This document shows, one piece after another, positions 1 through 64,000 of a stretch of 64,000 bases of DNA (its first letter is position 1; every line of letters begins with the position of its first letter). Source of the DNA: Cystobasidiopsis lactophilus (taxonomy: Eukaryota; Basidiomycota; Agaricostilbomycetes; Agaricostilbales; Chionosphaeraceae); the NCBI GenBank assembly GCA_001599975.1, contig BCIO01000005.1, forward strand, positions 2,156,508 through 2,220,507, written 5' to 3'. Under the pieces are notes generated by a model that had not been told where the DNA came from, searched no databases, and saw only the letters and a list, made by a program, of their open reading frames with translations. The position numbers and the translations under genes were made by a program.

Positions 1-411
1 AGTTTCCCTCCTTTACTGAAAGGCAGCTGCTGATTTGGCGCGAGTTCTATAGATATCGCGTCCCCTTCAGCGCCAGTTGTGGCATATTGTAAGTCCATAC
101 GATGTCTTTATCTCCTGGGTACACTAGATTCATGGTCTTTATAGGTGGACTGTCTTCCTTTCCTACCAACAAGCGAAAGTAGCCACCGCATCGAAAGTCA
201 TTGCATGAACCTTGTCTCGATACCGCACCTGCTGAGGGCCATTAGAATACCCTTGCAATCCATCCATACCAACCAGAGTAGATCGCTGTGAACCACGGTT
301 TCCTGAGGAAGTGGCGGTCGTCCCGACGCTGTCAACGCGACATTCTTCTCTTCCACGAAGTCGACAGCCCAATGGGGCCTCGTAGCCGGCCGATTCATTA
401 GCTTTCAGAGA
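1..411. other. Left-edge intergenic region
   Basis: Sequence upstream of the phosphoinositide phosphatase start codon. The only open frame with a true ATG is a 66-codon one on the minus strand (398 to 198), with no recognisable motif and no sign of splicing partners. I see no RNA gene here. It probably holds the promoter of the plus-strand gene and possibly part of a neighbour lying to the left. Confidence 0.4.
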
Positions 412-3400
412 ATGTCTCTCGAGCTTTGGCGGATCGCAGGTCCTCAGCGCACCTTTTGCGTCGTATCGCCCGACCAGGCCCAAGTTCTTGTCCTCCGACA
501 TGTGCCCTCGGACACGACGCCTCAGGTCGCCATCAGCTTCAGCCAGCTCAGCGTAGTTGACTTGAATACGCGGGCCAAACGCATCAGCCGGATCCAAGGC
601 TGCCTGGGCCTGCTCCATGATGGCCAGGACGTGTTCCTTGCTGTCGTCGACTCGGCCGCCAACATCGGCAGCTTGGTCGACCAGGACGTGATGAGCCGCA
701 TCATCGCCGTTAGCTTTCATTGCTTGTCCTCTGCGCTCTTCGACGGCGCCGCCGCGGACGTGGAAATCTTCGACCACACGCCGAATTTGCCTCCCCCTGC
801 CCCCTTCGAACCGCCTTGCGCTGGCATCGCAAAGATCCTCACCAACGGCAACTTTTACTTTTCTTCAAGCGTGGACCTGTCGAGCAGACTGGAGGTGCGC
901 ATGAAGAGGGGCAAGAACGACAGCAGCAACTACGACGCGCGCTTCCTCTGGAACTCCTTCATGCTCGACTCGCTCTTGGGCTTTCGGGCGGCCTTGACTC
1001 CGACAGAACGCAGTCAGTTTGACGCGGCCGGCTTCTTGGTCATGGCCATTCAGGGCTTCTGCGGCGTTTACGACATCAACATGTGAGCGTCGCTCCTTGC
1101 GGGCTGTTGCCTCACTAACCCACTCCATTCCAGGGGCGGTGTCTCTGGTCCATCGACTGTGACACTTTCTGTCATTTCAAGATTGAGCTGGCGCAGAGCT
1201 GGAACTCGCTTCAACACTAGAGGGATTGACGACGACGGCAACGTCGCGAATTACGTCGAGGTGAGATCTGGACTTTGCTCCAGAACTTGCAATGTTCTCA
1301 AACGGACTCATGTCTTGCAGACCGAAACCATCCTGCGGACGTCTATTATGTGCATGAGCCACGTGCAGCTCCGAGGCAGCATTCCTTGTATGTCCACTTT
1401 GCAGTCGCATTCTCCTTTCGCTCACAACATCTTTCGAAGTGTTCTGGGAGCAGCAAGGCGTCCAACCCTTTGCATCCAAGCTCACCATCACCCGCCCTCC
1501 TATCGCAACTCAGCCCGCCTTCGAAGCGCACTTTCGCGAATTGCTTTCTGAATACCCCAAGATTCACATCATGAACCTCCTGGGGACCAGAGACCAGGAA
1601 GCTCTTCTCACGCAAGCCTACGAGAGCCATCTGCGTCAGGCCATCGACAGCGATCAACTTTTCGCCAAAGGCGTCGAAATGACCAATTTCGACTTTCACT
1701 CCCGCGCTCGGTCTGGCGGTGGCATCGAGACCATTTTCGAGCAAATGAAGAGGGAGCCGAGAATCGTGGACACGGTGGATCGCTTCAGCTACTGCTTGAT
1801 CAACGCGGACGAGTCGTCCACCAAGACGAAGGAATTGGTCAGTGGGCAGGAGGGGACTTTCCGGACCAACTGCTTAGACTGGTGAGTGATTTTCAGTCTG
1901 CAGGTGATCCAGTGTTGAATGAAGACGTAGCCTCGACCGCACAAACGTCGTGCAGGACATTCTCTCCCGCTTGGCCCTTGAGCACTTTCTGCAAAACGTC
2001 AATCCCAGTTGGGTCGGTTCAGAGCTACTGTGGTCCCGGCACAGTACGCTTTGGGCCGAGAACGGCGATTCTCTCGCGCGCATCTATGCTGGGACTGGAG
2101 CCTTGAACACCAGCTTCACTCGCAGTGGCAAAAAGACCTGGGTCGGTGTCCTCTCGGATGCGTCCAAGAGTGTCGGACGCATGTATCAGTCCAACTTTGC
2201 CGACGCTGGCAAGCAGCAGGCGATAGATGAACTGCTGGTCCGTTCGTGTCTCGGTGACTCTGGCTCAAACGCTGACCTCCCAGCATAGGGCAACTTGGGC
2301 GGACAGATGAAAGTAGTAGTGTTCGATCCGATACACTCGAAAATGGAGGAGACTTTGAAGGCTCGAGCGGCCGAGTATTCTTCTTTCACGAGTAGGTTGT
2401 CCATCCGGCCGCTTCGCTTTGACTCCCGTCTGACCCAACTTTAGATGCCGTTGTCTGGGCGGGAACTTTCAACCTTAATGGTCGGCCGCCAAGCGAATCA
2501 CTGCTACCTTGGTTGTTCCCGAAAGCAGACGTCGAACCGGACATTTTGGCTATCGGCTTCCAAGAGATCGTGCAACTCACCGCTGGCCAAATTGTGAGCT
2601 CTTCTGCTTGTGTGTTATAGTGCTGTCTCGTCGGGCTCATCCTCTTTCCAGGTCGCTGCTGATCCAGAGAAAAAGTGAGGCGACCCACCAGCTTTGAGTG
2701 TGCTGGCTGACAGACCTTCAAGGCGCCGTTGGGAGGCTCACATCAATCAAGTGCTTGCCAGCCGAGGCGAAAGCAAAGCCCAATATGTCATTTTGCGGTC
2801 GGAGCAGCTCGTTGGTACGGCGCTCTTCGTCATCGTCAAGACTTCGGTCATCCAGCATGTGCGACAGGTCGAGGCGGCAACCAAAAAGGTCAGCTCACTC
2901 GTTGTTTACTGTTGATGAGAGCCGCCTCACCTGGCTTGCAGACCGGCCTCAAGGGTCTTACGGGCAACAAAGGCGGCATCGCCATTCGGCTCATGTACAA
3001 AGACAGCTCCTTCTGCTTTATCACCGCACACTTTGCGGCAGGATCCAACAACGTCGACGAGCGAGACCTCGATTACCGGACCATCTCGCAAGGGATGATG
3101 TTCCGACGAGGTTTAACAATCGGCAGCCACGAGTAGGTCGCTCCATCAATGCGCTAGATTTACGATTGACCTTGCCCCTTAGCAATATCATCTGGATGGG
3201 TCAGTGGTGCGGTCGAGGAGCGTAGCGAGTACTGACGCAAGTCGCACAGGTGACTTCAACTATCGCGTCTCTTTGCCCACCGCCGAAGCCAGGTTACACG
3301 CCAACAGCGACGACTTTATGACTCTCCTAGATCACGACCAGCTATTACAATCAATGCAGAACCACACGGCTTTCCAGGGGTATACGGAAGCACCTGTGAC

Positions 3401-4111
3401 CTTCCGTCCCACGTACAAGTACGACGTGTGAGTGGCCAAGCGAGTTGATCCCGATTGCGGAATCTGACGAAGCCTTGCAGGGGCACTGACACTTACGACT
3501 CTTCCGAGAAGCAGCGCGTTCCGTCTTGGACAGGTATCTCCTTGCGCTGTCGTTCGTGGTTTCGCCTCTAACCTTGGTGGCCCCCAGATCGAGTGCTCTG
3601 CCGAGGAGATGGCGTGAGTCCTCTAGCACACAGATTTTGCCCAATCAGGTTTGCTAATAGCCTCGTGAATAGCTGGACATCTCCAGCTATACTAGAGCCG
3701 ACATCAGACTTTCCGATCATCGCCCAGGCAAGGACCTTTTCCTCAAGATGCCTAGCTTAGCTCACGCCTGATCTCTAGTCTATGCCATACTTCGGGCGCG
3801 CGTCAAGACGATCAACCCAGAAGCCAGAGATAAACTCTCCGAAGAAATCCTCAAAGAGATTCAGGCCTCGTTCCCAGATCTGACACAACGGAAGACCACC
3901 TTGAACGGCAGTCGTGCGCTCCTCCGATCTTTACCTTCTCAACCTATCTAATTAGTTCCATAAAGCGGCCCTTCCCAGCACAGACTCGAGGCAGTGGTGG
4001 GTCACGGAGGATGAGCCAGAGGGCTTGGTCTCGGACAAGAGCATCTGGACATCTGGAGTTAACCCGTTTGAGGGGGTCTCCCGTAAACCTGTTCCCGAGC
4101 TCGGATTTTGA
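412..4111 (+). CDS. Synaptojanin-type phosphoinositide phosphatase (Sac1 + 5-phosphatase)
   Basis: A multi-exon gene encoding a Sac1-like domain followed by an inositol polyphosphate 5-phosphatase domain, the yeast Inp51/52/53 arrangement. The Sac part has [21 protein letters not shown] and, across an intron near 1880, the catalytic CX5R(T/S) loop reading RTNCLDCLDRTN, so it looks active. The 5-phosphatase part shows [47 protein letters not shown] and SDHRPV in the usual order. The protein would dephosphorylate PI(4,5)P2 and related lipids at the plasma membrane and on endocytic vesicles. The C-terminus is short: after SDHRPV only about 70 residues follow, ending in PELGF, so no long proline-rich tail is visible. 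The last exon is joined through an intron near 3913-3956. The stop lies 90 bases from that of convergent pex16. Confidence 0.9.
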
Positions 4112-4201
4112 ATGATGCAACGCATTCCTGTATTCCCGTCTCTCAAGGCCAAGTGCGATCCATAAAGCGTGGCGGGTCAAAATGAATGAGGTCGCAACAG
4201 T

Positions 4202-5613
4202 TTACGCATTGACTTCGTAAAAATAGCTATCGTACAAAGTGATGTATTCGGACATGATAGAGCCAAAGAAGCTCAGCAGTGATGAGCTCTCTAGCCTGTC
4301 GGAAATGGCCTTAAGGCGAGGTCTGCAGACGCCAAAGGGTCAGAAAGTACCACTTCGCAAAGCAGTAGCACGTACTTGGTGAAAGCGGCCCAAGCAGGTC
4401 CACGGAGCATGTACTTCCACATCTGAAGCTGCCGCCGGCTGCGCTCGGTCTTCTCGAGTTCGGAATCGCTCCACAGCTTGCCTCTTCCAGCCCGAGCCGT
4501 GAGCTGCTCCAGTAAAAGAGAGAAAAGGAAAGGACCATAAGCTTTCGTGCCGTATCGTTTAAGCGCCATCACTGCTCAAGCGAGTCAGTCAAAGGACCGA
4601 GACAAAGTGATCGAACCGACCGTATAAGAGCGGCCTCAAGATCCACATCACTTCATTCCATCTCTCAAGCAAGCCTTTCATGGGTAGAACCAGATCGGCC
4701 GGGCTCTTTATGTCTTGAACCGTAAATCGACTCTTGCGCAAGAAGTTGTCGATGTGGGTTTCATCGAACGGAACCGACCGGTCTTCGCTGGGCCGTAGCG
4801 AGGAGATGGTGGGATAGATGTTTCCGGTTCTTCCACCCGACCAGGCCAATTCAGGATGCGGTCCGGACGCTGTGGGTCCTCGTGGCGCTATGGTCGCGGG
4901 ATCGTACTCTCGCTGGGGCACGTATGGGTCGATGGTCGTCCTGAAACCCGTGGCCTGAAAGAGTATTAAACGGAGTGCGGCCCTAAGAAAAGTAGTCAGC
5001 GAGGGCGAACGGCGCTTTCAGACAATGGACAAACTTTGAAGCCTCCATCGCCAGCACAACCTTCCACCTGCGCCGCGAGTCCATCTTCTTGCGAGCAATC
5101 ATCTCCAACACCAATTCCGAGTACCCGATGATGGTCAACAACTTGGCGCAAGCCGCATAAGTCGAAGACGTTTTCATCCAGAAGCTCGTATATTTGGTGT
5201 GGGCGGACGGCTTAGGTTTCTGATGCTCTGGCAGCCACTCTATTGCTCGCCTGAGGATGCTGTCATGGTAGAGGCCAATGACATTGAGGACGGTGTAGAC
5301 TGCAAGAGGTCCCGCATGAGCATGATTGAAACCGGCGCTTGCAAAGGGAAAGCGCCTACGACCCTCTGACGCCAATTCGCCGTCTTGGAATCGGCCTGTG
5401 ATCGCTTGTAAGTGAATAGTCGGGAGTAGCTTGGGAGGCAGAGCGAACCGGGCAGCACCCAGGAGAGTGATCTCAGGCTGCTTTCAACCGACGAGACTTG
5501 CGACACATTGTGCAACAGGATGTTCTCGTATGTCGCTTTCTGCGTGATCCCTGAGCAACAATATGTTTGAACAGGGGGCCAGCTTGACGAACAACGCGAT
5601 TCAAGGCCTTCAT
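4202..5613 (-). CDS. pex16: Peroxisomal membrane protein Pex16
   Basis: Spliced minus-strand gene. The N-terminal exon reads ATYENILLHNVSQVSSVESSLRSLSWVLPG and continues over an intron to RFQDGELASEGRRRF, matching the conserved Pex16 start. Later blocks are VYTVLNVIGLYHDSIL, YSELVLEMIARKK, WKVVLAMEASK, then a divergent linker, MALKRYGTKAYGPFL and a C-terminal LSFFGSIMSEYITLYDSYF. Pex16 is an integral peroxisomal membrane protein that acts with Pex3 in inserting other peroxisomal membrane proteins. The start is uncertain: the ATG ending at 5613 (MKALNRVV) needs a very short intron before ITQKATYEN, and another upstream exon is possible. The splice before the last exon (about 4310-4350) is also unresolved. 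Family assignment is firm, exon borders less so. Confidence 0.85.
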
Positions 5614-5747
5614 GCTCAGCAGCCGGATGTCGCGGTGTCGGAACAACCTCTTATGTCCCAATAAAAGCAAGGTTTTATAGAGGACATTTGGTCCTGGATC
5701 ACATGCAAAATACGGTGTAAGGAAAGCAAGAGCCAGCTCGCTCGAGT

Positions 5748-6748
5748 CTAGAGGGGAAGCTCCGCGTCCGTTTCCTTCGCCGCCACTCCTGCTTCAGTCT
5801 GATCTTGAACCTTGATCTCTTCCACCTTAGGTTGAATGCCATCGACCGTCGAGCTCGAAGGCTCGGTGGGGGCAAGCGCATCGGTCGAGATGACATTGGC
5901 CTGGTCAGCAACCGGTGTGGGAGCGTTCGGCAAGCCATCCAGCTGTTGAACAGCGGCAACGTGGGCTGCAACGTCTTCCTTAGATGCAACAGAAGGCTCT
6001 TGGGCATCCAGGCTGGACGCGGGAGCCGGTTCGCCGGAAGCCGATGCAGAAGCTGCCGCAGCTTCCTTTTCAGGATGTTGGACGGCCTCCACATGGGCTG
6101 TGATGGCTGAATCCGATGCTACAGATGGCCCAGGAGCTTCCGTTTTTGCCGACATGCTGGCCATCTGAGCTTCAATTTCCGCCAGGAGCGCCTCTTGGTC
6201 GGCCTCGGAAAGCCCCTCGATGTCCTCGTCCAAAGTGGTGGCGGCGGGTGGTGCTGCTTGATCCAGCCCGAGGAATTCTTTGACCTGTGCGACAGGTTGA
6301 GACGTGTTGCCAAGGTAAGAAGGGAGCAGAAGGCTAACCTCTCCGTATTCCAACGCTTTGGGCCAGATCTTAGCCACCAGTAGCGGTCCAATGTCTAATG
6401 AACGCACCCTCTTCCAATTGGTCAATGTTCTTGCAGTCCTATCAGCACACTTTTGGAGGGAAACTTTCAGCTGGATGGCTCACTCCGAGGACGCGACTGC
6501 CATCCACAACGATCAGAGGCAAGGTCGTTAGCCCTCCGTTCGCCTTCTTCCACTTGCTTTTCAACTCTTCGTCCGCAGAGATGTCGTAGAACGTCGTCTC
6601 GGACTTGTAAGGGAAGAGCGCCTTCTCAACCACGGCGTGCCTCTTGCGGGTTAGTGCGTTGAGCATGATGCCAGTCTAGGATGCATACTGAGCCGTATAC
6701 ATCAGCACTATATCGATGACTGACGACGTAGACCTCGATTCGACCCAT
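5748..6748 (-). CDS. SH3BGR/glutaredoxin-fold protein with acidic Ala/Glu-rich tail
   Basis: The start is MGRIEVYV, followed by an intron and a block reading LTRKRHAVVEKALFPYKSET, FYDISADEELKSKWKKANGG and LTTLPLIVVDGSRVLG, then DCKNIDQLEEG and ALEYGE before VKEFLGL. This is the thioredoxin-like fold of the SH3BGR/SH3BGRL family: the TLPLIVVDG segment is the cis-proline strand, and the dipeptide region usual in glutaredoxins has no CxxC, so redox catalysis is unlikely. The remaining ~190 residues are low-complexity and rich in Ala, Glu, Ser and Pro, ending in ETDAELPL. Family members are thought to act as small adaptor proteins. The gene is divergent from the tricalbin gene, 245 bases apart start to start. 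Three or four introns of about 40-60 bases are needed. Confidence 0.7.
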
Positions 6749-6993
6749 TGTTCGCGCAGCAAGCAAGCCAAAGTTACCAGATCTGACCCTTGAATGCTCA
6801 ACAGTGGATCGCGCACGCTGGGAGACCCACACACCGAGCGAAGCAGGACAAGTGGACAGAATGCAAGGCCCAACGAGAAGGCTGGATTGGACGTAGGGGA
6901 GATGAACGCACAGGCCGCAATTTCACGCGAGGGCAATGAATGACGCTGAGGCGGCTGCTCCTTGTGCAGCGACCTCCACTGCCGCTGCCAACC

Positions 6994-9900
6994 ATGGCGG
7001 CCGAGACCAATCCCAATGCTCAGATTCCGCCCAGCGGACCGCCCGCCAGCGCACTCGAGCCCACACCTGCGAGTGTAGCCAGCTTGCCAGATCCAAGCGC
7101 GGCCAGCAAAGCGGCGGACACCTTGCAGCAATCCCTCAAAGTGGACGAGGCCCTGGGCGCGGATGTGCACTCGTTCAGCGCTGACGCTACGCCAGAGCAA
7201 AAGGCGGCTCAGGCTGCCAAGGCCATTGGGCAGGTCAAGCCAGTTGCGGGTGCTAAGATTGGGCCGGCGAACCCTGGGGCCGGTGAGCACGACTTTGAAT
7301 GGATTGCACCGCACACGTTGTGATCTCATCGTCATGTTGTGGTCCCGCGCAAACAGAGGTCGCTTCAGACGTGGGCCTCAGCGCAAAGGACGCTCCCAAG
7401 CCTACAACTGGCCTGGCCGATGCCGCCAAGACGACCGCCGTCGAGAAGGCCAGCCCTGCTGCAGCTGGACCGAATGCTACTACAGCAAAGCTGGCTGATG
7501 GCAAGGTGAGTTGGCAGTTGTTCCAGCGGTCCTAGTACCCAGGATCCAAACCCGAAGCGGGAGTTCGCTAAATTTACGTCAATCGCACTCAGGCTCCCCA
7601 GATCGCAGACGACGCCAAGGTTGGCTGGCAGTCCGCTATCAAGGCTCCCGGTGCCATCAAAGGGCAGTTCTTGGACGACCTGATTGGCGAGAAGTACTCA
7701 GGCAGCTTCTGGCACAAGTGCGGCGCTTCGCTTTCTGCCCAGGTGCCTCGGCAGGAGCTAAGCCCAATGCCTACAGCGCCTTTGTCATCTTCTTTGCCGT
7801 CTTCGCGTCCCACTTTGTCACCCGCTTCATGAACGGAGGCTATGTCGCTCTATTGCTTATCATGATGTCTTGCGGCACCTACTACAGCGTGTCCATGGCC
7901 CGCGTCCGCCACAGGGCTCGGGATGACATCTCGAGAGAACTGGCCAAGCAGCGCTTGTACAACGAGCACGAGTCGGCGGATTGGGTCAACGTGGGTTGTT
8001 CATCGCTCTAGGTCGGATTCTTTCTCAAGGAGTCTCTACAGAACTTTTTGCGCCGTTTCTGGTTGGCATACGAACCTCTCCTGTCGGCCACCATCGTGCT
8101 CGCTGTTGATCAGATTTTGGCCGAGAACTGCCCGGCTTTCCTCGAGTCGCTCCGCCTGACCACGTTCATTCTGGGCAACAAAGCTCCTCGACTGGAATAC
8201 GTCCGCACCATCCCGGACACCGACGACGAGACGGTGGTCATGGACATGAAGTTGTCTTTCACTCCCAACGACACCGCGGACTTGACCGCTCGTCAGGCTG
8301 CCGCCAAGATCAACCCCAAGATCGTTCTGGCGATCAAGCTCGGCAAAGGGGCCTTGTCAATCGGCAAAGATGTTGTCGTCGAAGACATGACCTTCAGCGG
8401 GTTGATGCGCTTCAAGGTCAAGATGATGAGCAACTTTCCCAACGTGAGTGCAGCTTCAGGTCGGGCTGAGGGAACGAGTCTGAAGCACGCTCTCCCTCTG
8501 TACCTCAGATCAAGACTGTCGAGTTCAGGTATGCCAGAGTGTCATCCTGGTCCATGCAGTTTGACTAAGAGCAAATGCCTCAGCTTCATGGAAAAGCCTT
8601 TGATCGACTTTGTCCTCAAGCCGGTCGGGTTCGACCTCTCCTTGGTGGGCAGTCTCCCTCTTAGCCTGGCCCCTGACTAACAGTTCTGTGGTCTCCTGCA
8701 GATCCCTGGTCTATCCGGCTTCATTGACAGCCAGATTCACGCCAACATCGGGCCCATGATGTACGATCCAAACTCGTTCGCCTTGGACCTCGAGCAGATG
8801 CTTTCAGGCGCACCTGCAGGTAAGCTGATCACCTTGTAGCTCTCAGAGGCCGTACCTAATCTACTTGTCGATATGAACAACTAGACACTGCTGTCGGCGT
8901 CGTCCAAGTCACTGTCTTCAACGCTCGTGGTCTCAAAGCCACAAAGCTTGGGTAATTCCCATGTCTCATTTCGTATTCTTGGATCTGATCAACCTTGGAA
9001 CTGTAGTGGCGGCAGCCCCGACCCATATGTCAGCTTTTCCATCAGCCAACGCGCTGAGTTGGCCAAGTCCAAGATCAAGCAATCTACGTTCGTCTCCTCC
9101 CCAATATTGTGAAATGCGCTCTGACCACCAATCTCCCGGCAGTGGGAACCCAACTTGGAATGAAACCAAGTTCTTGCTGGTCAACAACCTCAGCGACGTC
9201 TTGTGTTTGAGCGTCATGGACTGGAACGAGCACCGCAAAGATTCCGATTTGGGATTGGTCAACTTCCCTCTGAAATCCCTCGAGACCGATCCAGAACAAG
9301 AGCGTCTCACCCAGCCCATCATGAACCAGGGCAAGGAAAAGGGCACGATCCAGTTTGGCGTCAAGTACTACCCCGTCATTGTGCCCAAGAAGGTGCCTGG
9401 CGAGTCCGAAGAAGCTGTTCCAGATAGCCGTGAGTTGCTACCAGACTGCCTGTCTTGTGCTGCGGTAGCTCAATTCGGAGGCACAGGCTCCGGCATCGTT
9501 CGGTTGACTATCCACCAGGCCAAAGAGCTCGACCTACGCAAGACTGTCACCCACGGACAGCTCAACCCCTATGCTCGCGTCATGCTCCAGAGTAGGTCCG
9601 GTGGCAGCTGCATCTGAAGTAGATTCTCACGCGCTTGGGTTTCAGACAAGCCCATCGGCGCAACGCGCACTCTCAAGCGGACCGTTACTCCTGCTTGGGA
9701 GCACTCTCAAGAGTTCTTGGTGACCGACAAGCCAGGCGCAGTCATCGGCGTCAAGGTTGTCGACGAGCGAGGCCTGTCCACAGATCCGGTTCTCGGTTAC
9801 GCCAATATCAAGCTCACTGACCTTTTGGAAGCCAAAACCAAGCAACAAGACTGGTTCCCTCTCAGCGGCTGCCAGACTGGGCGCATTCGCATGTCGGCCG

Positions 9901-12843
9901 AGTTCAAGCCTGTCATGATGGCGGGCGCAGTCAACGGTGCCGCAGCTTACACGCCACCTGTCGGGGTCGTCCGTTTCTGGTTCAAGAAGGCTGAAGACTT
10001 GAAGAATGTCGAAGCTCTCACTGGCGGCAAGAGCGACCCGTACGTCCGAGTGCTGGAGCGAGGCATCACCATGACCAGGTCAGAGGTCGTCAACAACAAG
10101 TAGGTCACGCCTTCCAGCATTCAAAATTCCAAGAAGCTCAAAATACCTTCCGCAGCCTCAATCCTCAGTGGGACGAGATCCTTTATGTTCCAGTCCACAG
10201 GTGCGCAAATCTTGCTCTTTTTCCATAGCGCTGAATCCCAACTGACTCATTGAGGTTGCGCCAACACAGCTTGAAGGACCGACTTGTGATCGAAGTCATG
10301 GACTATCAGCAGCAGGGCAAAGATCGATCGCTCGGTAGCACCGACATTATGCTGTCCAAACTGGCGACCGAAGGCCCCGACAAGCTGCCCGTTGCTTTAG
10401 AGACCTTCAAAGGCTCTGATATGCTGAGATCTGACGGCAAGAAGACAGTCAAGGGCAAGATCTTTTTCGAGGCATCCTTCGCGCCGTGCAGCAGCTTTAC
10501 CGACTTTTCCTTCGAGCCGCCCCCAACTCCCGCCATGGTGGCAAAGGCCGAAATGACCGACGATGAAGACGATGCTGCGACCATCAACACCGTCAGCGAG
10601 GGTATCCATGAGGAGGACGTGCCTAATTTCCACATGACGGAAGATGCCAAGCGCCTGGAAGCAGACGCTGCCGCCGCCGAAGCTAAAGGACTGCCCAACG
10701 GCGTCACGCAGCCGCCGACTATGCCCAAGTCGCCGGCTGAAACGGGTTCGGTACCCAACACTCCAGCACAAGACCAAGCGAAAACGCCGACAATCCCTCG
10801 GGAGGTCTTGCTCAAAACTCGTTTGTCACATTGTCAACAGGCCACCGGGCGGGCGATCTGACTCTGACAACCAGAAACTGGCATTCTCGTCATCAACGTT
10901 GTTGGTGGCAAGCTGACCCGAAAAGCACGCCTGGAAATTCTTCTGGATTCTGGCTACTGGCCTTCCTGTGAGCTGCCCCGAGCGCTGCTTTAACGCCAGA
11001 GGCTGACAAGTCTCTGCCCAAAGACACTACGGAGAAAGCTCGTTCACTCAACGCAACGCTAGACGAAGTCGCCGAGGTCTTTATCAAGGAACTCGACGAG
11101 TCGCGCATCTTGTTCAAGCTCAACGAAGCGGAAAAGGAGTCCAACGACGATGTCTTTGCCGAAACCTCGATGGACATGAACGAGTTCTTGGAGACGACAC
11201 TGGACAAGCCGTGCGAGCTCACGCTGCGCAGCAGGACCAGCAGCGAGCAGAACACAGTTACCGTCACCTCCAAGTACATTCCTGTGGATGTCAAGATTGA
11301 GCCACGAGAAAGTGTCAACAGTGAGTGCTGTCTAAGGCTACTGCTTGAGTCGAGCCTTTCGTTTCACACATGATATGCAGATACTGGTGTCTTGAGCGTG
11401 GACATCCTGGGTGCTAAGGGTCTCCGAGCCATGGACCGCAATGGCTACAGCGACCCGTACGCCGTGCTCGAGCTGAATGGCGAAAAACTCTACAAAACCC
11501 AGACGAAAAAGAAGACTTTGAACCCTGAATGCAAGTTGGCTTCTCGTCCTCCCTCACAAGCTTGTCTGAAGGTCCTCTGCAGGGGCCGAACACACGCAGT
11601 TCCCAGTGCCATCTCGCACGGCTGCCCAGCTCCTGCTCAAAGTCTATGATTGGTGAGTTTAGTTCACTTTTGAACCGCTGCCCCCAGGCTGATATCTTCA
11701 CGCAGGGACGCTGTTGGCACAGCGGACAAGATCGGGCAGGGTCTCGTCGATCTCTCAACGCTGGAACCCATCGCACCGACTGTTGTCCAGGTGCAACTCC
11801 AGGACGCTGAGACCAGAGAGAACACCGGCGTCGCCACTCTGCGGCTGCTTTTCCGACCCGAGTTCTTGAACCGAGCGCGTGGTGCCACCTCCACCTTCAC
11901 TGGGGCCACGGTTGGCCGAGTCGGTACTGGTGTTGGGGCAGTCGGCAAGGGTGTCATCGGCGGTGGAGCAACGGTACGTGGGTTCGTCTCTGCAGTCCAT
12001 CCTTTCCTGAACATTTCTCTGGCAGGTTGTCGGTGGTGTTGGCAAGGGTGTGGGCGGAGTGTTCTCCAAAGTCGCACATGTTGGCGGTGGCGGCCACTCT
12101 CGCAAATCGAGCCTGGCAAACGATGTCGCCGCCGACGGCGCCCAAACCAACGGCGTGCAGACCCGCGACTACGCACCTTCTATCAACGGCTCCATCATGA
12201 CCACCGGAAACGGAGCGCCGGCAGTGCCAGGTCTCGATGGCCTGCTCAAGATCACCGTCTTGGCCGCTCAGGCGGGTGGCGAAAAAGCCCATGTCCACCT
12301 CAAACAGAATGGCAAGAGTATCGATATGTCTCACGACATCTTTACAAGTATGTGTCATCATCCTGCCTGGATAAAAGTGGTCTCAAATAAAAAACCTCCA
12401 GTCAAAACGGGCACCGGGTCTGACAACCTTCATTTTGAGCTTGTGTAAGTCGCGTGTTTCCTCTTATTTCGGCATCGGGCTCACCTCCACATCTCTTTAG
12501 GGAGAAGAAAACCTTTGGGAAAGGTCAGTCCGGCCGTAGAGCTAATGCCTAAATCCGTGCTGATCGAAATTCTTCAGACAAGCCGCTGGGCGCAGTGGAC
12601 ATGATGGTGTGGGACCACATCACCCCTGGCGCTGGCTCTGCAGACACGACCACCTCTATGTCCGTCGGTCTTGACGGTAAGCTGGATCTACAGCTCAAGT
12701 GGACCGCGTCCGCCCCTCTGGCCAATCCCAGCCCAACGGGATCGCCTGCCTCCATCAAGGGCAAACCCTCTCGCTTCTCGGTCTCCCGCCTGACCGCTCA
12801 CTCTCCCATGTCTACACCCGAAAAGCAACCTCCCGCGCCCTAA
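6994..12843 (+). CDS. Tricalbin (TM + SMP + multiple C2 domains)
   Basis: A long, intron-rich gene for a protein of roughly 1500 residues. Order of parts: a low-complexity N-terminus; a hydrophobic hairpin (FVIFFAVFASHFVTRF, YVALLLIMMSCGTYYSV) joined by a 59-base intron at 7714-7772; an SMP lipid-transfer domain starting VGFFLKESLQNFLRRFW and containing LRLTTFILGNKAPRLEYVR; then C2 domains at about 8900-9400, 9480-9930, 9960-10480 and 11390-11870, and a diverged one near 12240-12700. The calcium-type C2 core is visible as GYSDPYAVLELNGEKLYKT and GGKSDPYVRVLE. Tricalbins tether cortical ER to the plasma membrane and move lipids. The start at 6994 has a good context (ACCATGG); an in-frame ATG at 6940 is possible. 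A Gly/Val-rich stretch lies near 11880-12060. The length fits Tcb1-3. Confidence 0.92.
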
Positions 12844-12888
12844 TATCACGGCCTCAAAAAGTCTATCAACTCCTTGATCCTCTCACTG

Positions 12889-13015
12889 CTTGTACAATTT
12901 CTTTGGTCTCGACCTCTTCTTCCCCACGAAAACGGACTCTTTACAGCTGATATGCCAAACGTTTGTCTGTGTAGTTGAAATCTGCAAAGCGGAACTTTGT
13001 CTCGACCAAGCGAGG
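12889..13015. repeat. Duplicated ~130 bp intergenic module, copy A
   Basis: This 127-base stretch begins CTTGTACAAT and ends ACCAAGCGAGG. A second copy lies at 14202-14333. The two agree at roughly nine of ten bases with a few one- or two-base indels, including an identical run containing ACGAAAACGGACTCTTTACA. Copy A sits 45 bases after the tricalbin stop and 81 bases before the next ATG, so it may serve as 3' UTR, promoter or both. It has no terminal inverted repeat or LTR-like TG..CA ends. Confidence 0.85.
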
Positions 13016-13096
13016 TAAGGCTGTTGACGGGCTCTGCTCCTGCAGAGTCCATGAGACCTCAGCCGGGCTTGGCGTATTCGTCGGGTTGAGGGCCTT

Positions 13097-14295
13097 ATGC
13101 CTTCTGCGGAGCCAACTCTTGCGCCACCACGCGTTGGCGTAGACGATGCAGTCGAAGTCAAAGTCAAAGTCAAAGCCTTGCTCTGCGTCGACGTCAGACA
13201 GATGGAGGATGAGAGGCCTAACCAGCCCATCTATCTGTGGATTGTCGCCGACCTAGCGACCGTCTGGCTTGACGAGGGCGGCAACGGTAGCTCTGACGGC
13301 GAAGAAGATCGAGCTGCTGGCGATGCTTTGACGATCCATTACCGCCCGGACACCAGTCTGCGGTCTTTCACGTTCTCGGTGGACCCAAGTGTAACGAACG
13401 CGCTCAAGGTAAGAGCATCTTGGACCTGCCGCGAGCGCAACTCCCAGCTCAATGCTCGGGCGGTTCGATTCATCCAGGCTCTTCAAAAGGACTACGGGCT
13501 GTGGCAAGAGGGCCGTTTGGACAACGTGCAGGACTTCATGGACCGGGTGGCCTTAACTTGGGCCTGGTTCGACGCGTGGGCCAAGCGGCAGCAAGGGTGC
13601 GTTGTCCTGCCCCGCCTTCGAGCTCGCCTCCCGACCAGCCTGCTGATGCGCTGGCCGGGTGTATACAGGGATCCCAAATCGATTGAGGTCCAAGTGTACA
13701 CGCAAGTCGCCGCTCAAGTCCATTCGATATATGGCGGGTTATCGTCTCGCCATGCGTTGTTAATTTCGTTCGCTGACCAGCTCGCGTGTGGCCGACAGCC
13801 AATCTGGCGGACCAGCGAAAGCGTCAATCCCGATCTTGGTGGCATCTACTTGGCCGCTAAGCCATGCCGAGGTGCTTTGCTTGCGCCTCCTCGCCCATGA
13901 CCACCCACGCTTGACACCCTGGCCAATTCTCACCCAGAGATGCCCTCCCTCTACCTGAGCAAATTCAACTGGTCCTCCTCTGGCGTTTCCGCTTAGCGAG
14001 GCTCGTTTGCCTTTATCGGCCGCTGGCCCTCGACATCGCAGGAAACTTTTCTCTGTACTTCTTCACAACAGCGACCATCGCCCTCATTGTCCGCAACACC
14101 AAACTTTCGTTTTTGTCCAAGCTCTTCTCATGGCTGCAGATGTTGACCGTTCCGTCGCTGCTGCTCGTCTGTCTCAATCTGTACTCGTCACCAACAGCAC
14201 GCTTGTACAATAATTTCTTTAGGTCTCGGTCTCGATCTCCTCACGAAAACGGACTCTTTACAGGTGATATGCCAAACGTTTGCCTGTGTACTTGA
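13097..14295 (+). CDS. Unrecognised protein with C-terminal membrane segments
   Basis: The first exon is open from the ATG at 13097 and reads MPSAEPTLAPPRVGVDD, then IYLWIVADLATVWLDEGG, an acidic Gly/Ser/Asp loop and RFIQALQKDYGLWQEGRLDN. Frame changes near 13590-13960 imply one or two introns or a broken gene. A further coding-like stretch in another frame (13961-14215) has two hydrophobic segments, YFFTTATIALIVRNT and WLQMLTVPSLLLVCLNLY, so the product may be membrane-bound. If that frame is used, the last 31 codons and stop fall inside repeat copy B. I do not recognise a family. The gene is exactly bracketed by the two repeat copies, so it may be a recent insertion or part of a local duplication. 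Exon structure and end are uncertain. Confidence 0.45.
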
Positions 14296-14333
14296 AATCT
14301 GCAAAGCGGAACTTTTGTCTTGACCAAGCGAGG
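14202..14333. repeat. Duplicated ~130 bp intergenic module, copy B
   Basis: This 132-base partner of the element at 12889-13015 is in the same orientation and ends 43 bases before the ATG of the next plus-strand gene (14377). Both copies therefore lie just upstream of a plus-strand start codon and just downstream of a plus-strand coding end. Compared with copy A it has extra bases in the AATAATTTCTTTAGG and CTTTTGTC segments. Confidence 0.85.
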
Positions 14334-14376
14334 CGCCTTGTTTACTTACTTCTTGTTCGCTCCCATTCAATCAACG

Positions 14377-15586
14377 ATGGCCGAGAACATGGACGAGTTT
14401 GGCGCCCTCAAGAGTAGTGCCGCATCCGTGCGACCCAATCCATCCAAGGCAGCAAGGCGGCCGCTGGGGCAACGACTGAGCTCTGTGGAGCAGCCGGTAC
14501 GCGTCCTCTGAACTTCACCGCGTTGCATTGGACGATAAGCTCACACCAAGGCCGCTGCAGTCAACCACCAAAGCGACCACAGCAACCCTCTCTAGACCAC
14601 CAATAAAGAAGCCAAGGCCCAGCGCAGCCACCGGCCCTCGTCCAAGCAGCTCCCTCCAAAGGAGGATCGTGCAGCCCTCGTCCGTCAGGCGCTCCGCTCT
14701 CCCTATCCGCGCGTCCTTGGCCACCGCCAGCTTGCTCAAACGTCCAACATCGTTGGCCAAGCCAGACCTTGACTCGAGGCTGTCCTTGGTTCCTGTGGAC
14801 GACAACAAGCAGTCGACCCCTCTCCCCAAAGCCAGCCTCCAGACGCCCGTCACTTCCAAGCGCACCCGCAAGAGCTCTTCCAAGCCTGATTTGCGCAATG
14901 ATCTGGGCCTGCCGACGCCGTCGCTGGTGCGCTCTAAGAAGAAGAGCTCCGGCCACCTGAACGCGGGCAGCTTGAGCAAGCGGAGGACACCTAAAGTATC
15001 GTCGAATTGGGAGGACTTGTTGGCGCCGACCGAGTTCAAAGAGGTCTTTGGTGATTCGCCGGTGAGTCCGATGATGGCGCTTGAGCACGATTATGGACTC
15101 TCATGCGCCGGGACTTCCTTCTCGCAGACGCTGGCAGAGATCGCCCGAGAGTTGGAACGCGTGGATACGCCCTTATCAGACCGTTCTGCTCGTCGGGTCC
15201 CATCTTCTTCCCGCTTGAAGTCGTCCACCAGCAAGTCCGCCTCGTTGGACGACAAAAAGACAATCGCTTCGCAGGTGGCGCTCATCGCGTTGCTCAAAGG
15301 CCAGCTTGCGCAGACCCAAAGCGAGCTCAAGGAGGCGGCCAACCAAGCCGACATCTTGTCACAAGCGTATGAAGAGGAGGTTGGGGCTCTCAAGGCTGAG
15401 CAAGAAGCGTCGAAAGCGCTGGTCGAAGACTGCAAGGCACAGAACCAGGGGAGAGCCGTGGAGAGCTGGAAGGGGGTGTTGGGACAGATTGAACGGGAGA
15501 GGGCCGTGGTCAAGACGGACTACGAACTGGTGCAAGCCCTCAGCCAGGAGATGCGGCTTTGGGAAGGAATGCTTCGCACAATGTAA
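14377..15586 (+). CDS. Unrecognised basic, Ser/Pro-rich protein with C-terminal coiled coil
   Basis: Two exons: MAENMDEFGALKSS to SSVEQP, then a 54-base intron from GTACGC at 14500, then LTPRPLQSTTKATT to the TAA at 15584. The first two thirds are rich in Ser, Pro, Lys and Arg with clusters such as SKRTRKSSSKPD, suggesting disorder and phosphorylation. The last ~110 residues (LDDKKTIASQVALIALLKGQLAQTQ onward to LWEGMLRT) have the heptad pattern of a coiled coil. The general shape (basic disordered arm plus coiled coil, APTEFKEVFGDSP motif) recalls small cytoskeletal or mitotic-spindle proteins, but I recognise no domain and assign no function. It is convergent with sgt2, 138 bases between stops. 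Confidence 0.7.
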
Positions 15587-15724
15587 CAATTGAATGGGCG
15601 TTCTATGCTATTGTATCAATTGCTTGCGTTCCAGAAGAGACGCTTATGCTGGTCTTGGGGTTGCATGGCAAAAGAAATTAAGGGACATGTACGAACGCTG
15701 CGGGATCGGACCTGAGATGAAATC

Positions 15725-17041
15725 TAGCTGTACGCGCCGTTGTTGTTGTTGCTGTTGCCGCTTCCACTGCCTCCACCGCCAGCACCTCGTCCCATTCCAC
15801 CGCCAAACTGCTCGGCCAGACGGCGGATGTTGGGGTCGTTCATCATCGCGCCGATGTCGGGCATTCCTCCGCCGTTGCGCATCGAGTCGGCCTGTGAGGT
15901 GCAGCAAGAAACGAGATCAGACTAGACTGAAGAATGGTAGGGGAAAACTCCTCACCATGCCCCGGAGGGCTGGGTTGTTCATCAGGCCTTCCAATCCACC
16001 GTTGGCCATCATTTGTTGGGCCATTTGCGCAATCATCGGGTTGTTCATCAGGCTGGCCAGATCAGGCATCTGTAGAGTCAATGTACTTCAAGAACATCGC
16101 ATGGCGATATGAGGAAGAAGGACCTACGCCTCCGCCCGCGCCACCGAAGGGGTTGCCACCGGCGCCAAAGGGGTTGCCGGCGGGCGCACCGCGGTCGGCG
16201 ACGGCATCGTCGCCTGTGAAGTCTTCGTCGTCACCAGAGGGCAAGCGCGCCTTGGCCGTCGCCAGAGAGTTTTTCATCGATTGGTTCTGTGGGAACCAAG
16301 TCCGCTCAGCACCATCGAGCACAGGAGCAAAGGTGGCAAGGCAACACACGCTGGGGTCCAACTCGAGGCCCTTTTCGTAGGCTTCCACCGACTCGGAGTA
16401 GCGGCCGGCCGAGTAGAGGGCGTGGCCGAGCCTGGAGTAGGCCTTGGAGAAGGTCGGGTCGACCTCTGCGGCCTTCTTGGCGTCGGCGATGGCCTCATCC
16501 TGCTTGCCGAGCTGGGAGTAGGCAGCGGCGCGGTTGGAGTAGTAGACCGGGTTGGCGGCGTCCTTGCCCAGGGCTGACGTGTAGGCGTCGACAGCGCCCT
16601 GGTAGTCTTTCGAGGCCATCAACGTGTTGCCCTTGGCTTTGAAGTCCTCCGCCGCGGCCTTGTCCCTAGCATTGGCCGGCCCTGAAGCTGCTGCTGCTGG
16701 CGCGGCGGCGGCGGGAGCGGACGACGTGGAGGCTTTGGGGGCGGCGGAAGTTGAGGACGAGGCCTTGGTCTTGAGGTAGACGCCGAGCAGCGTTTCGAGC
16801 GAGGCGGGCTTGATGGAGAGCTCGGACTGTTGCTGGGCGTCGCTGGAGTCGATCTGGAAGGCCTCCTCGATGATTTGCACTGGCCAACGCTTCAACCCGG
16901 GCCCATGTGAAAACCGACGAGACGCTTACTGGCCGTCTCCAGCCCTTCTCGGTCGTCTTCCCTCACAGAACCATCCGTGGTGGCCTTCTGGAGCCACTCG
17001 ACGACACCAAACGCCACTTGTTTGTTCAAATTACTCGACAT
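15725..17041 (-). CDS. sgt2: Small glutamine-rich TPR co-chaperone Sgt2/SGTA
   Basis: It starts MSSNLNKQVAFGVVEWLQKA, the SGTA dimerisation domain that binds Get5/Ubl4A, followed over an intron by IIEEAFQIDSSDAQQQSEL. An Ala/Ser-rich linker leads to three TPR motifs (AAEDFKAKGNTLMASKDYQG, PVYYSNRAAAYSQLGKQDEA, SKAYSRLGHALYSAGRYSES), which bind Hsp70/Hsp90 tails. The C-terminus has NPFGAGGNPFGGAGG, then STI1/Met-rich MPDLASLMNNPMIAQMAQQM and a Gly/Asn tail encoded by a short GTT/GCT-type triplet run near 15740. Sgt2 hands tail-anchored proteins to the GET pathway. Two introns interrupt the second half, near 15900-15960 and 16075-16125; another near 16290-16370 removes a non-TPR stretch. Family call is firm. 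Confidence 0.9.
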
Positions 17042-17415
17042 GGCGACTTTGGTGCGGAACAAGCTTCCTTCGACGATGTTCTTTTGGAGCTGCTCGTCCG
17101 CGTCATCGGCTGATGGTTTGCGTTGAAGTGTTCTGTATTGCAAACGTCTGATTAGGGCAACGAGTGACCGCGCTGTATTCGCGTTGTGCGAAGGCACAGG
17201 CGCACGACGGGGTGGAGGGCGAGCGAGGGAGACATGATAGACGGCCAATTCCCTAGCACGATGTCGCCCGCGTCTTTACATGCCCGAGTAGTATGGACAG
17301 ACCTTCACCCTGAGTCGCAAAACGTGGCCCACAATGCCGCCCAGCTGCCTGCGGACTTTGAGGCTTGCTTCGCGCCACCACCCTCGAAAGTCGAGCTTTC
17401 AAAGCCGCATACAAA
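17042..17415. promoter_or_regulatory. Divergent promoter region between sgt2 and SAICAR synthase gene
   Basis: 374 bases separate the two start codons. No convincing coding frame lies here: the open frame on the minus strand up to 17248 is a shadow upstream of sgt2. The region must hold both promoters and 5' leaders. I see no clear TATA box or adenine-biosynthesis control element. Confidence 0.45.
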
Positions 17416-18512
17416 ATGGCCCAAGCTCTCATCGAAACCAGCTGCCCTGACCTCCAGCTACTGGCCAGGGGCAAAGTCAGAGATATCTACTCGATCCCAG
17501 GCCATGAAGACGTTTTGCTGTTTGTGGCGACCGACCGAGTTTCTGCGTTTGATGTCATTATGAAGAACGTATGGCCGCTCCCGTGCACTTGTAAAAGCTG
17601 TCAAGAGACTCAAAGGAGAATGAGCAGGGCATCCCAAGGAAGGGCGAGCTCTTGACTCAACTCTCTGCTTTTTGGTTTGACCGACTTCGCACCATTGTGC
17701 CCAACCACCTGGTCACCTGCGACCTGGCCAAAATGCCAGAGGTAGTGCAAAAGTACTCCTCGCAGTTGGCCGGCCGGACAATGCTGGTGAAGAGGTGTGA
17801 GGTGTTGAAGTGCGAGGCCATCGTCCGAGGCTACCTCACAGGTACGCCAACTGGCCCCCGACCGCTTCAGCGTTGATCATTAAAGTATTTTTTATCAGGT
17901 TCTGCATACTCGGAGTACCAAAAGAAGCAGACCGTCCACGGCATCCCGCTGCCCCCAAACTTGCCCGAGTCGGTCAAGCTGGCCGAACCCCTCTTTACGC
18001 CGTCCACCAAGGCCGAGGTGGGAGACAAAGACGAAAACATCCACCCGGACCGGTGTAGGCCCCTCTTTCGTTTCGCAAAAGTTGGTCTGACGCGCTGTGC
18101 ACCAGTGTCTTCGATTTTGTCGGACCCTTCCTTCGCTCCTCAGCTCATTCAAGACGCCATTACACTATACACGAAAGCAGCGGAGCACGCCAAGACGGCA
18201 GGGCTGATCTTGGCCGACACCAAGTTCGAGTTTGGGCTATTGCACGACTCGACGACTGGGCGGAAGTCCTTGCTGCTCATCGACGAAGCCCTGACGCCCG
18301 ACTCCTCTCGGTTCTGGCCAGCAGACGAGTGGGCGGAAGGCAAGAGGATGGCGGGCTTCGACAAGCAGTTTCTGCGAGAGTGGCTGACCACCGGCGGCTC
18401 GGACTTTGCAAAGGACGGGAAGGCGGTCGAGATCCCCCAGGAGGTCGTGGAGAAGACGTGGCAGCGATACGTCGAGGCTTTTCAGAGGTTGACAGGCAGG
18501 GACTTCGCATGA
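17416..18512 (+). CDS. ade1: SAICAR synthase (phosphoribosylaminoimidazole-succinocarboxamide synthase)
   Basis: It catalyses ATP-dependent joining of CAIR with aspartate in de novo purine synthesis. Visible landmarks are LLARGKVRDIYSIPG near the N-terminus (ATP-binding glycine region), VATDRVSAFDVIM, RKGELLTQLSAFWFDRL, the first family signature LKCEAIVRGYLTGSAYSEY and the second signature LADTKFEFG, then LLLIDEALTPDSSRFWPADEW and a C-terminus ending in QRLTGRDFA. Length (about 310 residues) fits monofunctional fungal Ade1. Four small introns are needed; one (about 18055-18105) joins ENIHPDR to LSSILSDPSFAPQ. The stop is only 19 bases from the stop of the convergent Apc5 gene, so the two mRNAs very likely overlap at their 3' ends. 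Confidence 0.95.
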
Positions 18513-18531
18513 TGCGGCTTGCCAAATTCCA

Positions 18532-21339
18532 TTACAACGCTGACGCTAAGTTCTCTTCGAAATCGGTCAAAGGGAGCTGCGAAGGGCTGCATGTCTGCGC
18601 GCAGGCCTGAGCCAACCAAGTCTCCATCTCGGCCAGCTCGCGCAGCTTCTGCTCCTCCGCCGAGCGGTCGGTCAGCGCCGCTTCAGCTTTGACCCATTCC
18701 TCGGAGATCAGGTCTCTATTCGAGGTTTGGCCTAGCAGGTGGTAGAGGGCTGCCAAATCAGAGAGCGATGCTGCAAGCTGGACTTTGTGGTCCAGAACTT
18801 GATAGCCTGCACCCCGCACGTAAATTCAGCTGAGGAGCAGACGTTGCGAGTGAACCGACCTCTGATAGCGTTCTCGAAACACGGCACGGCCTTGGGAAGC
18901 TCTTCCACTGCTAAAGCGTTTAGATTTGGTTCTTAGAAGCTCAAATCTTATGCTCACCGTCATTGCTGGCGAGGAGAATCAGCGTCCGTCCCTTGGTACG
19001 GTGTGCGTACGCCAACAGCTCGATATTGTCGCTCGCCATAATCTGCTCTTGCAATGCTTAGGAGAGTTTTGAGACACAGGAGGGTGAACGTACACTGGGC
19101 CAAACGCTTTGGAGCTCGCCCTGAGCTCGTTCGCCGGCGTGCAGATCTAAGAGAACGTCCGCCAGAACAACCCTGGCGATAAGATGCAGCGCTACCAGGC
19201 CTTTCTGCGGCCCGACAGTCTGTTGTCCTTCCTCTTGGGTCAGAGAACTTGGGTCAAGCTGCTCGGAGGGGTCCGGCAACGCAGAGCGAGTGAGGGCTTC
19301 CAAAATGCTCTTCAAGGCCATTGCGGGATTGCCAGCATCCTGATCAAAGAGCACTTAGTAAGTTCCAGAACAAAACACAAGGAAGCGACAAACCTTCAAC
19401 TTCCGAGTGTGCGCAATGAGATACCGGACGGTGGCCTCAGGACTGGAGCGCTCGTTGGGTAATGTCAGAGCCAGCGTGCCTAGGACACTCATGCTGGTGC
19501 TGCGTTCTGAACATGAAGGGTCCAGGACAACCAAACGATCCAAGATGTTTTGCCAGTTCCTTTGGGCGCAGCGTCACAAATAGCTCTCCAGAGACGGAGG
19601 AGAATAAATCATACCTGCGAGTGGCCTGGATATACCAAACCTTCCAGATGGCCTTTTGATAAGTGTCAAAGTCGGCTTTACAAAGGCGATAAAATCCGCC
19701 GCAAGCGGGTCGCAGAGCCAGCGCCAGCGCCGCGTCGTATTCGCCTCGGTGTGCGAGCTGTGGGCACGTCTGAGACCATGGCGGTCGTCTTAGAAAGACC
19801 CAACGCACCTTTACAGCTGCGGAGGCCGTTATCGTGCTTCTTGCTGTATGTTGCAAGGTGTTCTCTTCCCCGAGCGGGCAATCAAACGCCAGATCTTTGT
19901 GAACCTCAGTCAAAGCAGGACTCCCTGCAGGCTCGGAATTAATGCAGAACAATGTTCATATGCGATCCCAGCCTACCGAGGAGTGTCCACAGTTCCGCTG
20001 CCGTGGCTTCCCAACGGAGCTTGTACTTGTCAAACTTGAAGCCAACGGTGTCCGACTGGAGCAAGGCTTTCGAGCGATAAAGGTGACCCAATATTTGTGG
20101 TGTCGGCTCTCCCTGTGGCTACCTTCAGCACCTTTGCACGCAAATCCTACAAAAAAACGCCTTACGCCAGCCAAGCCCTCTTTAATCTGTTGAAACTCGT
20201 CGATAGCCATCATGGACGTGAAGTCTTCGGACCAAAGGCTGTGCGACATCCCTTTGCCTTTGGGATCGACGAAGTCGAGTCTCTTCAACAGGCCATAGCA
20301 TGCTGTCAGAAAAGAGTTGTCCGCAAGCTGGCGAGCGGCGCGGACGGCCTCGTTCAAGGCGTTGCGGGCTAGGAAGTAGGACCCGTCTTCATAGTGGACG
20401 TTGACTAAGTTGAGTAGCGCATGCTGGTGGAGACCCCGTTCCGCGGGCGAGGTCTGCCGGAAGTCGAAGAACCTTTTGAGGCTCTGGTGCGCCTTCAAGC
20501 TGTGCCCGGTCGCGTGGGCGGTCAAAAAGCTTTGAATATCGAGTTAGAACGGCGGGTTTGATGGCGCCGGGGAGGAGCCTCACTCGTCAAAAGCTTTGCC
20601 GCGAGCTTGCTGCGTGCCTTCCGTTGGCTTGCGCCGAAACTCGACTTCGTCCACTTGCATCCCCGAGTCTGAGTTCACCCAATTCGAGATCCTTTGTAGA
20701 AGCTTCAAGGCCAGATCAAACGAGATCTTGCTATACGTCAAAAGGCAGCGTCGGATGAAGAGTCCGACCGGCGAGCGCCGTTCCTGCTTAAGCTGTCAGA
20801 TAAGCCTTCTAAAGCAACCATATCACCGACAACGGGGTTCTGCTCAACACTTCAGGTCCGTACAGAGGGACGGCTGAACAAGGAGTGCGACTGACTTTGG
20901 AAAATGTAGCCGGGTTGACGCCTTCCTCGTCCGGAGGTCGCTCGGTGAGAATATGAGTCTTGAACTTGAAAAAGAAACGTTGTAGAGAGTCGACCTCGAG
21001 TGCTGCCAGCTTGTGGAAAAGCTTGGTGACTGAAGCAATCCCGTGGCTCAGATCCTCCGATTCGACCTCGTTCTCCATTTCGAGACAGCTCAGCTCCTGG
21101 CAGAAAGCGGCAAACGAAGGAGGCGGTGATTTGAGCTGAACAAGGGTGTCAGAGCATGTTCAAACGTAGGTGAAAGCAGCGCCCACATCGTAGATGTAGG
21201 GAAGCAAGAACTCGAAAAGCGGGACATTTGGGGGCCTCAAATAAGCTTCTTCATCCTCTTCCGCACTCTGGGAGAGGTAGTAGAACTTGATAATGCCAAG
21301 GAGCGCTATGTGGTGAGGTTCGAGAGGCATGAAGGGCAT
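18532..21339 (-). CDS. apc5: Anaphase-promoting complex subunit 5 (TPR protein)
   Basis: The start is MPFMPLEPHHIALLGIIKFYY, with a stop upstream in the same frame. An N-terminal helical block (VPLFEFLLPYIYDV, SPPPSFAAFCQEL, FHKLAALEVDSLQRFFFKFK) precedes the diagnostic Apc5 segment RGLHQHALLNLVNVHYEDGS, FLARNALNEAVRAARQLADNS and FLTACYGLLKRLD. TPR-like helices continue to the end, closing DFEENLASAL. Apc5 is a scaffold subunit of the APC/C ubiquitin ligase that drives mitotic exit. The gene is split by many small introns; exons beyond 19000-19950 are only partly resolved and this C-terminal half is the least certain. It is divergent from the Sea4/Mios gene (248 bases between starts) and tail-to-tail with ade1. 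Confidence 0.82.
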
Positions 21340-21587
21340 TTTGGGCAGAAGTCAAGGTCTGTGAACGCGACGCCTTGGTCCAGCGCCGTGGAGTAGTGCT
21401 GTACTTTCAGACGGCCCTCTGTCAAGACAATTGAGCCATTGGTGGACGCGATTGGGGTTCCGCGAGTGGAGGGAGTGGCGGCTGGCGAACAACAAAATGC
21501 GCTGAGTGCAGGTTGTCCTCGGGAGCCATCTGCTTGTACTTCTTGCACTAAGGAGTAGCGCGTTGTTGGCCACGAAGGGCCCTGCCA

Positions 21588-24500
21588 ATGTCCCGCAAGA
21601 TCGCATGGAGCCCCGACCTCAGCTCTCGCTTCGCCGTCTGCTCGTCGACCGAAGTGCGATTGCAGGACTGGAGCGCCGAGAATGCCTCTATCTCTACTCT
21701 GGCTGTCTTGACAGACCTCCCTATCGTTCGAACGCTTGCCTTTTGTCCAGCCAAGACCGATTTGCTCGCCGTGGGCCTCGCCAACGGGAGGACGCTCCTC
21801 GTCAATCTCACCAGCGCGGGGACTCCTCTCGGTAGCGAGCAGCATTCCGCTGTCCAGGCATCGATAACAACACGAACTTCGAGGCCGGTCAACGCTGTGG
21901 CGTTCTCTACCTCGAATCCTAACGTGAGTGTGGTCGTCGTGGGCCCGTGGCGGTCATCTAGGTCTAGCCTGATCCGGCTTCTGCAGTTCATGGCAGTCGG
22001 AATGGACAAAGCAAGAGACCCCGGGCTTGTGCTTTACGACATCAACGAATTCGTCTCTGTGAAGCGCCAAGTTAGCCTGGCAGCGCGGCCCAGCCATCCC
22101 GAATACAAGGCGCTTGCCCAGTTCGGCTCTGCCGAGAGCGTTTCTTCCGTCATCTTTGTCGGTAACTCCTCAAGCCCGCTTTTGGTGGCCGCCATGGCCG
22201 GCAAATACATTCGTGCCTACGACCCGCGCTTTCGCTCCACGGTCGGAGCCGTCCAGCCTTCTTCCTCGGCCACTCAGCTCATCTTCAACACCCGCGTTCC
22301 AGTCACACTCTCCGCTTCTACTCTTGACGACCATGTGTTCCTGTCAACTGAAGACACCAACATCAAGGTTTACGACATGCGGAAAGCGAACGACTGCGTA
22401 CTCTCCTTCTCTGCCAGTGATTCAGTTCCACTAGACCGGTCGAAGCCCGCACCTCTTGTGTCCGCGAATTGGTCACCCGACTTGAGAGGCCTGGTCGCCT
22501 CGGTCGATGCGCTCGGCAACATTCTCTATTCCAATGTTTTTGCAAATGAAGCAAACGAGGGCAATGTGGACTACTCGCTGCTTCAAACGCAATATGGTTC
22601 GCTTCATCTGAGGCTTTACACTCGCGGTCGCTGACATTGCCAGCAGCTGGCTCCTTTTCCCGGTCCCCGATCTCGGCCGTCTTCGCTTCCTCTCCATCCA
22701 GCTCTCGGACCGTACTGGCGTCGGTTTCTCGCGATGGCATTTTTGAGTTTCAGCCACGACAAGAATCCACATACTCTGCGTGGGAGAAGACAAATCGGAT
22801 CGCCGCTGTTAAGGGGAATCAGCTGTCGTTCTTTTCCCGCAATCACGACGGCCCTCGAGATAGGCGATCGACGGACACAGATGGGGAAGACGAAAACACT
22901 CTCGATCTAGATCTGGCCAGTCTGATGCTGGACCGGGTAGCATTGGGCTACTCCGTTGATGTGAGGCAAATGACCATCTCGCAAAGCCACCTGCGCTAAT
23001 TTGGGTCTCTTGCAGGCTGATCTCAACGCTTCGATCACTGAAGGAGGTCTACTACAAGTCATGTGGCAATCTATCGCTCAAGCAGAGAAGGTCACACGCA
23101 GTGTTGGATCAACCAACGTCGATCTCCTCTCTCTTGGAGTTCATGGCTTGCTGGCGAGCTCGCTCTCCTCAGAGCACATCGGATCGGTGATTCGCACTCT
23201 CGACATCAAGATGTCAATCCAGGTGTCCACTCGCATTCTGAACAAGCGGAAGCTTGCGCTCTCCCTGTGCGGCACGCAGTACATGTCTGATGACATCGAG
23301 GCACTTGTAGAGAGGTCATTCCTTACACTACACCACAATCTCTTGATTCTTACGCGGGTCCGGGTCTACAGGCTGGATCAATCGCACCACCCAGAACAGG
23401 CGGCTGCCTACGCCTTGTTCTCTGGCGACGCCAATGCCGCCATCAAAACTCTGATGCGCTCGTCTCGGAGAGATGACCAGTTGAAGCTGCTGGCTCCGGC
23501 CCTCGCTGCGGCCCTACAGCCGTCCTCTGTGAACGACTCCGCTTTTAAGGAGATGTGCACCACCCTTTCGTCCGATCTGGAGTCGCCTTACTTGAGAGCT
23601 ATCTTTGCGTTTGTCGGATCAAAAGATTGGCAGGAGTGAGTCCCTCTGTTCGCCTTCCTGAAAGGGCAAACTCTGAGAGTGAGTTGCAGCGTAATGGAGG
23701 AGCAAGGCCTTCCCCTCGCCGACCGCACAGCCATTGCACTGCGATTTTTGGAAGATGTAATTTGGTCTCTTCTCCTTGAATTTTCCGCGGTCTGACTACA
23801 TGCGAACGCAGGATGATCTGCTCAAGTTTGTCTCTAAGACAACTGGCAAGACGATCGGCTCTGGCGATCTTGAAGGCATTCTTCTCACCGGTCTTGGGCC
23901 AGAAGGCATCTCTCTCATGCAGAATCATCTCGACCGAACAGCAGACGTCCAAACGGCGGCACTGCTGGCGTCTTTCTGCGTGTCTTCCAAGCCCGACCCG
24001 CGGCTGGAGCGGTGGATCGCCTCTTACCGCAGCTTACTGGATCACTGGGGCCTCTACATAGCCCGAGCAAGATTCGATGTCGCACGAGGAGCGCGACAAA
24101 GAGCGAAGCTGACCCTCCAAAAAACCCTTGGGCGGGACGTCTCGGGCGCACCTGTCTTTGAACCCGACACAACTGGCGCCAAACTCTTCATTCGGTGCAA
24201 CTGTGCGTGGTTAACAATCTGATCATTACCCGCCCAGACTGACTCAATTGCGCGACTAGTCTGCAATATCACCATCTCATCTGCCGCCACTTCTACGACT
24301 CGGGGCAAACGGCGTGGCAAATACTCGGCTTGTCCCAATTGCGGCAAGCAATTCCCTAAATGCTGCATCTGTCTGTCCTCGATATCGGTCAGCGACTCTT
24401 TCTCAGAGCCCTCCACCCAAGCGTGGACCTTTTGTTCGCGGTACGTATTCTTCCCTCGCCTCCAATCACCTCACGCTCATTGATATCTCATATCTGACTC

Positions 24501-24614
24501 AGGTGCCGGCACGGTGGCCATGCTGGTCATCTCACGTCGTGGTTCGAGACACACTCTGAATGCGCTGTCGCGGGGTGTATTTGTACATGTCAAGGCCCCA
24601 GGGCAGCAGGGTGA
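21588..24614 (+). CDS. SEA complex / GATOR2 subunit Sea4 (Mios), WD40 plus C-terminal zinc RING
   Basis: The N-terminal half is WD40 propeller-like: [59 protein letters not shown] after an intron, and a strand ending in [11 protein letters not shown]. The middle is alpha-helical ([20 protein letters not shown]). The C-terminus is diagnostic: after short introns it has a Cys-rich [14 protein letters not shown] block, then [20 protein letters not shown] and [11 protein letters not shown] before the TGA at 24612, matching the Mio zinc-ribbon/RING. Sea4/Mios is part of the vacuolar-membrane complex that controls TORC1 in response to amino acids. About eight introns. The last exon is read from 24504, where the alternative frame lacks the cysteines. 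Convergent with the next gene, 106 bases between stops. Confidence 0.88.
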
Positions 24615-24720
24615 AATCCAGGCTATGGCGCAAAAAGATTAAGTCTGGAGGTACATTACAAAGCATCTTGAAGATGGGAAGGACCCAAGAAGTTCAAATC
24701 AGTTTTTGAGTTTAGCTTGT

Positions 24721-25683
24721 CTACTCCTTCCCAAAAGTGCGCCACGACACCGTGCTCGCTTTCCTGTCTCTCCTATCGATCGCACTGCTGGTGGGCGAGC
24801 TGTTGGCGGACGAGTTGGGGGGAGTGGCGATCTCGAGAAAGCTGGCGCTGTGGCGGCGCTTGTCGGCCTTTGGCAGCCGGATGGTGACGACTTTAGCAGG
24901 GCGGTAATTCTGAAGAGGGGAGGCGTCGTCGTACGTCAGTCGTCGAGACACAACCGGGGTGGAGGTCATGACAAAGTCGCGGGAGAAGTCGGGGTTGGAC
25001 AGAGATCGTGAGTGGCCAATAATGCCGTGAAGTCGCCCTGAGGGAGTAGTGGAGGCACTAGGGAAGGTGAGATCCGGTCGAGGATCCTCGTGGTCCTCAG
25101 AGGAGACGCTAGCACCACTTTGTGGGACTGGTGTGCGCAGGCTCAGTCAGGTGTCTTGGTTGCTTTGAAGAGTCTGAAAGTTGTGGACGCTCACCTGTAT
25201 CTAGAGCAGGAGCGGAAGAGGCTTTGGCGTGTCGACGCAAGCTGCCAGAGGGACGCAGCAGGCCGCTGTTCTTGGAAAAGAAAAACGCAGGCGACCTCGG
25301 TGGCGGACTCGCACTTTTGAAGGGGTCTTTGGCGACGACGGCAGTAGTAGTGAGCTTCGATATGCTGTCTCAAAGTCATTGGACTCACCATCATCGTTTC
25401 TGTCCGCACGAAAGCTGTCCTGGCTGACCTTCTCTTGGATTGGAGGCTGAGCCAAAGTTGCCGCTTCGACGTCTCGCTCCCGGGCAAAGAAGACTTCGTG
25501 GAGGGCAGCCGTCTGCCAGCTCAGGACGACGTTGAAGCGATAGAGGAGCCAGAAGAGAGCAACGACCAGCAGCAGGATCACAACTTTTCGGAGAACTGCG
25601 TCAGGCCTTGGCCAAGTCTGAGGGCGGCAAGGCGCGACCTTACAGAGAACCGGGAGCAGGACGGCCAGAATGACGTTGGCCAT
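24721..25683 (-). CDS. Unrecognised single-pass membrane protein
   Basis: It starts at the ATG ending at 25683: MANVILAVLLPVLCKVAP. A strong membrane segment follows (VVILLLVVALFWLLYRFNVVL), then a charged stretch with AALHEVFFARERDVEAATL. After an intron near 25310-25390 the frame reads SPAFFFSKNSGLLRPSGSL and, after a second intron, GASVSSEDHEDPRPDLTFPS and YDDASPLQNYRPAKVVTIRL to the end at WRTFGKE. The tail is Ser/Pro/Arg-rich and probably cytosolic. The N-terminal hydrophobic stretch may be a signal anchor. No known domain is visible. A longer frame upstream of 25683 opens only with TTG and is not used. Confidence 0.6.
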
Positions 25684-26193
25684 TTCTTCGCTGTTGGAGG
25701 AGAAGGAAAGAGAGCAGCCGCTACGAGCCAAGGAAGCATCACATCCAGGCGAAATCAAGCATGACGGGCACGAAAAGAAGGCACTTTCTCGCCATGTCAA
25801 TGGGCATTGAGTGTTTGAATGGGTTTGAGAACAGGGCAGCGAAGAAATGTGTCACAACGCATGTGCTCACTTCAGTCCAGAGAACAAGGTAGCGGAGAAA
25901 GCGCCAGTCACAGCGTCACAGTGGCAGCGGAGGGGTCCCAAAAGCTGTCAAAAGTGGTTTCATCCCAAAGTCCATATAATCACACTGTCTACAATGAACC
26001 CAAATAGAAGAAGGCGCCCGCAAGCCAGCCGGAACTCTAGGGTCGAAGGCTGCCCAATCTTTGCTCATGTCTGGAAGCTCGTCGTCAATTGACAACCAGA
26101 GCCCTTCCGACGGCCAAAGAGGGCTCACCTCGTGGATGGAGAATCCAAATGGGCGCGCGAAGCAGAGACGCAAAGACCGGCGAGCCCTTTCCC
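25684..26193. other. Intergenic region, no gene seen
   Basis: About 510 bases between the start of the one-TM protein gene and the stop of the Pro/Ala-rich protein gene, both on the minus strand. It would hold the promoter of the former and 3' end of the latter. Open frames here are short and lack motifs. Confidence 0.4.
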
Positions 26194-28524
26194 TTAGAGA
26201 ATCCGAGACGACAACGCCACGTCCATCCGTTCAGTCAACGGTCCGCCTGTTGCCTGATCCACCTTCTTCCTCTTATTCGGAGAAAAGTCGAGTCGATCTT
26301 GAAGGCTGTTGGAAGGCACAGCTAGACTGTCGTTAGGCCGCTTGTAGAAGCCGTCCGCCGAGCGCTTGTTGGAACCGGATGGCGCTCCCGTAAATGCACC
26401 ATTTCCAGAGCCGCTGATCACAAGTCCGGAGGGCTGGGTCGAACCGTTCTGCATCCTGTCGATAAGAGGAGCGACCGGAGCACCAGATCCAGAAGGTGCT
26501 GACACTCGCTGTTGCAACGCCGCACCGGCAGCGTTGCGCTCGGCAGCAGGAGCGGTGGGTGGTGCCCGAGACGTAGAGAAAGGTTGGGGAAAAGAGAGGC
26601 CATTTGCAGCCGGGGTGGGGTTGGGCTGAGCTTGCGACAAGTCTTGGTTTCCTTGCGCTCTGGTCCAAGCTTTTGGCTGTTTTGGTTGAGTCGTCTGCCC
26701 GTTTGCTGGGGCGACAGTCAATGACGAGCGAGTGTTGTATAGCTCTTCCACTTCTCTAACAACGCGGCCCTTCTCTGCCGGGCACAGGTCGGCCTCTCGG
26801 ATGCTGGGCGCAAACTTAGTGGGGTCGTCAATTGCGGCCAGCACCAGGTTTTTCGAATTGGGCATTGCTTTCCCGTTCGTCCTATTGATGTGCAGCTGGC
26901 GATCGGCATCCGTCCAGAACCAAGCGATGGCCGGCCTTTCAGCGGGGCCGCCAGGGCGCGGCTGAAAGCTGAGGGCCACCGGTTCGGGGATGGGGATGCG
27001 GACCAAGAACTTGAAGAGCTGTTGCCAGGTGCAGTCGTCGGGCGTGTATCGGATCGCCAAGGGGAAAAGTTGTGATAGAAGGTGGGGCACGAAAGGCTGC
27101 AAATGGACGGGGAAGGTAGGCCAATTCGGGTCGAGCGAGGGGATGGGTGATCTGACCTGAGCGGAGGCACCAACTGATGGCTGGGTAGTTGCAGCCGGCT
27201 GAGATGGGACTTGAAATGTAAATGCACTGCTCGCTGACGCCGAGCCAATGGGCGGTAGTCGCGCTGGCAGTGCCGAAGTAGACGCGGAAGCAGTCTTTGC
27301 CGGCGCCGCATCTTTGTACGTGGCGGCCAACGCGTTGTGCTGCAGTGACTGGGTGGAAGGGTTGGCCGGGGCGAGCTGGGGCGAGGGCGAACCGCGGGTG
27401 TAGCTCCCCTTGCCTTTCGACCGAAGGCGCTCCTTCAAAGCCGCTTCGCTTTCGATAGGACTCGGCCTCGAGGGAGCTTGTTGCGACAGCGGCGGAGCCG
27501 GCGCCTGCTGCGAAGGTTGCGCTGGCTGAGATACTGGGGCATTTCTGGCCGAAGATTCTTGCGCAGAAACAGGCTGGTTGCGCGACGAAGGAGGGGGAGA
27601 CCGTGGACGGTTGGGAGGAGTTTGAGGGCCGCGCGAGACCCCCGAGGTCGCCTGCGCTGGCTGCCCGGTGGTCGAGGTGGCCCTGCCTTTCTCCTTTTGG
27701 AGCGCTGCAGTTGTCGCTGCGGAAGGAGGTCGAGCGGGGAGAGGATGGGTTTGAGAGGGTGGCCGGTTATCTGCGGCCGGGGCAGGCCTAGCGGTAATTT
27801 GAGGGCGTGGCTTTGGAGGGAGGCTCGCCAGGCCCGATGCAGCAGGCGAGGGCGCACGTGAAGAATTGGCTTTCTGTTGAGAAGGCGGAATAGGAGGGAC
27901 AGCCAGCAAGGTTGCCAGATCTGGGACAATGGGAGAAGCCTGCGCTGGCGCCGCAGCTTCGGCCTGAGCCGGAGTGACCTGCACGGGCTCGGCAGCTGCT
28001 GGAATGGCTGCGGCTGCCTGTGGCTCAGCCATCTGCACGTCGAGCGAGGCCGGCGGCGACTCTTCGCGCTTGACGGACACTGGCGCCACCGGAGTGGGCG
28101 CCAATGCTGCCGCCTCAGCCAGCTTGAGCTGGCGCCTCCGCCTCAGGTACTCCTCTTGCGCCGCCTCTTGAGCGTCCAAGTCATCGCGGCCAGCATCGGT
28201 GAACGGGACGGCCAAGAGCTGCGCGTTGGTGAGGCCCGAAACGGGGCGAATGGCAAAGTCCAAAGACAGGAGATGGTGCTCTTTGGGGAGGGTCCACGGG
28301 CGGCAGACGCGGGTGCCCGTCTGGCGCTCCAGAGCCCGGCTGGTCCTGAGATGCCAGAGCCGGCGAGCCTTGGTGAGCAGGGCCGGGGATGGCTCGTCTT
28401 CCTGAAACAAAGCGTAGTGGATGGGCAGCGCGGCCAGCTGGAAAGACGTTAGCGCTGACAGCTGTGCCACATCGTTACAGTCAAAGTCCAAGCTGAGCTT
28501 GAGGTATTCGGCGTCGTCCGCCAT
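26194..28524 (-). CDS. Unrecognised long Pro/Ala/Gln/Ser-rich protein
   Basis: A single uninterrupted frame of 776 codons from the ATG ending at 28524 (MADDAEYLKLSLDFDCND). The first ~150 residues look folded: LSALTSFQLAALPIHYALFQ, RRLWHLRTSRALERQTGTR, LPKEHHLLSLDFAIRPVSG. A long disordered region of Pro, Ala, Gln and Ser follows. A second folded block at about 27130-26740 reads WPTFPVHLQPFVPHLLSQLF, WQQLFKFLVRIPIPEPVAL, IAWFWTDADRQLHINRT. The tail ends in a basic KRKKVD motif (possible nuclear signal) and ALSSRIL. The absence of introns over 2.3 kb is unusual in this window. I recognise no family; a nuclear or chromatin role is a guess from composition. A longer frame to 28722 needs a non-ATG start. 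Confidence 0.7.
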   Translation of the reverse strand: MADDAEYLKLSLDFDCNDVAQLSALTSFQLAALPIHYALFQEDEPSPALLTKARRLWHLRTSRALERQTGTRVCRPWTLPKEHHLLSLDFAIRPVSGLTNAQLLAVPFTDAGRDDLDAQEAAQEEYLRRRRQLKLAEAAALAPTPVAPVSVKREESPPASLDVQMAEPQAAAAIPAAAEPVQVTPAQAEAAAPAQASPIVPDLATLLAVPPIPPSQQKANSSRAPSPAASGLASLPPKPRPQITARPAPAADNRPPSQTHPLPARPPSAATTAALQKEKGRATSTTGQPAQATSGVSRGPQTPPNRPRSPPPSSRNQPVSAQESSARNAPVSQPAQPSQQAPAPPLSQQAPSRPSPIESEAALKERLRSKGKGSYTRGSPSPQLAPANPSTQSLQHNALAATYKDAAPAKTASASTSALPARLPPIGSASASSAFTFQVPSQPAATTQPSVGASAQVRSPIPSLDPNWPTFPVHLQPFVPHLLSQLFPLAIRYTPDDCTWQQLFKFLVRIPIPEPVALSFQPRPGGPAERPAIAWFWTDADRQLHINRTNGKAMPNSKNLVLAAIDDPTKFAPSIREADLCPAEKGRVVREVEELYNTRSSLTVAPANGQTTQPKQPKAWTRAQGNQDLSQAQPNPTPAANGLSFPQPFSTSRAPPTAPAAERNAAGAALQQRVSAPSGSGAPVAPLIDRMQNGSTQPSGLVISGSGNGAFTGAPSGSNKRSADGFYKRPNDSLAVPSNSLQDRLDFSPNKRKKVDQATGGPLTERMDVALSSRIL

Positions 28525-29087
28525 GATCTCGAGGGCGTTCTTGTTTTGGGAGTCTATTGTTGTTGCTAACGAAAGCGTTGAAGAGCGGGTTGGCGGTCTG
28601 GGCGATTCGATTTGCGTCGCCTTGTGTTGGTGCTTGCTGGAGCTGCTGTCGCAGCTGGGGCGACTGTAATGGCGGAAGAACAAAAGAGGAGGCCGCATTG
28701 CGAACAAAAGGCTGAGTCTCAAGGGTCGACTTCTGGGTCTGAATCGCTGCTCGGATGCAAACTACTATAGGCTAGGGAAGGATCTATGAGAGATCTAGGT
28801 GAGCCAAATCGTGGATTCCAAAATTTGTCAGACGGAGATGCGTTATGGCTGAAGGGCTTAGGGCACCTGATGAGTAGCAGGGTCGACGCCAATAGAGTCA
28901 CTAAGGTGAACAGGGATTGAAGGAGTGAGAGTCGGCCGCCAGATCTGCGCGGGCCAAAGGAGGCTATCGTTTGCCACCGTCAGCCAACGAAGGCCTTCCA
29001 GGACGAGGGACACGCACCCGTCCAAGTGTGATGCTTGGTGCGAGCACAGAGGGTATAAAGCTTCGAATAGGCTGTTTTAGAGGCGTT
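28525..29087. other. Intergenic region, no gene seen
   Basis: About 560 bases upstream of the Pro/Ala-rich protein gene and downstream of the thioredoxin-like gene. The open frames here start from non-ATG codons or are under 65 codons and carry no motif. Confidence 0.4.
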
Positions 29088-29650
29088 TCATAGTGCCAGG
29101 AAAGCCTTGAATTTCTTCCGGTCCAAGATCTCAGCTTCCACCAAGCGAGGTGCAGCCGCAATCTGCAAGGCCCCTGAGCGATGGGTCTGTCAAACTCGTG
29201 AAGTAGTAAAAGTACCTTCTCCTCGAGTGGTGCGTCCGGCTTGCCATCCAGTTTCAACAGCGTCGGCACCTTGTCGATCGAGAAGGGCGCTCGCTTCCAG
29301 GGATTCGAGTCGCTGTACCATTCATCGCGGTCCCCCTGCTCGGATCATGAATTTCGTCGACTTGGCCACGTTTTGAAACCCGCTCACGACGAAGACAACG
29401 GTGGAATCTGCGGGTGAGATGTACTGCGCCAGAATCGGTTCGGCATTTTGGCAGTCTCTCTGTTTCCCCTCGCTCGTATTTAGGTCCAGTCGGGCATCCT
29501 AAGCTCTTCGAGAGGGTTCAGACTCACGCACCACGGCCTCCCGCGCTCTTCTGGGCTGGAGAAGAAGACGAGGTAGAAAGGCTTGTCCAGTGGCAACGCG
29601 CTGAGCAGCATGGAAGCCAAGTCCCGTTCTTGCGAAGGCATCAGGGGCAT
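29088..29650 (-). CDS. Thioredoxin-like protein of the TXNDC17/TRP14 type
   Basis: Three exons. The first reads MPLMPSQERDLASMLLSALP, KPFYLVFFSSPEERGRPWC; removing an intron (about 29428-29505) gives the active-site motif WCRDC followed by QNAEPILAQYIS. Then come VFVVSGFQNVAKSTKFMIRA, DEWYSDSNPWKRAPFSIDKV and PTLLKLDGKPDAPLEE, the cis-proline strand, and after another intron LVEAEILDRKKFKAFLAL. The paired cysteines two residues apart and the Asp between them match TRP14 (WCPDC), a small cytosolic thioredoxin-fold reductase for disulphides. Length (about 140 residues) fits. The start is the first of two in-frame ATGs (29650, 29641). Confidence 0.85.
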
Positions 29651-30185
29651 GATTCAAAGTGGTGGTCAGAGGTAGAAAGAGAAGGCAAGTTTAACAGTTT
29701 TCTGGACCCTTGATCCGCGCGCGAGTCGAGCAGCCTTCGCCCAATTTTTCATGGAATGGCGCAATGCCCGAGATTTTGTTAGGTTTCGGTCCGGGTGGCC
29801 AAGGCAGCCAAGACCTTCGAATTGCGACACAATCATGAATCCGCTTGAAGAGGCGAGATTTGGATCGCAGAGCAAGAAGGTCACCGTGCGAGTCGAAGAA
29901 AGGAATCGCCAAAATGGACCGGCGAGCAAGATGGGCATATTCAGCTCACGGACGGTTCAGAATGAATTGAAACAAGAACAGAGGAGTCATCGCTAGTCCC
30001 GACGTCCAAAAGAGTCTTGCATAAAATTTGCCACCGCTTCGTGCCCACTCAATCCCCTCATTTCCTCGAAAGCAATTACCTACACATACAACCGGTACTT
30101 GCTCTTGGCGATGGCATGCTCAACAAGTACCGAGTCTCTGCAAGCGCAACCATTCAGGACCAGGGAAACCACGAGCGATGAGAGC
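29651..30185. other. Intergenic region with two weak small frames
   Basis: About 535 bases. Two ATG-started frames overlap on opposite strands: 29751-29996 plus (81 codons, basic) and 29938-29666 minus (90 codons, starting MPILLAGPFWRFLSS). Neither shows a family motif, and each is a partial mirror of the other, so I treat both as chance. The stretch probably carries the promoter of the TRP14-like gene and the 3' UTR of the phosphodiesterase gene. Confidence 0.35.
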
Positions 30186-32652
30186 CTACACGAAGTCATT
30201 CAAGAAGATCACACTAAGAGCGACAGTGGGAAATTGCAGAGCATCAGAGAGACGAGAGGAGACATACGGTCCAGATTCAACAAATTCATGCGCTGCGATC
30301 CAGGAATAGGCATGCCGGTCCTCGATGGCTTTCATGTAGACCAGCAGCGAGGAAGCATCCGAGTAAGTGATGGAGGCGGAAACATCGAGAGCGACTCCCG
30401 CTGTCGGTGTAGCCTGCAGTTGGTAGATCGCTCCAGACGAAGGGGTCGCTGTGGCTGAAGCCGCTTCGTGGGTTTCTTCAAGTTTGGCAAGGATAGTTGC
30501 TGGATCGACGGTGTTGTAAGCAACGTGATCGTCTGATAGCCCAAATGAGCCTTCCACATGGGGAGAAGGGGACTAGACTCACAAGAGTCTGATCGCGGCC
30601 AAGGATTGGGTTCATGGACGCGGTCCACTACGATGATTCTCTTGTTGGAAGAGAGGAGGTCCCCAATCTTGGAAGACAGATCGGATGCACCACCAAATTG
30701 GATAGACCGAGCTTCTGGAGTGGCTTGTGACCGTGCTTGTTCCACACAGGCTTGAAGCTCTTCCACCGAAGGCACCATGGAATAGGCGATGACCTCCCCA
30801 TCCTTGACTTTGTCTTGTCCTAAAACGAACCCATCCTTCTTGATTTCGTAGAAAACGATCTCATGCGGGTGCTCCGCGAGAAAGTTGAAGATGTCGACCA
30901 GGAAATCCACGTAGCGGCAGCCCGGCACCATGGCATGCATGTGACAGATCTCGCCCTTCTTCTTGTTGATCACGTCCGTGAATTTATACCCTTAGAGATC
31001 TGTCAACAGGGGTTCATGGCTGACGACCTGTGCAGCACCCACCGGGTCTCATATCAAAGAAGCGAGTTCCAATTCTAAGCTGGTTGGCAATCGTGTCTTT
31101 TTGCGTGTTAGCGATGCTTTTAGTGGTCAATCAGATCTGGTGTGTTCTAAAATCCAAGGGCACTATCAAGCCTTACTTGTTAATGACCCGCTCAGGCTTT
31201 AGCTTGAGTTCTTCCAGCGTTTTGATGAGAAAGTGCACCACCGGAGTGCCGAACTCAATGAGAGTCTTGTTTGCCAGGGCATCGCTGAGCTTGCCGCTCT
31301 GGATGAGGTCGAGTAAACTGCCTCAGGGGTGAGCCATACCCCAGATTGGGCACATTGGAACGCGCACTCCGTGTCCAAGTGGCAATACATGCCACAGTCG
31401 TGTGCACCCGACAAAGCCAGCTTAGAGAAAGGCGCTTGGAGCCACCGATCGTCCGACTATCGTCGAGATTAAGCCCAGTCGCAGCGCCCTTTAGAGGATC
31501 GTACCTTGATCAAGTCGCCGAGCCAGCTCTCGTAGCTCGGTGTAACGTAGATGTAGAGTTGGTCGTCTCTCAGTCCGCTCTGATCCGAGAAGCCGTATTG
31601 TATCGTCAGTCCCTCTTTGAAGACAGCGGGGGTGTTGATGGTCGAAGTGAGAACGCCTTTGCTTAGCCCGGACGTCGGGTCGATCTCGACATGAGCGTCG
31701 AAGAAGGGCACGCGCTTTGAGGTGACCCAAGTCCCCACGAAGCGTTTCCCTAGAGAGACTAAAGAGTGCTTGGAATAGCGAATCTTGCTTAGGCCTTCGT
31801 TCGTTTGGTACTCGTGATATCGCGCCTCTCGGCCTACGAGCAAAGACACCAGGCCTTCTTGCTGAGAAACGTAGGAGCTGGTCTCGACGCCTTTGCCAAT
31901 AAGCTTCGAGTGCTCTTTGACCGAATCGTCGACTTCGTTTTGGAGCTGTTTGACGTCTTCGGTAACCACAAAGGTGACCACAGAGGCTTTCTTGGAGTCA
32001 AACTCAGCTCTCCCGCAAGAGCCACTTGGCTGAGGTGTGCTCTCGTCTGCATGCCAGGCGCGGTTAGAAACCGCAACAGTTGCGAGCCGGAACATACGGG
32101 AGTCCAAGTCAACACGGCCCAACGATGCCGCTTCGATACCCTCTTTGGTGAGCTTAAGAAACGCTTGGAGATGCACCCGCCCGTCGGGCCTAACGATGTC
32201 GAACTGAGGGAGCTTCAGAATAGACACCCCATCGTAAAAATAGACAGATGGACTTGCATACGCCCAGCCATGATGTGAGGCATTCAGCAAGCTGAAGTGC
32301 ACCTCACGCATCTGTCCGAGCTCAAATTCGCGCTCTGTGGACATTGTCTGCTTGAATATGAGCTCTAGGGTGCCAGGGCTCGAAGGCCGGTCTTACTCCA
32401 TCGCTACGCAGGCTCTCGTGCAGCCACTCCTTTCCCCGTGCGACCGAGAGTGTGTATTCTCCAGTGATGCCTTCGTGTACAGGCCAAGAAACGACCTGGA
32501 GGGGAAGCTGGGTAGCGAATATCGGACGGACATTGGGCGCGGTTTGGGGCAAGGCATTCAGGCAAAGAGGCACTAACACCAGTCTCATTCACAACACGGA
32601 GAGTGATATAGTCAGAAAGCAGCTGCTTGGTGCCTTTCAAGAGATGATCCAT
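30186..32652 (-). CDS. PI-PLC X-domain-like phosphodiesterase
   Basis: Spliced gene from ATG at 32652 (MDHLLKGTKQLLSDYITLRV). The N-terminal ~400 residues are beta-rich (LPLQVVSWPVHEGITGEYTL, REVHFSLLNASHHGWAYASP, DPTSGLSKGVLTSTINTPAV) and of unknown type. The C-terminal third is a PLC-like TIM barrel: LSGAHDCGMY-type motif with the first catalytic His near 31400, EICHMHAMVPGCRYVDFLVD with the second His near 30945, EHPHEIVFYEIKKDG and NKRIIVVDRV. It ends SVIFLNDFV. Such proteins cleave or bind phosphoinositide-type substrates; the fungal members are poorly studied. No signal peptide is visible at the chosen start, so location is unclear. At least five introns. Confidence 0.78.
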
Positions 32653-32766
32653 AGCCGTTGTCGCCGGAAGAGCTCTCGCGAAGGCGCGTGCACTCTTGTG
32701 GCTGTCCGAACCTCGGTTGCAAGGAAACGTGGGTCACAAGGTGGCAAGAGCCTATCCATTCGCATT

Positions 32767-35432
32767 TCAGAACAAGACTAGCCCGACTTGATCCACATCG
32801 TCTTGCTGGCGCTCTTCGTTGAACGCTTCGTTGCCAAAGTCTTGCACCATGATGCGTTCGGCGCCGTCCACTGGCCCCTCACCCAAAGGCTCGTCTGCTT
32901 CCTGGCGCAGTTGGAGCTCGTCCACCGCCTCCCTCAGCTCTGCAGCGTGCTCCCGAAGGACGGCGGCTTGATCGTCCTCCAGGCCCAGGTTGACAGGCAG
33001 AGGCGGCGTTCCGATGTCCTCTTGATCCTGCTCTGCGTCGGGCACTTCCGTGTCCGCGTCCGTGTCGCCGCCATCCATCTCCAGATCGGCCAAGTTGGGC
33101 AAAGCGGGCTCGGCCTGCATATCGGGGAGGTTGACTGGCTGCTGCGCCTGCGCAACTTCGGCACGAGCTGCGGCGACCATGCTTTCGCTGACGCCGACTC
33201 CTGGATTCGACGGGTTCGCCAAAGCTTGGCGAGAGAGTTGCGCTAAAGTGTCTGGTAAAGGTTCAGATTTAGCGACGTCGAAAGCCGCAGACAGGGGAGA
33301 AAACGCACCGGCCGAGTCTCCCTGCTGTTGCTGCAGGCGCTCCTGTTGGTCTTTGACCAGCTGCTCCATCTTGTCTTTTGCCTCTTTCAGCTCCTTCAAG
33401 ATTCTTTTGCGCTTGTCCAACGCCTTTCGCCTCTTCCTCTCGACGTCCGGGATCAAGGTGCCAATGAACAGGATCAGACCAACATACGCCGTGTAAAGCC
33501 ACTTTTTCCAGAAGGTCACCTCTTCTGCCCGGCGCGGGTCTGCCGCCACATAGCGCAGTTCGCCAGACGAGGTGCGGCGCACATGGGCGAGACCAAGAGT
33601 TCGAGCTTCGATGGAAAAGCCCACCGCAGCAATCGTGTTGATCCAGTAAGATGGAGACAATAGATTGCGCTGGTGTCGGTGGTGGCCGTGATCTCGGGCG
33701 CGTCGGGCTGCCCTGGGTGCCCCCACCTGAGCATTGAGGTTCGGCAGGCCTTGCTGAGGCGCTTGGTCGGCCCCTCCTCGCGCACGCTGGTCGGCTCCTC
33801 GAATGTTGGCCACCATATCCGCCCCGTGTCGACGAGCTCGTTGGATGATCACGCCAGGCCTCAGGCCGTTCCACTGCACGCCGTTGGGACCAATCGCGGC
33901 TCCAGGCGGCAGACCTCCGCCAGCGTTGCCAGCTTGTCCATCTTGCGCTTGCTGTTGCAGCGCCTGTTGGATGCGCCGGCCTTGAGCGGCACGCCGAGCC
34001 CGCATGGACCAGCCCTCCCAAACAATCCACCCGATCGCCATGCAGGCCAGAATCACTCGCTTGCGGTAGGAAGCATGTCGTCCAAAGATGTAGAGCAGGA
34101 ATGTAAGCTTGAAAGCCAACCAGAAGAGCGGGATCAAAGTGCGCCGGAGCTCGTCTAGGTTGATCACGATCGCCAAGGCGTTGGCTCGGTTGACGCGCGC
34201 ATCTCCAGCAGCACCCGCAGCACCCGCAGCCCCTGGTGCAGCGCCAGGTGCTGGATTGGCTGGTCGAGGTGGAGGGCGAATGGCCGCTCCAGCGCGAGCC
34301 AGCCGATTGTACATGCCCTCGCCGTGCCCAAGCGCACCGATGGCATCCCCTGGCGCTCTCACATAAGGTGGTCGAAGGCCGACTCGCGGCGGGCCGCCTG
34401 AGAGGCTACTAGACACGCTCTTGGGACAGAAGAGCATATACAGCAAGTCGATGGATTCGAAGATGGATAGCAGAGCCTGATGGCGCCTGAGGTTTTGGAA
34501 GAGAGTAAGGCGGTCGGGCTTCACCTCTTGAAAATAAGAGGTGGAAGCGCTGCTGTTAGGAGCCGCCCTGTAGGAGAGCACGTCGGTGGCGGCCATGCCA
34601 ACAAACTCGTTGACGATGGAGTCGAGTCCAAGGGCGGTCACCAGGCCGATCAATGCGTCCTCGGTGCCCTGGTCGTACTCGTGGACCTCCACGAAGCGCA
34701 TCTTTTGCGTCATGCCCGGCGAGGAGATGGAGTCGGCCTTGAGGCGGAGCGCCTCCATCTCGTTGCGCAGCTGGACGAAGAGGTACGACTTGGAGTTGAC
34801 AATCTTCACCTTGAAGGTGAAAGCCTCGGAGACGGACATGGCCTTGAGGTGGTCGATGATCTTCGGCCAAGGCTCTGGCCAAGTCAAGGCAGGCGTGACC
34901 TCTGGCCAGGTCATCGATGGGGCGGGCGAGGAGCCTGCTGTCGCTATGTTGGAGTCACTATCGGGCCAGGGCTTGAATGAGCCAGGCTCCTCGACTGGAC
35001 TAGCTTGTGCTTGGGCTTGGGCTGGTGCTGGCGCTGGCACGGGCTCTGGCTCTGGTTCTGGCGGGGCCGGCTCCGGCATTGACTGCCAGGCTGCACTTGG
35101 TACAATGCAGTGGACTGGGTGGCGCATGTCGAAGTCAGTGACCTGTCCAGAGACGCTCGGCAGGTCAGCGAGAGGCCGCTCGAAGCTTCCCAATGCGAAC
35201 GCACATTGTCCTCGAGCAGCACGTCCTTCAGCTTCTCCTTGCCGCGAGCCAGACCCAACGCCTTGCCCTTGACGATCAGTTTCAAGGCGTCCTGCTGCGG
35301 TTGGCCGGCCAGCGAGGTCTGGAGCAGCTCTCGAAGCTCGGCCACGGTCACGGCGTCGTCCACCTCGAGATCCACCCCGTCGCCGCGCTGCTGGCGGAAC
35401 GGGTCGTCGGGAATGATGATTCGCAACCTCAT
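32767..35432 (-). CDS. Usa1/Herp-like ubiquitin-like-domain membrane protein
   Basis: Exon 1 from the ATG at 35432 (MRLRIIIPDDPFRQQ) encodes a ubiquitin-like domain: VDDAVTVAELRELLQTSLAG and QQDALKLIVKGKALG. A 62-base intron (from GTGCGTTC after LKDVLLEDN) leads to one long exon. This has a Pro/Glu/Ala/Gln tract (about 35020-35085), then AFTFKVKIVNSKSYLFVQLR, and two or three membrane segments: LIPLFWLAFKLTFLLYIFG, RVILACMAIGWIVWEGW and WLYTAYVGLILFIGTLIP. Then a coiled coil (RKRRKALDKRKRILKELKEA) and an acidic tail with many Glu, Asp and Pro end in QVGLVLF. UBL plus paired TM is the plan of Usa1/Herp, the scaffold of the Hrd1 ER-associated degradation ligase. The match is by architecture, not strong motif identity. 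Confidence 0.65.
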
Positions 35433-36165
35433 AGTGAGTCCAGAGCCATTCACGTCCGGGGTGTTGCTGGTGTGGGCTATTGCTCAGGCGAAAACAAGCT
35501 GGCTGCCTCTCTCCAACCAGCTTTATCGCCACCTGGCCGCCTTAAGGCTCCTTAAGCTCACAGATTCCAGATTTCCGCTGACTGTTTGGACAATTTGACA
35601 AAGTGGAATGGTATACACTGCTCCACGGCGATCAAATTCCCTGCCCTGCGAGCCAACATGGTGGCGCAAGCCCCTTGATGCCAGCCTGTTCCATATGTTT
35701 TAAGCATAGTGAGAATGACCTCTGGAAGTCGGTGTACGCAGAGTGGCGGTCTCCGCAGTCCGCGGCAAAAGCCAAACGCTGCTGACCTGGCCAACTCCCG
35801 TCGCTTCTACCCGACCCCCGCTGTCCGCAGGCGATCAATACTGCTGCCAATACTGCTGTGCAGACTGTTTAGAGGAGTTCAAAGAACGCACATAGGTCAT
35901 GCGAAAGCGCCGAGGCACCGGGCAACTTGTTCAGTAGTTGTTGCCAATCTGAGCGGAAGCAACTTGGCGCTCGAAGGAGCAAATGAATCCCCACTGTCGT
36001 TTCGGGCGTAATGTGCACAACAAATTTGTGGACAGGTGACTATCCTCTTTGGGACCTATGACCGAACAATGCGGTGCAGGCTAGAGAAAATGGCAACATC
36101 ATCCAAGCCAATGGCGAAAGCAATCAAGATGGACCTGAACGACCAACACAATCATCAAAGACTTC
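35433..36165. other. Divergent intergenic region, no gene seen
   Basis: About 730 bases between the Usa1-like gene (minus) and the acetyltransferase gene (plus). The frames present are under 80 codons, mostly begin with TTG, and lack motifs. It should contain both promoters. Confidence 0.4.
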
Positions 36166-36906
36166 ATGCCTGTCCGAAAGGCGACCAAGGCTGATCTTGG
36201 CCAGGGAGCGAGGTTGTTGGCCGAATTCGTGAACACACCTTCACTTTTGATGGATTTCTTGCGCCCTGGGTCGCTTAAAGGAACAATAACGCAAAACTTT
36301 ATAGCTCCAATCCAAGCGATGTTGGATCGTGCCTTGGCAGACAAAGAGGCCTCTTGCTGCGTGTGCGAGGTGGAAGGCGAGGACAAGAGCAAAGTCATTG
36401 TTGGACTTGCCTTATGGACAATCTCGGAACAGCTTCATCATGGTGAGTAGGTCGTTTCAATCCTCACTCTCAGACACAGAACGTGTCGATCTCCAGATCC
36501 GACATCAAGTGGATACTGTCTAGACGGCATCTGCGATATGAATCGGCTCGAGGCGCACAACAGAGCGTGCTGCCAAGCACTGAATAGGCAAGCCAATCCT
36601 GATAAGCAACTTCAAAAGGCGAAAAGATGACACAGCCGCAGGATGTTCGAGCGCATTGTCTTGCTGAAGCTGCTTGTCGTCGACCCCGCCTATCGGCGAC
36701 GAGGTTTCGGAACAGCAATGCTCAACCAATGCTTGCCTGCTGCTTATGACCTGTGTCGGTCTGTTACAGTGTTTGCGACCCGCGAAGACCTCCTCTTTTG
36801 GGAGCAAAAGAAGGGCTTCGTGCTGAATTTTAGCTTCAAAGTGGCAGAGGAGCGAGAGGGCACGGGAGAAACGGAGCTGGGCTTGAACTTGATGCGCATC
36901 ATCTGA
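36166..36906 (+). CDS. GNAT-family N-acetyltransferase
   Basis: The start is MPVRKATKADLGQGARLLAE, the usual GNAT N-terminus (beta-1, helix 1). It continues AMLDRALADKEASCCVCEV and VIVGLALWTISEQLHH. After one or two introns (36443-36640) comes the acetyl-CoA loop LKLLVVDPAYRRRGFGTAM, with the RRxGxG/A signature at RRRGFGT, then LNQCLPAAYDLCRSVTVFAT, DLLFWEQKKGFVLNFSF and NLMRII. Size (about 200 residues) fits a single-domain GNAT. Substrate unknown. The intermediate exon (near 36530-36630) is uncertain. Confidence 0.8.
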
Positions 36907-37382
36907 ACCACATTGCCAGAAGAGATAGCTTGTATGCCAACGATCGCGTTAAACGTGAATGAACTTGGAAATCGGCCCAAAGCACGGCCGCTCGATCGAT
37001 GTGGCCACCTTTTCGTTCGACCAAGCTGAAATTGAAGAGACAGAAAGTACGAAAGGAACCCAGTAACAATCAGAACAGCGTTTTCAGGAACAAATTCACC
37101 CGAGAGCTTATCGCGACTTCGAGAGTGACCAAGCGCTACCATGACACTCGACACTTAAGTCTTGCGGGCAACAGGAAGACATCATCAAGTCCTGATCGTA
37201 GTGCAGCGCTGCCAACTCTATGAACCAAATGGGGGCTCAAGGGAGATTTTTTCAGCTTGGTGGCGGCTTCGACGGACGGTGGGCAATCGCTGGTCCTTTA
37301 GGGTCAAATGTACAAGCATTTTCGATTGCATACAGAGAAAACTGTTGGCCATTCAACCCCCCTGCGTCGATGTGGTCGGCTC
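36907..37382. other. Convergent intergenic region, no gene seen
   Basis: 476 bases between the stop codons of the acetyltransferase and the TauD-like gene, which face each other. Only short motif-free frames are present. Probably 3' UTRs and terminators of both genes. Confidence 0.4.
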
Positions 37383-38702
37383 TCACAAAAAGGGCTTCTC
37401 TGCCTGAGGCGTGAGACGAGCTCCGTGACGGCGAGCCTGAGTCGCCCCAAAGTCAACAATGGCGGTATGCGCGGTAATGCGATCTGCACAGACGAAGAAT
37501 TAGAGAGGCATTAGCCAGGCAAAGGCGACGCACTGTCCCAAAGTACGACCGAGCGCGGCTTCCAGCGGATGCGAGTCTGAAAGTCGGAGCCTTTCTCGAC
37601 GTGGCTGCAACCCAGAATCAGGTGGAACCCTTGGTGGTGAGAATGTGGCCTCACTTGTAAAGCAGCTGAAGGATAGCGTCCGACTCTTCCTCCTTCAGGC
37701 CAACAATGCGCCTCGAGAATTGGCGGTTCACGAAGAGGGCCTTCTGGCCTGTGACCGGATGCCGACGCACGAGAGGGTGAACGTTTTCGACGGGCTCCCG
37801 ACGCACAACGCCTCCACGGTTACCGGAACGAGAATACTCGGCTTGCGCCACTCCCGAGTGGACGACTTGCAGCGTCTCGAGGTAAGTGCGAAAGCTGGGC
37901 GACAGCCTCTCGTAGGCAGCTCGCTGGTCCGCATAGCCCGTATCTCCTCCTGTGGCAGGCGAGTCGTATAGGTATAAAGTTGTCAGACCAGGCGGCTGCT
38001 TTTCGTAGGTCACATCAGAGTGCCAAACCGTCGACGAGAGGCGATTGGGTGTCTCGAAGTTGGTACTTTGGAAGCTATCGTGAGCACACCTCCCAAGAAG
38101 GTGAACGGTATTACGTACTTGGCTTGCGGCGAGCGGAATACCAAATGAAACTCGGGCAGGCCTTTTGGGTGTCCGCTTGTAGGGTGGATATGGGGCCGGC
38201 CGAAGAAAGTGGTCCAATCATGGATGAGCCAATCGGGGTCTCGATCAAGTAAATCTTGATCTCGGAAGGCGACAACCCCTCGCTGGGCCACGAACAGAGC
38301 AAGTTGTTCTCGGCCGTGTGTGTCCAGCCGATCGATTTGGAGGCCAGTGATCTCGCTTCCGAAGTTCGGCGTGAGGTGCTCGATGGTAGCGCCATTGAGA
38401 AATGCCAAAGGCTCTTCATCATCTAAAGCCTTCTGACCTGGATTGGTAAACCCATTTGGTCAAAGGGCTGCGGCGCTCCTAACGAAAGCCTGACCTGGAT
38501 CGGAGTGCTCGAAATCGGTCAATGGATCGTAGTGCTCGTTGGGATCAAACGATGGCAGATAACGCTCGTAAGGGTAAGGGTCGTCGTCGCCCGATTGGGC
38601 CGCTTCAGAAAACCATTTATTGCGAGGAAGGCCCGAGTCCGCCTTCAAGCTGATGGCGTTTAGGGTTTTGGTGACCGTTTTAGTTGCAGTAGGAGGAGTC
38701 AT
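37383..38702 (-). CDS. TauD/TfdA-family 2-oxoglutarate/Fe(II) dioxygenase
   Basis: Spliced gene beginning MTPPTATKTVTKTLNAIS. The N-terminal exon has WFSEAAQSGDDDPYPYERYL and LPSFDPNEHYDPLTDFEH. The next exon (FLNGATIEHLTPNFGSEITG, REQLALFVAQRGVVAFRDQD) is the TauD N-terminal strand. The metal site is STVWHSDVTYEKQPPG (HxD), and the distal His and the 2-oxoglutarate Arg appear in WDNRITAHTAIVDFGATQ and RRHGARLTPQAEKPFL after two short introns (from 37655 and 37555). Fungal members oxidise taurine, sulphonates, sulphate esters or related acids, releasing sulphite or sulphate; the substrate here is unknown. All three metal ligands are present. No neighbouring sulphur gene was found. Confidence 0.9.
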
Positions 38703-39150
38703 GGTGGGCGAGGAGCAATAGCAAGAGCCAGCAGTCCACGCAACCCGCACTGGCAACGTAAACCCGGTGTTGCGCCACCGTTTTCAGAAAACGCATCTTC
38801 GAAATCAAAACGTCACACAACTAGCCAGCAGCCTAGTTTAGTCAGTCAGCAAGGAAGAGAACAACTAGGGCACAACATCGAGACGGTCGATGCATAAAGA
38901 GCTGCGAAAATCGAAGGCAAAAGTCTTTTGCCACCAACTTCAATTCCGACGCGTTTTTCGCGTGCAATCTGCATTGTAGCGATCTGAAGAGGGTACGGCA
39001 GCAGCATGACAGGCGCCCACAAGTTGAGCGGCAGTGGCGAGTTGACAGGACTTTCGCACCTTGCTCCGGGGCCGCCACTGCGACGAGCTTGTCTCGTAAA
39101 CCTGAATTTTCACTTCACTTCACTTCACTTCGTCGACCGGCTTCCACAGG
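38703..39150. other. Divergent intergenic region with (CACTT)4
   Basis: About 450 bases between the dioxygenase and the next plus-strand gene. It contains four perfect copies of CACTT at 39111-39130, 20 bases upstream of the ATG, which could be a leader or a start-site element. No other feature seen. Confidence 0.45.
39111..39130 (+). repeat. (CACTT)4 microsatellite in the 5' leader
   Basis: Four head-to-tail copies of CACTT directly before the CGTCGACC run that leads to the ATG at 39151. Pyrimidine-rich leaders near start codons are common in fungi, so it may mark the transcription start region. Confidence 0.8.
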
Positions 39151-40740
39151 ATGTCCACCCGAAGCGCTTCCCCAGCCGTGTCAACCACTGGCACCGCCGA
39201 GGTGAGGTGCCCGCTCGCCAAATGCGAGCTCCCGCTGACAGCCAGGCAGTCTTCCAAGAAACGCAAAGCCAACAGCGGCACCCCTGGAACCAATCCACGA
39301 GTCAAGGTCTCACCAGTGCTCGCTCGCAGCCTCAGCCGCAAAGGCGTGGCTCAGCCCATCAAGAAACTCAAAAACACTTCCTACAAGGACCCCAGCTTTG
39401 GACAGGCGCGCCCTTTGACCTTTGGCGATGTCAAGCTGCTGCTTCCTTGCACCGACCACAGCGGCTACTTGCTCGACGTTGTCAGAAGCTCGGAAGCCTG
39501 CACTCCTACTGAGATGAGGTTTGCTTTCCCCCGCGCTGTCTCGCGAAACCTCTCAAGCGGTCTGTCAACGCAGGCTCACCCAGACTCCCATGGCGGCCGT
39601 GTGCGAGCTGTCAGGCTTGTTGCAGCCTGTCTACCCCAAGCTCATCGATGCAGTCGCTCTGCTGGCCGCCAAGGTCCGAGGCCTCAACCAGAGCTTGCTG
39701 GCGAGGACTCCAGACTCGCCCATCGCTGAGCTGGAGGCTATCTTCAAAAAGTTTGTCGCGACCCAGCCTGCTCCCGCTCCCGCTTTCCACCACTTGCTCT
39801 ACGTGTGCCGAAGCTTTACCGAAGCGTGCCACCAACCCACTCTCAGTTTTTCTGATTCGCGCTTTGCTACGGTCACGCTCGATGCCCTGGTGGACATTGT
39901 TGATCAGTCTCCCACGTTCGACATTGAGACTGCGAACTCCATGTTCGAAGTGCTGGACTCTTTCGATCGCGAAGAAGTCTTGCTCACTCGCGTCAGCTCC
40001 AACGACCCCACTTTCGTCGCCAGCCTTCAGCGATGCGACCGTCAGCTCATCCTGAAGACATTCAACCACATCGACGATGCTCCCTACGCCCCCTTCATCA
40101 AGGTGAGTATACCACTTGCCTCTTGACCGGAAGTTGCACGCACTTTCCGCAGGACATCGCCCGCAAGAGCGTCGACCTGCACGCCCTCGAAAAGAAAGAC
40201 TTCAACACGGTGGCGCTGCCTGTCTACGTCGCCACCTTCGAAGAAGGCGCCAAACAATACTTGACCGAGCAGTCCGACAGATCCTGCCCGATCGAGTTGT
40301 GGGCCGAGATCGTGCAGGTCGCCTGGTTCCTGAGGAAGTACTCATACTCGGATTGGCCCACCACCGAATTCGTCGAGCTGCGGGACCAAGCGCTGGTCGG
40401 CATCTTGAAGCATCTGCTCAACCTGCCCAATGTCGAAACCAGCACGGACGTCCTCTTGCACTTGGCCGACAAGGTGGCGCAAGAAAAGCCCAAAGATGCC
40501 TTCTACTACCACCACACTCGATTCGCCGCCCAAGCCTTGATCGCCCAAGCCCTCAGACGCGCCGACAACGATGCCGAGTCAAGCTCGAAGCCGCCCGAGT
40601 CTGGTGCTAGCACCCCAGCTCTGACTTTCGAGCCTGATTCCGAGTCCGAAGAAGAGGAGGACAGTGTTGCAGACGAACAAGAAGACGTGGACGAGCTCGA
40701 AAGCCAACCTCCTTCGAAGCGCAAGAGGCCCTCGACCTAA
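39151..40740 (+). CDS. Unrecognised alpha-helical protein with acidic tail
   Basis: Three exons. The N-terminus (MSTRSASPAVSTTGTAEVRC) is Ser/Lys-rich up to about residue 75 and may be disordered. It continues RPLTFGDVKLLLPCTDHSGY. After an intron at about 39516-39570 a helical region begins CELSGLLQPVYPKLIDAVAL, with HHLLYVCRSFTEACHQPTL and a stretch rich in Leu, Phe and Ala. After the intron at 40101-40152 comes VDLHALEKKDFNTVALPVYV and ELWAEIVQVAWFLRKYSYSD. The C-terminus has 25 acidic residues interrupted by Ser and ends in PPSKRKRPST, a basic patch that could be a nuclear signal. No family recognised; the solenoid-like helix pattern is an inference. Confidence 0.65.
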
Positions 40741-41027
40741 ACGCAAACAATTCTCTTTGTCCCTCTCTCCGCGTTTGTTAGACATGCTCTCTTGATTGAG
40801 TCGGAGCTGATCGGTACTTAACGCAGACTCTTTTCTTCTGGGCGGCCGTGTCCGCGACTATTCATGTCCACCCCTCGCTCGATGCAGCCCGCCCTCTTTT
40901 TGCCGACTCAAACTTAGCATGTCTCTTCTAGCAAGAGCAGATGTAATATATTGACAGGGGATCTCGATGGACGCCCGCAGGGCTTGATGGAAGTATGATC
41001 AACAGCTGGTGTGATGGAATGCAAAGG

Positions 41028-44000
41028 CTACAAGCCAATGGCACGCAGCAAAACATATCCCAGAGTAATTACAACTGCGGTCGCGAGAACACTCGACGGA
41101 ATGCCAATGCGCAAGAAGTCGTTCGTCTGGTAGTTGCGAGTCAGCTGGTTTGCCCAAGCGCTCTCATGGAAGATGACGACAGCTCACTCGTAAATACGGA
41201 ACCCCGATTTCGTTCTCAAGGTTGACAGCCGTCATATTACTTCAGGTGGATATCAGAACCTGAGTGCGTGGCAATCATGAAAGCTGAGTAGCACTCACGG
41301 AAAGCCCGAGATTGGCAGACCCATTCCGCTGTTCGGACATTGGTTAGTCTGAAGTCCAAAAACACATAAGAGCGGAAGGACTCACGCAGAGCATATTAAA
41401 GCAGTGGCCTGGGGGCGGAAGGAATCGGTCAGCTTTGGAACATCAATTGCCGCTGACGAGCACTTGCCATGATTAGTAGCCGAGGGTGTGGCACTTCCAT
41501 AGCTTCGCCAATCTGGGCTGCTACTGGGACCAGAAGCACACTTGCGACGGTGTGGCTGACAAAGGTGGCGATGATAAGGCAAACGACCGAAGACAGCGCC
41601 AGGATGGGCCAGATGTCGAGGCCTTGGACCGCGCGTTGGATGACCACATCGCTATCAAGATGCATCAGCGAGATCAAGCACGTAGGAAGAGTGTCGTAAC
41701 GCACATGTCGTCCAGCAGCCCCGATGATAGGACAGCCTTGCCCAACGAGATGCCCCCCATTGCAAGCTGATGGCGATCGGTGAGTCCTCGGTGGATTCAT
41801 CAGGCACAAGAACAACTCACGAAGACGATAGCCCAAGGCTTTGCAGTTGAGAGAGATTGAGCAAACGGAAATGGCATCAGGCACCGACGAAGCTCACATA
41901 GTTCTCAAAGTCGCTCTACATTAAACAAAGAGTCAACAGAAAATCATGGCAAAGAGCAGCGCGACAACGCACCTTGCGAAGGCAGCCTGTCCCGAAGAAG
42001 GCGATCAGTGGGATGATGGCAATGACGCCCATATCGCCAAAGATGCCGTCAACCTGGTGGCTGACACACCACAAAGCGATGGTGAACAGCACCACAGTCG
42101 AGACGTAGTATTGCTTGATGGTAAAGGTGTCCTTCAAGCGCTTGATGGGGTTGATGGCGAGGTCGGACTCCCACGTATACGAGTAACACAGCAGAATCCA
42201 GATGCCGAGCACAGAGACGAAGGAGACGGGAAGGGCGACGGCGAACCACGTCAGCCAGCCGACGGGCGGGTTCATGTACTCGAGCGCGATCAAGTTCTGA
42301 GGGCTGGAGATGGGCGAGCTCTGGCCGCCAATGTTGGACGCCAGGGCGATGCCGAGGATCAGAGCCTTAGCGTAGTCGGTCTTGGGAGGTAGGGTGCGCA
42401 AGATGGGGGCGATGAGGCCGTAACAGAGGACGGGAGCGGCGACGTTGGAGATCCACATGGAGGCAAAGCAGGCGACGCCCATGTAGGCGACCAAGACCGT
42501 TCTCGGCTTGGTGCCGGCGAGAGCAAGCACTCGGGTCGCCAGCATTTTGTCGATGTTGTGCTTGGACAGAGCCGCGGCCAGGGTGAAGCCACCGATGAGC
42601 AGCATGATGGTGGGCGAGAACATGGTGCTAAAGATGTACTTGGTGGCTTCCGGAGCGGTCATGCGCCTGGCGTTCTCAGGATCGGCAGTCTTGACAACCC
42701 GAAGGACGACCACGAGGAAGGGGATGGCGAGCGAAGTGACGAAGAGCGGGATGACCTGCACGTGCACCCACAATCAACGTTCATTTTAGTACTGCGATGT
42801 ACACCAAAACGCACCTCTAAGGCCCAGAAAACAGATGCGAGGGCCAGGAGGGCCAGGCAGTTCTGTTCTTCTGGACGGTCCATGAGCGGCAGCCAGAGCA
42901 GCAAGCTGAACAGGCCGAGCCCAAGCACGGCGCCCCATAGCTGCTTGCTCTTCCAGTCGATCCCACCAGACCCTCCTTCTGACCCCTCTTTTCCAGAGCC
43001 CAGCTCGATGGCGACGGGCGCGGCCGATTGCCCGAGTTTCCCGGTCGCGTCCTTGGCCCGCGAGTGCATGCCAATCATGTCCCTCCACACCGTGTTGCGC
43101 TCGTACACAACAAATTCCCTCAATTGCGACTGCAGGCGCTTCACCGCGATCTCCTTATCGCCGCGGCAGACGACGCGGGCGTAGAGCTCGACGACCTTGT
43201 TCAGGGCGGCGTCGACCCGCTCTTTGGCTGCCGGCTGGAAGGGCGGGGCCGGATTAACGGACTGGGCCATGTACGACTTCTGCAGGTTGTTCTCTGTGAT
43301 CTTGTCAAACTTCTTGAGGATCTTGCGGAAGCCGGTCTGGTTGAGGGAGATGAACTGCTGCAGCTGGGTGAGCTCGCGGTAGAGGGACTGCAGGCGGAGC
43401 TTGAAAGTGATGCGGGTGTCGATGGCCCAGTCTGATGGCGCGGGGTTGTCCCAAACAGTGAGCTCGCCGGCTCCCGTTGAAACTGAGGGGCGCCTGTTGG
43501 CCGAAGAAGGCCGCCGCCCCTCGCCGCCACCACTCTGATCGGTCCCTACTGACAGTGCCCGTCCTCGCCCCTTCTTCTTGACCGGGGTGGTGAACAGCTG
43601 TGAGAGCTTGGTTCCCAAGCCCGGCCGCGCGGAAGAGCTGCCTTCCTCCGGGTGCAACAGGTCGCCAGATAGGACCGAGTCGGCGTCCGAATCGTTGTAT
43701 TGAATAGCGTTCTCGTCTTGCTCCAAGTTGGACTGCTCGACGGCGTCAATGTCGGAAGCGACGACGTCGACCTCCTTTAAAAGCTTGGCCTCTTCCTTGG
43801 TGTAGAAGGCGGACATGCTCTGCAGCTCTTTGTCCAGCAAAGCCTTGAACACATCCACGGCGGCGTCGGCGTGCTCGCCGTTGGCCAGGAGCGAGGCGGC
43901 TTCGAGGTCGCCATTGGCGGAGGTCGTCGCGCCTTTGAGGTTCTGGCGCTCGATGCGGTAGATGGCTTCCTTGAGCTGATCGTAGGCGAGGTAGTGCCCT

Positions 44001-44115
44001 GCAGCCGCAAGCCGTTGAGCGCCTGGGCGCAGCAACAAGGCCAGCAGAGGAGGCGAGACGGCGCACCTTGCAATTCTGGCGCCGCATTGAAGATCAGGCT
44101 TTGGGCGTACTTCAT
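41028..44115 (-). CDS. SPX-domain phosphate permease (Pho87/Pho90/Pho91 type)
   Basis: It starts MKYAQSLIFNAAPELQ, the canonical SPX opening, continued after an intron by YLAYDQLKEAIYRIERQNLK. The SPX domain spans about 400 residues with a Ser/Glu-rich insert and ends with NSFxxxFDKITENNLQKSYM-type helix (DKITENNLQKSYMAQSV). It is followed by a permease of the ArsB/NhaD/SLC13-like (DASS) superfamily: LFSLLLWLPLMDRPEE, IPLFVTSLAIPFLVVVLRVV, the TMFSPTIMLLIGGFTLAAAL motif and SNVAAPVLCYGLIAPIL. The conserved ASNIGGQSSPISSPQN motif near 42310-42340 is the substrate-binding hairpin. The end is RIGIPSSVLATAVVITLGYV. It would import inorganic phosphate with low affinity, gated by SPX sensing of inositol pyrophosphates. 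Confidence 0.92.
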
Positions 44116-44335
44116 GATGGGCGCTTTGGGACGTCTCTGTACAGCTGGCAGAGGCTCTAGTTCATAGGCTTCCAGAGGCATATACCATTGTTGGCTGGCC
44201 GAGGACAAACACTGAGGACGGCGAGGATTTCTGCCCTCGGTCAAGGTTCGCTCTAGTTCAGGGTTTGCAGTGTTACAATGCACCGGCTGTCTAACACGAT
44301 ATAAAATGGTCCGTTTCTACAGGTCCCTAGTTTGT

Positions 44336-46424
44336 TCAAGCGTGCTGTGGTACAGGGTTGCGAGGGGAGACCATGGCGGCCTCGGCGAGCGAGTCGAGGC
44401 GACCAGTCGGGCTGGCCAACGTGCCCATCGAATGGCGCTGCTGGCCGTCAGAAGAGGCGGCGAAGATGAGGCCATCCAGAGGCGATTTCATGCCTGGCTC
44501 CATCGAAGGGGGCGGCGCCGAGCTGGCCCGTTGTGCCATTGCTTCAAGGTTGGGAACGAGGAGAGAGCCCATGGATTCGGACCGGGGGCGGGTGGCCACT
44601 GGCGCTGGCGCTGGGGGTGCTAGCTGATCTGTCCCTCGGTCGAAGTTGTACAGCTCGGGAAGATTTGAAGGCACCAGTTTGAAGTTGCCACCCGCAGGCT
44701 CAGCTGCGGACAGATCGGTAGGGTAACCGATGAAGCCCTCTTGGGAAAAGGGAAATGGCGGGAGGAGTCCCATGGGCTCGAAGCCCTCCATAGGCGGCGC
44801 GGACCACTCGGAGAATAGGCCGGCGGTGCCCCATTGGGCGGGAGCCTCGCTGACCGGCTGTGGCTGAGAGTAGGAGGGCCCCGCAGAGGCGTCGAACGAC
44901 GGCGCCATCGCGAAGTATTTGCTTGGACTCCTGTACGAGCAAGCAGGTTTCAGCATCGACGAATATATGTTAGGTCAGTGAACGCACGGCAAGGGCGGCA
45001 AGTAAGCGTCGTCCAAAAAGGCGCCACCGTTGGTCCAGACCGGAATGGGCTGATTGTCGGTGGGAAACTCGGGTAACGACATCCCTCGGTGATGCCCATC
45101 GCCGAAGGAAGGGAAAGACGGTTCGAGGGCAGGCAAGGAGGGAGATGGCTGAGCTGAGGCAAGAGAGGCGGAGGCAGCCAGCTGGTGCTCATGCTCTTTT
45201 GATGGCTGCCAGAAGGTCGGGAAGGAGAGGGCACTGGCGCCTGTCCCGCCCCTTCTTCGTTTTGAGGCTGCCCGGGGAAAGTCCACTGGGGGCGGAAGTC
45301 ATTGATATGGCCTGCGCTAGCCCGATGCTTGTGTCGGGATTGCGCAGGTGGAAGACTGCTGGGCTTCGGATAAGGTGCATAGCCAGAGCCGCCAACGTGC
45401 GTCGAGTTCCTGTCCGGGCCGGCCGAACTTTGAGAATGAGTAGACGCAGCCGCAGACATGTTGCTCTGTGGAAACTGGCCGAAGTGCATGAAGGGCTTGG
45501 CGAGGGCTGATTTGTTGTGGCGTCCTCGGATCTTGGGAGGTGAGAGCAAGAGTTGGCCGTATCCGGCTGGTGCACCAACACAGTGTGAGCACTCCCCGAT
45601 CCTCCAATAATCTGACAAGAAGAACGCACGCATTCCAGGAGCTAGACAAGTTTGCGGAAAGGTAGGTCCAAAGAGAGGCACCAAATGCTGGAGGCATGGA
45701 TTATCAACTGAGCTGTGGCAAAGTTTGGAGGTGCTTACATGTCGGATATTGAAGGCGACCCTCCTCGATAGAGCTGGAGTTTCAGATTCGCAAGTCAGGT
45801 GATCGGTAATGGGTGAAAGCAAGGAGGCAGCCTCACCAAGAGCGAGCTCGTAAGGGAGCCAGGTGCCCTGGATCTTGAGGAAGCCGCCACGAATCTTGCG
45901 AACCTTGGGAGCGATCTCGGGTGACGATTCGACCAAGCGGACAACGTCTGCCTTGTTGTGGCCAAGGGCCTGCGGATCATCGTCAGTCCGTCATCAAGAA
46001 GGCTTGGCCCCAAAGGCAGCTCGCCTTCCAGATACTGGTTAAATTGACGTAGCCGGTCTCTGAGTCGATCATCTGAGAAGAAAGATGCTAAGCATAGAAG
46101 CCACTTTGCAGCGAAAATCGGCCCTCACGATAGGGTGGTCATTGACAATATACTCGAAGACCGGGATGAAGCCGCGAGGGTCGGCACTGGTGGCATAGCG
46201 GGTGGAAACAACTCTGTGAGCCGAAGAGAAGAGTCGCACTGGGTCCGCGGCGCCACAATGTTCAGCGACGGAGCTAAGACACAAACGGCAGAAGACTCAC
46301 CGGGATGCTGGCTGGCCTTCAGTTCGCCAGCGCCCGAGCTCGACGACAGTCTCGAGGGAGACGGTCGAGGCGCGGGCAAGCTCGAAGCGACGTCCGAAGG
46401 CAATGAAGCAACCGCGACGGCCAT
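44336..46424 (-). CDS. APSES-domain transcription factor
   Basis: It begins MAVAVASLPSDVASSLPAPR. The APSES/KilA-N DNA-binding fold is spread over several exons: VFEYIVNDHPI, MIDSETGYVNLTSIWK, ALGHNKADVVRLVESSPEIA, RKIRGGFLKIQGTWLPYEL and RRVAFNIRHHLVPLFGPTFP. The layout is closer to the Xbp1/StuA group than to Swi4/Mbp1: no ankyrin repeats follow. Instead the remaining ~500 residues are Pro/Ser/Gln-rich, typical of fungal regulators. One intron inside the domain (45970-46024) has a GC donor. Position next to the putative secondary-metabolite region makes it a candidate regulator, but this is only proximity. Family call is good, sub-family less so. Confidence 0.8.
45970..46024 (-). other. GC-AG intron in the APSES gene
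   Basis: On the coding strand the exon ends TGGAAG, the intron starts GCGAGC and ends CCGCAG, and the frame continues ALGHNKADVV. A CTGAC branch site lies upstream of the acceptor. No GT donor gives an open frame here. Confidence 0.6.
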
Positions 46425-47144
46425 AACGAGAAGCAAAGGGCGATGAAACCGGTCGAGCCAGGCGGATTTTCAAGCGAGCTCAATCTCGGCAGCCGAGGGC
46501 AGGACCAGCGTAGGAGGAAGAGCAAGAGTCGTGGGCTAGAGCAAAAGGGACCTTGCGACGAATGCCAGCCGTCCTCGCCCGGCGAGAGCCTGAAACCCTG
46601 GACCGGGCCTCCTCGAGGTGAACACGCCCTTTTGTCTTCTGCCAGTCTGCGACGTTTTAGCCATGGACGGAGCAAAACTTCTGAAGACCTTCTGTAGGAC
46701 TCAGTACTCGGAACGACGTTCGCCACAATGGTCAGAGTCACCCGAGAAGTGTTTCGACGCCGTTCGAGGGGTGTTCGGCGCGTCAGTTCGAGCCGTCCTC
46801 ACCACGACTGGTGTCTGCCGGGCTCGAAAATGAGCATGGAGTCGCTGACTGTAATTGTGGAGTCGTGTTGTACGCCCTTGGACACAATCCATCGGAGTCG
46901 CGGACTGCGAGTCGAGGGCAAGGTGCGAGAGACCAGGACGAAGGACATCTTCGCTTCGAGCCTGGATTTCAAATGAACAAAAAGTACACATCGTGGCCTT
47001 GAAAGCGCAAAACACAGAGGGCAAGTGGCTGAGCGAGTTGAAGGGGACTTCGACGAAATAGGGCTCTCTCTCCTGCCGCCATTTGTTCTTGCGTGCCGCT
47101 GTTATTTATGCAAGATTTGAGACAATCCAAGCTCAAGAGCTTCG
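46425..47144. other. Divergent intergenic region, no gene supported
   Basis: 720 bases between the APSES gene and the HPP-family gene. The best plus-strand frame (46443-46697, 84 codons, starting MKPVEPGGFSS) is basic and has no motif; I think it is chance. Probably both promoters lie here. Confidence 0.4.
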
Positions 47145-48389
47145 ATGAACACACCGGCACCCGCCCGAGAGGGCAGCTCAGCCCGCCTCTCCTGGCCCTC
47201 TAGATCTCGCTCTGCCGGCAGATCAAGAACTCGTAATGATTCTGCCTCTCCATCGAGGAGTTCATTCAGCTCCTTCAGAGGGCGAAGCCTCAGCCCCTCC
47301 CAGAGGTCTAGCGTTCCGTTGCTGCCTTCGTTTGGTCGGCCACCAGATGCAGTATCACCGGAGCGTCCTGGGCGGTCTGCCTGGACCGACCGGTTCAAAT
47401 TTGCTAGAGACTACAGAGAAGACCTGCCCGCTATAGTATCGCGGTTCGTCGGGTGGCGAGATCCTCAAGGGCCGCCTCCGCCCCTGCGCTTTCCACCTTT
47501 CTGCTGGTTAACGAAAGCACCGCCTCTCTTCGAAGGGTTGCTGTTTGGGTGGCTCGGATCGTTTATTGGCTTGGTGCTGGTGGAGGCCGTGAGCATCTCA
47601 AGTAGCGCTGTTCAGGGTCTCGGTGTGCCTCTGATTTTCGCCTCCATGGGAGCAACGGGTCAGTATCTCAAAAAGATGCCACAAACGCTTGCCTGATACC
47701 TTGGAAAGCAGCTGTACTGCTCTACTGCACCTTCGAATCTCCGTTAGCCCAGCCACGCAATTGTCTGCTGGGCCATGTACTCTCGGCGGTGGTTTCAGTT
47801 GCCATCACTCGCCTGTTTCGCCTCAGCTCGGCTTACCGCATAGAGGAGACCACGTCGCCTGCCGACTTCAGTCACCTAGTATGGCTCAACGCTGCCCTTT
47901 CCATGGCGACGAGCCTTTCTGTAATGCAGTTGACGGGAACGGTCCACCCACCGTGAGTCTGTCTGGTTTGTCAAGGGCCGCACACTCAGAGTCTGTCAAA
48001 GAGGAGGCGCCACTGCCTTGATCGCAGCGGTCCAGCCCACAGCCGTCGACCTCAGTTGGCGCTTCGTTTTCGTCATCTTCGCCTCGGCGTCACTCATGCT
48101 TGTGTGGGCGATGCTCATCAACAATCTCGGCCGCAAGCGGTACCCCGTCTTCTTCTGGTCTCCAAAGCCGTGTTTTGTCAAATCTCAAAACGGGGCCTAT
48201 TCGGCGGAAGAGAAAGTTGAGGAGGTGCTTCGAATGGCGGCTATGCGACGAGGGGAAGAGCAGGGCGGTCTGGGCGCCCTGCAGTTGGTCAGCGAAGAGC
48301 TAGAGCTGGAAGAAGAGGAGGAGCCTAGATCGGGTCGGAACAGAGAAGTCAGGTCGGACCTTACTATTGCCACCGTCTTGAAGAGCTAG
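47145..48389 (+). CDS. HPP-family integral membrane protein
   Basis: After a Ser/Arg-rich N-terminal arm (MNTPAPAREGSSARL to about residue 75) the protein reads YREDLPAIVSRFVGWRDPQG and then membrane segments: LFEGLLFGWLGSFIGLVLVE, VPLIFASMGATAVLLYCTFE and NCLLGHVLSAVVSVAITRLF. The family motif GTVHPPGGATALIA appears near 47945-48020, and FVFVIFASASLMLVWAMLIN follows. Introns at about 47655-47710 and 47953-48010 interrupt it. HPP proteins (HPP motif) include a cyanobacterial/plastid nitrite transporter, but fungal members lack an assigned role; a transport function is inference. The tail is acidic (LEEEEEPRSGR). It is the first gene of the region discussed as a possible metabolic cluster. Confidence 0.85.
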
Positions 48390-48494
48390 TGTCAAATTGC
48401 GATGTACCACTATTGAGATCTAAAGGAGGTTTTGCACGTTCTACTACAAGATCTTGTAATGCTTGATGAGGTGCCTTGTCATGATTTTACCAGT

Positions 48495-50144
48495 TTACCC
48501 TGTGCAGAGAAGTGTTAGAAGAGACAACCGCTCTCGGGAAGCAAGTCGACTGACAGATGGTGTAGCCACCATCGACAATGAGCTCTGTTCCCGTGCAGTA
48601 GGCGGCAGCGTCCGAGCAGAGGAACAAAGCAGCGCCATTTAAGTCTGAAACGTGTCCCAGCCGGCCAATAGGCGTCCTCTCGAGCCAAATTTTCTTGATT
48701 TCGGGGTCGAACTGTTCAAAAAGGCTCTCAGATTACTGAGAGGGCTAGCCAAACAAAGAGCAGGATCAACCTTGTCGCTCAACAGCGTCAGCATGTAGCT
48801 GTTCACCAAAAGGCATCAGGACATTGAAGTGGACAGCTTCCACGGAACACGAACCCGGGAGAGATGCAGTTTACTCTAATCTTGTGGGTGCCCCATTCGG
48901 CAGCGAGAGACTTGGTGAGATGCGTGACCGCAGCTGTAGGCCCAGGTCAGTGGTTTGCTAACTACGCACCGAGGTGCTCATAGAACACACCCTTTGATGC
49001 ATTGTAGGCAGCCTGATGAACGAACGTCAGTAAGGAACGGTCGAAGCACCTGCTATTGGGCGGAACTCGCCTGCGGTTGAGGGTAGTTGACGATGCTCCC
49101 GGACATGCTGCTCGCCAATCGAGCATGAATTGACAGTCTCCCAGGGCAATCAAATAGCCAACCTTGAAATGAAAAGAATGGAACTGTTGGGATTCCGTTG
49201 TCAGCAAGCTCGATACTCGATGGCACGGATCACGCTCACCCGCCCTTGCCACGCTCGATCATATGCCGCGCAACCGGTTGCGCCGTGAAGAATACACCGT
49301 TGAGGTTGATGTCCAGCACTCTCTTGAATCGATCTGGTGGGTAGTCCTCGCTGTGATCAAGACACAAGAAATAAGCATGGAGCGTTTTGGTTCGGTCAAG
49401 AACGAACGCAGCAATGTTGTCGCAGACTGTGATCAGTAAGCCTCAACATCAAGCACAAGATTAATCGGAATAAGGTGGCGCACCTCCAGCAGAGCACAGC
49501 AAAATATCAATGGAGCCAAAGTCTCTCAGGACGCCGTTGACGACCTCCTCGACGGCATTAGCGTCGCGCACGTCGACCTGGTAAAATGAAGCTGTAACGC
49601 CATATTCGGCGTGCTGCCCAAAAGCAAACGCTATTGAGTTCGGGCCAAGCGCGGGGTCAAGCGGCAGGCGCACCAATTCCTGAATGGCGGCCTCTGTTTT
49701 TCGCGCGCCTGGTTGAGCAGCTGTAGGGGCCTCAATAAAGACACCGACGGACCTCCAAACTCTGGCAGAATGTCCAGAATGGCAATGCCAGCAAGGCCGG
49801 CTTCGCATAAGCCTCTTGACATCTCGAATCCAAGGCCTCGGGCTCCACCAGTGACCTGAAGCGCGCGTTCGTTGAGCTGGTGCGCCCAGCAACTACAGCA
49901 CACAGCAGCGAGCACTGACCACTGCCACCTTGCCAGTCAGCTCGAATTTGGCAAAGGTGCCGCCAGAGACATGGTTGAGGCTCTTTTGCCCGTTAGCGTC
50001 CTTGGGCAGCGCCTTGCCCAGCTCTTGCATCGATCCGCTCATCTTCTTATATGCTTCTGTTGCTGTCACTGGGTCAGACGCGGCTCTGATCCCTGGTGTC
50101 GCGGGTCCAAGAGACTGGTTTTTTTGGACCAAGCGGTGCGTCAT
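48495..50144 (-). CDS. Short-chain dehydrogenase/reductase (polyol/arabinitol dehydrogenase-like)
   Basis: It begins MTHRLVQKNQSLGPATPGIR, a long leader of about 70 residues before GKVAVVTGGARGLGFEMSR, the TGxxxGxG nucleotide-binding motif. An insert follows, then EELVRLPLDP-type linker, VTASFYQVDVRDANAVEEVV and IDILLCSAG. The active site is completed by SMSGSIVNYPQPQ and the catalytic AYNASK (YxxxK), joined by a GC-AG intron (49013-49070), followed by AVTHLTKSLAAEWGTHKIRV and NCISPG. It closes RLGHVSDLNGAALFLCSDAA and LIVDGGYTIW. Classical SDR of the group including D-arabinitol and sorbose reductases. It could reduce a sugar or a polyketide. Six introns. Confidence 0.88.
49013..49070 (-). 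other. GC-AG intron in the dehydrogenase gene
   Basis: On the coding strand: exon ends CCGCAG, donor GCGAGT, branch TTACTGAC, acceptor CATCAG. It joins NYPQPQ to AAYNASK and keeps the frame. Confidence 0.65.
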
Positions 50145-50319
50145 CGGTTCACGACGAGTGGTGCTAAGTGGCAACGAGGAGGCCCAGGATTCATACAGAC
50201 ATGGCTAACAGCATGGCGTTCATACAAGAAGGTACACGCATGATCCAGTTCCTACTTGGTGATTTACACCGCTCGCCGTTTCCGTGCTTGACAATCAAAA
50301 GCCATGCGCTCAGACCAGG

Positions 50320-51554
50320 TCAGATCAGCGTCTCCCCCTTCTCCAAGACGGCCACAGCAACACCTAATGCACCGGTGATCTTGTGAGGTAGTAGCGCGCC
50401 GTTTTCTTGCCGTAGCGCCTCGTCGACCTTGAGGGGGATTTCCAGCGCAGCTCTTGCTAAGGAAATGGCCAGGCGGGCGCGTCCAGTCAGGTTGAAATAC
50501 GACAGCTCTCGCAGTGCAACTGTTTACTCGCCGGCAGGGCCAAGTCAGCGTCCGCCGTGCCTCGAAAGCCAAAGTTTGTCCACAACTCACGTTGAATTTC
50601 GTACAGTCGGATGAGTTCGAACCGAATGACACTCAGTGATAATTGTCCAGCTGCACATTGGGAGAAAAGAAAGGGAAATTGAGAACTAGGGCCAAGGCAA
50701 GGACTTGAGGGACAACCGAGCATGAACCTACCTAAGAACAGACTTCTTATTTTGGCCAGCGCCCGCTCCATGATCTCGACACTGTCTTCTCCAATATCGA
50801 TGTTCGGGTTTTCGTTGAGAGCCGCTGGTGAAAGACGACAGCTGTCAGCTTGAGGAATTTCACGAGGCAACGTGCGGAAGCGGCGCCCACCAATGATCGT
50901 CCGCAGGAAGCCAAAGTCGCCCGCTTGGAATTGAAGAAAAATGTCTTTTAGGCACGTATACAGCGTCTCTTCTGTGAAACACAGGGGACAAAATGATGAG
51001 ATCGACGAAGGTAAATTCGCCACCGCGGGGGAACAGATGACGAGAGCGGAAGGGATGAGCGCACCTGCATTGCGCCCGTCTCCAGTGGAGTAGCCAGTGA
51101 GATCATAGTGCCGCCTTTCTTTAGGGTCATGTAGGACTTCGTAGGCGAAAGAGAGGCGTTGGAACGCTTGGGAGTTGGCCGCCCTGTTGTTTGTTTGTGC
51201 GCATCAATTTATTGTCCCGCCCTGCGCTTCGACGAGCGGCACGAAGAGGAATGGGACGCACCCAAGCTTATCAGGATGCACAAGCCTGGAGCGCTGCAGA
51301 TACGCGCGTCGGATTTGCTCTGGCGTTGCCCGTTTGCTTTGCAGGCCCAGCACCACGTATAGATTCCGCTCGGTGACAATGGCGGCGGCTAGTTTGGCGC
51401 CTTCGCTGAGCGGAGCGCTATGAGGCTGATGCTCGCTAGCCGCGCTTTGTGAGGCGTAAGTGCTCGTCCGCTTGAGCTTGCGCGGGTTGCGATCCGAGGT
51501 GGATGCGTCGTTTCGCTGGCCGAAGAACGAGTTCGCATAGCTGAGGATGGCCAT
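50320..51554 (-). CDS. J-domain (DnaJ) protein, N-terminal J domain
   Basis: It starts MAILSYANSFFGQRNDASTS. The J domain is NLYVVLGLQSKRATPEQIRR, AYLQRSRLVHPDK (HPD motif) and, after introns, ending RRHYDLTGYSTGDGRN. It is followed by ETLYTCLKDIFLQFQAGDFG and FLRTIIGGRRFRTL, a conserved helix of unknown use, then NPNIDIGEDSVEIMERALAK and a C-terminal helical block ending GVAVAVLEKGETLI. Such proteins stimulate Hsp70; there is no cysteine-rich zinc region, so it is not a type I DnaJ. About 300 residues. It lies 184 bases from the methyltransferase-like gene on the same strand, inside the candidate cluster. Confidence 0.82.
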
Positions 51555-51738
51555 CAGTGCGACGGCCAGACGAAGAGAGACCTCTGCAGCTGTCTCGTCT
51601 GACCCGACAGCAGCGTGGAAGCTCTGGTTTGGCGGCGGGACAAAAGAGGCTTCGTCGAAGTTTCCTCGTGATAAGGTTGGGCTGGAGAGAGGGCAACTCT
51701 TGGTGCCCCGGGTTGTGGGGGAGCATTGTCAAAGGAGT

Positions 51739-52827
51739 TCACATTTGCTTCAGCCCTGCAAACCAGTACACCTTTCCAATGATCGGCACATGGGGCGTTG
51801 TGCCGTGCATAAATTTCCACTTGCGCACTTGCTCTGGCGACGCAGCGACCTCGATGAGCTTCTTCACCTCTCTTGGCGTCCTGGTGCGCATGGCCTGAAG
51901 CCTGTTCTTTGAATTATGGAGACTCAGAGCAGATTAAGCCAAACGAACACTGGTGTAGCCGTCCGCTACCATCACAATGGGCAGGATTGGCACGACGTAG
52001 GTGAAGAACAGATGGACCGGCGACCACCAGTAGAACAGAGGGGTGATGATGGTCAACAGCGGTCCCATGAGGAAGATTTGCAGAAGGGACGTCAGATAGC
52101 GAGACTGCAATTCGAAAATGCTGGAGCAGCCACTTTCAGTTGAAGTTCCGGTCTTCCAGCACAGGCAGGACGACAAGCATACCAGAACCCCTCTGAGGTA
52201 TCAAGGGTGTCTTTCAGTATGGAGATGGCCAAAGGGTCCGGGAAGTGGTGAAAGGCGAGGGAGAACAAGCGGAAGACCTTCTGGGCCTTGACGTTGGAGG
52301 CAGAGGACGCATCCACAGGGTCAGGGATGTAGGAAAGATGCCGAGAAGTGCGCGAGAGCGCCTGCCAAGCCTCGACATGGGGGTGCAAGTCGGTCAAGAC
52401 AAAGTCGAGAGGCTCTAGCCCTTTGGAGCGCCGCTCCGCATTGAGGAGCCGTTCGAACGCCGGCGTCGGACCACCAGCTCCAGCTGCAAAGTCGACCAAG
52501 GTAAGACCAGCTTCGTCAGGGAGAAGATCTGCGAGGATCTTGGCGGCAGTTTCGGCTGGCGACTTTTCTTGCAGTACGGGCAATTTGAGCGTCCACATTA
52601 AGGTGAGCAAGTCTTGAATGCGCCCCCTTAAGAAGGCAGGGAACCTGAGTGGAGTGTGTGAGACTGCCCGCGAAGTCGCCGGGCCGTTCGAAATTGGGTC
52701 TCGATGCGCGAGAGCAGGCAACATACCACGCCTGGTCGTCAATCTCATAGAAATGGATGCGATGCTTCGTCAAGAGCATGTTGGGCGTCGCGCTGGGTGT
52801 TCGCGGCACCGGTTCAAGAGGCGTCAT
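51739..52827 (-). CDS. Methyltransferase-like protein with C-terminal membrane segments
   Basis: The start is MTPLEPVPRTPSATPNMLLT. An intron (about 52620-52740) joins the first exon to FPAFLRGRIQDLLTLMWTLK. A SAM-binding-like motif I follows: LVDFAAGAGGPTPAFERLLN, then motif-II-like DFVLTDLHPHVEAWQALSRT, and FSLAFHHFPDPLAISILKDT. After a further intron the C-terminus has two membrane segments, LLQIFLMGPLLTIITPLFYW and VHLFFTYVVPILPIVMVADG, and RTRTPREVKKLIEVAASPEQ. It closes FAGLKQM. A Rossmann methyltransferase fused to a membrane part is a fungal arrangement I recognise only in outline. Divergent from the polyketide synthase gene with 68 bases between ATGs, so the two are probably co-expressed. 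Confidence 0.72.
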
Positions 52828-52895
52828 TGCTAGCAAACGGCGCTCGATCAAGTTGGGCTGGAGCCGCACGGCAGTGGTTGTCCCAAACCGTCGAT
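52828..52895. promoter_or_regulatory. 68 bp shared divergent promoter
   Basis: The whole interval between the methyltransferase-like gene start and the type III polyketide synthase start. Each transcript must begin in it or inside the other's coding sequence. It is moderately GC-rich, and I see no TATA box or obvious inverted repeat. Confidence 0.6.
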
Positions 52896-54244
52896 ATGAG
52901 TGTCATTATAAGCGGCATAGGCAGCACCTATGGCCCCCTTTCCACCAAACCTGAGGAGTTTCAGGAGTTTGTGGGCAGGCATTACGATCCAAGCCTTCCA
53001 GCGTGAGTCCCCCATCACATCGATATGGCAGCGTGTCCTCAAAGTCGCTTGCCCAGTATGGCCAAGCTCCTCGCCATAAACAAACAGACCATGATCAAGG
53101 CCAGATCTGGCGTATGCGACGCCTCGAGCGCCATTCTCAACTCAGCTACCGCACCATCCGTCGAGGCCCTAACGGCTTTGTTCCTCAAAGACGGCGTCCA
53201 AATGGCCGTCCAGGCATCCGCAAAGGCCATAGAAGAGGCGCAGGTGTTGCCGTCCGACATTACGCACATGGTCTCGACTACGTGCACAGTCTCGTCGAAC
53301 CCGGGCTACGACCATTTTGTGGCTAGAGAGTTGGGCTTGCGGCCGGACGTCCAGAAGACGCTGCTGGCAGGAATCGGCTGCAGCGGCGGGCTGGCGGGGA
53401 TTCGGCTTGCGGCCAACCTCTTGCTGGCGGCGGCCGCCCAAAAACAAACGAAGGCTGTTGCCTTGGTTGTCGCTTGCGAAATTACTTCGACATTGGCACG
53501 AGCTGAGCTGGATCGCATTGTTGCCACCAATCAGGTCCACATTGGGGTCAGCATCTTCGCGGACGGGGCCGGGGCGGTCGTCTTGAAGCTGGGTGGCGGG
53601 GGAGACTCGAATGGCGCCTCGAACGGCCATCATTCGCCTGGGCTGTTTGAGCTCCTGAATTGGACCAACATGGTCAGTTGATATCTCCTATTCAGCAAAG
53701 TCATACTAACACTTGCATCTGGACAGAGCATTCCTGACACCGAGCACGAACTCGGCTTCGACTCGACTTCGTTCGGCTGGAAAGTCATCTTGACCCCGCG
53801 TAAGTACCCGCTATCGCCACTTTCCACCCATGCTGACCATTTCCCTATCCAGAGGTGCCCAAATTGACGGCAGTGGCCCTTCCTAGAATTTTCCAAGCTC
53901 TTATGAGGCAAGCGAACCTGCCGCAAGCCCCGCCTGCCGACTTCGATTTCGCGTTGCACCCAGGCGGCGCTGCCATTCTTGGTGTGTGCCAAGAGGTGTT
54001 CCAGATACCAGTCGAGCGTTTGACTGCCTCGTGTGAGCCCTCCTGCTCGGCACGCGCTTCGAGCTCGACTCACCTGTCGAACACAGGGCACGTTTATCGC
54101 AACCATGGCAACTCTTCTAGTCCTACAATTATTCAAGTCTTGGATACGATGCGCCAGAAGCCAGGCCGAGAGCAAGTGTTCGCCTGCGCGTTTGGGCCTG
54201 GCATCAACGCCGAAGGCGCCTATTTGCGGAGGCTGTGCGCGTAA
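52896..54244 (+). CDS. Type III polyketide synthase (chalcone/stilbene synthase-like)
   Basis: It starts MSVIISGIGSTYGPLSTKPE. Exon 2 joins at AMAKLLAINKQTMIKARSGV. The catalytic triad is complete: Cys in LLAGIGCSGGLAGIRLAANL, His in FALHPGGAAILG and Asn in YRNHGNSSSPTIIQVLDTM. The strand VACEITSTLARAELDR precedes HIGVSIFADGAGAVVLKLGG. The last exon ends INAEGAYLRRLCA. Length is about 390 residues, usual for this family. Such homodimeric enzymes extend an acyl-CoA starter with malonyl-CoA and cyclise the product to a resorcinol, pyrone or phloroglucinol without an acyl carrier protein. The starter here is unknown; fungal members often use fatty acyl-CoAs. Four introns. The family is uncommon in basidiomycetes. 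Confidence 0.95.
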
Positions 54245-54317
54245 ACTATCGTATATCAAAAGAAGAAGTAAGACCGAATACCTTATCGCTGTTATTCAGA
54301 AGGCCTTGTACTGCCTT

Positions 54318-54746
54318 TTAGAAATGAATACCTCTGGGTCTGTCAAGCAAAAGGACGTACAGCGCTGTCGCCCAGCTTATGAGTCTGACCCCGCAAATTG
54401 CGTGCACGACGAAGTGCAGGGCAGGCATCCCCCATTCGCTAGCGCTGCTGCTGCTCTTGATCCTCTTGCCGGCTCGTAGAAAGGGCCCTAGATGATACAG
54501 GCCGAGCGCGCCACAGATGTATCGTGATAGGGCCAGATGGCCAGCAGGGTCGTGCTGTAAGATGGCAAGAGCTGTCAGGTTTGACGTGAAGAGGAGCAAG
54601 GCGTATTGGCGGATAAGGTCGTGGGCAAGGGGAACGGGCGACATCAGCGTCGCACTCGGCCTAAGGAAGAACATCAAGCACGCCGGCGTTTCGATCAGAG
54701 TGTGCCAGACTAGTGGGTGTAGTGCGTAGGACGAAAGAGGCATCAT
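54318..54746 (-). CDS. Small multi-pass membrane protein (unrecognised)
   Basis: The first in-frame ATG (54746) gives MMPLSSYALHPLVWHTLIET, a 142-codon uninterrupted frame. Hydrophobic stretches are PACLMFFLRPSATL, HDLIRQYALLLFTSNLTALA, LSRYICGALGLYHLGPF and HFVVHAICGVRLISWATALYVLLL, so three or four membrane helices. The frame stays open upstream to 54944 (FKLAPITTIPLSFNLFLEAA) but with no ATG. No known family. It sits between the polyketide synthase and hydrolase genes; a role in product export or membrane binding is only a guess. Confidence 0.6.
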   Translation of the reverse strand: MMPLSSYALHPLVWHTLIETPACLMFFLRPSATLMSPVPLAHDLIRQYALLLFTSNLTALAILQHDPAGHLALSRYICGALGLYHLGPFLRAGKRIKSSSSASEWGMPALHFVVHAICGVRLISWATALYVLLLDRPRGIHF

Positions 54747-54972
54747 CCTGGGCGGGAAGGCGGCCTCGAGAAATAAATTAAAGCTCAGCGGGATGGTCGT
54801 TATCGGAGCCAGTTTGAAGCTCGGTAGTCTCTCAGAGCGCACAGGTGGACCAGGATGGGCAAAGTCGCCAAGAGGTTGGGCGAGAACGGGAAGACTACGT
54901 GGCACTTCCTTTGCCGGTCGATCACCGTCAACCTCCAATTTCACCTTTTACTAATCAGCCGCACGAACACTC

Positions 54973-56610
54973 TACGACAGCAGAGTCTCCAAATAGGGCA
55001 GCACAACTGGCTTCAAGTACTTCGCCCATGTCTCGTTCGAATCGTCGTTGACCGCGCCGACTTCGAAGCCGTGATAGGCGCCGGGCACACCGACGAGCAC
55101 ATTCTTGACTCCTTCGCGGTCCAGCTCGGACTTCCAGAAGACGGAGTCTTCGAAAGGGACGCCATTGTCGGCCTCTCCGTGGACGATAAAAGTGGGAGGT
55201 GAGTTGGGAGTACTGCGGCAGCAAAATGGTCAGTATTCCCGCCGCAAGACTTGCAGAAGACGCGCACGTATTAAGCTGGGGGAAGACTAGAAGCGAAAAC
55301 GGGCATCAGACCGATCCTAAAGTATGCGGGCCATCAGGGAAAGAGAAGGCTCACGCTTCTTGAACTTTGCGGGAATCAACTTGCGGCGCTCATCAGCGGA
55401 CTTGCTGTCGCCAATCGCCTTGCTAAGGGCAGCATCTCCGGTGAGCTCGTTGACGTATCCGGTGTATTGGATCAGGTGCAAGCAGTAAGTGTTTCTGAAC
55501 CAGGGTACCGTCAGCTTGGGGCGGCCTGAACTCTTAGAAGAGTGAGCCATACTGATCCCATGCCCAAAGACCGTCGGCTCCTTGAGCTTTGTAGAACTCT
55601 CGGTCTTTGGTGAAATCGGGCAGGTCAATGCCTGTGAGGATCGGCTTCTTCCGGACTGGAAACTGTCTTGATTCGCGCCCCAAAGGGGAGAAGAGGTCAT
55701 TTTTGGCTCACCGATGATTTCACCTGGGGGTGGAGTGAGGATGCCCATGATCGGGTCGTTAGGGCGGTACTGGTTGTAGTCTGCACAAATAAGGCGTCTA
55801 AATCTATACACGCAGGCTTGTCGCTAGAGAGCACGCACAAGGACGATCCTGTGAAACACGGCACTCTGAGCACAAAGTGACAATCACTATGAAGGCTCGA
55901 CCGACTTACCATTCCAGCCTCGGGGTAGATGGCCAGCAGAGCTTTGAAGGGCGTCTTGCCACCTTTGTGGTAGTCGGTGACAGCGGCAGCGCACCAGCCT
56001 CTAAAGAAATAGGTTCAGAACATGGCCAAGCTCCACCAGTCAGAGAGCAAGCTTTACCCGGCAGACAAACCGACAGCCTGGATTGAAGCAGGTCAGGTTT
56101 CCGGGCCTTCTCGCAAATGAACGAGTACGAACTCCGAAGCGCGAGTCGTCAACGGAGCCAAATCCTTCAGCGGCCAAGATAGCAGGCAGCTTCTCATGGG
56201 CCCAGGCGGCGGCGTCCAAGCTGGGATCACGTTCGTCAACCGGCGAGTTCTCGCCTGGACCCTGGTGCGCTGCTTACATGTCGGACAGAACGCCCTCGCC
56301 ATCAGTGGTAGGGAGCAACCTGAAGTTTCAGGGCGTCAGTATGGCCGCCTCAGCCGCTAGGTCGAAATAGGCTTCACCTGTAATCTGGCGAGACATAGAC
56401 CACGCCTTTGCCGAGGGCCTCGTCCACCACGTACTCGGGCAGCCATGCAAAGCGGTCGCCGCCCGTCAATCCACCCGGGTGGTAGTTGACGATCACAGGG
56501 TGGGCTTTGTCAGTCTTGGGTGCCCAGACAGTCAAAGTGATGTCGGTGCCCTCGACGGTCTTGTAAACGAAATCCTTCTTCCAGGCGGCAGCAACGTTTG
56601 GGAACGACAT
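54973..56610 (-). CDS. Alpha/beta hydrolase (carboxylesterase/HSL-like)
   Basis: It starts MSFPNVAAAWKKDFVYKTVE. The oxyanion-hole motif is IVNYHPGGLTGGDRFAWLPE. The nucleophile is in VGLSAGGWCAAAVTDYHKGG (GxSxG, split by an intron at about 56018-56056), the acid in FIVHGEADNGVPFEDSVFW, and the His in PGAYHGFEVGAVNDD near 55070. Family: esterase/lipase of the alpha/beta fold; substrate unknown. It ends ETWAKYLKPVVLPYLETLLS. Five or six introns, some of the middle exons uncertain. It is divergent from the FAD monooxygenase gene (394 bases). In the cluster model it could release, lactonise or trim a product. Confidence 0.88.
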
Positions 56611-57004
56611 CTTTGGCCTTCGTTGAGGACGGAAAGGCCCTCAGAAATGCGGAGGTTGCGCGCTCGGCGGCGAGCTCTGGCTGCCCGCCCCCACTCTGCT
56701 TGCCGGTTTTGTGCGGACTTCCGAGTGGGTTTACCCGCCTGTTGGCCATTTCACGAGGCAGCGTAGGTGCCAGACCTCACAAAGTGCTGGCGAACTTGGA
56801 CGCTCCTCCGCAAGAAAACGCGAAAACGCACTGGGAGGCATTTCACGTGCTGCCTCCCAACAAAAATTGGGGCCTGCGCGCAGTCCTTGCTTGATCCGCC
56901 TGGACGACGACCTAGAGAAGGCTGAGGCCCGAACCACAGACACAGCTCCCTGGAGATATTGCTCTTTTGGAGCGCGCCACATCAACGCGGCTCAGTCATC
57001 CATT
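56611..57004. promoter_or_regulatory. Divergent promoter region between hydrolase and monooxygenase
   Basis: 394 bases between two start codons. It contains a palindrome-like CACGTG core near 56844 (TTTCACGTGCTG), the E-box sequence bound by bHLH factors; one copy may be chance. No gene is seen. Confidence 0.4.
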
Positions 57005-58433
57005 ATGGAAGTCGCGATAATTGGTGCTGGACTGGCTGGCTTGATGGCTGCGCGTGTCCTGCAGCTGAACGGCGTCGATTGTGTTATTTACGAAGCCGAG
57101 ACCGACCCAAATGCCAGGCAGCAAGGTGGCTCTCTCGTATGTCTATCGCTCACGACCCATTCCAGCAAAGCCTCAGTGTTATTTTAGGACTTGCATAATG
57201 GAAGCGGCCTGGCCGCCATGAAGCTCGCAGGCCTCTACCCGCAATTTCAAGCCAAAGCGAGAGCCGAGGGGGATTCAATGCGCATCCTTGATTCAGCTGC
57301 TGGCGTTCGTTACTTTGACGCCGGCTCGGGCACTGGGATTTTTGCCCGGCCCGAGATCGATAGGTTGGTGACGTTCAAAGCTGAAGGCCTCTACCATGCA
57401 TTTCTTACTTAAGATACGACCACAGGACAGAGCTTCGACAGATTCTCTTGGACTCGTTGAAGGACGGCGTCAAATGGGGCTCCAAGCTGGACTCCTTCAC
57501 CAAGCTGGACGGTGGCAAATTCAGCCTGGTCTTTGCAGACGGCCACACTGCAGTCTGTGACTTCATTGTTGGTGCGGACGGTACTTGGTCCAAAGTTCGC
57601 ACGGCTCTAGACCCAGCAACGAAGCCGGCGTACACCGGGGTCACTTTCTTTGACCTTACAATTCACAATGTGGAGGAAGAACATCAAGATTTGTGTGACA
57701 CCGTCGGCCCTGGAGGCGCCGGAACCGCCATGGCGATCGGCGAAAACCAAGCGATCATGCCCCAGCGAAACGGGCACGGCATGATGCGGGTCTATGTGGC
57801 GCTGCGCAAGGATGTTGACTGGGTGGACTCGTTCGTTCAAAAGGGCGAGCCGTTAGAAGCCACCAAAGAACGCCTCAAGGCCCTCTACGCTGGGTGGTCG
57901 CCTAAGCTTCTGGCCTTCATCGACGCGGCAGCTGTGATCACGCCCCGAAACATCTATGCGTTGCCAGTCGGTTACAATTGGCCTCATGTGCAAGGGATGA
58001 CGTGCGTAGGAGATGCAGCACACTGCATGTCGCCGATGGCAGGCGAGGGGGCCAACCAAGCGCTCATTGACGGAGCCCATTTGGCACTCGCGATCGCCAA
58101 GGGGCACAAGAACGGAGTGCTGGACGACCGTGTGGCACTGTTCGAGCGGCGCATGGTTCACCGCGCAAAGTCAGCGGCGTTTGAAAGGTGGGCCAGCCTC
58201 GATGGTGACTGACTATAGGAGCTGATTGGACATCTAGCCAGGAAAACCTCGAACTCATCTTCCACCCCGACGGACTAGAGGTGGGCCCCTTTCCCCGCTG
58301 CTTAAGAGAAGCCACCCTCACAAGTTTCCCGCAGCGCTTCCTCGACAAGTTTAACAGCATGATGTCGTTTTGGGGTATGGTCTGGGCTACTTTAGACGTG
58401 CTTAAGCAGATGGCGCAAGGCTGGTTTTTGTAA
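57005..58433 (+). CDS. FAD-dependent monooxygenase, TetX-like
   Basis: It begins MEVAIIGAGLAGLMAARVLQ, the GxGxxG dinucleotide-binding motif, then GVDCVIYEAETDP. Exon 2 reads DLHNGSGLAAMKLAGLYPQF, strongly like the family of the bacterial tetracycline-modifying TetX enzymes, and RPEIDR joins TELRQILLDSLKDGV. FAD motif two is FIVGADGTWSKVRTALDPAT (DG motif) and the third is GMTCVGDAAHCMSPMAGEGA (GD motif). The last exon ends FDKF, then WGMVWATLDVLKQMAQGWFL. About 400 residues; four or five introns. Class A flavoprotein hydroxylases act on aromatic and polyketide rings, so the neighbouring polyketide synthase product is the natural candidate. No antibiotic activity is implied. Confidence 0.9.
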
Positions 58434-58484
58434 TGTCCGGAGAAATCTAATGTACATAGAGGCCCGGGCGCCTGGCCCAGAATG

Positions 58485-59626
58485 CTAAAATGCGGAAACG
58501 GAGGTCAGGCTGAGATCCTTCCAGAGCGGCGGGCGGTAGGGCTGCTTGGAGGCTGAGAAGAACTTTTGGATGCTTCCAGGCTCGTCGGCCCTAATGGACA
58601 ATAGACACAGTCAGCTCAACAAATTTAAAGGCAGCAGCCTTTGGAAACCTACCAGTGCACCTTCACGCCCTTCTTGTCCAGCAGGCTGCGCACGGTCGAC
58701 CACGAGAAGCGCGCGATGTTGGGAAAGCCGAATATGGGATCGAAGTTGGCCTCGAGCCAAGCGACGGTGCGGGGGTCTGACGGATAGCCTGAGCCAAAAG
58801 GAACATCCTCGTCCTCTGCCTTCGTCCCTTCCAAAAACTTCCAATGGGTGATACAGGCGTCTCGAGTGACCTTTGCCGCAATTGAGGCCGCTCCTACTAT
58901 TGGGTACTTGAAGTCGGCTTTCGATTCAACGGTGAACGAAAGAGTTGGAAATTGCTTTTCGAGCTTGGCCTGGTAAGCCGCCGAAGGGCCGACTGTGTCG
59001 ACGAAAACCTGCTCGTCTCTCAATGCAGGCTCGCTTCACAGAGCAACGAGCGCGCTCACTTTGGTCACATTGTAGCCCTTTTCGAGCACATCTCGGATCA
59101 AGCCCACGGTGGCATCGTGAGATTGGGCGTTGCTTTTGCAAAATGTTCAGCACGTTCCCAATTATAACAGCCCAGAAAGGCAGCCTACAGGTTGTAAGGA
59201 GCTCGTTGCAGCATGTGCCGCGAGATGTCGTGCGGGCTCATTACTCTTGTTGCCCATTTGAGGTCGTCCGGACACGAGCAGATCGTCTCCAGCAAGCCCA
59301 CGCGTTGTTCATGAGTCAAGGTCTTGGAATCAGCAAAGCCCATGGTCTTCAGCTGCTCCTCGTAGGTGATTTTGCAGAATGCGACGCCATAGACTTGCGG
59401 ACCTGAGCAAGGCGATTTGAGGACGGCTCTTGCTCTCGTCTGGGGAGGCCTCACCTAGAACAGGACCTCTTCCTGCCTCATCTATTCCCATGAGACACTC
59501 GTCGCCATCTCCCGCAGCCTCGAATGAATGATAAGTGTAGGAATCGACGAGGGATTCCTCCTGCCGGACGCTAGGCGGCACGATGTCGGCGTCTAAGACC
59601 TCCTCTTCTTCTTCTTTACGAGCCAT
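58485..59626 (-). CDS. rnh201: Ribonuclease H2 catalytic subunit A
   Basis: It begins MARKEEEEEVLDADIVPPSV. The catalytic motif CLMGIDEAGRGPVLG continues over an intron as PQVYGVAFCKI, then MGFADSKTLTHEQRVGLLE. VFVDTVGPSAAYQAKLEKQF, SKADFKYPIVGAASIAAKVT (the second acidic block with KYPIVGAASI) and ACITHWKFLEG, GSGYPSDPRTVAWLEANFDP follow. It ends with GSIQKFFSASKQPYRP and SVSAF, the PIP-box-like tail region. The enzyme removes ribonucleotides from DNA and RNA:DNA hybrids. Length near 310 residues is normal. Three introns. Confidence 0.95.
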
Positions 59627-59856
59627 TGCAAGGGCTGGATGGGGAAGGCAAGGCAAAATGGCTGCGTGGAACCAACCCAAAAAGTTGAGATTTTGGGCGA
59701 ACCGGGAAGCTACTCTGTGTTCACGCGTCTGGTCCCATTACACCCCATGTACTAATTCATTATACTGAGCTACACGTGGAAAGGACATCGACAGCCAAGG
59801 CTGCTAGCGGCGGACGAGCTGATGGCGTCCTTTTAGCCGCGGTTCCATGCCCAAGC

Positions 59857-61879
59857 TTAGAAGGCCCATACCTTGCCAATCTGCACTCAATTGTGTCAGC
59901 CAAAGAGGCAAAGATCACAGGCAAGGCGTGCGACATACCAGGACTTCGGCCGCCACAATACCAACGCCGATCGCTGCTGATAATCTCAGTGTCTGGACAA
60001 ATTGCATTTCGCCTACAGAGTCTCTCACCAGTCATGGCAATGTATCCCGAAAGACCGGTCAGCGACATGTCGCTGCTGGTGAATGGTTGGACAATTTGGC
60101 GTCGCTGAGGTTGGGCAGCGGGCGCTGGTTCAGGTTCGACCTCCTGCTCCACCTCGAGCTTCGCGAGCATGGCTTCCATCTGGGCCATGCGCTTCTCGAG
60201 CTCAGCGAGTTGGCTCTTCTTAACCAACACCATGCTGCCATTTCGGGATGTGATGGGCACCAGGTCCATCCCGGCTGAGGCTTCTTCGGCGGCACTGAAA
60301 ACATCGACGACGGTCCGAGGCACCGAAAGTTGCGACTGGGGCACACTTGCTTCGGAAAAGGGCTTGATGGTACCTCCAACCTCTTCTGCAAAGGCGACAA
60401 GGTTGGTCGACGCGTCTGGGGCGGGCTCTGAGTCGATCGTTGGCAAAGTGGCGGGCGGCTGTTTGATAGGCGCATAAGGGTTGGAATGCTTTGATATGCT
60501 GCCTTGATAGCTAGAAGCGCCTGAAGAGGCTTCGGAGGTAGGCCGTCGTTCCGGTGAGGGGGTGGCCATTTCCAAAGGCCCGACGTCGGCCCATGCAATG
60601 TCGAGGTCTTCGTTGGTCGAAATGCTTTCGGCGTCACTGCTGTACTCTTGTTCGTGCTTTGAGTCTGCTTCTCGGTCGTCTGGCAGGGCAATATCGAAAG
60701 AAGGGTCCCTTGAGGAGAGCCGCGAGCCGGTGTCCGTGCTTCCCTCGGAGATGTGCGAAGGTTCGAACATTTCGGCCATGCCCTAGCAATCTTTTAGCTT
60801 TGGGTGTTCGACATGGACGTTATAAGGCCTTACCCGCACTCGTCCACGACTTTTCGAACCCGTGGAGCGACGCCACGACTTCTTCCACGAATCGCGCCCA
60901 GCCAGCTGCAGATCGGCACCGAGCAAGGAGTTTGGGAGATCCTCCGGAGGGACTTCGAAGTCGGCTTCTCCCAGGATGCGGGCCGACAGGCATTGCATTC
61001 GAAGCCTTTGGTCGTGGTCAGCAAATGCGACTCGACTGACGACTGAAGAAGACGACCGCTCACGAAGAGCGAGCTTCCATGATGACTTTGCTCCACGCCG
61101 CGTTCATTCCAAGCTTTTCTCGCTTTAAACAAATGCTTGTCAGCAGCTGGGGGCTTGCCATTTGCACGATTTGACTCACCAGGTCGTGCTCCCGCAGACG
61201 CAAGAATTTCCGGCCAGTCAAGCCGTTTGAGCTGACTATTTGCAGAATGTCTTTGAGCATCGCTGGTGAGATGAGCTTCAAGATGTGGCAAAGGTAGACG
61301 GCGAGCTGGCTTGGGGTCCATCGCTTTGGGTTTGTCGGAAGATCGTCAATCGTGCCAATCAGATGGAAAGGGTCCTTGGCCGACGTGCGCCTGGGTGACT
61401 GGGGTGGGAACGCAGGCAAAGATTCTGACCGATGCTTGAGCGGGCGATTCAGAGATTCGCCAGCCGAGACGGTGCGCTGGCGGATGCTGCCATGCGACGG
61501 ATCCCTGACCGGGCTGAGCTCGCCGTTCGAGCTCGGGCTTGGGAACCCAGTGAACGAGACCGCAGCTTTCGATGATTTGTTGGCCAGGCCCAACGGAACT
61601 GTGCGGACGAAAGAGGCTTGGGGCAGAGGATAGCGCAGACTTTGCGAGCGCGTCAGTCCGCCGCCGCCTTTGCTGAAGGACTCAGCGCGCTTGGTAGCGG
61701 ACTGGGGAGAGTGCTCGGAGATACTGGACACATCTGACGTTTGGGCAAGGGCAGGTGAGAGTGGCGGGGTCAGAAGGATCGAGGATTCGGAGCTGTCGCT
61801 GCCGGGGCCTGATGCGGCGCTGGCGGTAGCGATGTGGCGCATAGGTGGCGTGGGAGGGGCAGATTCCTCTGTCGACATC
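59857..61879 (-). CDS. SAM-domain protein with coiled coil and C-terminal membrane anchor
   Basis: It starts MSTEESAPPTPPMRHIATAS. A long Ser/Pro-rich N-terminus (about 180 residues) precedes a sterile alpha motif, WTPSQLAVYLCHILKLISPA and FLRLREHDL, continued over an intron as EKLGMNAAWSKVIMEARSS. The frame continues VAFADHDQRLRMQ to SKSRGRVR, then an intron (about 60780-60832) leads to MAEMFEPSHISEGSTDTGSR. The last part has a coiled coil (LAELEKRMAQMEAMLAKLEV) and, if two short final introns are removed, a hydrophobic tail LRLSAAIGVGIVAAEVLVWAF, suggesting a tail anchor. Related fungal SAM proteins are little studied. The end splicing is the weakest point. Confidence 0.7.
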
Positions 61880-62101
61880 AGCTCTAGGCTCAGATGGTGG
61901 ACGGGAAGCAAGAGGCAGGAAAGGAGGCTAGAAGCTGCCAAAGATAGGGGTCAGGAGTTACTGCTCGGGTTCGAGCCGAACGCGGTCGTCGGTCTGATGC
62001 TTGCACAGAAGGCCCAAAAGCAGCTTATACTGCTTCAACATTACACTGCAACATCCCGACGCACTTCACAGGCCAAAAAGCCGGTCATCTACAAGCCTGC
62101 A

Positions 62102-64000
62102 TCATCTCTGAGAATACACAGACGTCTGCCCATCGTCGACCAGAGTCGTTTTGGGGTTGAGAGAGAAATTCGACCTGAGGTCAAACTGGGTGTCGTGCAG
62201 AGACGACGCTCGATAGCTGCTGCCGGAGCCATTTACAGCACTTCCAGCGCGAAGACCATCGGGAATGGTCGACGGCGCTGCCTTCTTAGGGGACGCCGCG
62301 AACCGGACCTGGGTTGGAAGGGGCGGTAGCGGCTCTTGCGAAGTTGACGCGAAGTTGGGCTTCGCTTGACCTCCGTCGGAGATGAGGATGGAAGGCAAGG
62401 GTTGGCGTGTGCGAGAGGTGAAGACGGACGCGCGGGTGGCCTGATCCGGCAGAATGGTGTTATTATCTTCCCTAGAGTACGTCGAAGAAGCCCGCTCGGC
62501 TGCCTTGCGGGCATTCGGATGAAGGGGGCCAACCGCAGAGAAGAAGCGACTTCGATAGTCCCGGTCGGCAGGGTATGAGGCACTGGCGTCAGCGGACGGG
62601 TAAGACGTGTCGGCGTATGATGTTGAGGGCATGGGCTGGGTGAAAGAGTTCTGGGCAGGTCCTGTACCAGGAGGAGAAGACCGAGAGGAATGATGCTGGT
62701 GATAAGAGCCTGATCTGCCGACGTCTTGTGGCGGCGAGGACCGAGTTGAGGCATAATAGTCGTGGAGAGGGGATATTCTCGAAGTAGACTGAGTTGGTGG
62801 CGCAGCTGAGCTGTAACCTTGGTTCTGGGAATAGCCTTGACTCTGAGGGTAGCTGGCGTTCCTTTCGAACGATGGGGCCCGATAAGGCGCTGAGGGAGGA
62901 GAGCGGCTGGTGTAGTGATCTTGGGAAGAATCGGCGTCCAGGTCGTCCATAGCGGCCGCTTCCTTCTCCTTCTCCGTCACGAAATCGACTTCGATGAAGT
63001 CAACGTCCGTAACGCCGTCATCTTCGGCCGTGCAGCAGCGCTTGCGAAGAATCCAAATGACGGCGGCGATGATGAAAATCAGCGCAAAGGCGACCGGCAC
63101 AACGATTTTCGCAATGTTGGGGGACCCGCCGTCAGAGCCGCCGGACCCTCCCCCGTCGTTGTTAGCCTGCGTGAATCCAAAGTCGGCCGTGTTGGTTCCA
63201 CCAGTGCCAGACGCCATAGGCAAGCCGCCGGTCCCCGACTTGGACTTGGAGCCGGTCACAGTGTAAGTGTTCGTCGATGTGGAAAGCTTTTGCACGATGG
63301 CAAAGTTGGAAGTAGCGGTGTTTGGAGGCTGGACAGGAGTCGAGGTGGCTGGATCCGTTGCGACTCTGGGTGCTGGCAATGAGAATGGGCCAGAACTTCA
63401 GACAGGGAGCAAAAACTCACCCTTGGAAAGTAGCAAGAGGAGTGCTGGTGGTTGTCGTGGTGCCGGGCGCTTCCCCGCCCTGCGCAGGAGGCGTGTTCAC
63501 AGCTGTGTCACTTTTTAGCACGGGCGGGAAGGTGGTCGAGGTGGATGTCAACACACTGGTTGATGTTGTCGTCGTCGAGGAAATCGGAACTGGAGGCGGC
63601 TGCTGTTGCGCAGGTGTCGAGGTGCTGCTGGTAGGAGGCGGCGGTGGATCCTTGGTGACATCTGGAGTGCTAAGAGGTGGCGACTGCGTCTGTGCGGTCG
63701 TTGAGACTCAAAAAGATGCCGTGAGCGCGAAGACTGCCCACCGGAATGCCAATGTCGGTGGTCGAGCCCGATTCTGTAGGCAGATCCCCGTCCCCGCTGT
63801 CTGTGTTACCTCCTCCAGCATTGCCGTTGCCGTTGCCGCCGTCGCCGCCAGCGCTTCCAGAGCTGCTGAAGCCGCCGGAGGACTTCTCCCCGCTGCTGCC
63901 TTTGGTGTCGGTCAAGCAGGAGACCAGCTCTCCAAGCGAGTTGAAACACTTCTTGCCGCCATTAGACATGGCTGCTACTAAAGGGAGGCAGACGGCGGTG
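62102..64000 (-). CDS. Ser/Thr-rich single-pass surface protein (partial at right edge)
   Basis: The frame from ATG at 63969 (MSNGGKKCFNSLGELVSCLT) continues upstream as PLVAA to the window edge (TAVCLPLVAAMSNGG), which looks like the end of a signal peptide, so the true start is probably to the right. Then Gly/Ser/Asp repeats, a Thr/Ser/Pro-rich stretch with an intron at about 63370-63420, and one membrane helix, IVVPVAFALIFIIAAVIWIL, followed by a basic CC (RKRCCTAEDD). The ~280-residue cytosolic tail is Ser/Pro/Tyr-rich (YPQSQGYSQNQGYSSAAP) and ends in DDGQTSVYSQR. The plan is like Wsc/Mid2 wall-stress sensors, but there is no WSC cysteine domain; function unproven. Confidence 0.7.

Follow-up and report, generated by a model that had tools for sequence, protein, structure and literature searches.

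The locus described here lies in a window of 64,000 nucleotides (the whole stretch of DNA that was analysed) and extends from 48495 to 58433. These outer limits, taken from a preliminary description that proposed a single polyketide biosynthetic cluster, coincide with the outer ends of a short-chain reductase model and a flavin hydroxylase model. Between them lie a type III polyketide synthase (PKS), a methyltransferase-like gene, a small membrane protein, an alpha/beta hydrolase and a DnaJ-type gene that the preliminary description had overlooked. The family of the PKS, its catalytic residues, the gene order and the spacing of the models are read directly from the DNA. Five genes were rebuilt as spliced, stop-free models. 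They contain 33 introns in 1707 codons (median 57 bp), and such dense, short introns agree with a basidiomycete host. Neither an Rfam scan nor a tRNA scan gave any hit in the window.

The PKS gene is located on the forward strand at 52896-54244 and comprises five exons (52896-53002, 53057-53672, 53727-53799, 53853-54032 and 54087-54244), separated by GT-AG introns of 53-54 bp. Its 377-aa product is a type III PKS: it matches the chalcone/stilbene synthase domains PF00195 and PF02797 above cut-off, and its catalytic triad Cys144, His301 and Asn334, earlier reported as intact, indeed falls on the Cys-His-Asn triad of Neurospora crassa PKSIIINc in the alignment. Among the best 60 of 103 PDB matches, PKSIIINc (ORAS) is the nearest solved enzyme (330 bits for 3euo, 329 bits for 3e1h) versus 212 bits for CsyB, which makes the protein ORAS-type. 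A bacterial origin of the PKS was considered and rejected on the scores within these same matches (330 bits fungal versus 93 bits for bacterial Pks11). The alignment spans residues 3-374 of 377, with 174 of 363 aligned residues identical (47.9%), and the 465-residue PKSIIINc chain continues where the present protein stops, three residues past the aligned part. This identity is below the value of about 57% at which fungal type III PKS clades separate (PMC12559476).

Cys120, Thr121, Asn125 and Gly206 of PKSIIINc correspond to Cys112, Thr113, Asn117 and Gly199, whereas Ser186 is replaced by Thr179 and the tunnel residues Met189 and Val190 by Leu182 and Ala183, so that the chain preference may differ from that of the N. 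crassa enzyme. Positions 120, 121, 125, 186 and 206, which are discussed in the available text of PMC7763939, are thus largely kept. The same text describes the PKSIII of Naganishia uzbekistanensis, from a basidiomycete yeast and with Thr at the Ser186 position, as forming mainly triketide pyrones, along with alkylresorcinols, from C8-C16 starters; by this published description, it differs in having a 74-residue C-terminal extension and a Tyr at the Asn125 position. The residues of the PKS appear compatible with resorcinol or pyrone synthesis from long acyl-CoA. Judged by its sequence, the PKS belongs with the fungal long-chain alkylresorcinol/pyrone synthases and is no recent bacterial import. 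No relative of it was confirmed in viral contigs by a search that needs exact 8-residue words, which is weak evidence of absence.

The methyltransferase-like gene (51739-52827, reverse strand, four exons, 296 aa) is divergent to the PKS gene. Its product displays two adjacent hydrophobic stretches towards the C-terminus (residues 196-218 and 221-243) and the motifs VDFAAGAGG, LTDLHP and FHHFPDP. The divergent orientation given in the preliminary description was recovered, but a methyltransferase family was not. A Pfam search at E up to 10, whose filters discard most hits beyond about 0.1, gave no family, those of class I SAM methyltransferases included; NCBIfam gave none up to E 0.1, and the PDB yielded just two chance-level matches (E 1.4 and 5.4). 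The name 'methyltransferase-like' therefore rests on the motifs. The structure model of exon 2 (mean pLDDT 41.3) was too poor for a fold search. No relatives were confirmed in viral contigs or prokaryotic genomes by the exact-word search, which is weak evidence of absence because of the 8-residue words it requires.

The predicted start codons of both genes are separated by 68 bp (52828-52895), a possible shared promoter. This is the shortest of six divergent gaps between gene models, the other five measuring 245, 545, 248, 448 and 394 bp and some being defined by weak models (scores 6.6 and 10.6); the length hangs on the predicted start codons and would be 116 bp with a start at Met17. Inside the gap, CCGCACGG is found at 52864, which we take to resemble a zinc-cluster factor site. 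With 15 copies of CCGNNCGG across the window, this candidate was dropped as not significant.

The flavin-dependent monooxygenase of the aromatic-hydroxylase type (57005-58433, forward strand, five exons, 407 aa) scores 77 bits against PF01494 (cut-off 22) and carries the motifs GAGLAG, GADG and GDAAH. AbsH3 (6n04) is its nearest solved relative, with 222 bits over residues 3-385 of 407 and shared FAD motifs, and TetX2 reaches about 127 bits. Against NCBIfam tet_monoox_X, whose cut-off is 750, the protein scores 129 bits and so does not count among the TetX tetracycline destructases; no tetracycline inactivation is claimed. The nearest solved relatives are bacterial, which says little because fungal relatives may be unsolved, and no relatives were confirmed in prokaryotic genomes by the exact-word search, again weak evidence of absence. 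The alpha/beta hydrolase (54972-56610, reverse strand, 11 exons, 343 aa) is divergent to the hydroxylase, with 394 bp between start codons. It matches PF20434 and PF07859 above cut-off, contains the motifs GLSAG, HGEAD and YHGF, and finds esterase relatives at 38.5 bits or less in the PDB. The small membrane protein (54318-54746, reverse strand, one exon, 142 aa) matches no family and has one stretch over the hydropathy threshold; its structure model shows four predicted helices at low confidence (mean pLDDT 54.5), too poor for a fold search.

At the left end, the short-chain dehydrogenase/reductase (48495-50042, reverse strand, 13 exons, 284 aa) scores 209 bits against PF13561. Its nearest PDB entries are a carbonyl reductase (7dll) and NADP-mannitol dehydrogenases (7krg and 3gdf). 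From these matches it looks like an enzyme of primary polyol or carbonyl metabolism and is probably a neighbour rather than a pathway member. A rough model places a DnaJ-domain gene at approximately 50633-51554 (reverse strand), flanked by the reductase and methyltransferase-like genes, with PF00226 split across ORFs 50490-51203 and 51204-51728 (24.9 and 25.9 bits, slightly below the cut-off of 27.8); this gene probably stands outside any pathway here. The right border is formed by RNase H2 subunit A (58485-59626, reverse strand, PF01351; partial model with the 5' end from the ORF) and the left border by an HPP-family membrane protein (47121-48389, forward strand; ORFs, partly modelled), for which PF04982 is above cut-off on ORF 47934-48386 and weak on ORF 47121-47693. 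The hydrolase, small membrane protein, reductase and right-hand RNase H2A were all named correctly beforehand.

Whether these genes form one cluster was examined within the window. The DnaJ gene interrupts 48495-58433, and the shorter stretch 51739-58433 contains no gene recognised as unrelated. Pfam detected no P450, transporter/exporter or transcription-factor domain among the genes modelled in the interval. In 18 k-mer comparisons among four upstream regions, each best overlap was reached by at least 69 of 1000 random pairs: the hydrolase/hydroxylase and reductase regions have seven 9-mers in common (69 of 1000), and the PKS/methyltransferase and small-membrane-protein regions one (101 of 1000). 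Tailoring-type genes, in a test run after the finding with a class definition made for it, account for four of the six neighbours of the PKS versus one of 20 models elsewhere (Fisher 0.0047), or three of six when the methyltransferase-like gene is not counted (p 0.028). Restricted to models with a Pfam family, the proportions are 3/4 versus 1/7 (p 0.088), or versus 1/8 with the HPP gene (p 0.067). Tailoring-type genes thus look denser at the locus, but the signal is weak when only models with a Pfam family are counted (p 0.07-0.09). The 20 outside models are 21 minus one of 46 aa and omit genes missed by the gene finder, such as the HPP gene. Nineteen were scanned with Pfam (a 1450-aa model at 6994-12843 was left out), one of them in two pieces and two in shortened form (533 of 867 aa; 584 of 834 aa); at E 0.001, 12 of these 19 matched no family.

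The reading that we favour, and to which we give roughly an even chance, is an ORAS-type PKS with the methyltransferase-like protein as most likely partner and the hydroxylase possibly as third. The following account of substrate class and product, of methylation and hydroxylation and of any common regulation is our inference. A fungal PKS of the PKSIIINc (ORAS) kind would load a long-chain fatty acyl-CoA on Cys144, add two to four malonyl units and cyclise the chain into an alkylpyrone and/or alkylresorcinol. The methyltransferase-like protein, probably membrane-held, would methylate this lipophilic product at the membrane, and a ring hydroxyl may come from the flavin hydroxylase, whose gene lies 2.8 kb further on. 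The genes for the reductase, the DnaJ protein and the small membrane protein, and perhaps that for the hydrolase, are most likely neighbours. The PKS is genuine and has a plausible partner, the full cluster remaining a candidate.

Several observations touch on this pairing. The short gap and the adjacent hydrophobic stretches speak for it, as does a hypothetical methyltransferase plus oxidoreductase near the basidiomycete type III PKS at the Sl-PKS2 closest-ortholog locus, in the part of PMC6985275 available; the latter locus has its own O-acyltransferase, MARVEL, WD, carboxyl transferase and DUF2838 genes, none of which is recognised among the models here. Against it count the methyltransferase-like protein, which no profile or solved structure recognises and whose exon-2 model is poor, the dependence of the gap on predicted starts, promoter k-mers no more alike than random pairs, and ORAS itself, listed without obvious gene cluster in the same part of that paper. 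The ORAS-type reading of the PKS draws on the 330-bit match to 3euo (among the best 60 of 103) and on the residues largely kept from those discussed in the available text of PMC7763939.

We consider it unlikely, though worth weighing, that the PKS acts alone and that all neighbours are bystanders. Short-chain reductases, hydrolases and flavin monooxygenases all come from large families, enrichment at the locus is weak when counted over models with a Pfam family, and the promoters have no motif in common beyond what chance gives. For ORAS, SmPKS and SsArs no obvious gene cluster was determined, according to the available part of PMC6985275, and T3PKS genes of Sordariomycetes often lack tailoring genes nearby (PMC12559476). 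The very short divergent gap and some local enrichment of enzyme genes argue against such isolation.

The proposal of a true cluster, in which PKS, methyltransferase-like protein, hydroxylase, hydrolase, reductase and small membrane protein would yield a methylated, hydroxylated alkylresorcinol or pyrone, appears distinctly doubtful. Chemically it is plausible: PMC6985275 lists the FAD-binding domain PF01494 at the loci of seven and the dehydrogenase domain PF00106 at those of six out of eight clades of fungal type III PKSs, PMC12559476 reports short-chain dehydrogenases as common near such genes, similar enzyme sets form operons in bacteria (PMC8086630 and PMC10896814), and the full enrichment test agrees. 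A co-regulated unit, however, does not emerge. The enrichment is post hoc with many outside models unclassified, the DnaJ gene interrupts, the reductase falls closest to carbonyl and mannitol/polyol dehydrogenases, and the upstream regions show no excess of shared k-mers over random pairs. P450, transporter and transcription factor, the three most frequent companions in the accessible part of PMC6985275, gave no domain match among the genes modelled inside, and clades 2 and 3 show no common cluster in that same part.

Bacterial operons that unite a methyltransferase, an FAD oxidoreductase and a type III PKS are on record, as the preliminary description had stated: 58 of 96 type III PKS genes of planctomycetes lie in them according to the available part of PMC10896814, and hidABC and srsC are operon genes of this kind in that of PMC8086630. 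Their likeness to the present locus consists of three enzyme kinds in one neighbourhood, whereas here the genes bear introns, lie on both strands and include a fungal PKS and a methyltransferase-like protein of no recognised family; the locus therefore does not fit an srs/hid-type operon. Because the PKS is fungal and the methyltransferase-like protein has no prokaryotic relative in the exact-word search, we regard this likeness as functional analogy only. An independently assembled fungal pathway of two or three enzymes, functionally parallel to srs/hid, in which the PKS, a membrane-held methyltransferase and an AbsH3-like hydroxylase would give a methylated hydroquinone or quinone lipid, seems improbable, jointly with its corollary that the methyltransferase would represent a family described in no library used. 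Horizontal gain of a bacterial srsABC/hidABC-type operon is extremely improbable: despite the similar enzyme content and three Actinobacteria-to-fungi type III PKS transfers reported in the available part of PMC6985275, the PKS is much nearer fungal than bacterial enzymes, the PKS, methyltransferase-like and hydroxylase genes contain introns, GC at the locus is like the rest of the window, and the latter two proteins have no relatives in the prokaryotic collection by the exact-word method.

Type III PKSs were rightly called rare in basidiomycetes, with 40 species (9% of genomes) in the available text of PMC6985275, which counts one basidiomycete among eleven characterised fungal enzymes, the Naganishia enzyme having come later. 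In the open-licence literature searched, no published cluster matched this gene content exactly, which is no proof of absence. The locus carries an intact PKS gene of known kind beside several possible helper enzymes. As basidiomycete type III PKSs are little studied, the PKS and the tightly paired methyltransferase-like gene would be a small, direct set to express; a conserved pairing would suggest a function for a protein unrecognised by the profile libraries used. One type III PKS cluster is reported for a lichen-associated Tremella genome in the available part of PMC8355462.

The window has a GC content of about 56% and is rich in introns. Gene models were obtained with a small gene finder whose training set consisted of long open reading frames (ORFs) of the same window, and the models of interest were then curated by hand at the splice sites. 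Within the interval 48495-58433, which the preliminary description had put forward as a candidate type III polyketide biosynthetic cluster, six models, all but one of them multi-exon, are free of stops. The multi-exon models encode a short-chain reductase (minus strand, 284 aa), a methyltransferase-like protein (minus strand, 296 aa), a type III polyketide synthase (PKS; plus strand, 377 aa), an alpha/beta hydrolase (minus strand, 343 aa) and a flavin monooxygenase (plus strand, 407 aa), and the single-exon model encodes a small membrane protein (minus strand, 142 aa). The observation on the interval is largely borne out. It did not mention a DnaJ-domain gene at 50490-51728 (minus strand), which is flanked by the reductase gene on one side and the methyltransferase-like gene on the other. 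The halves of this DnaJ domain lie on two ORFs that are apparently joined by an intron. The five multi-exon genes comprise 33 introns (median 57 bp) across 1707 codons. In one of these introns, at 49013-49070 of the short-chain reductase model (minus strand), the donor is GC (GCGAGT) rather than GT.

The product of the PKS gene (52896-54244, plus strand) is a bona fide representative of an established enzyme family. Both chalcone/stilbene synthase domains are present (Pfam), and Cys144, His301 and Asn334 align with Cys152, His305 and Asn338 of the Neurospora crassa enzyme PKSIIINc (also ORAS; PDB 3euo, 3e1h), which we take to be the numbers of its catalytic triad; the claimed Cys-His-Asn is indeed there. 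Among the best 60 of 103 matches, the highest score for a solved protein, 330 bits, goes to this type III pentaketide synthase of N. crassa; CsyB (212 bits) and an Aspergillus thesauricus enzyme (207 bits) come next, while the bacterial Pks11 scores 93 bits. The alignment with the N. crassa enzyme contains 174 identical residues out of 363. When the residue numbering was anchored at the published Cys120, the remaining published letters matched as well. Cys120, Thr121, Asn125 and Gly206 are the same residues in both proteins, whereas Ser186, Met189 and Val190 are replaced by Thr, Leu and Ala, respectively. According to the accessible part of PMC7763939, the Thr at the position of Ser186 also occurs in PKSIII of Naganishia uzbekistanensis, an enzyme that converts long acyl-CoA chiefly to triketide pyrones, in addition to alkylresorcinols. 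On these grounds, our best guess is that the PKS would act as a long-chain pyrone/resorcinol synthase. The rarity of type III PKS genes in basidiomycetes, also put forward in the preliminary description, is real but not extreme: a 2020 count reports 522 type III PKSs in 1193 fungal genomes, with 40 of the species belonging to the Basidiomycota (available sections of PMC6985275), and a later survey reports 1148 in 2096 genomes (PMC12559476).

The methyltransferase-like gene (51739-52827, minus strand) is oriented divergently from the PKS gene, with 68 bp between the predicted start codons. None of the five remaining divergent pairs of models is spaced as closely (245, 248, 394, 448 and 545 bp), in a comparison that includes some weak models. 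The 90 bp upstream of the two starts contain no in-frame ATG in either frame. The encoded protein displays hydrophobic stretches side by side and motifs that are presumably those of class I methyltransferases; searches of the Pfam, NCBIfam and PDB libraries yielded no credible match for it. We consider the pairing of the PKS and methyltransferase-like genes the most specific lead at this locus.

It is a reasonable hypothesis that the PKS and its neighbours form a larger biosynthetic cluster. Most of the flavin monooxygenase sequence can be aligned with AbsH3 (222 bits); the match to TetX is weaker (about 127 bits), and the NCBIfam score is well under the TetX cut-off. The alpha/beta hydrolase retains the GLSAG, HGEAD and YHGF motifs. 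Because its nearest matches are carbonyl reductases and NADP-dependent mannitol dehydrogenases, the putative role of the short-chain reductase points to ordinary metabolism. Immediately to its left lies an HPP-family membrane protein gene (47121-48389, plus strand). Tailoring-type enzymes, a class that we defined ourselves, account for four of the six neighbours versus one of 20 models elsewhere in the window in a post hoc test (Fisher, p = 0.0047; p = 0.028 when the methyltransferase-like gene is not counted). However, 12 of the 19 scanned outside models are without a Pfam match, and when only models with an assigned family are compared, the contrast is 3/4 versus 1/7 or 1/8 (p = 0.088 or 0.067, respectively). 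Of the outside models that were scanned, only one was recognized as tailoring-type, a TauD-family dioxygenase (37383-38702, minus strand).

In favour of a cluster, fungal type III PKS loci often carry FAD-binding and dehydrogenase domains (as far as the available text of PMC6985275 goes), and bacterial operons combining the same three kinds of enzymes are documented (in the accessible portions of PMC8086630 and PMC10896814). On the other hand, the interval is interrupted by the DnaJ gene, and P450, transporter and transcription factor domains, the top three companions of fungal type III PKS genes in those sections of PMC6985275, were not found among the genes modelled in it. The same sections state that a common cluster was not detected for clades 2 and 3 of the fungal type III PKS tree. 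Moreover, k-mers common to the upstream regions showed no excess over random segment pairs (18 comparisons, lowest 69/1000).

Elsewhere in the window, a single-exon ORF of 834 codons (26194-28698, minus strand), high in Pro, Ala and Ser, is unusual for such an intron-rich sequence; its first 584 residues gave no Pfam match. A model combining SPX and CitMHS (PF03600) domains at 41253-44115 (minus strand) encodes a transporter that presumably resembles the fungal low-affinity phosphate transporters.
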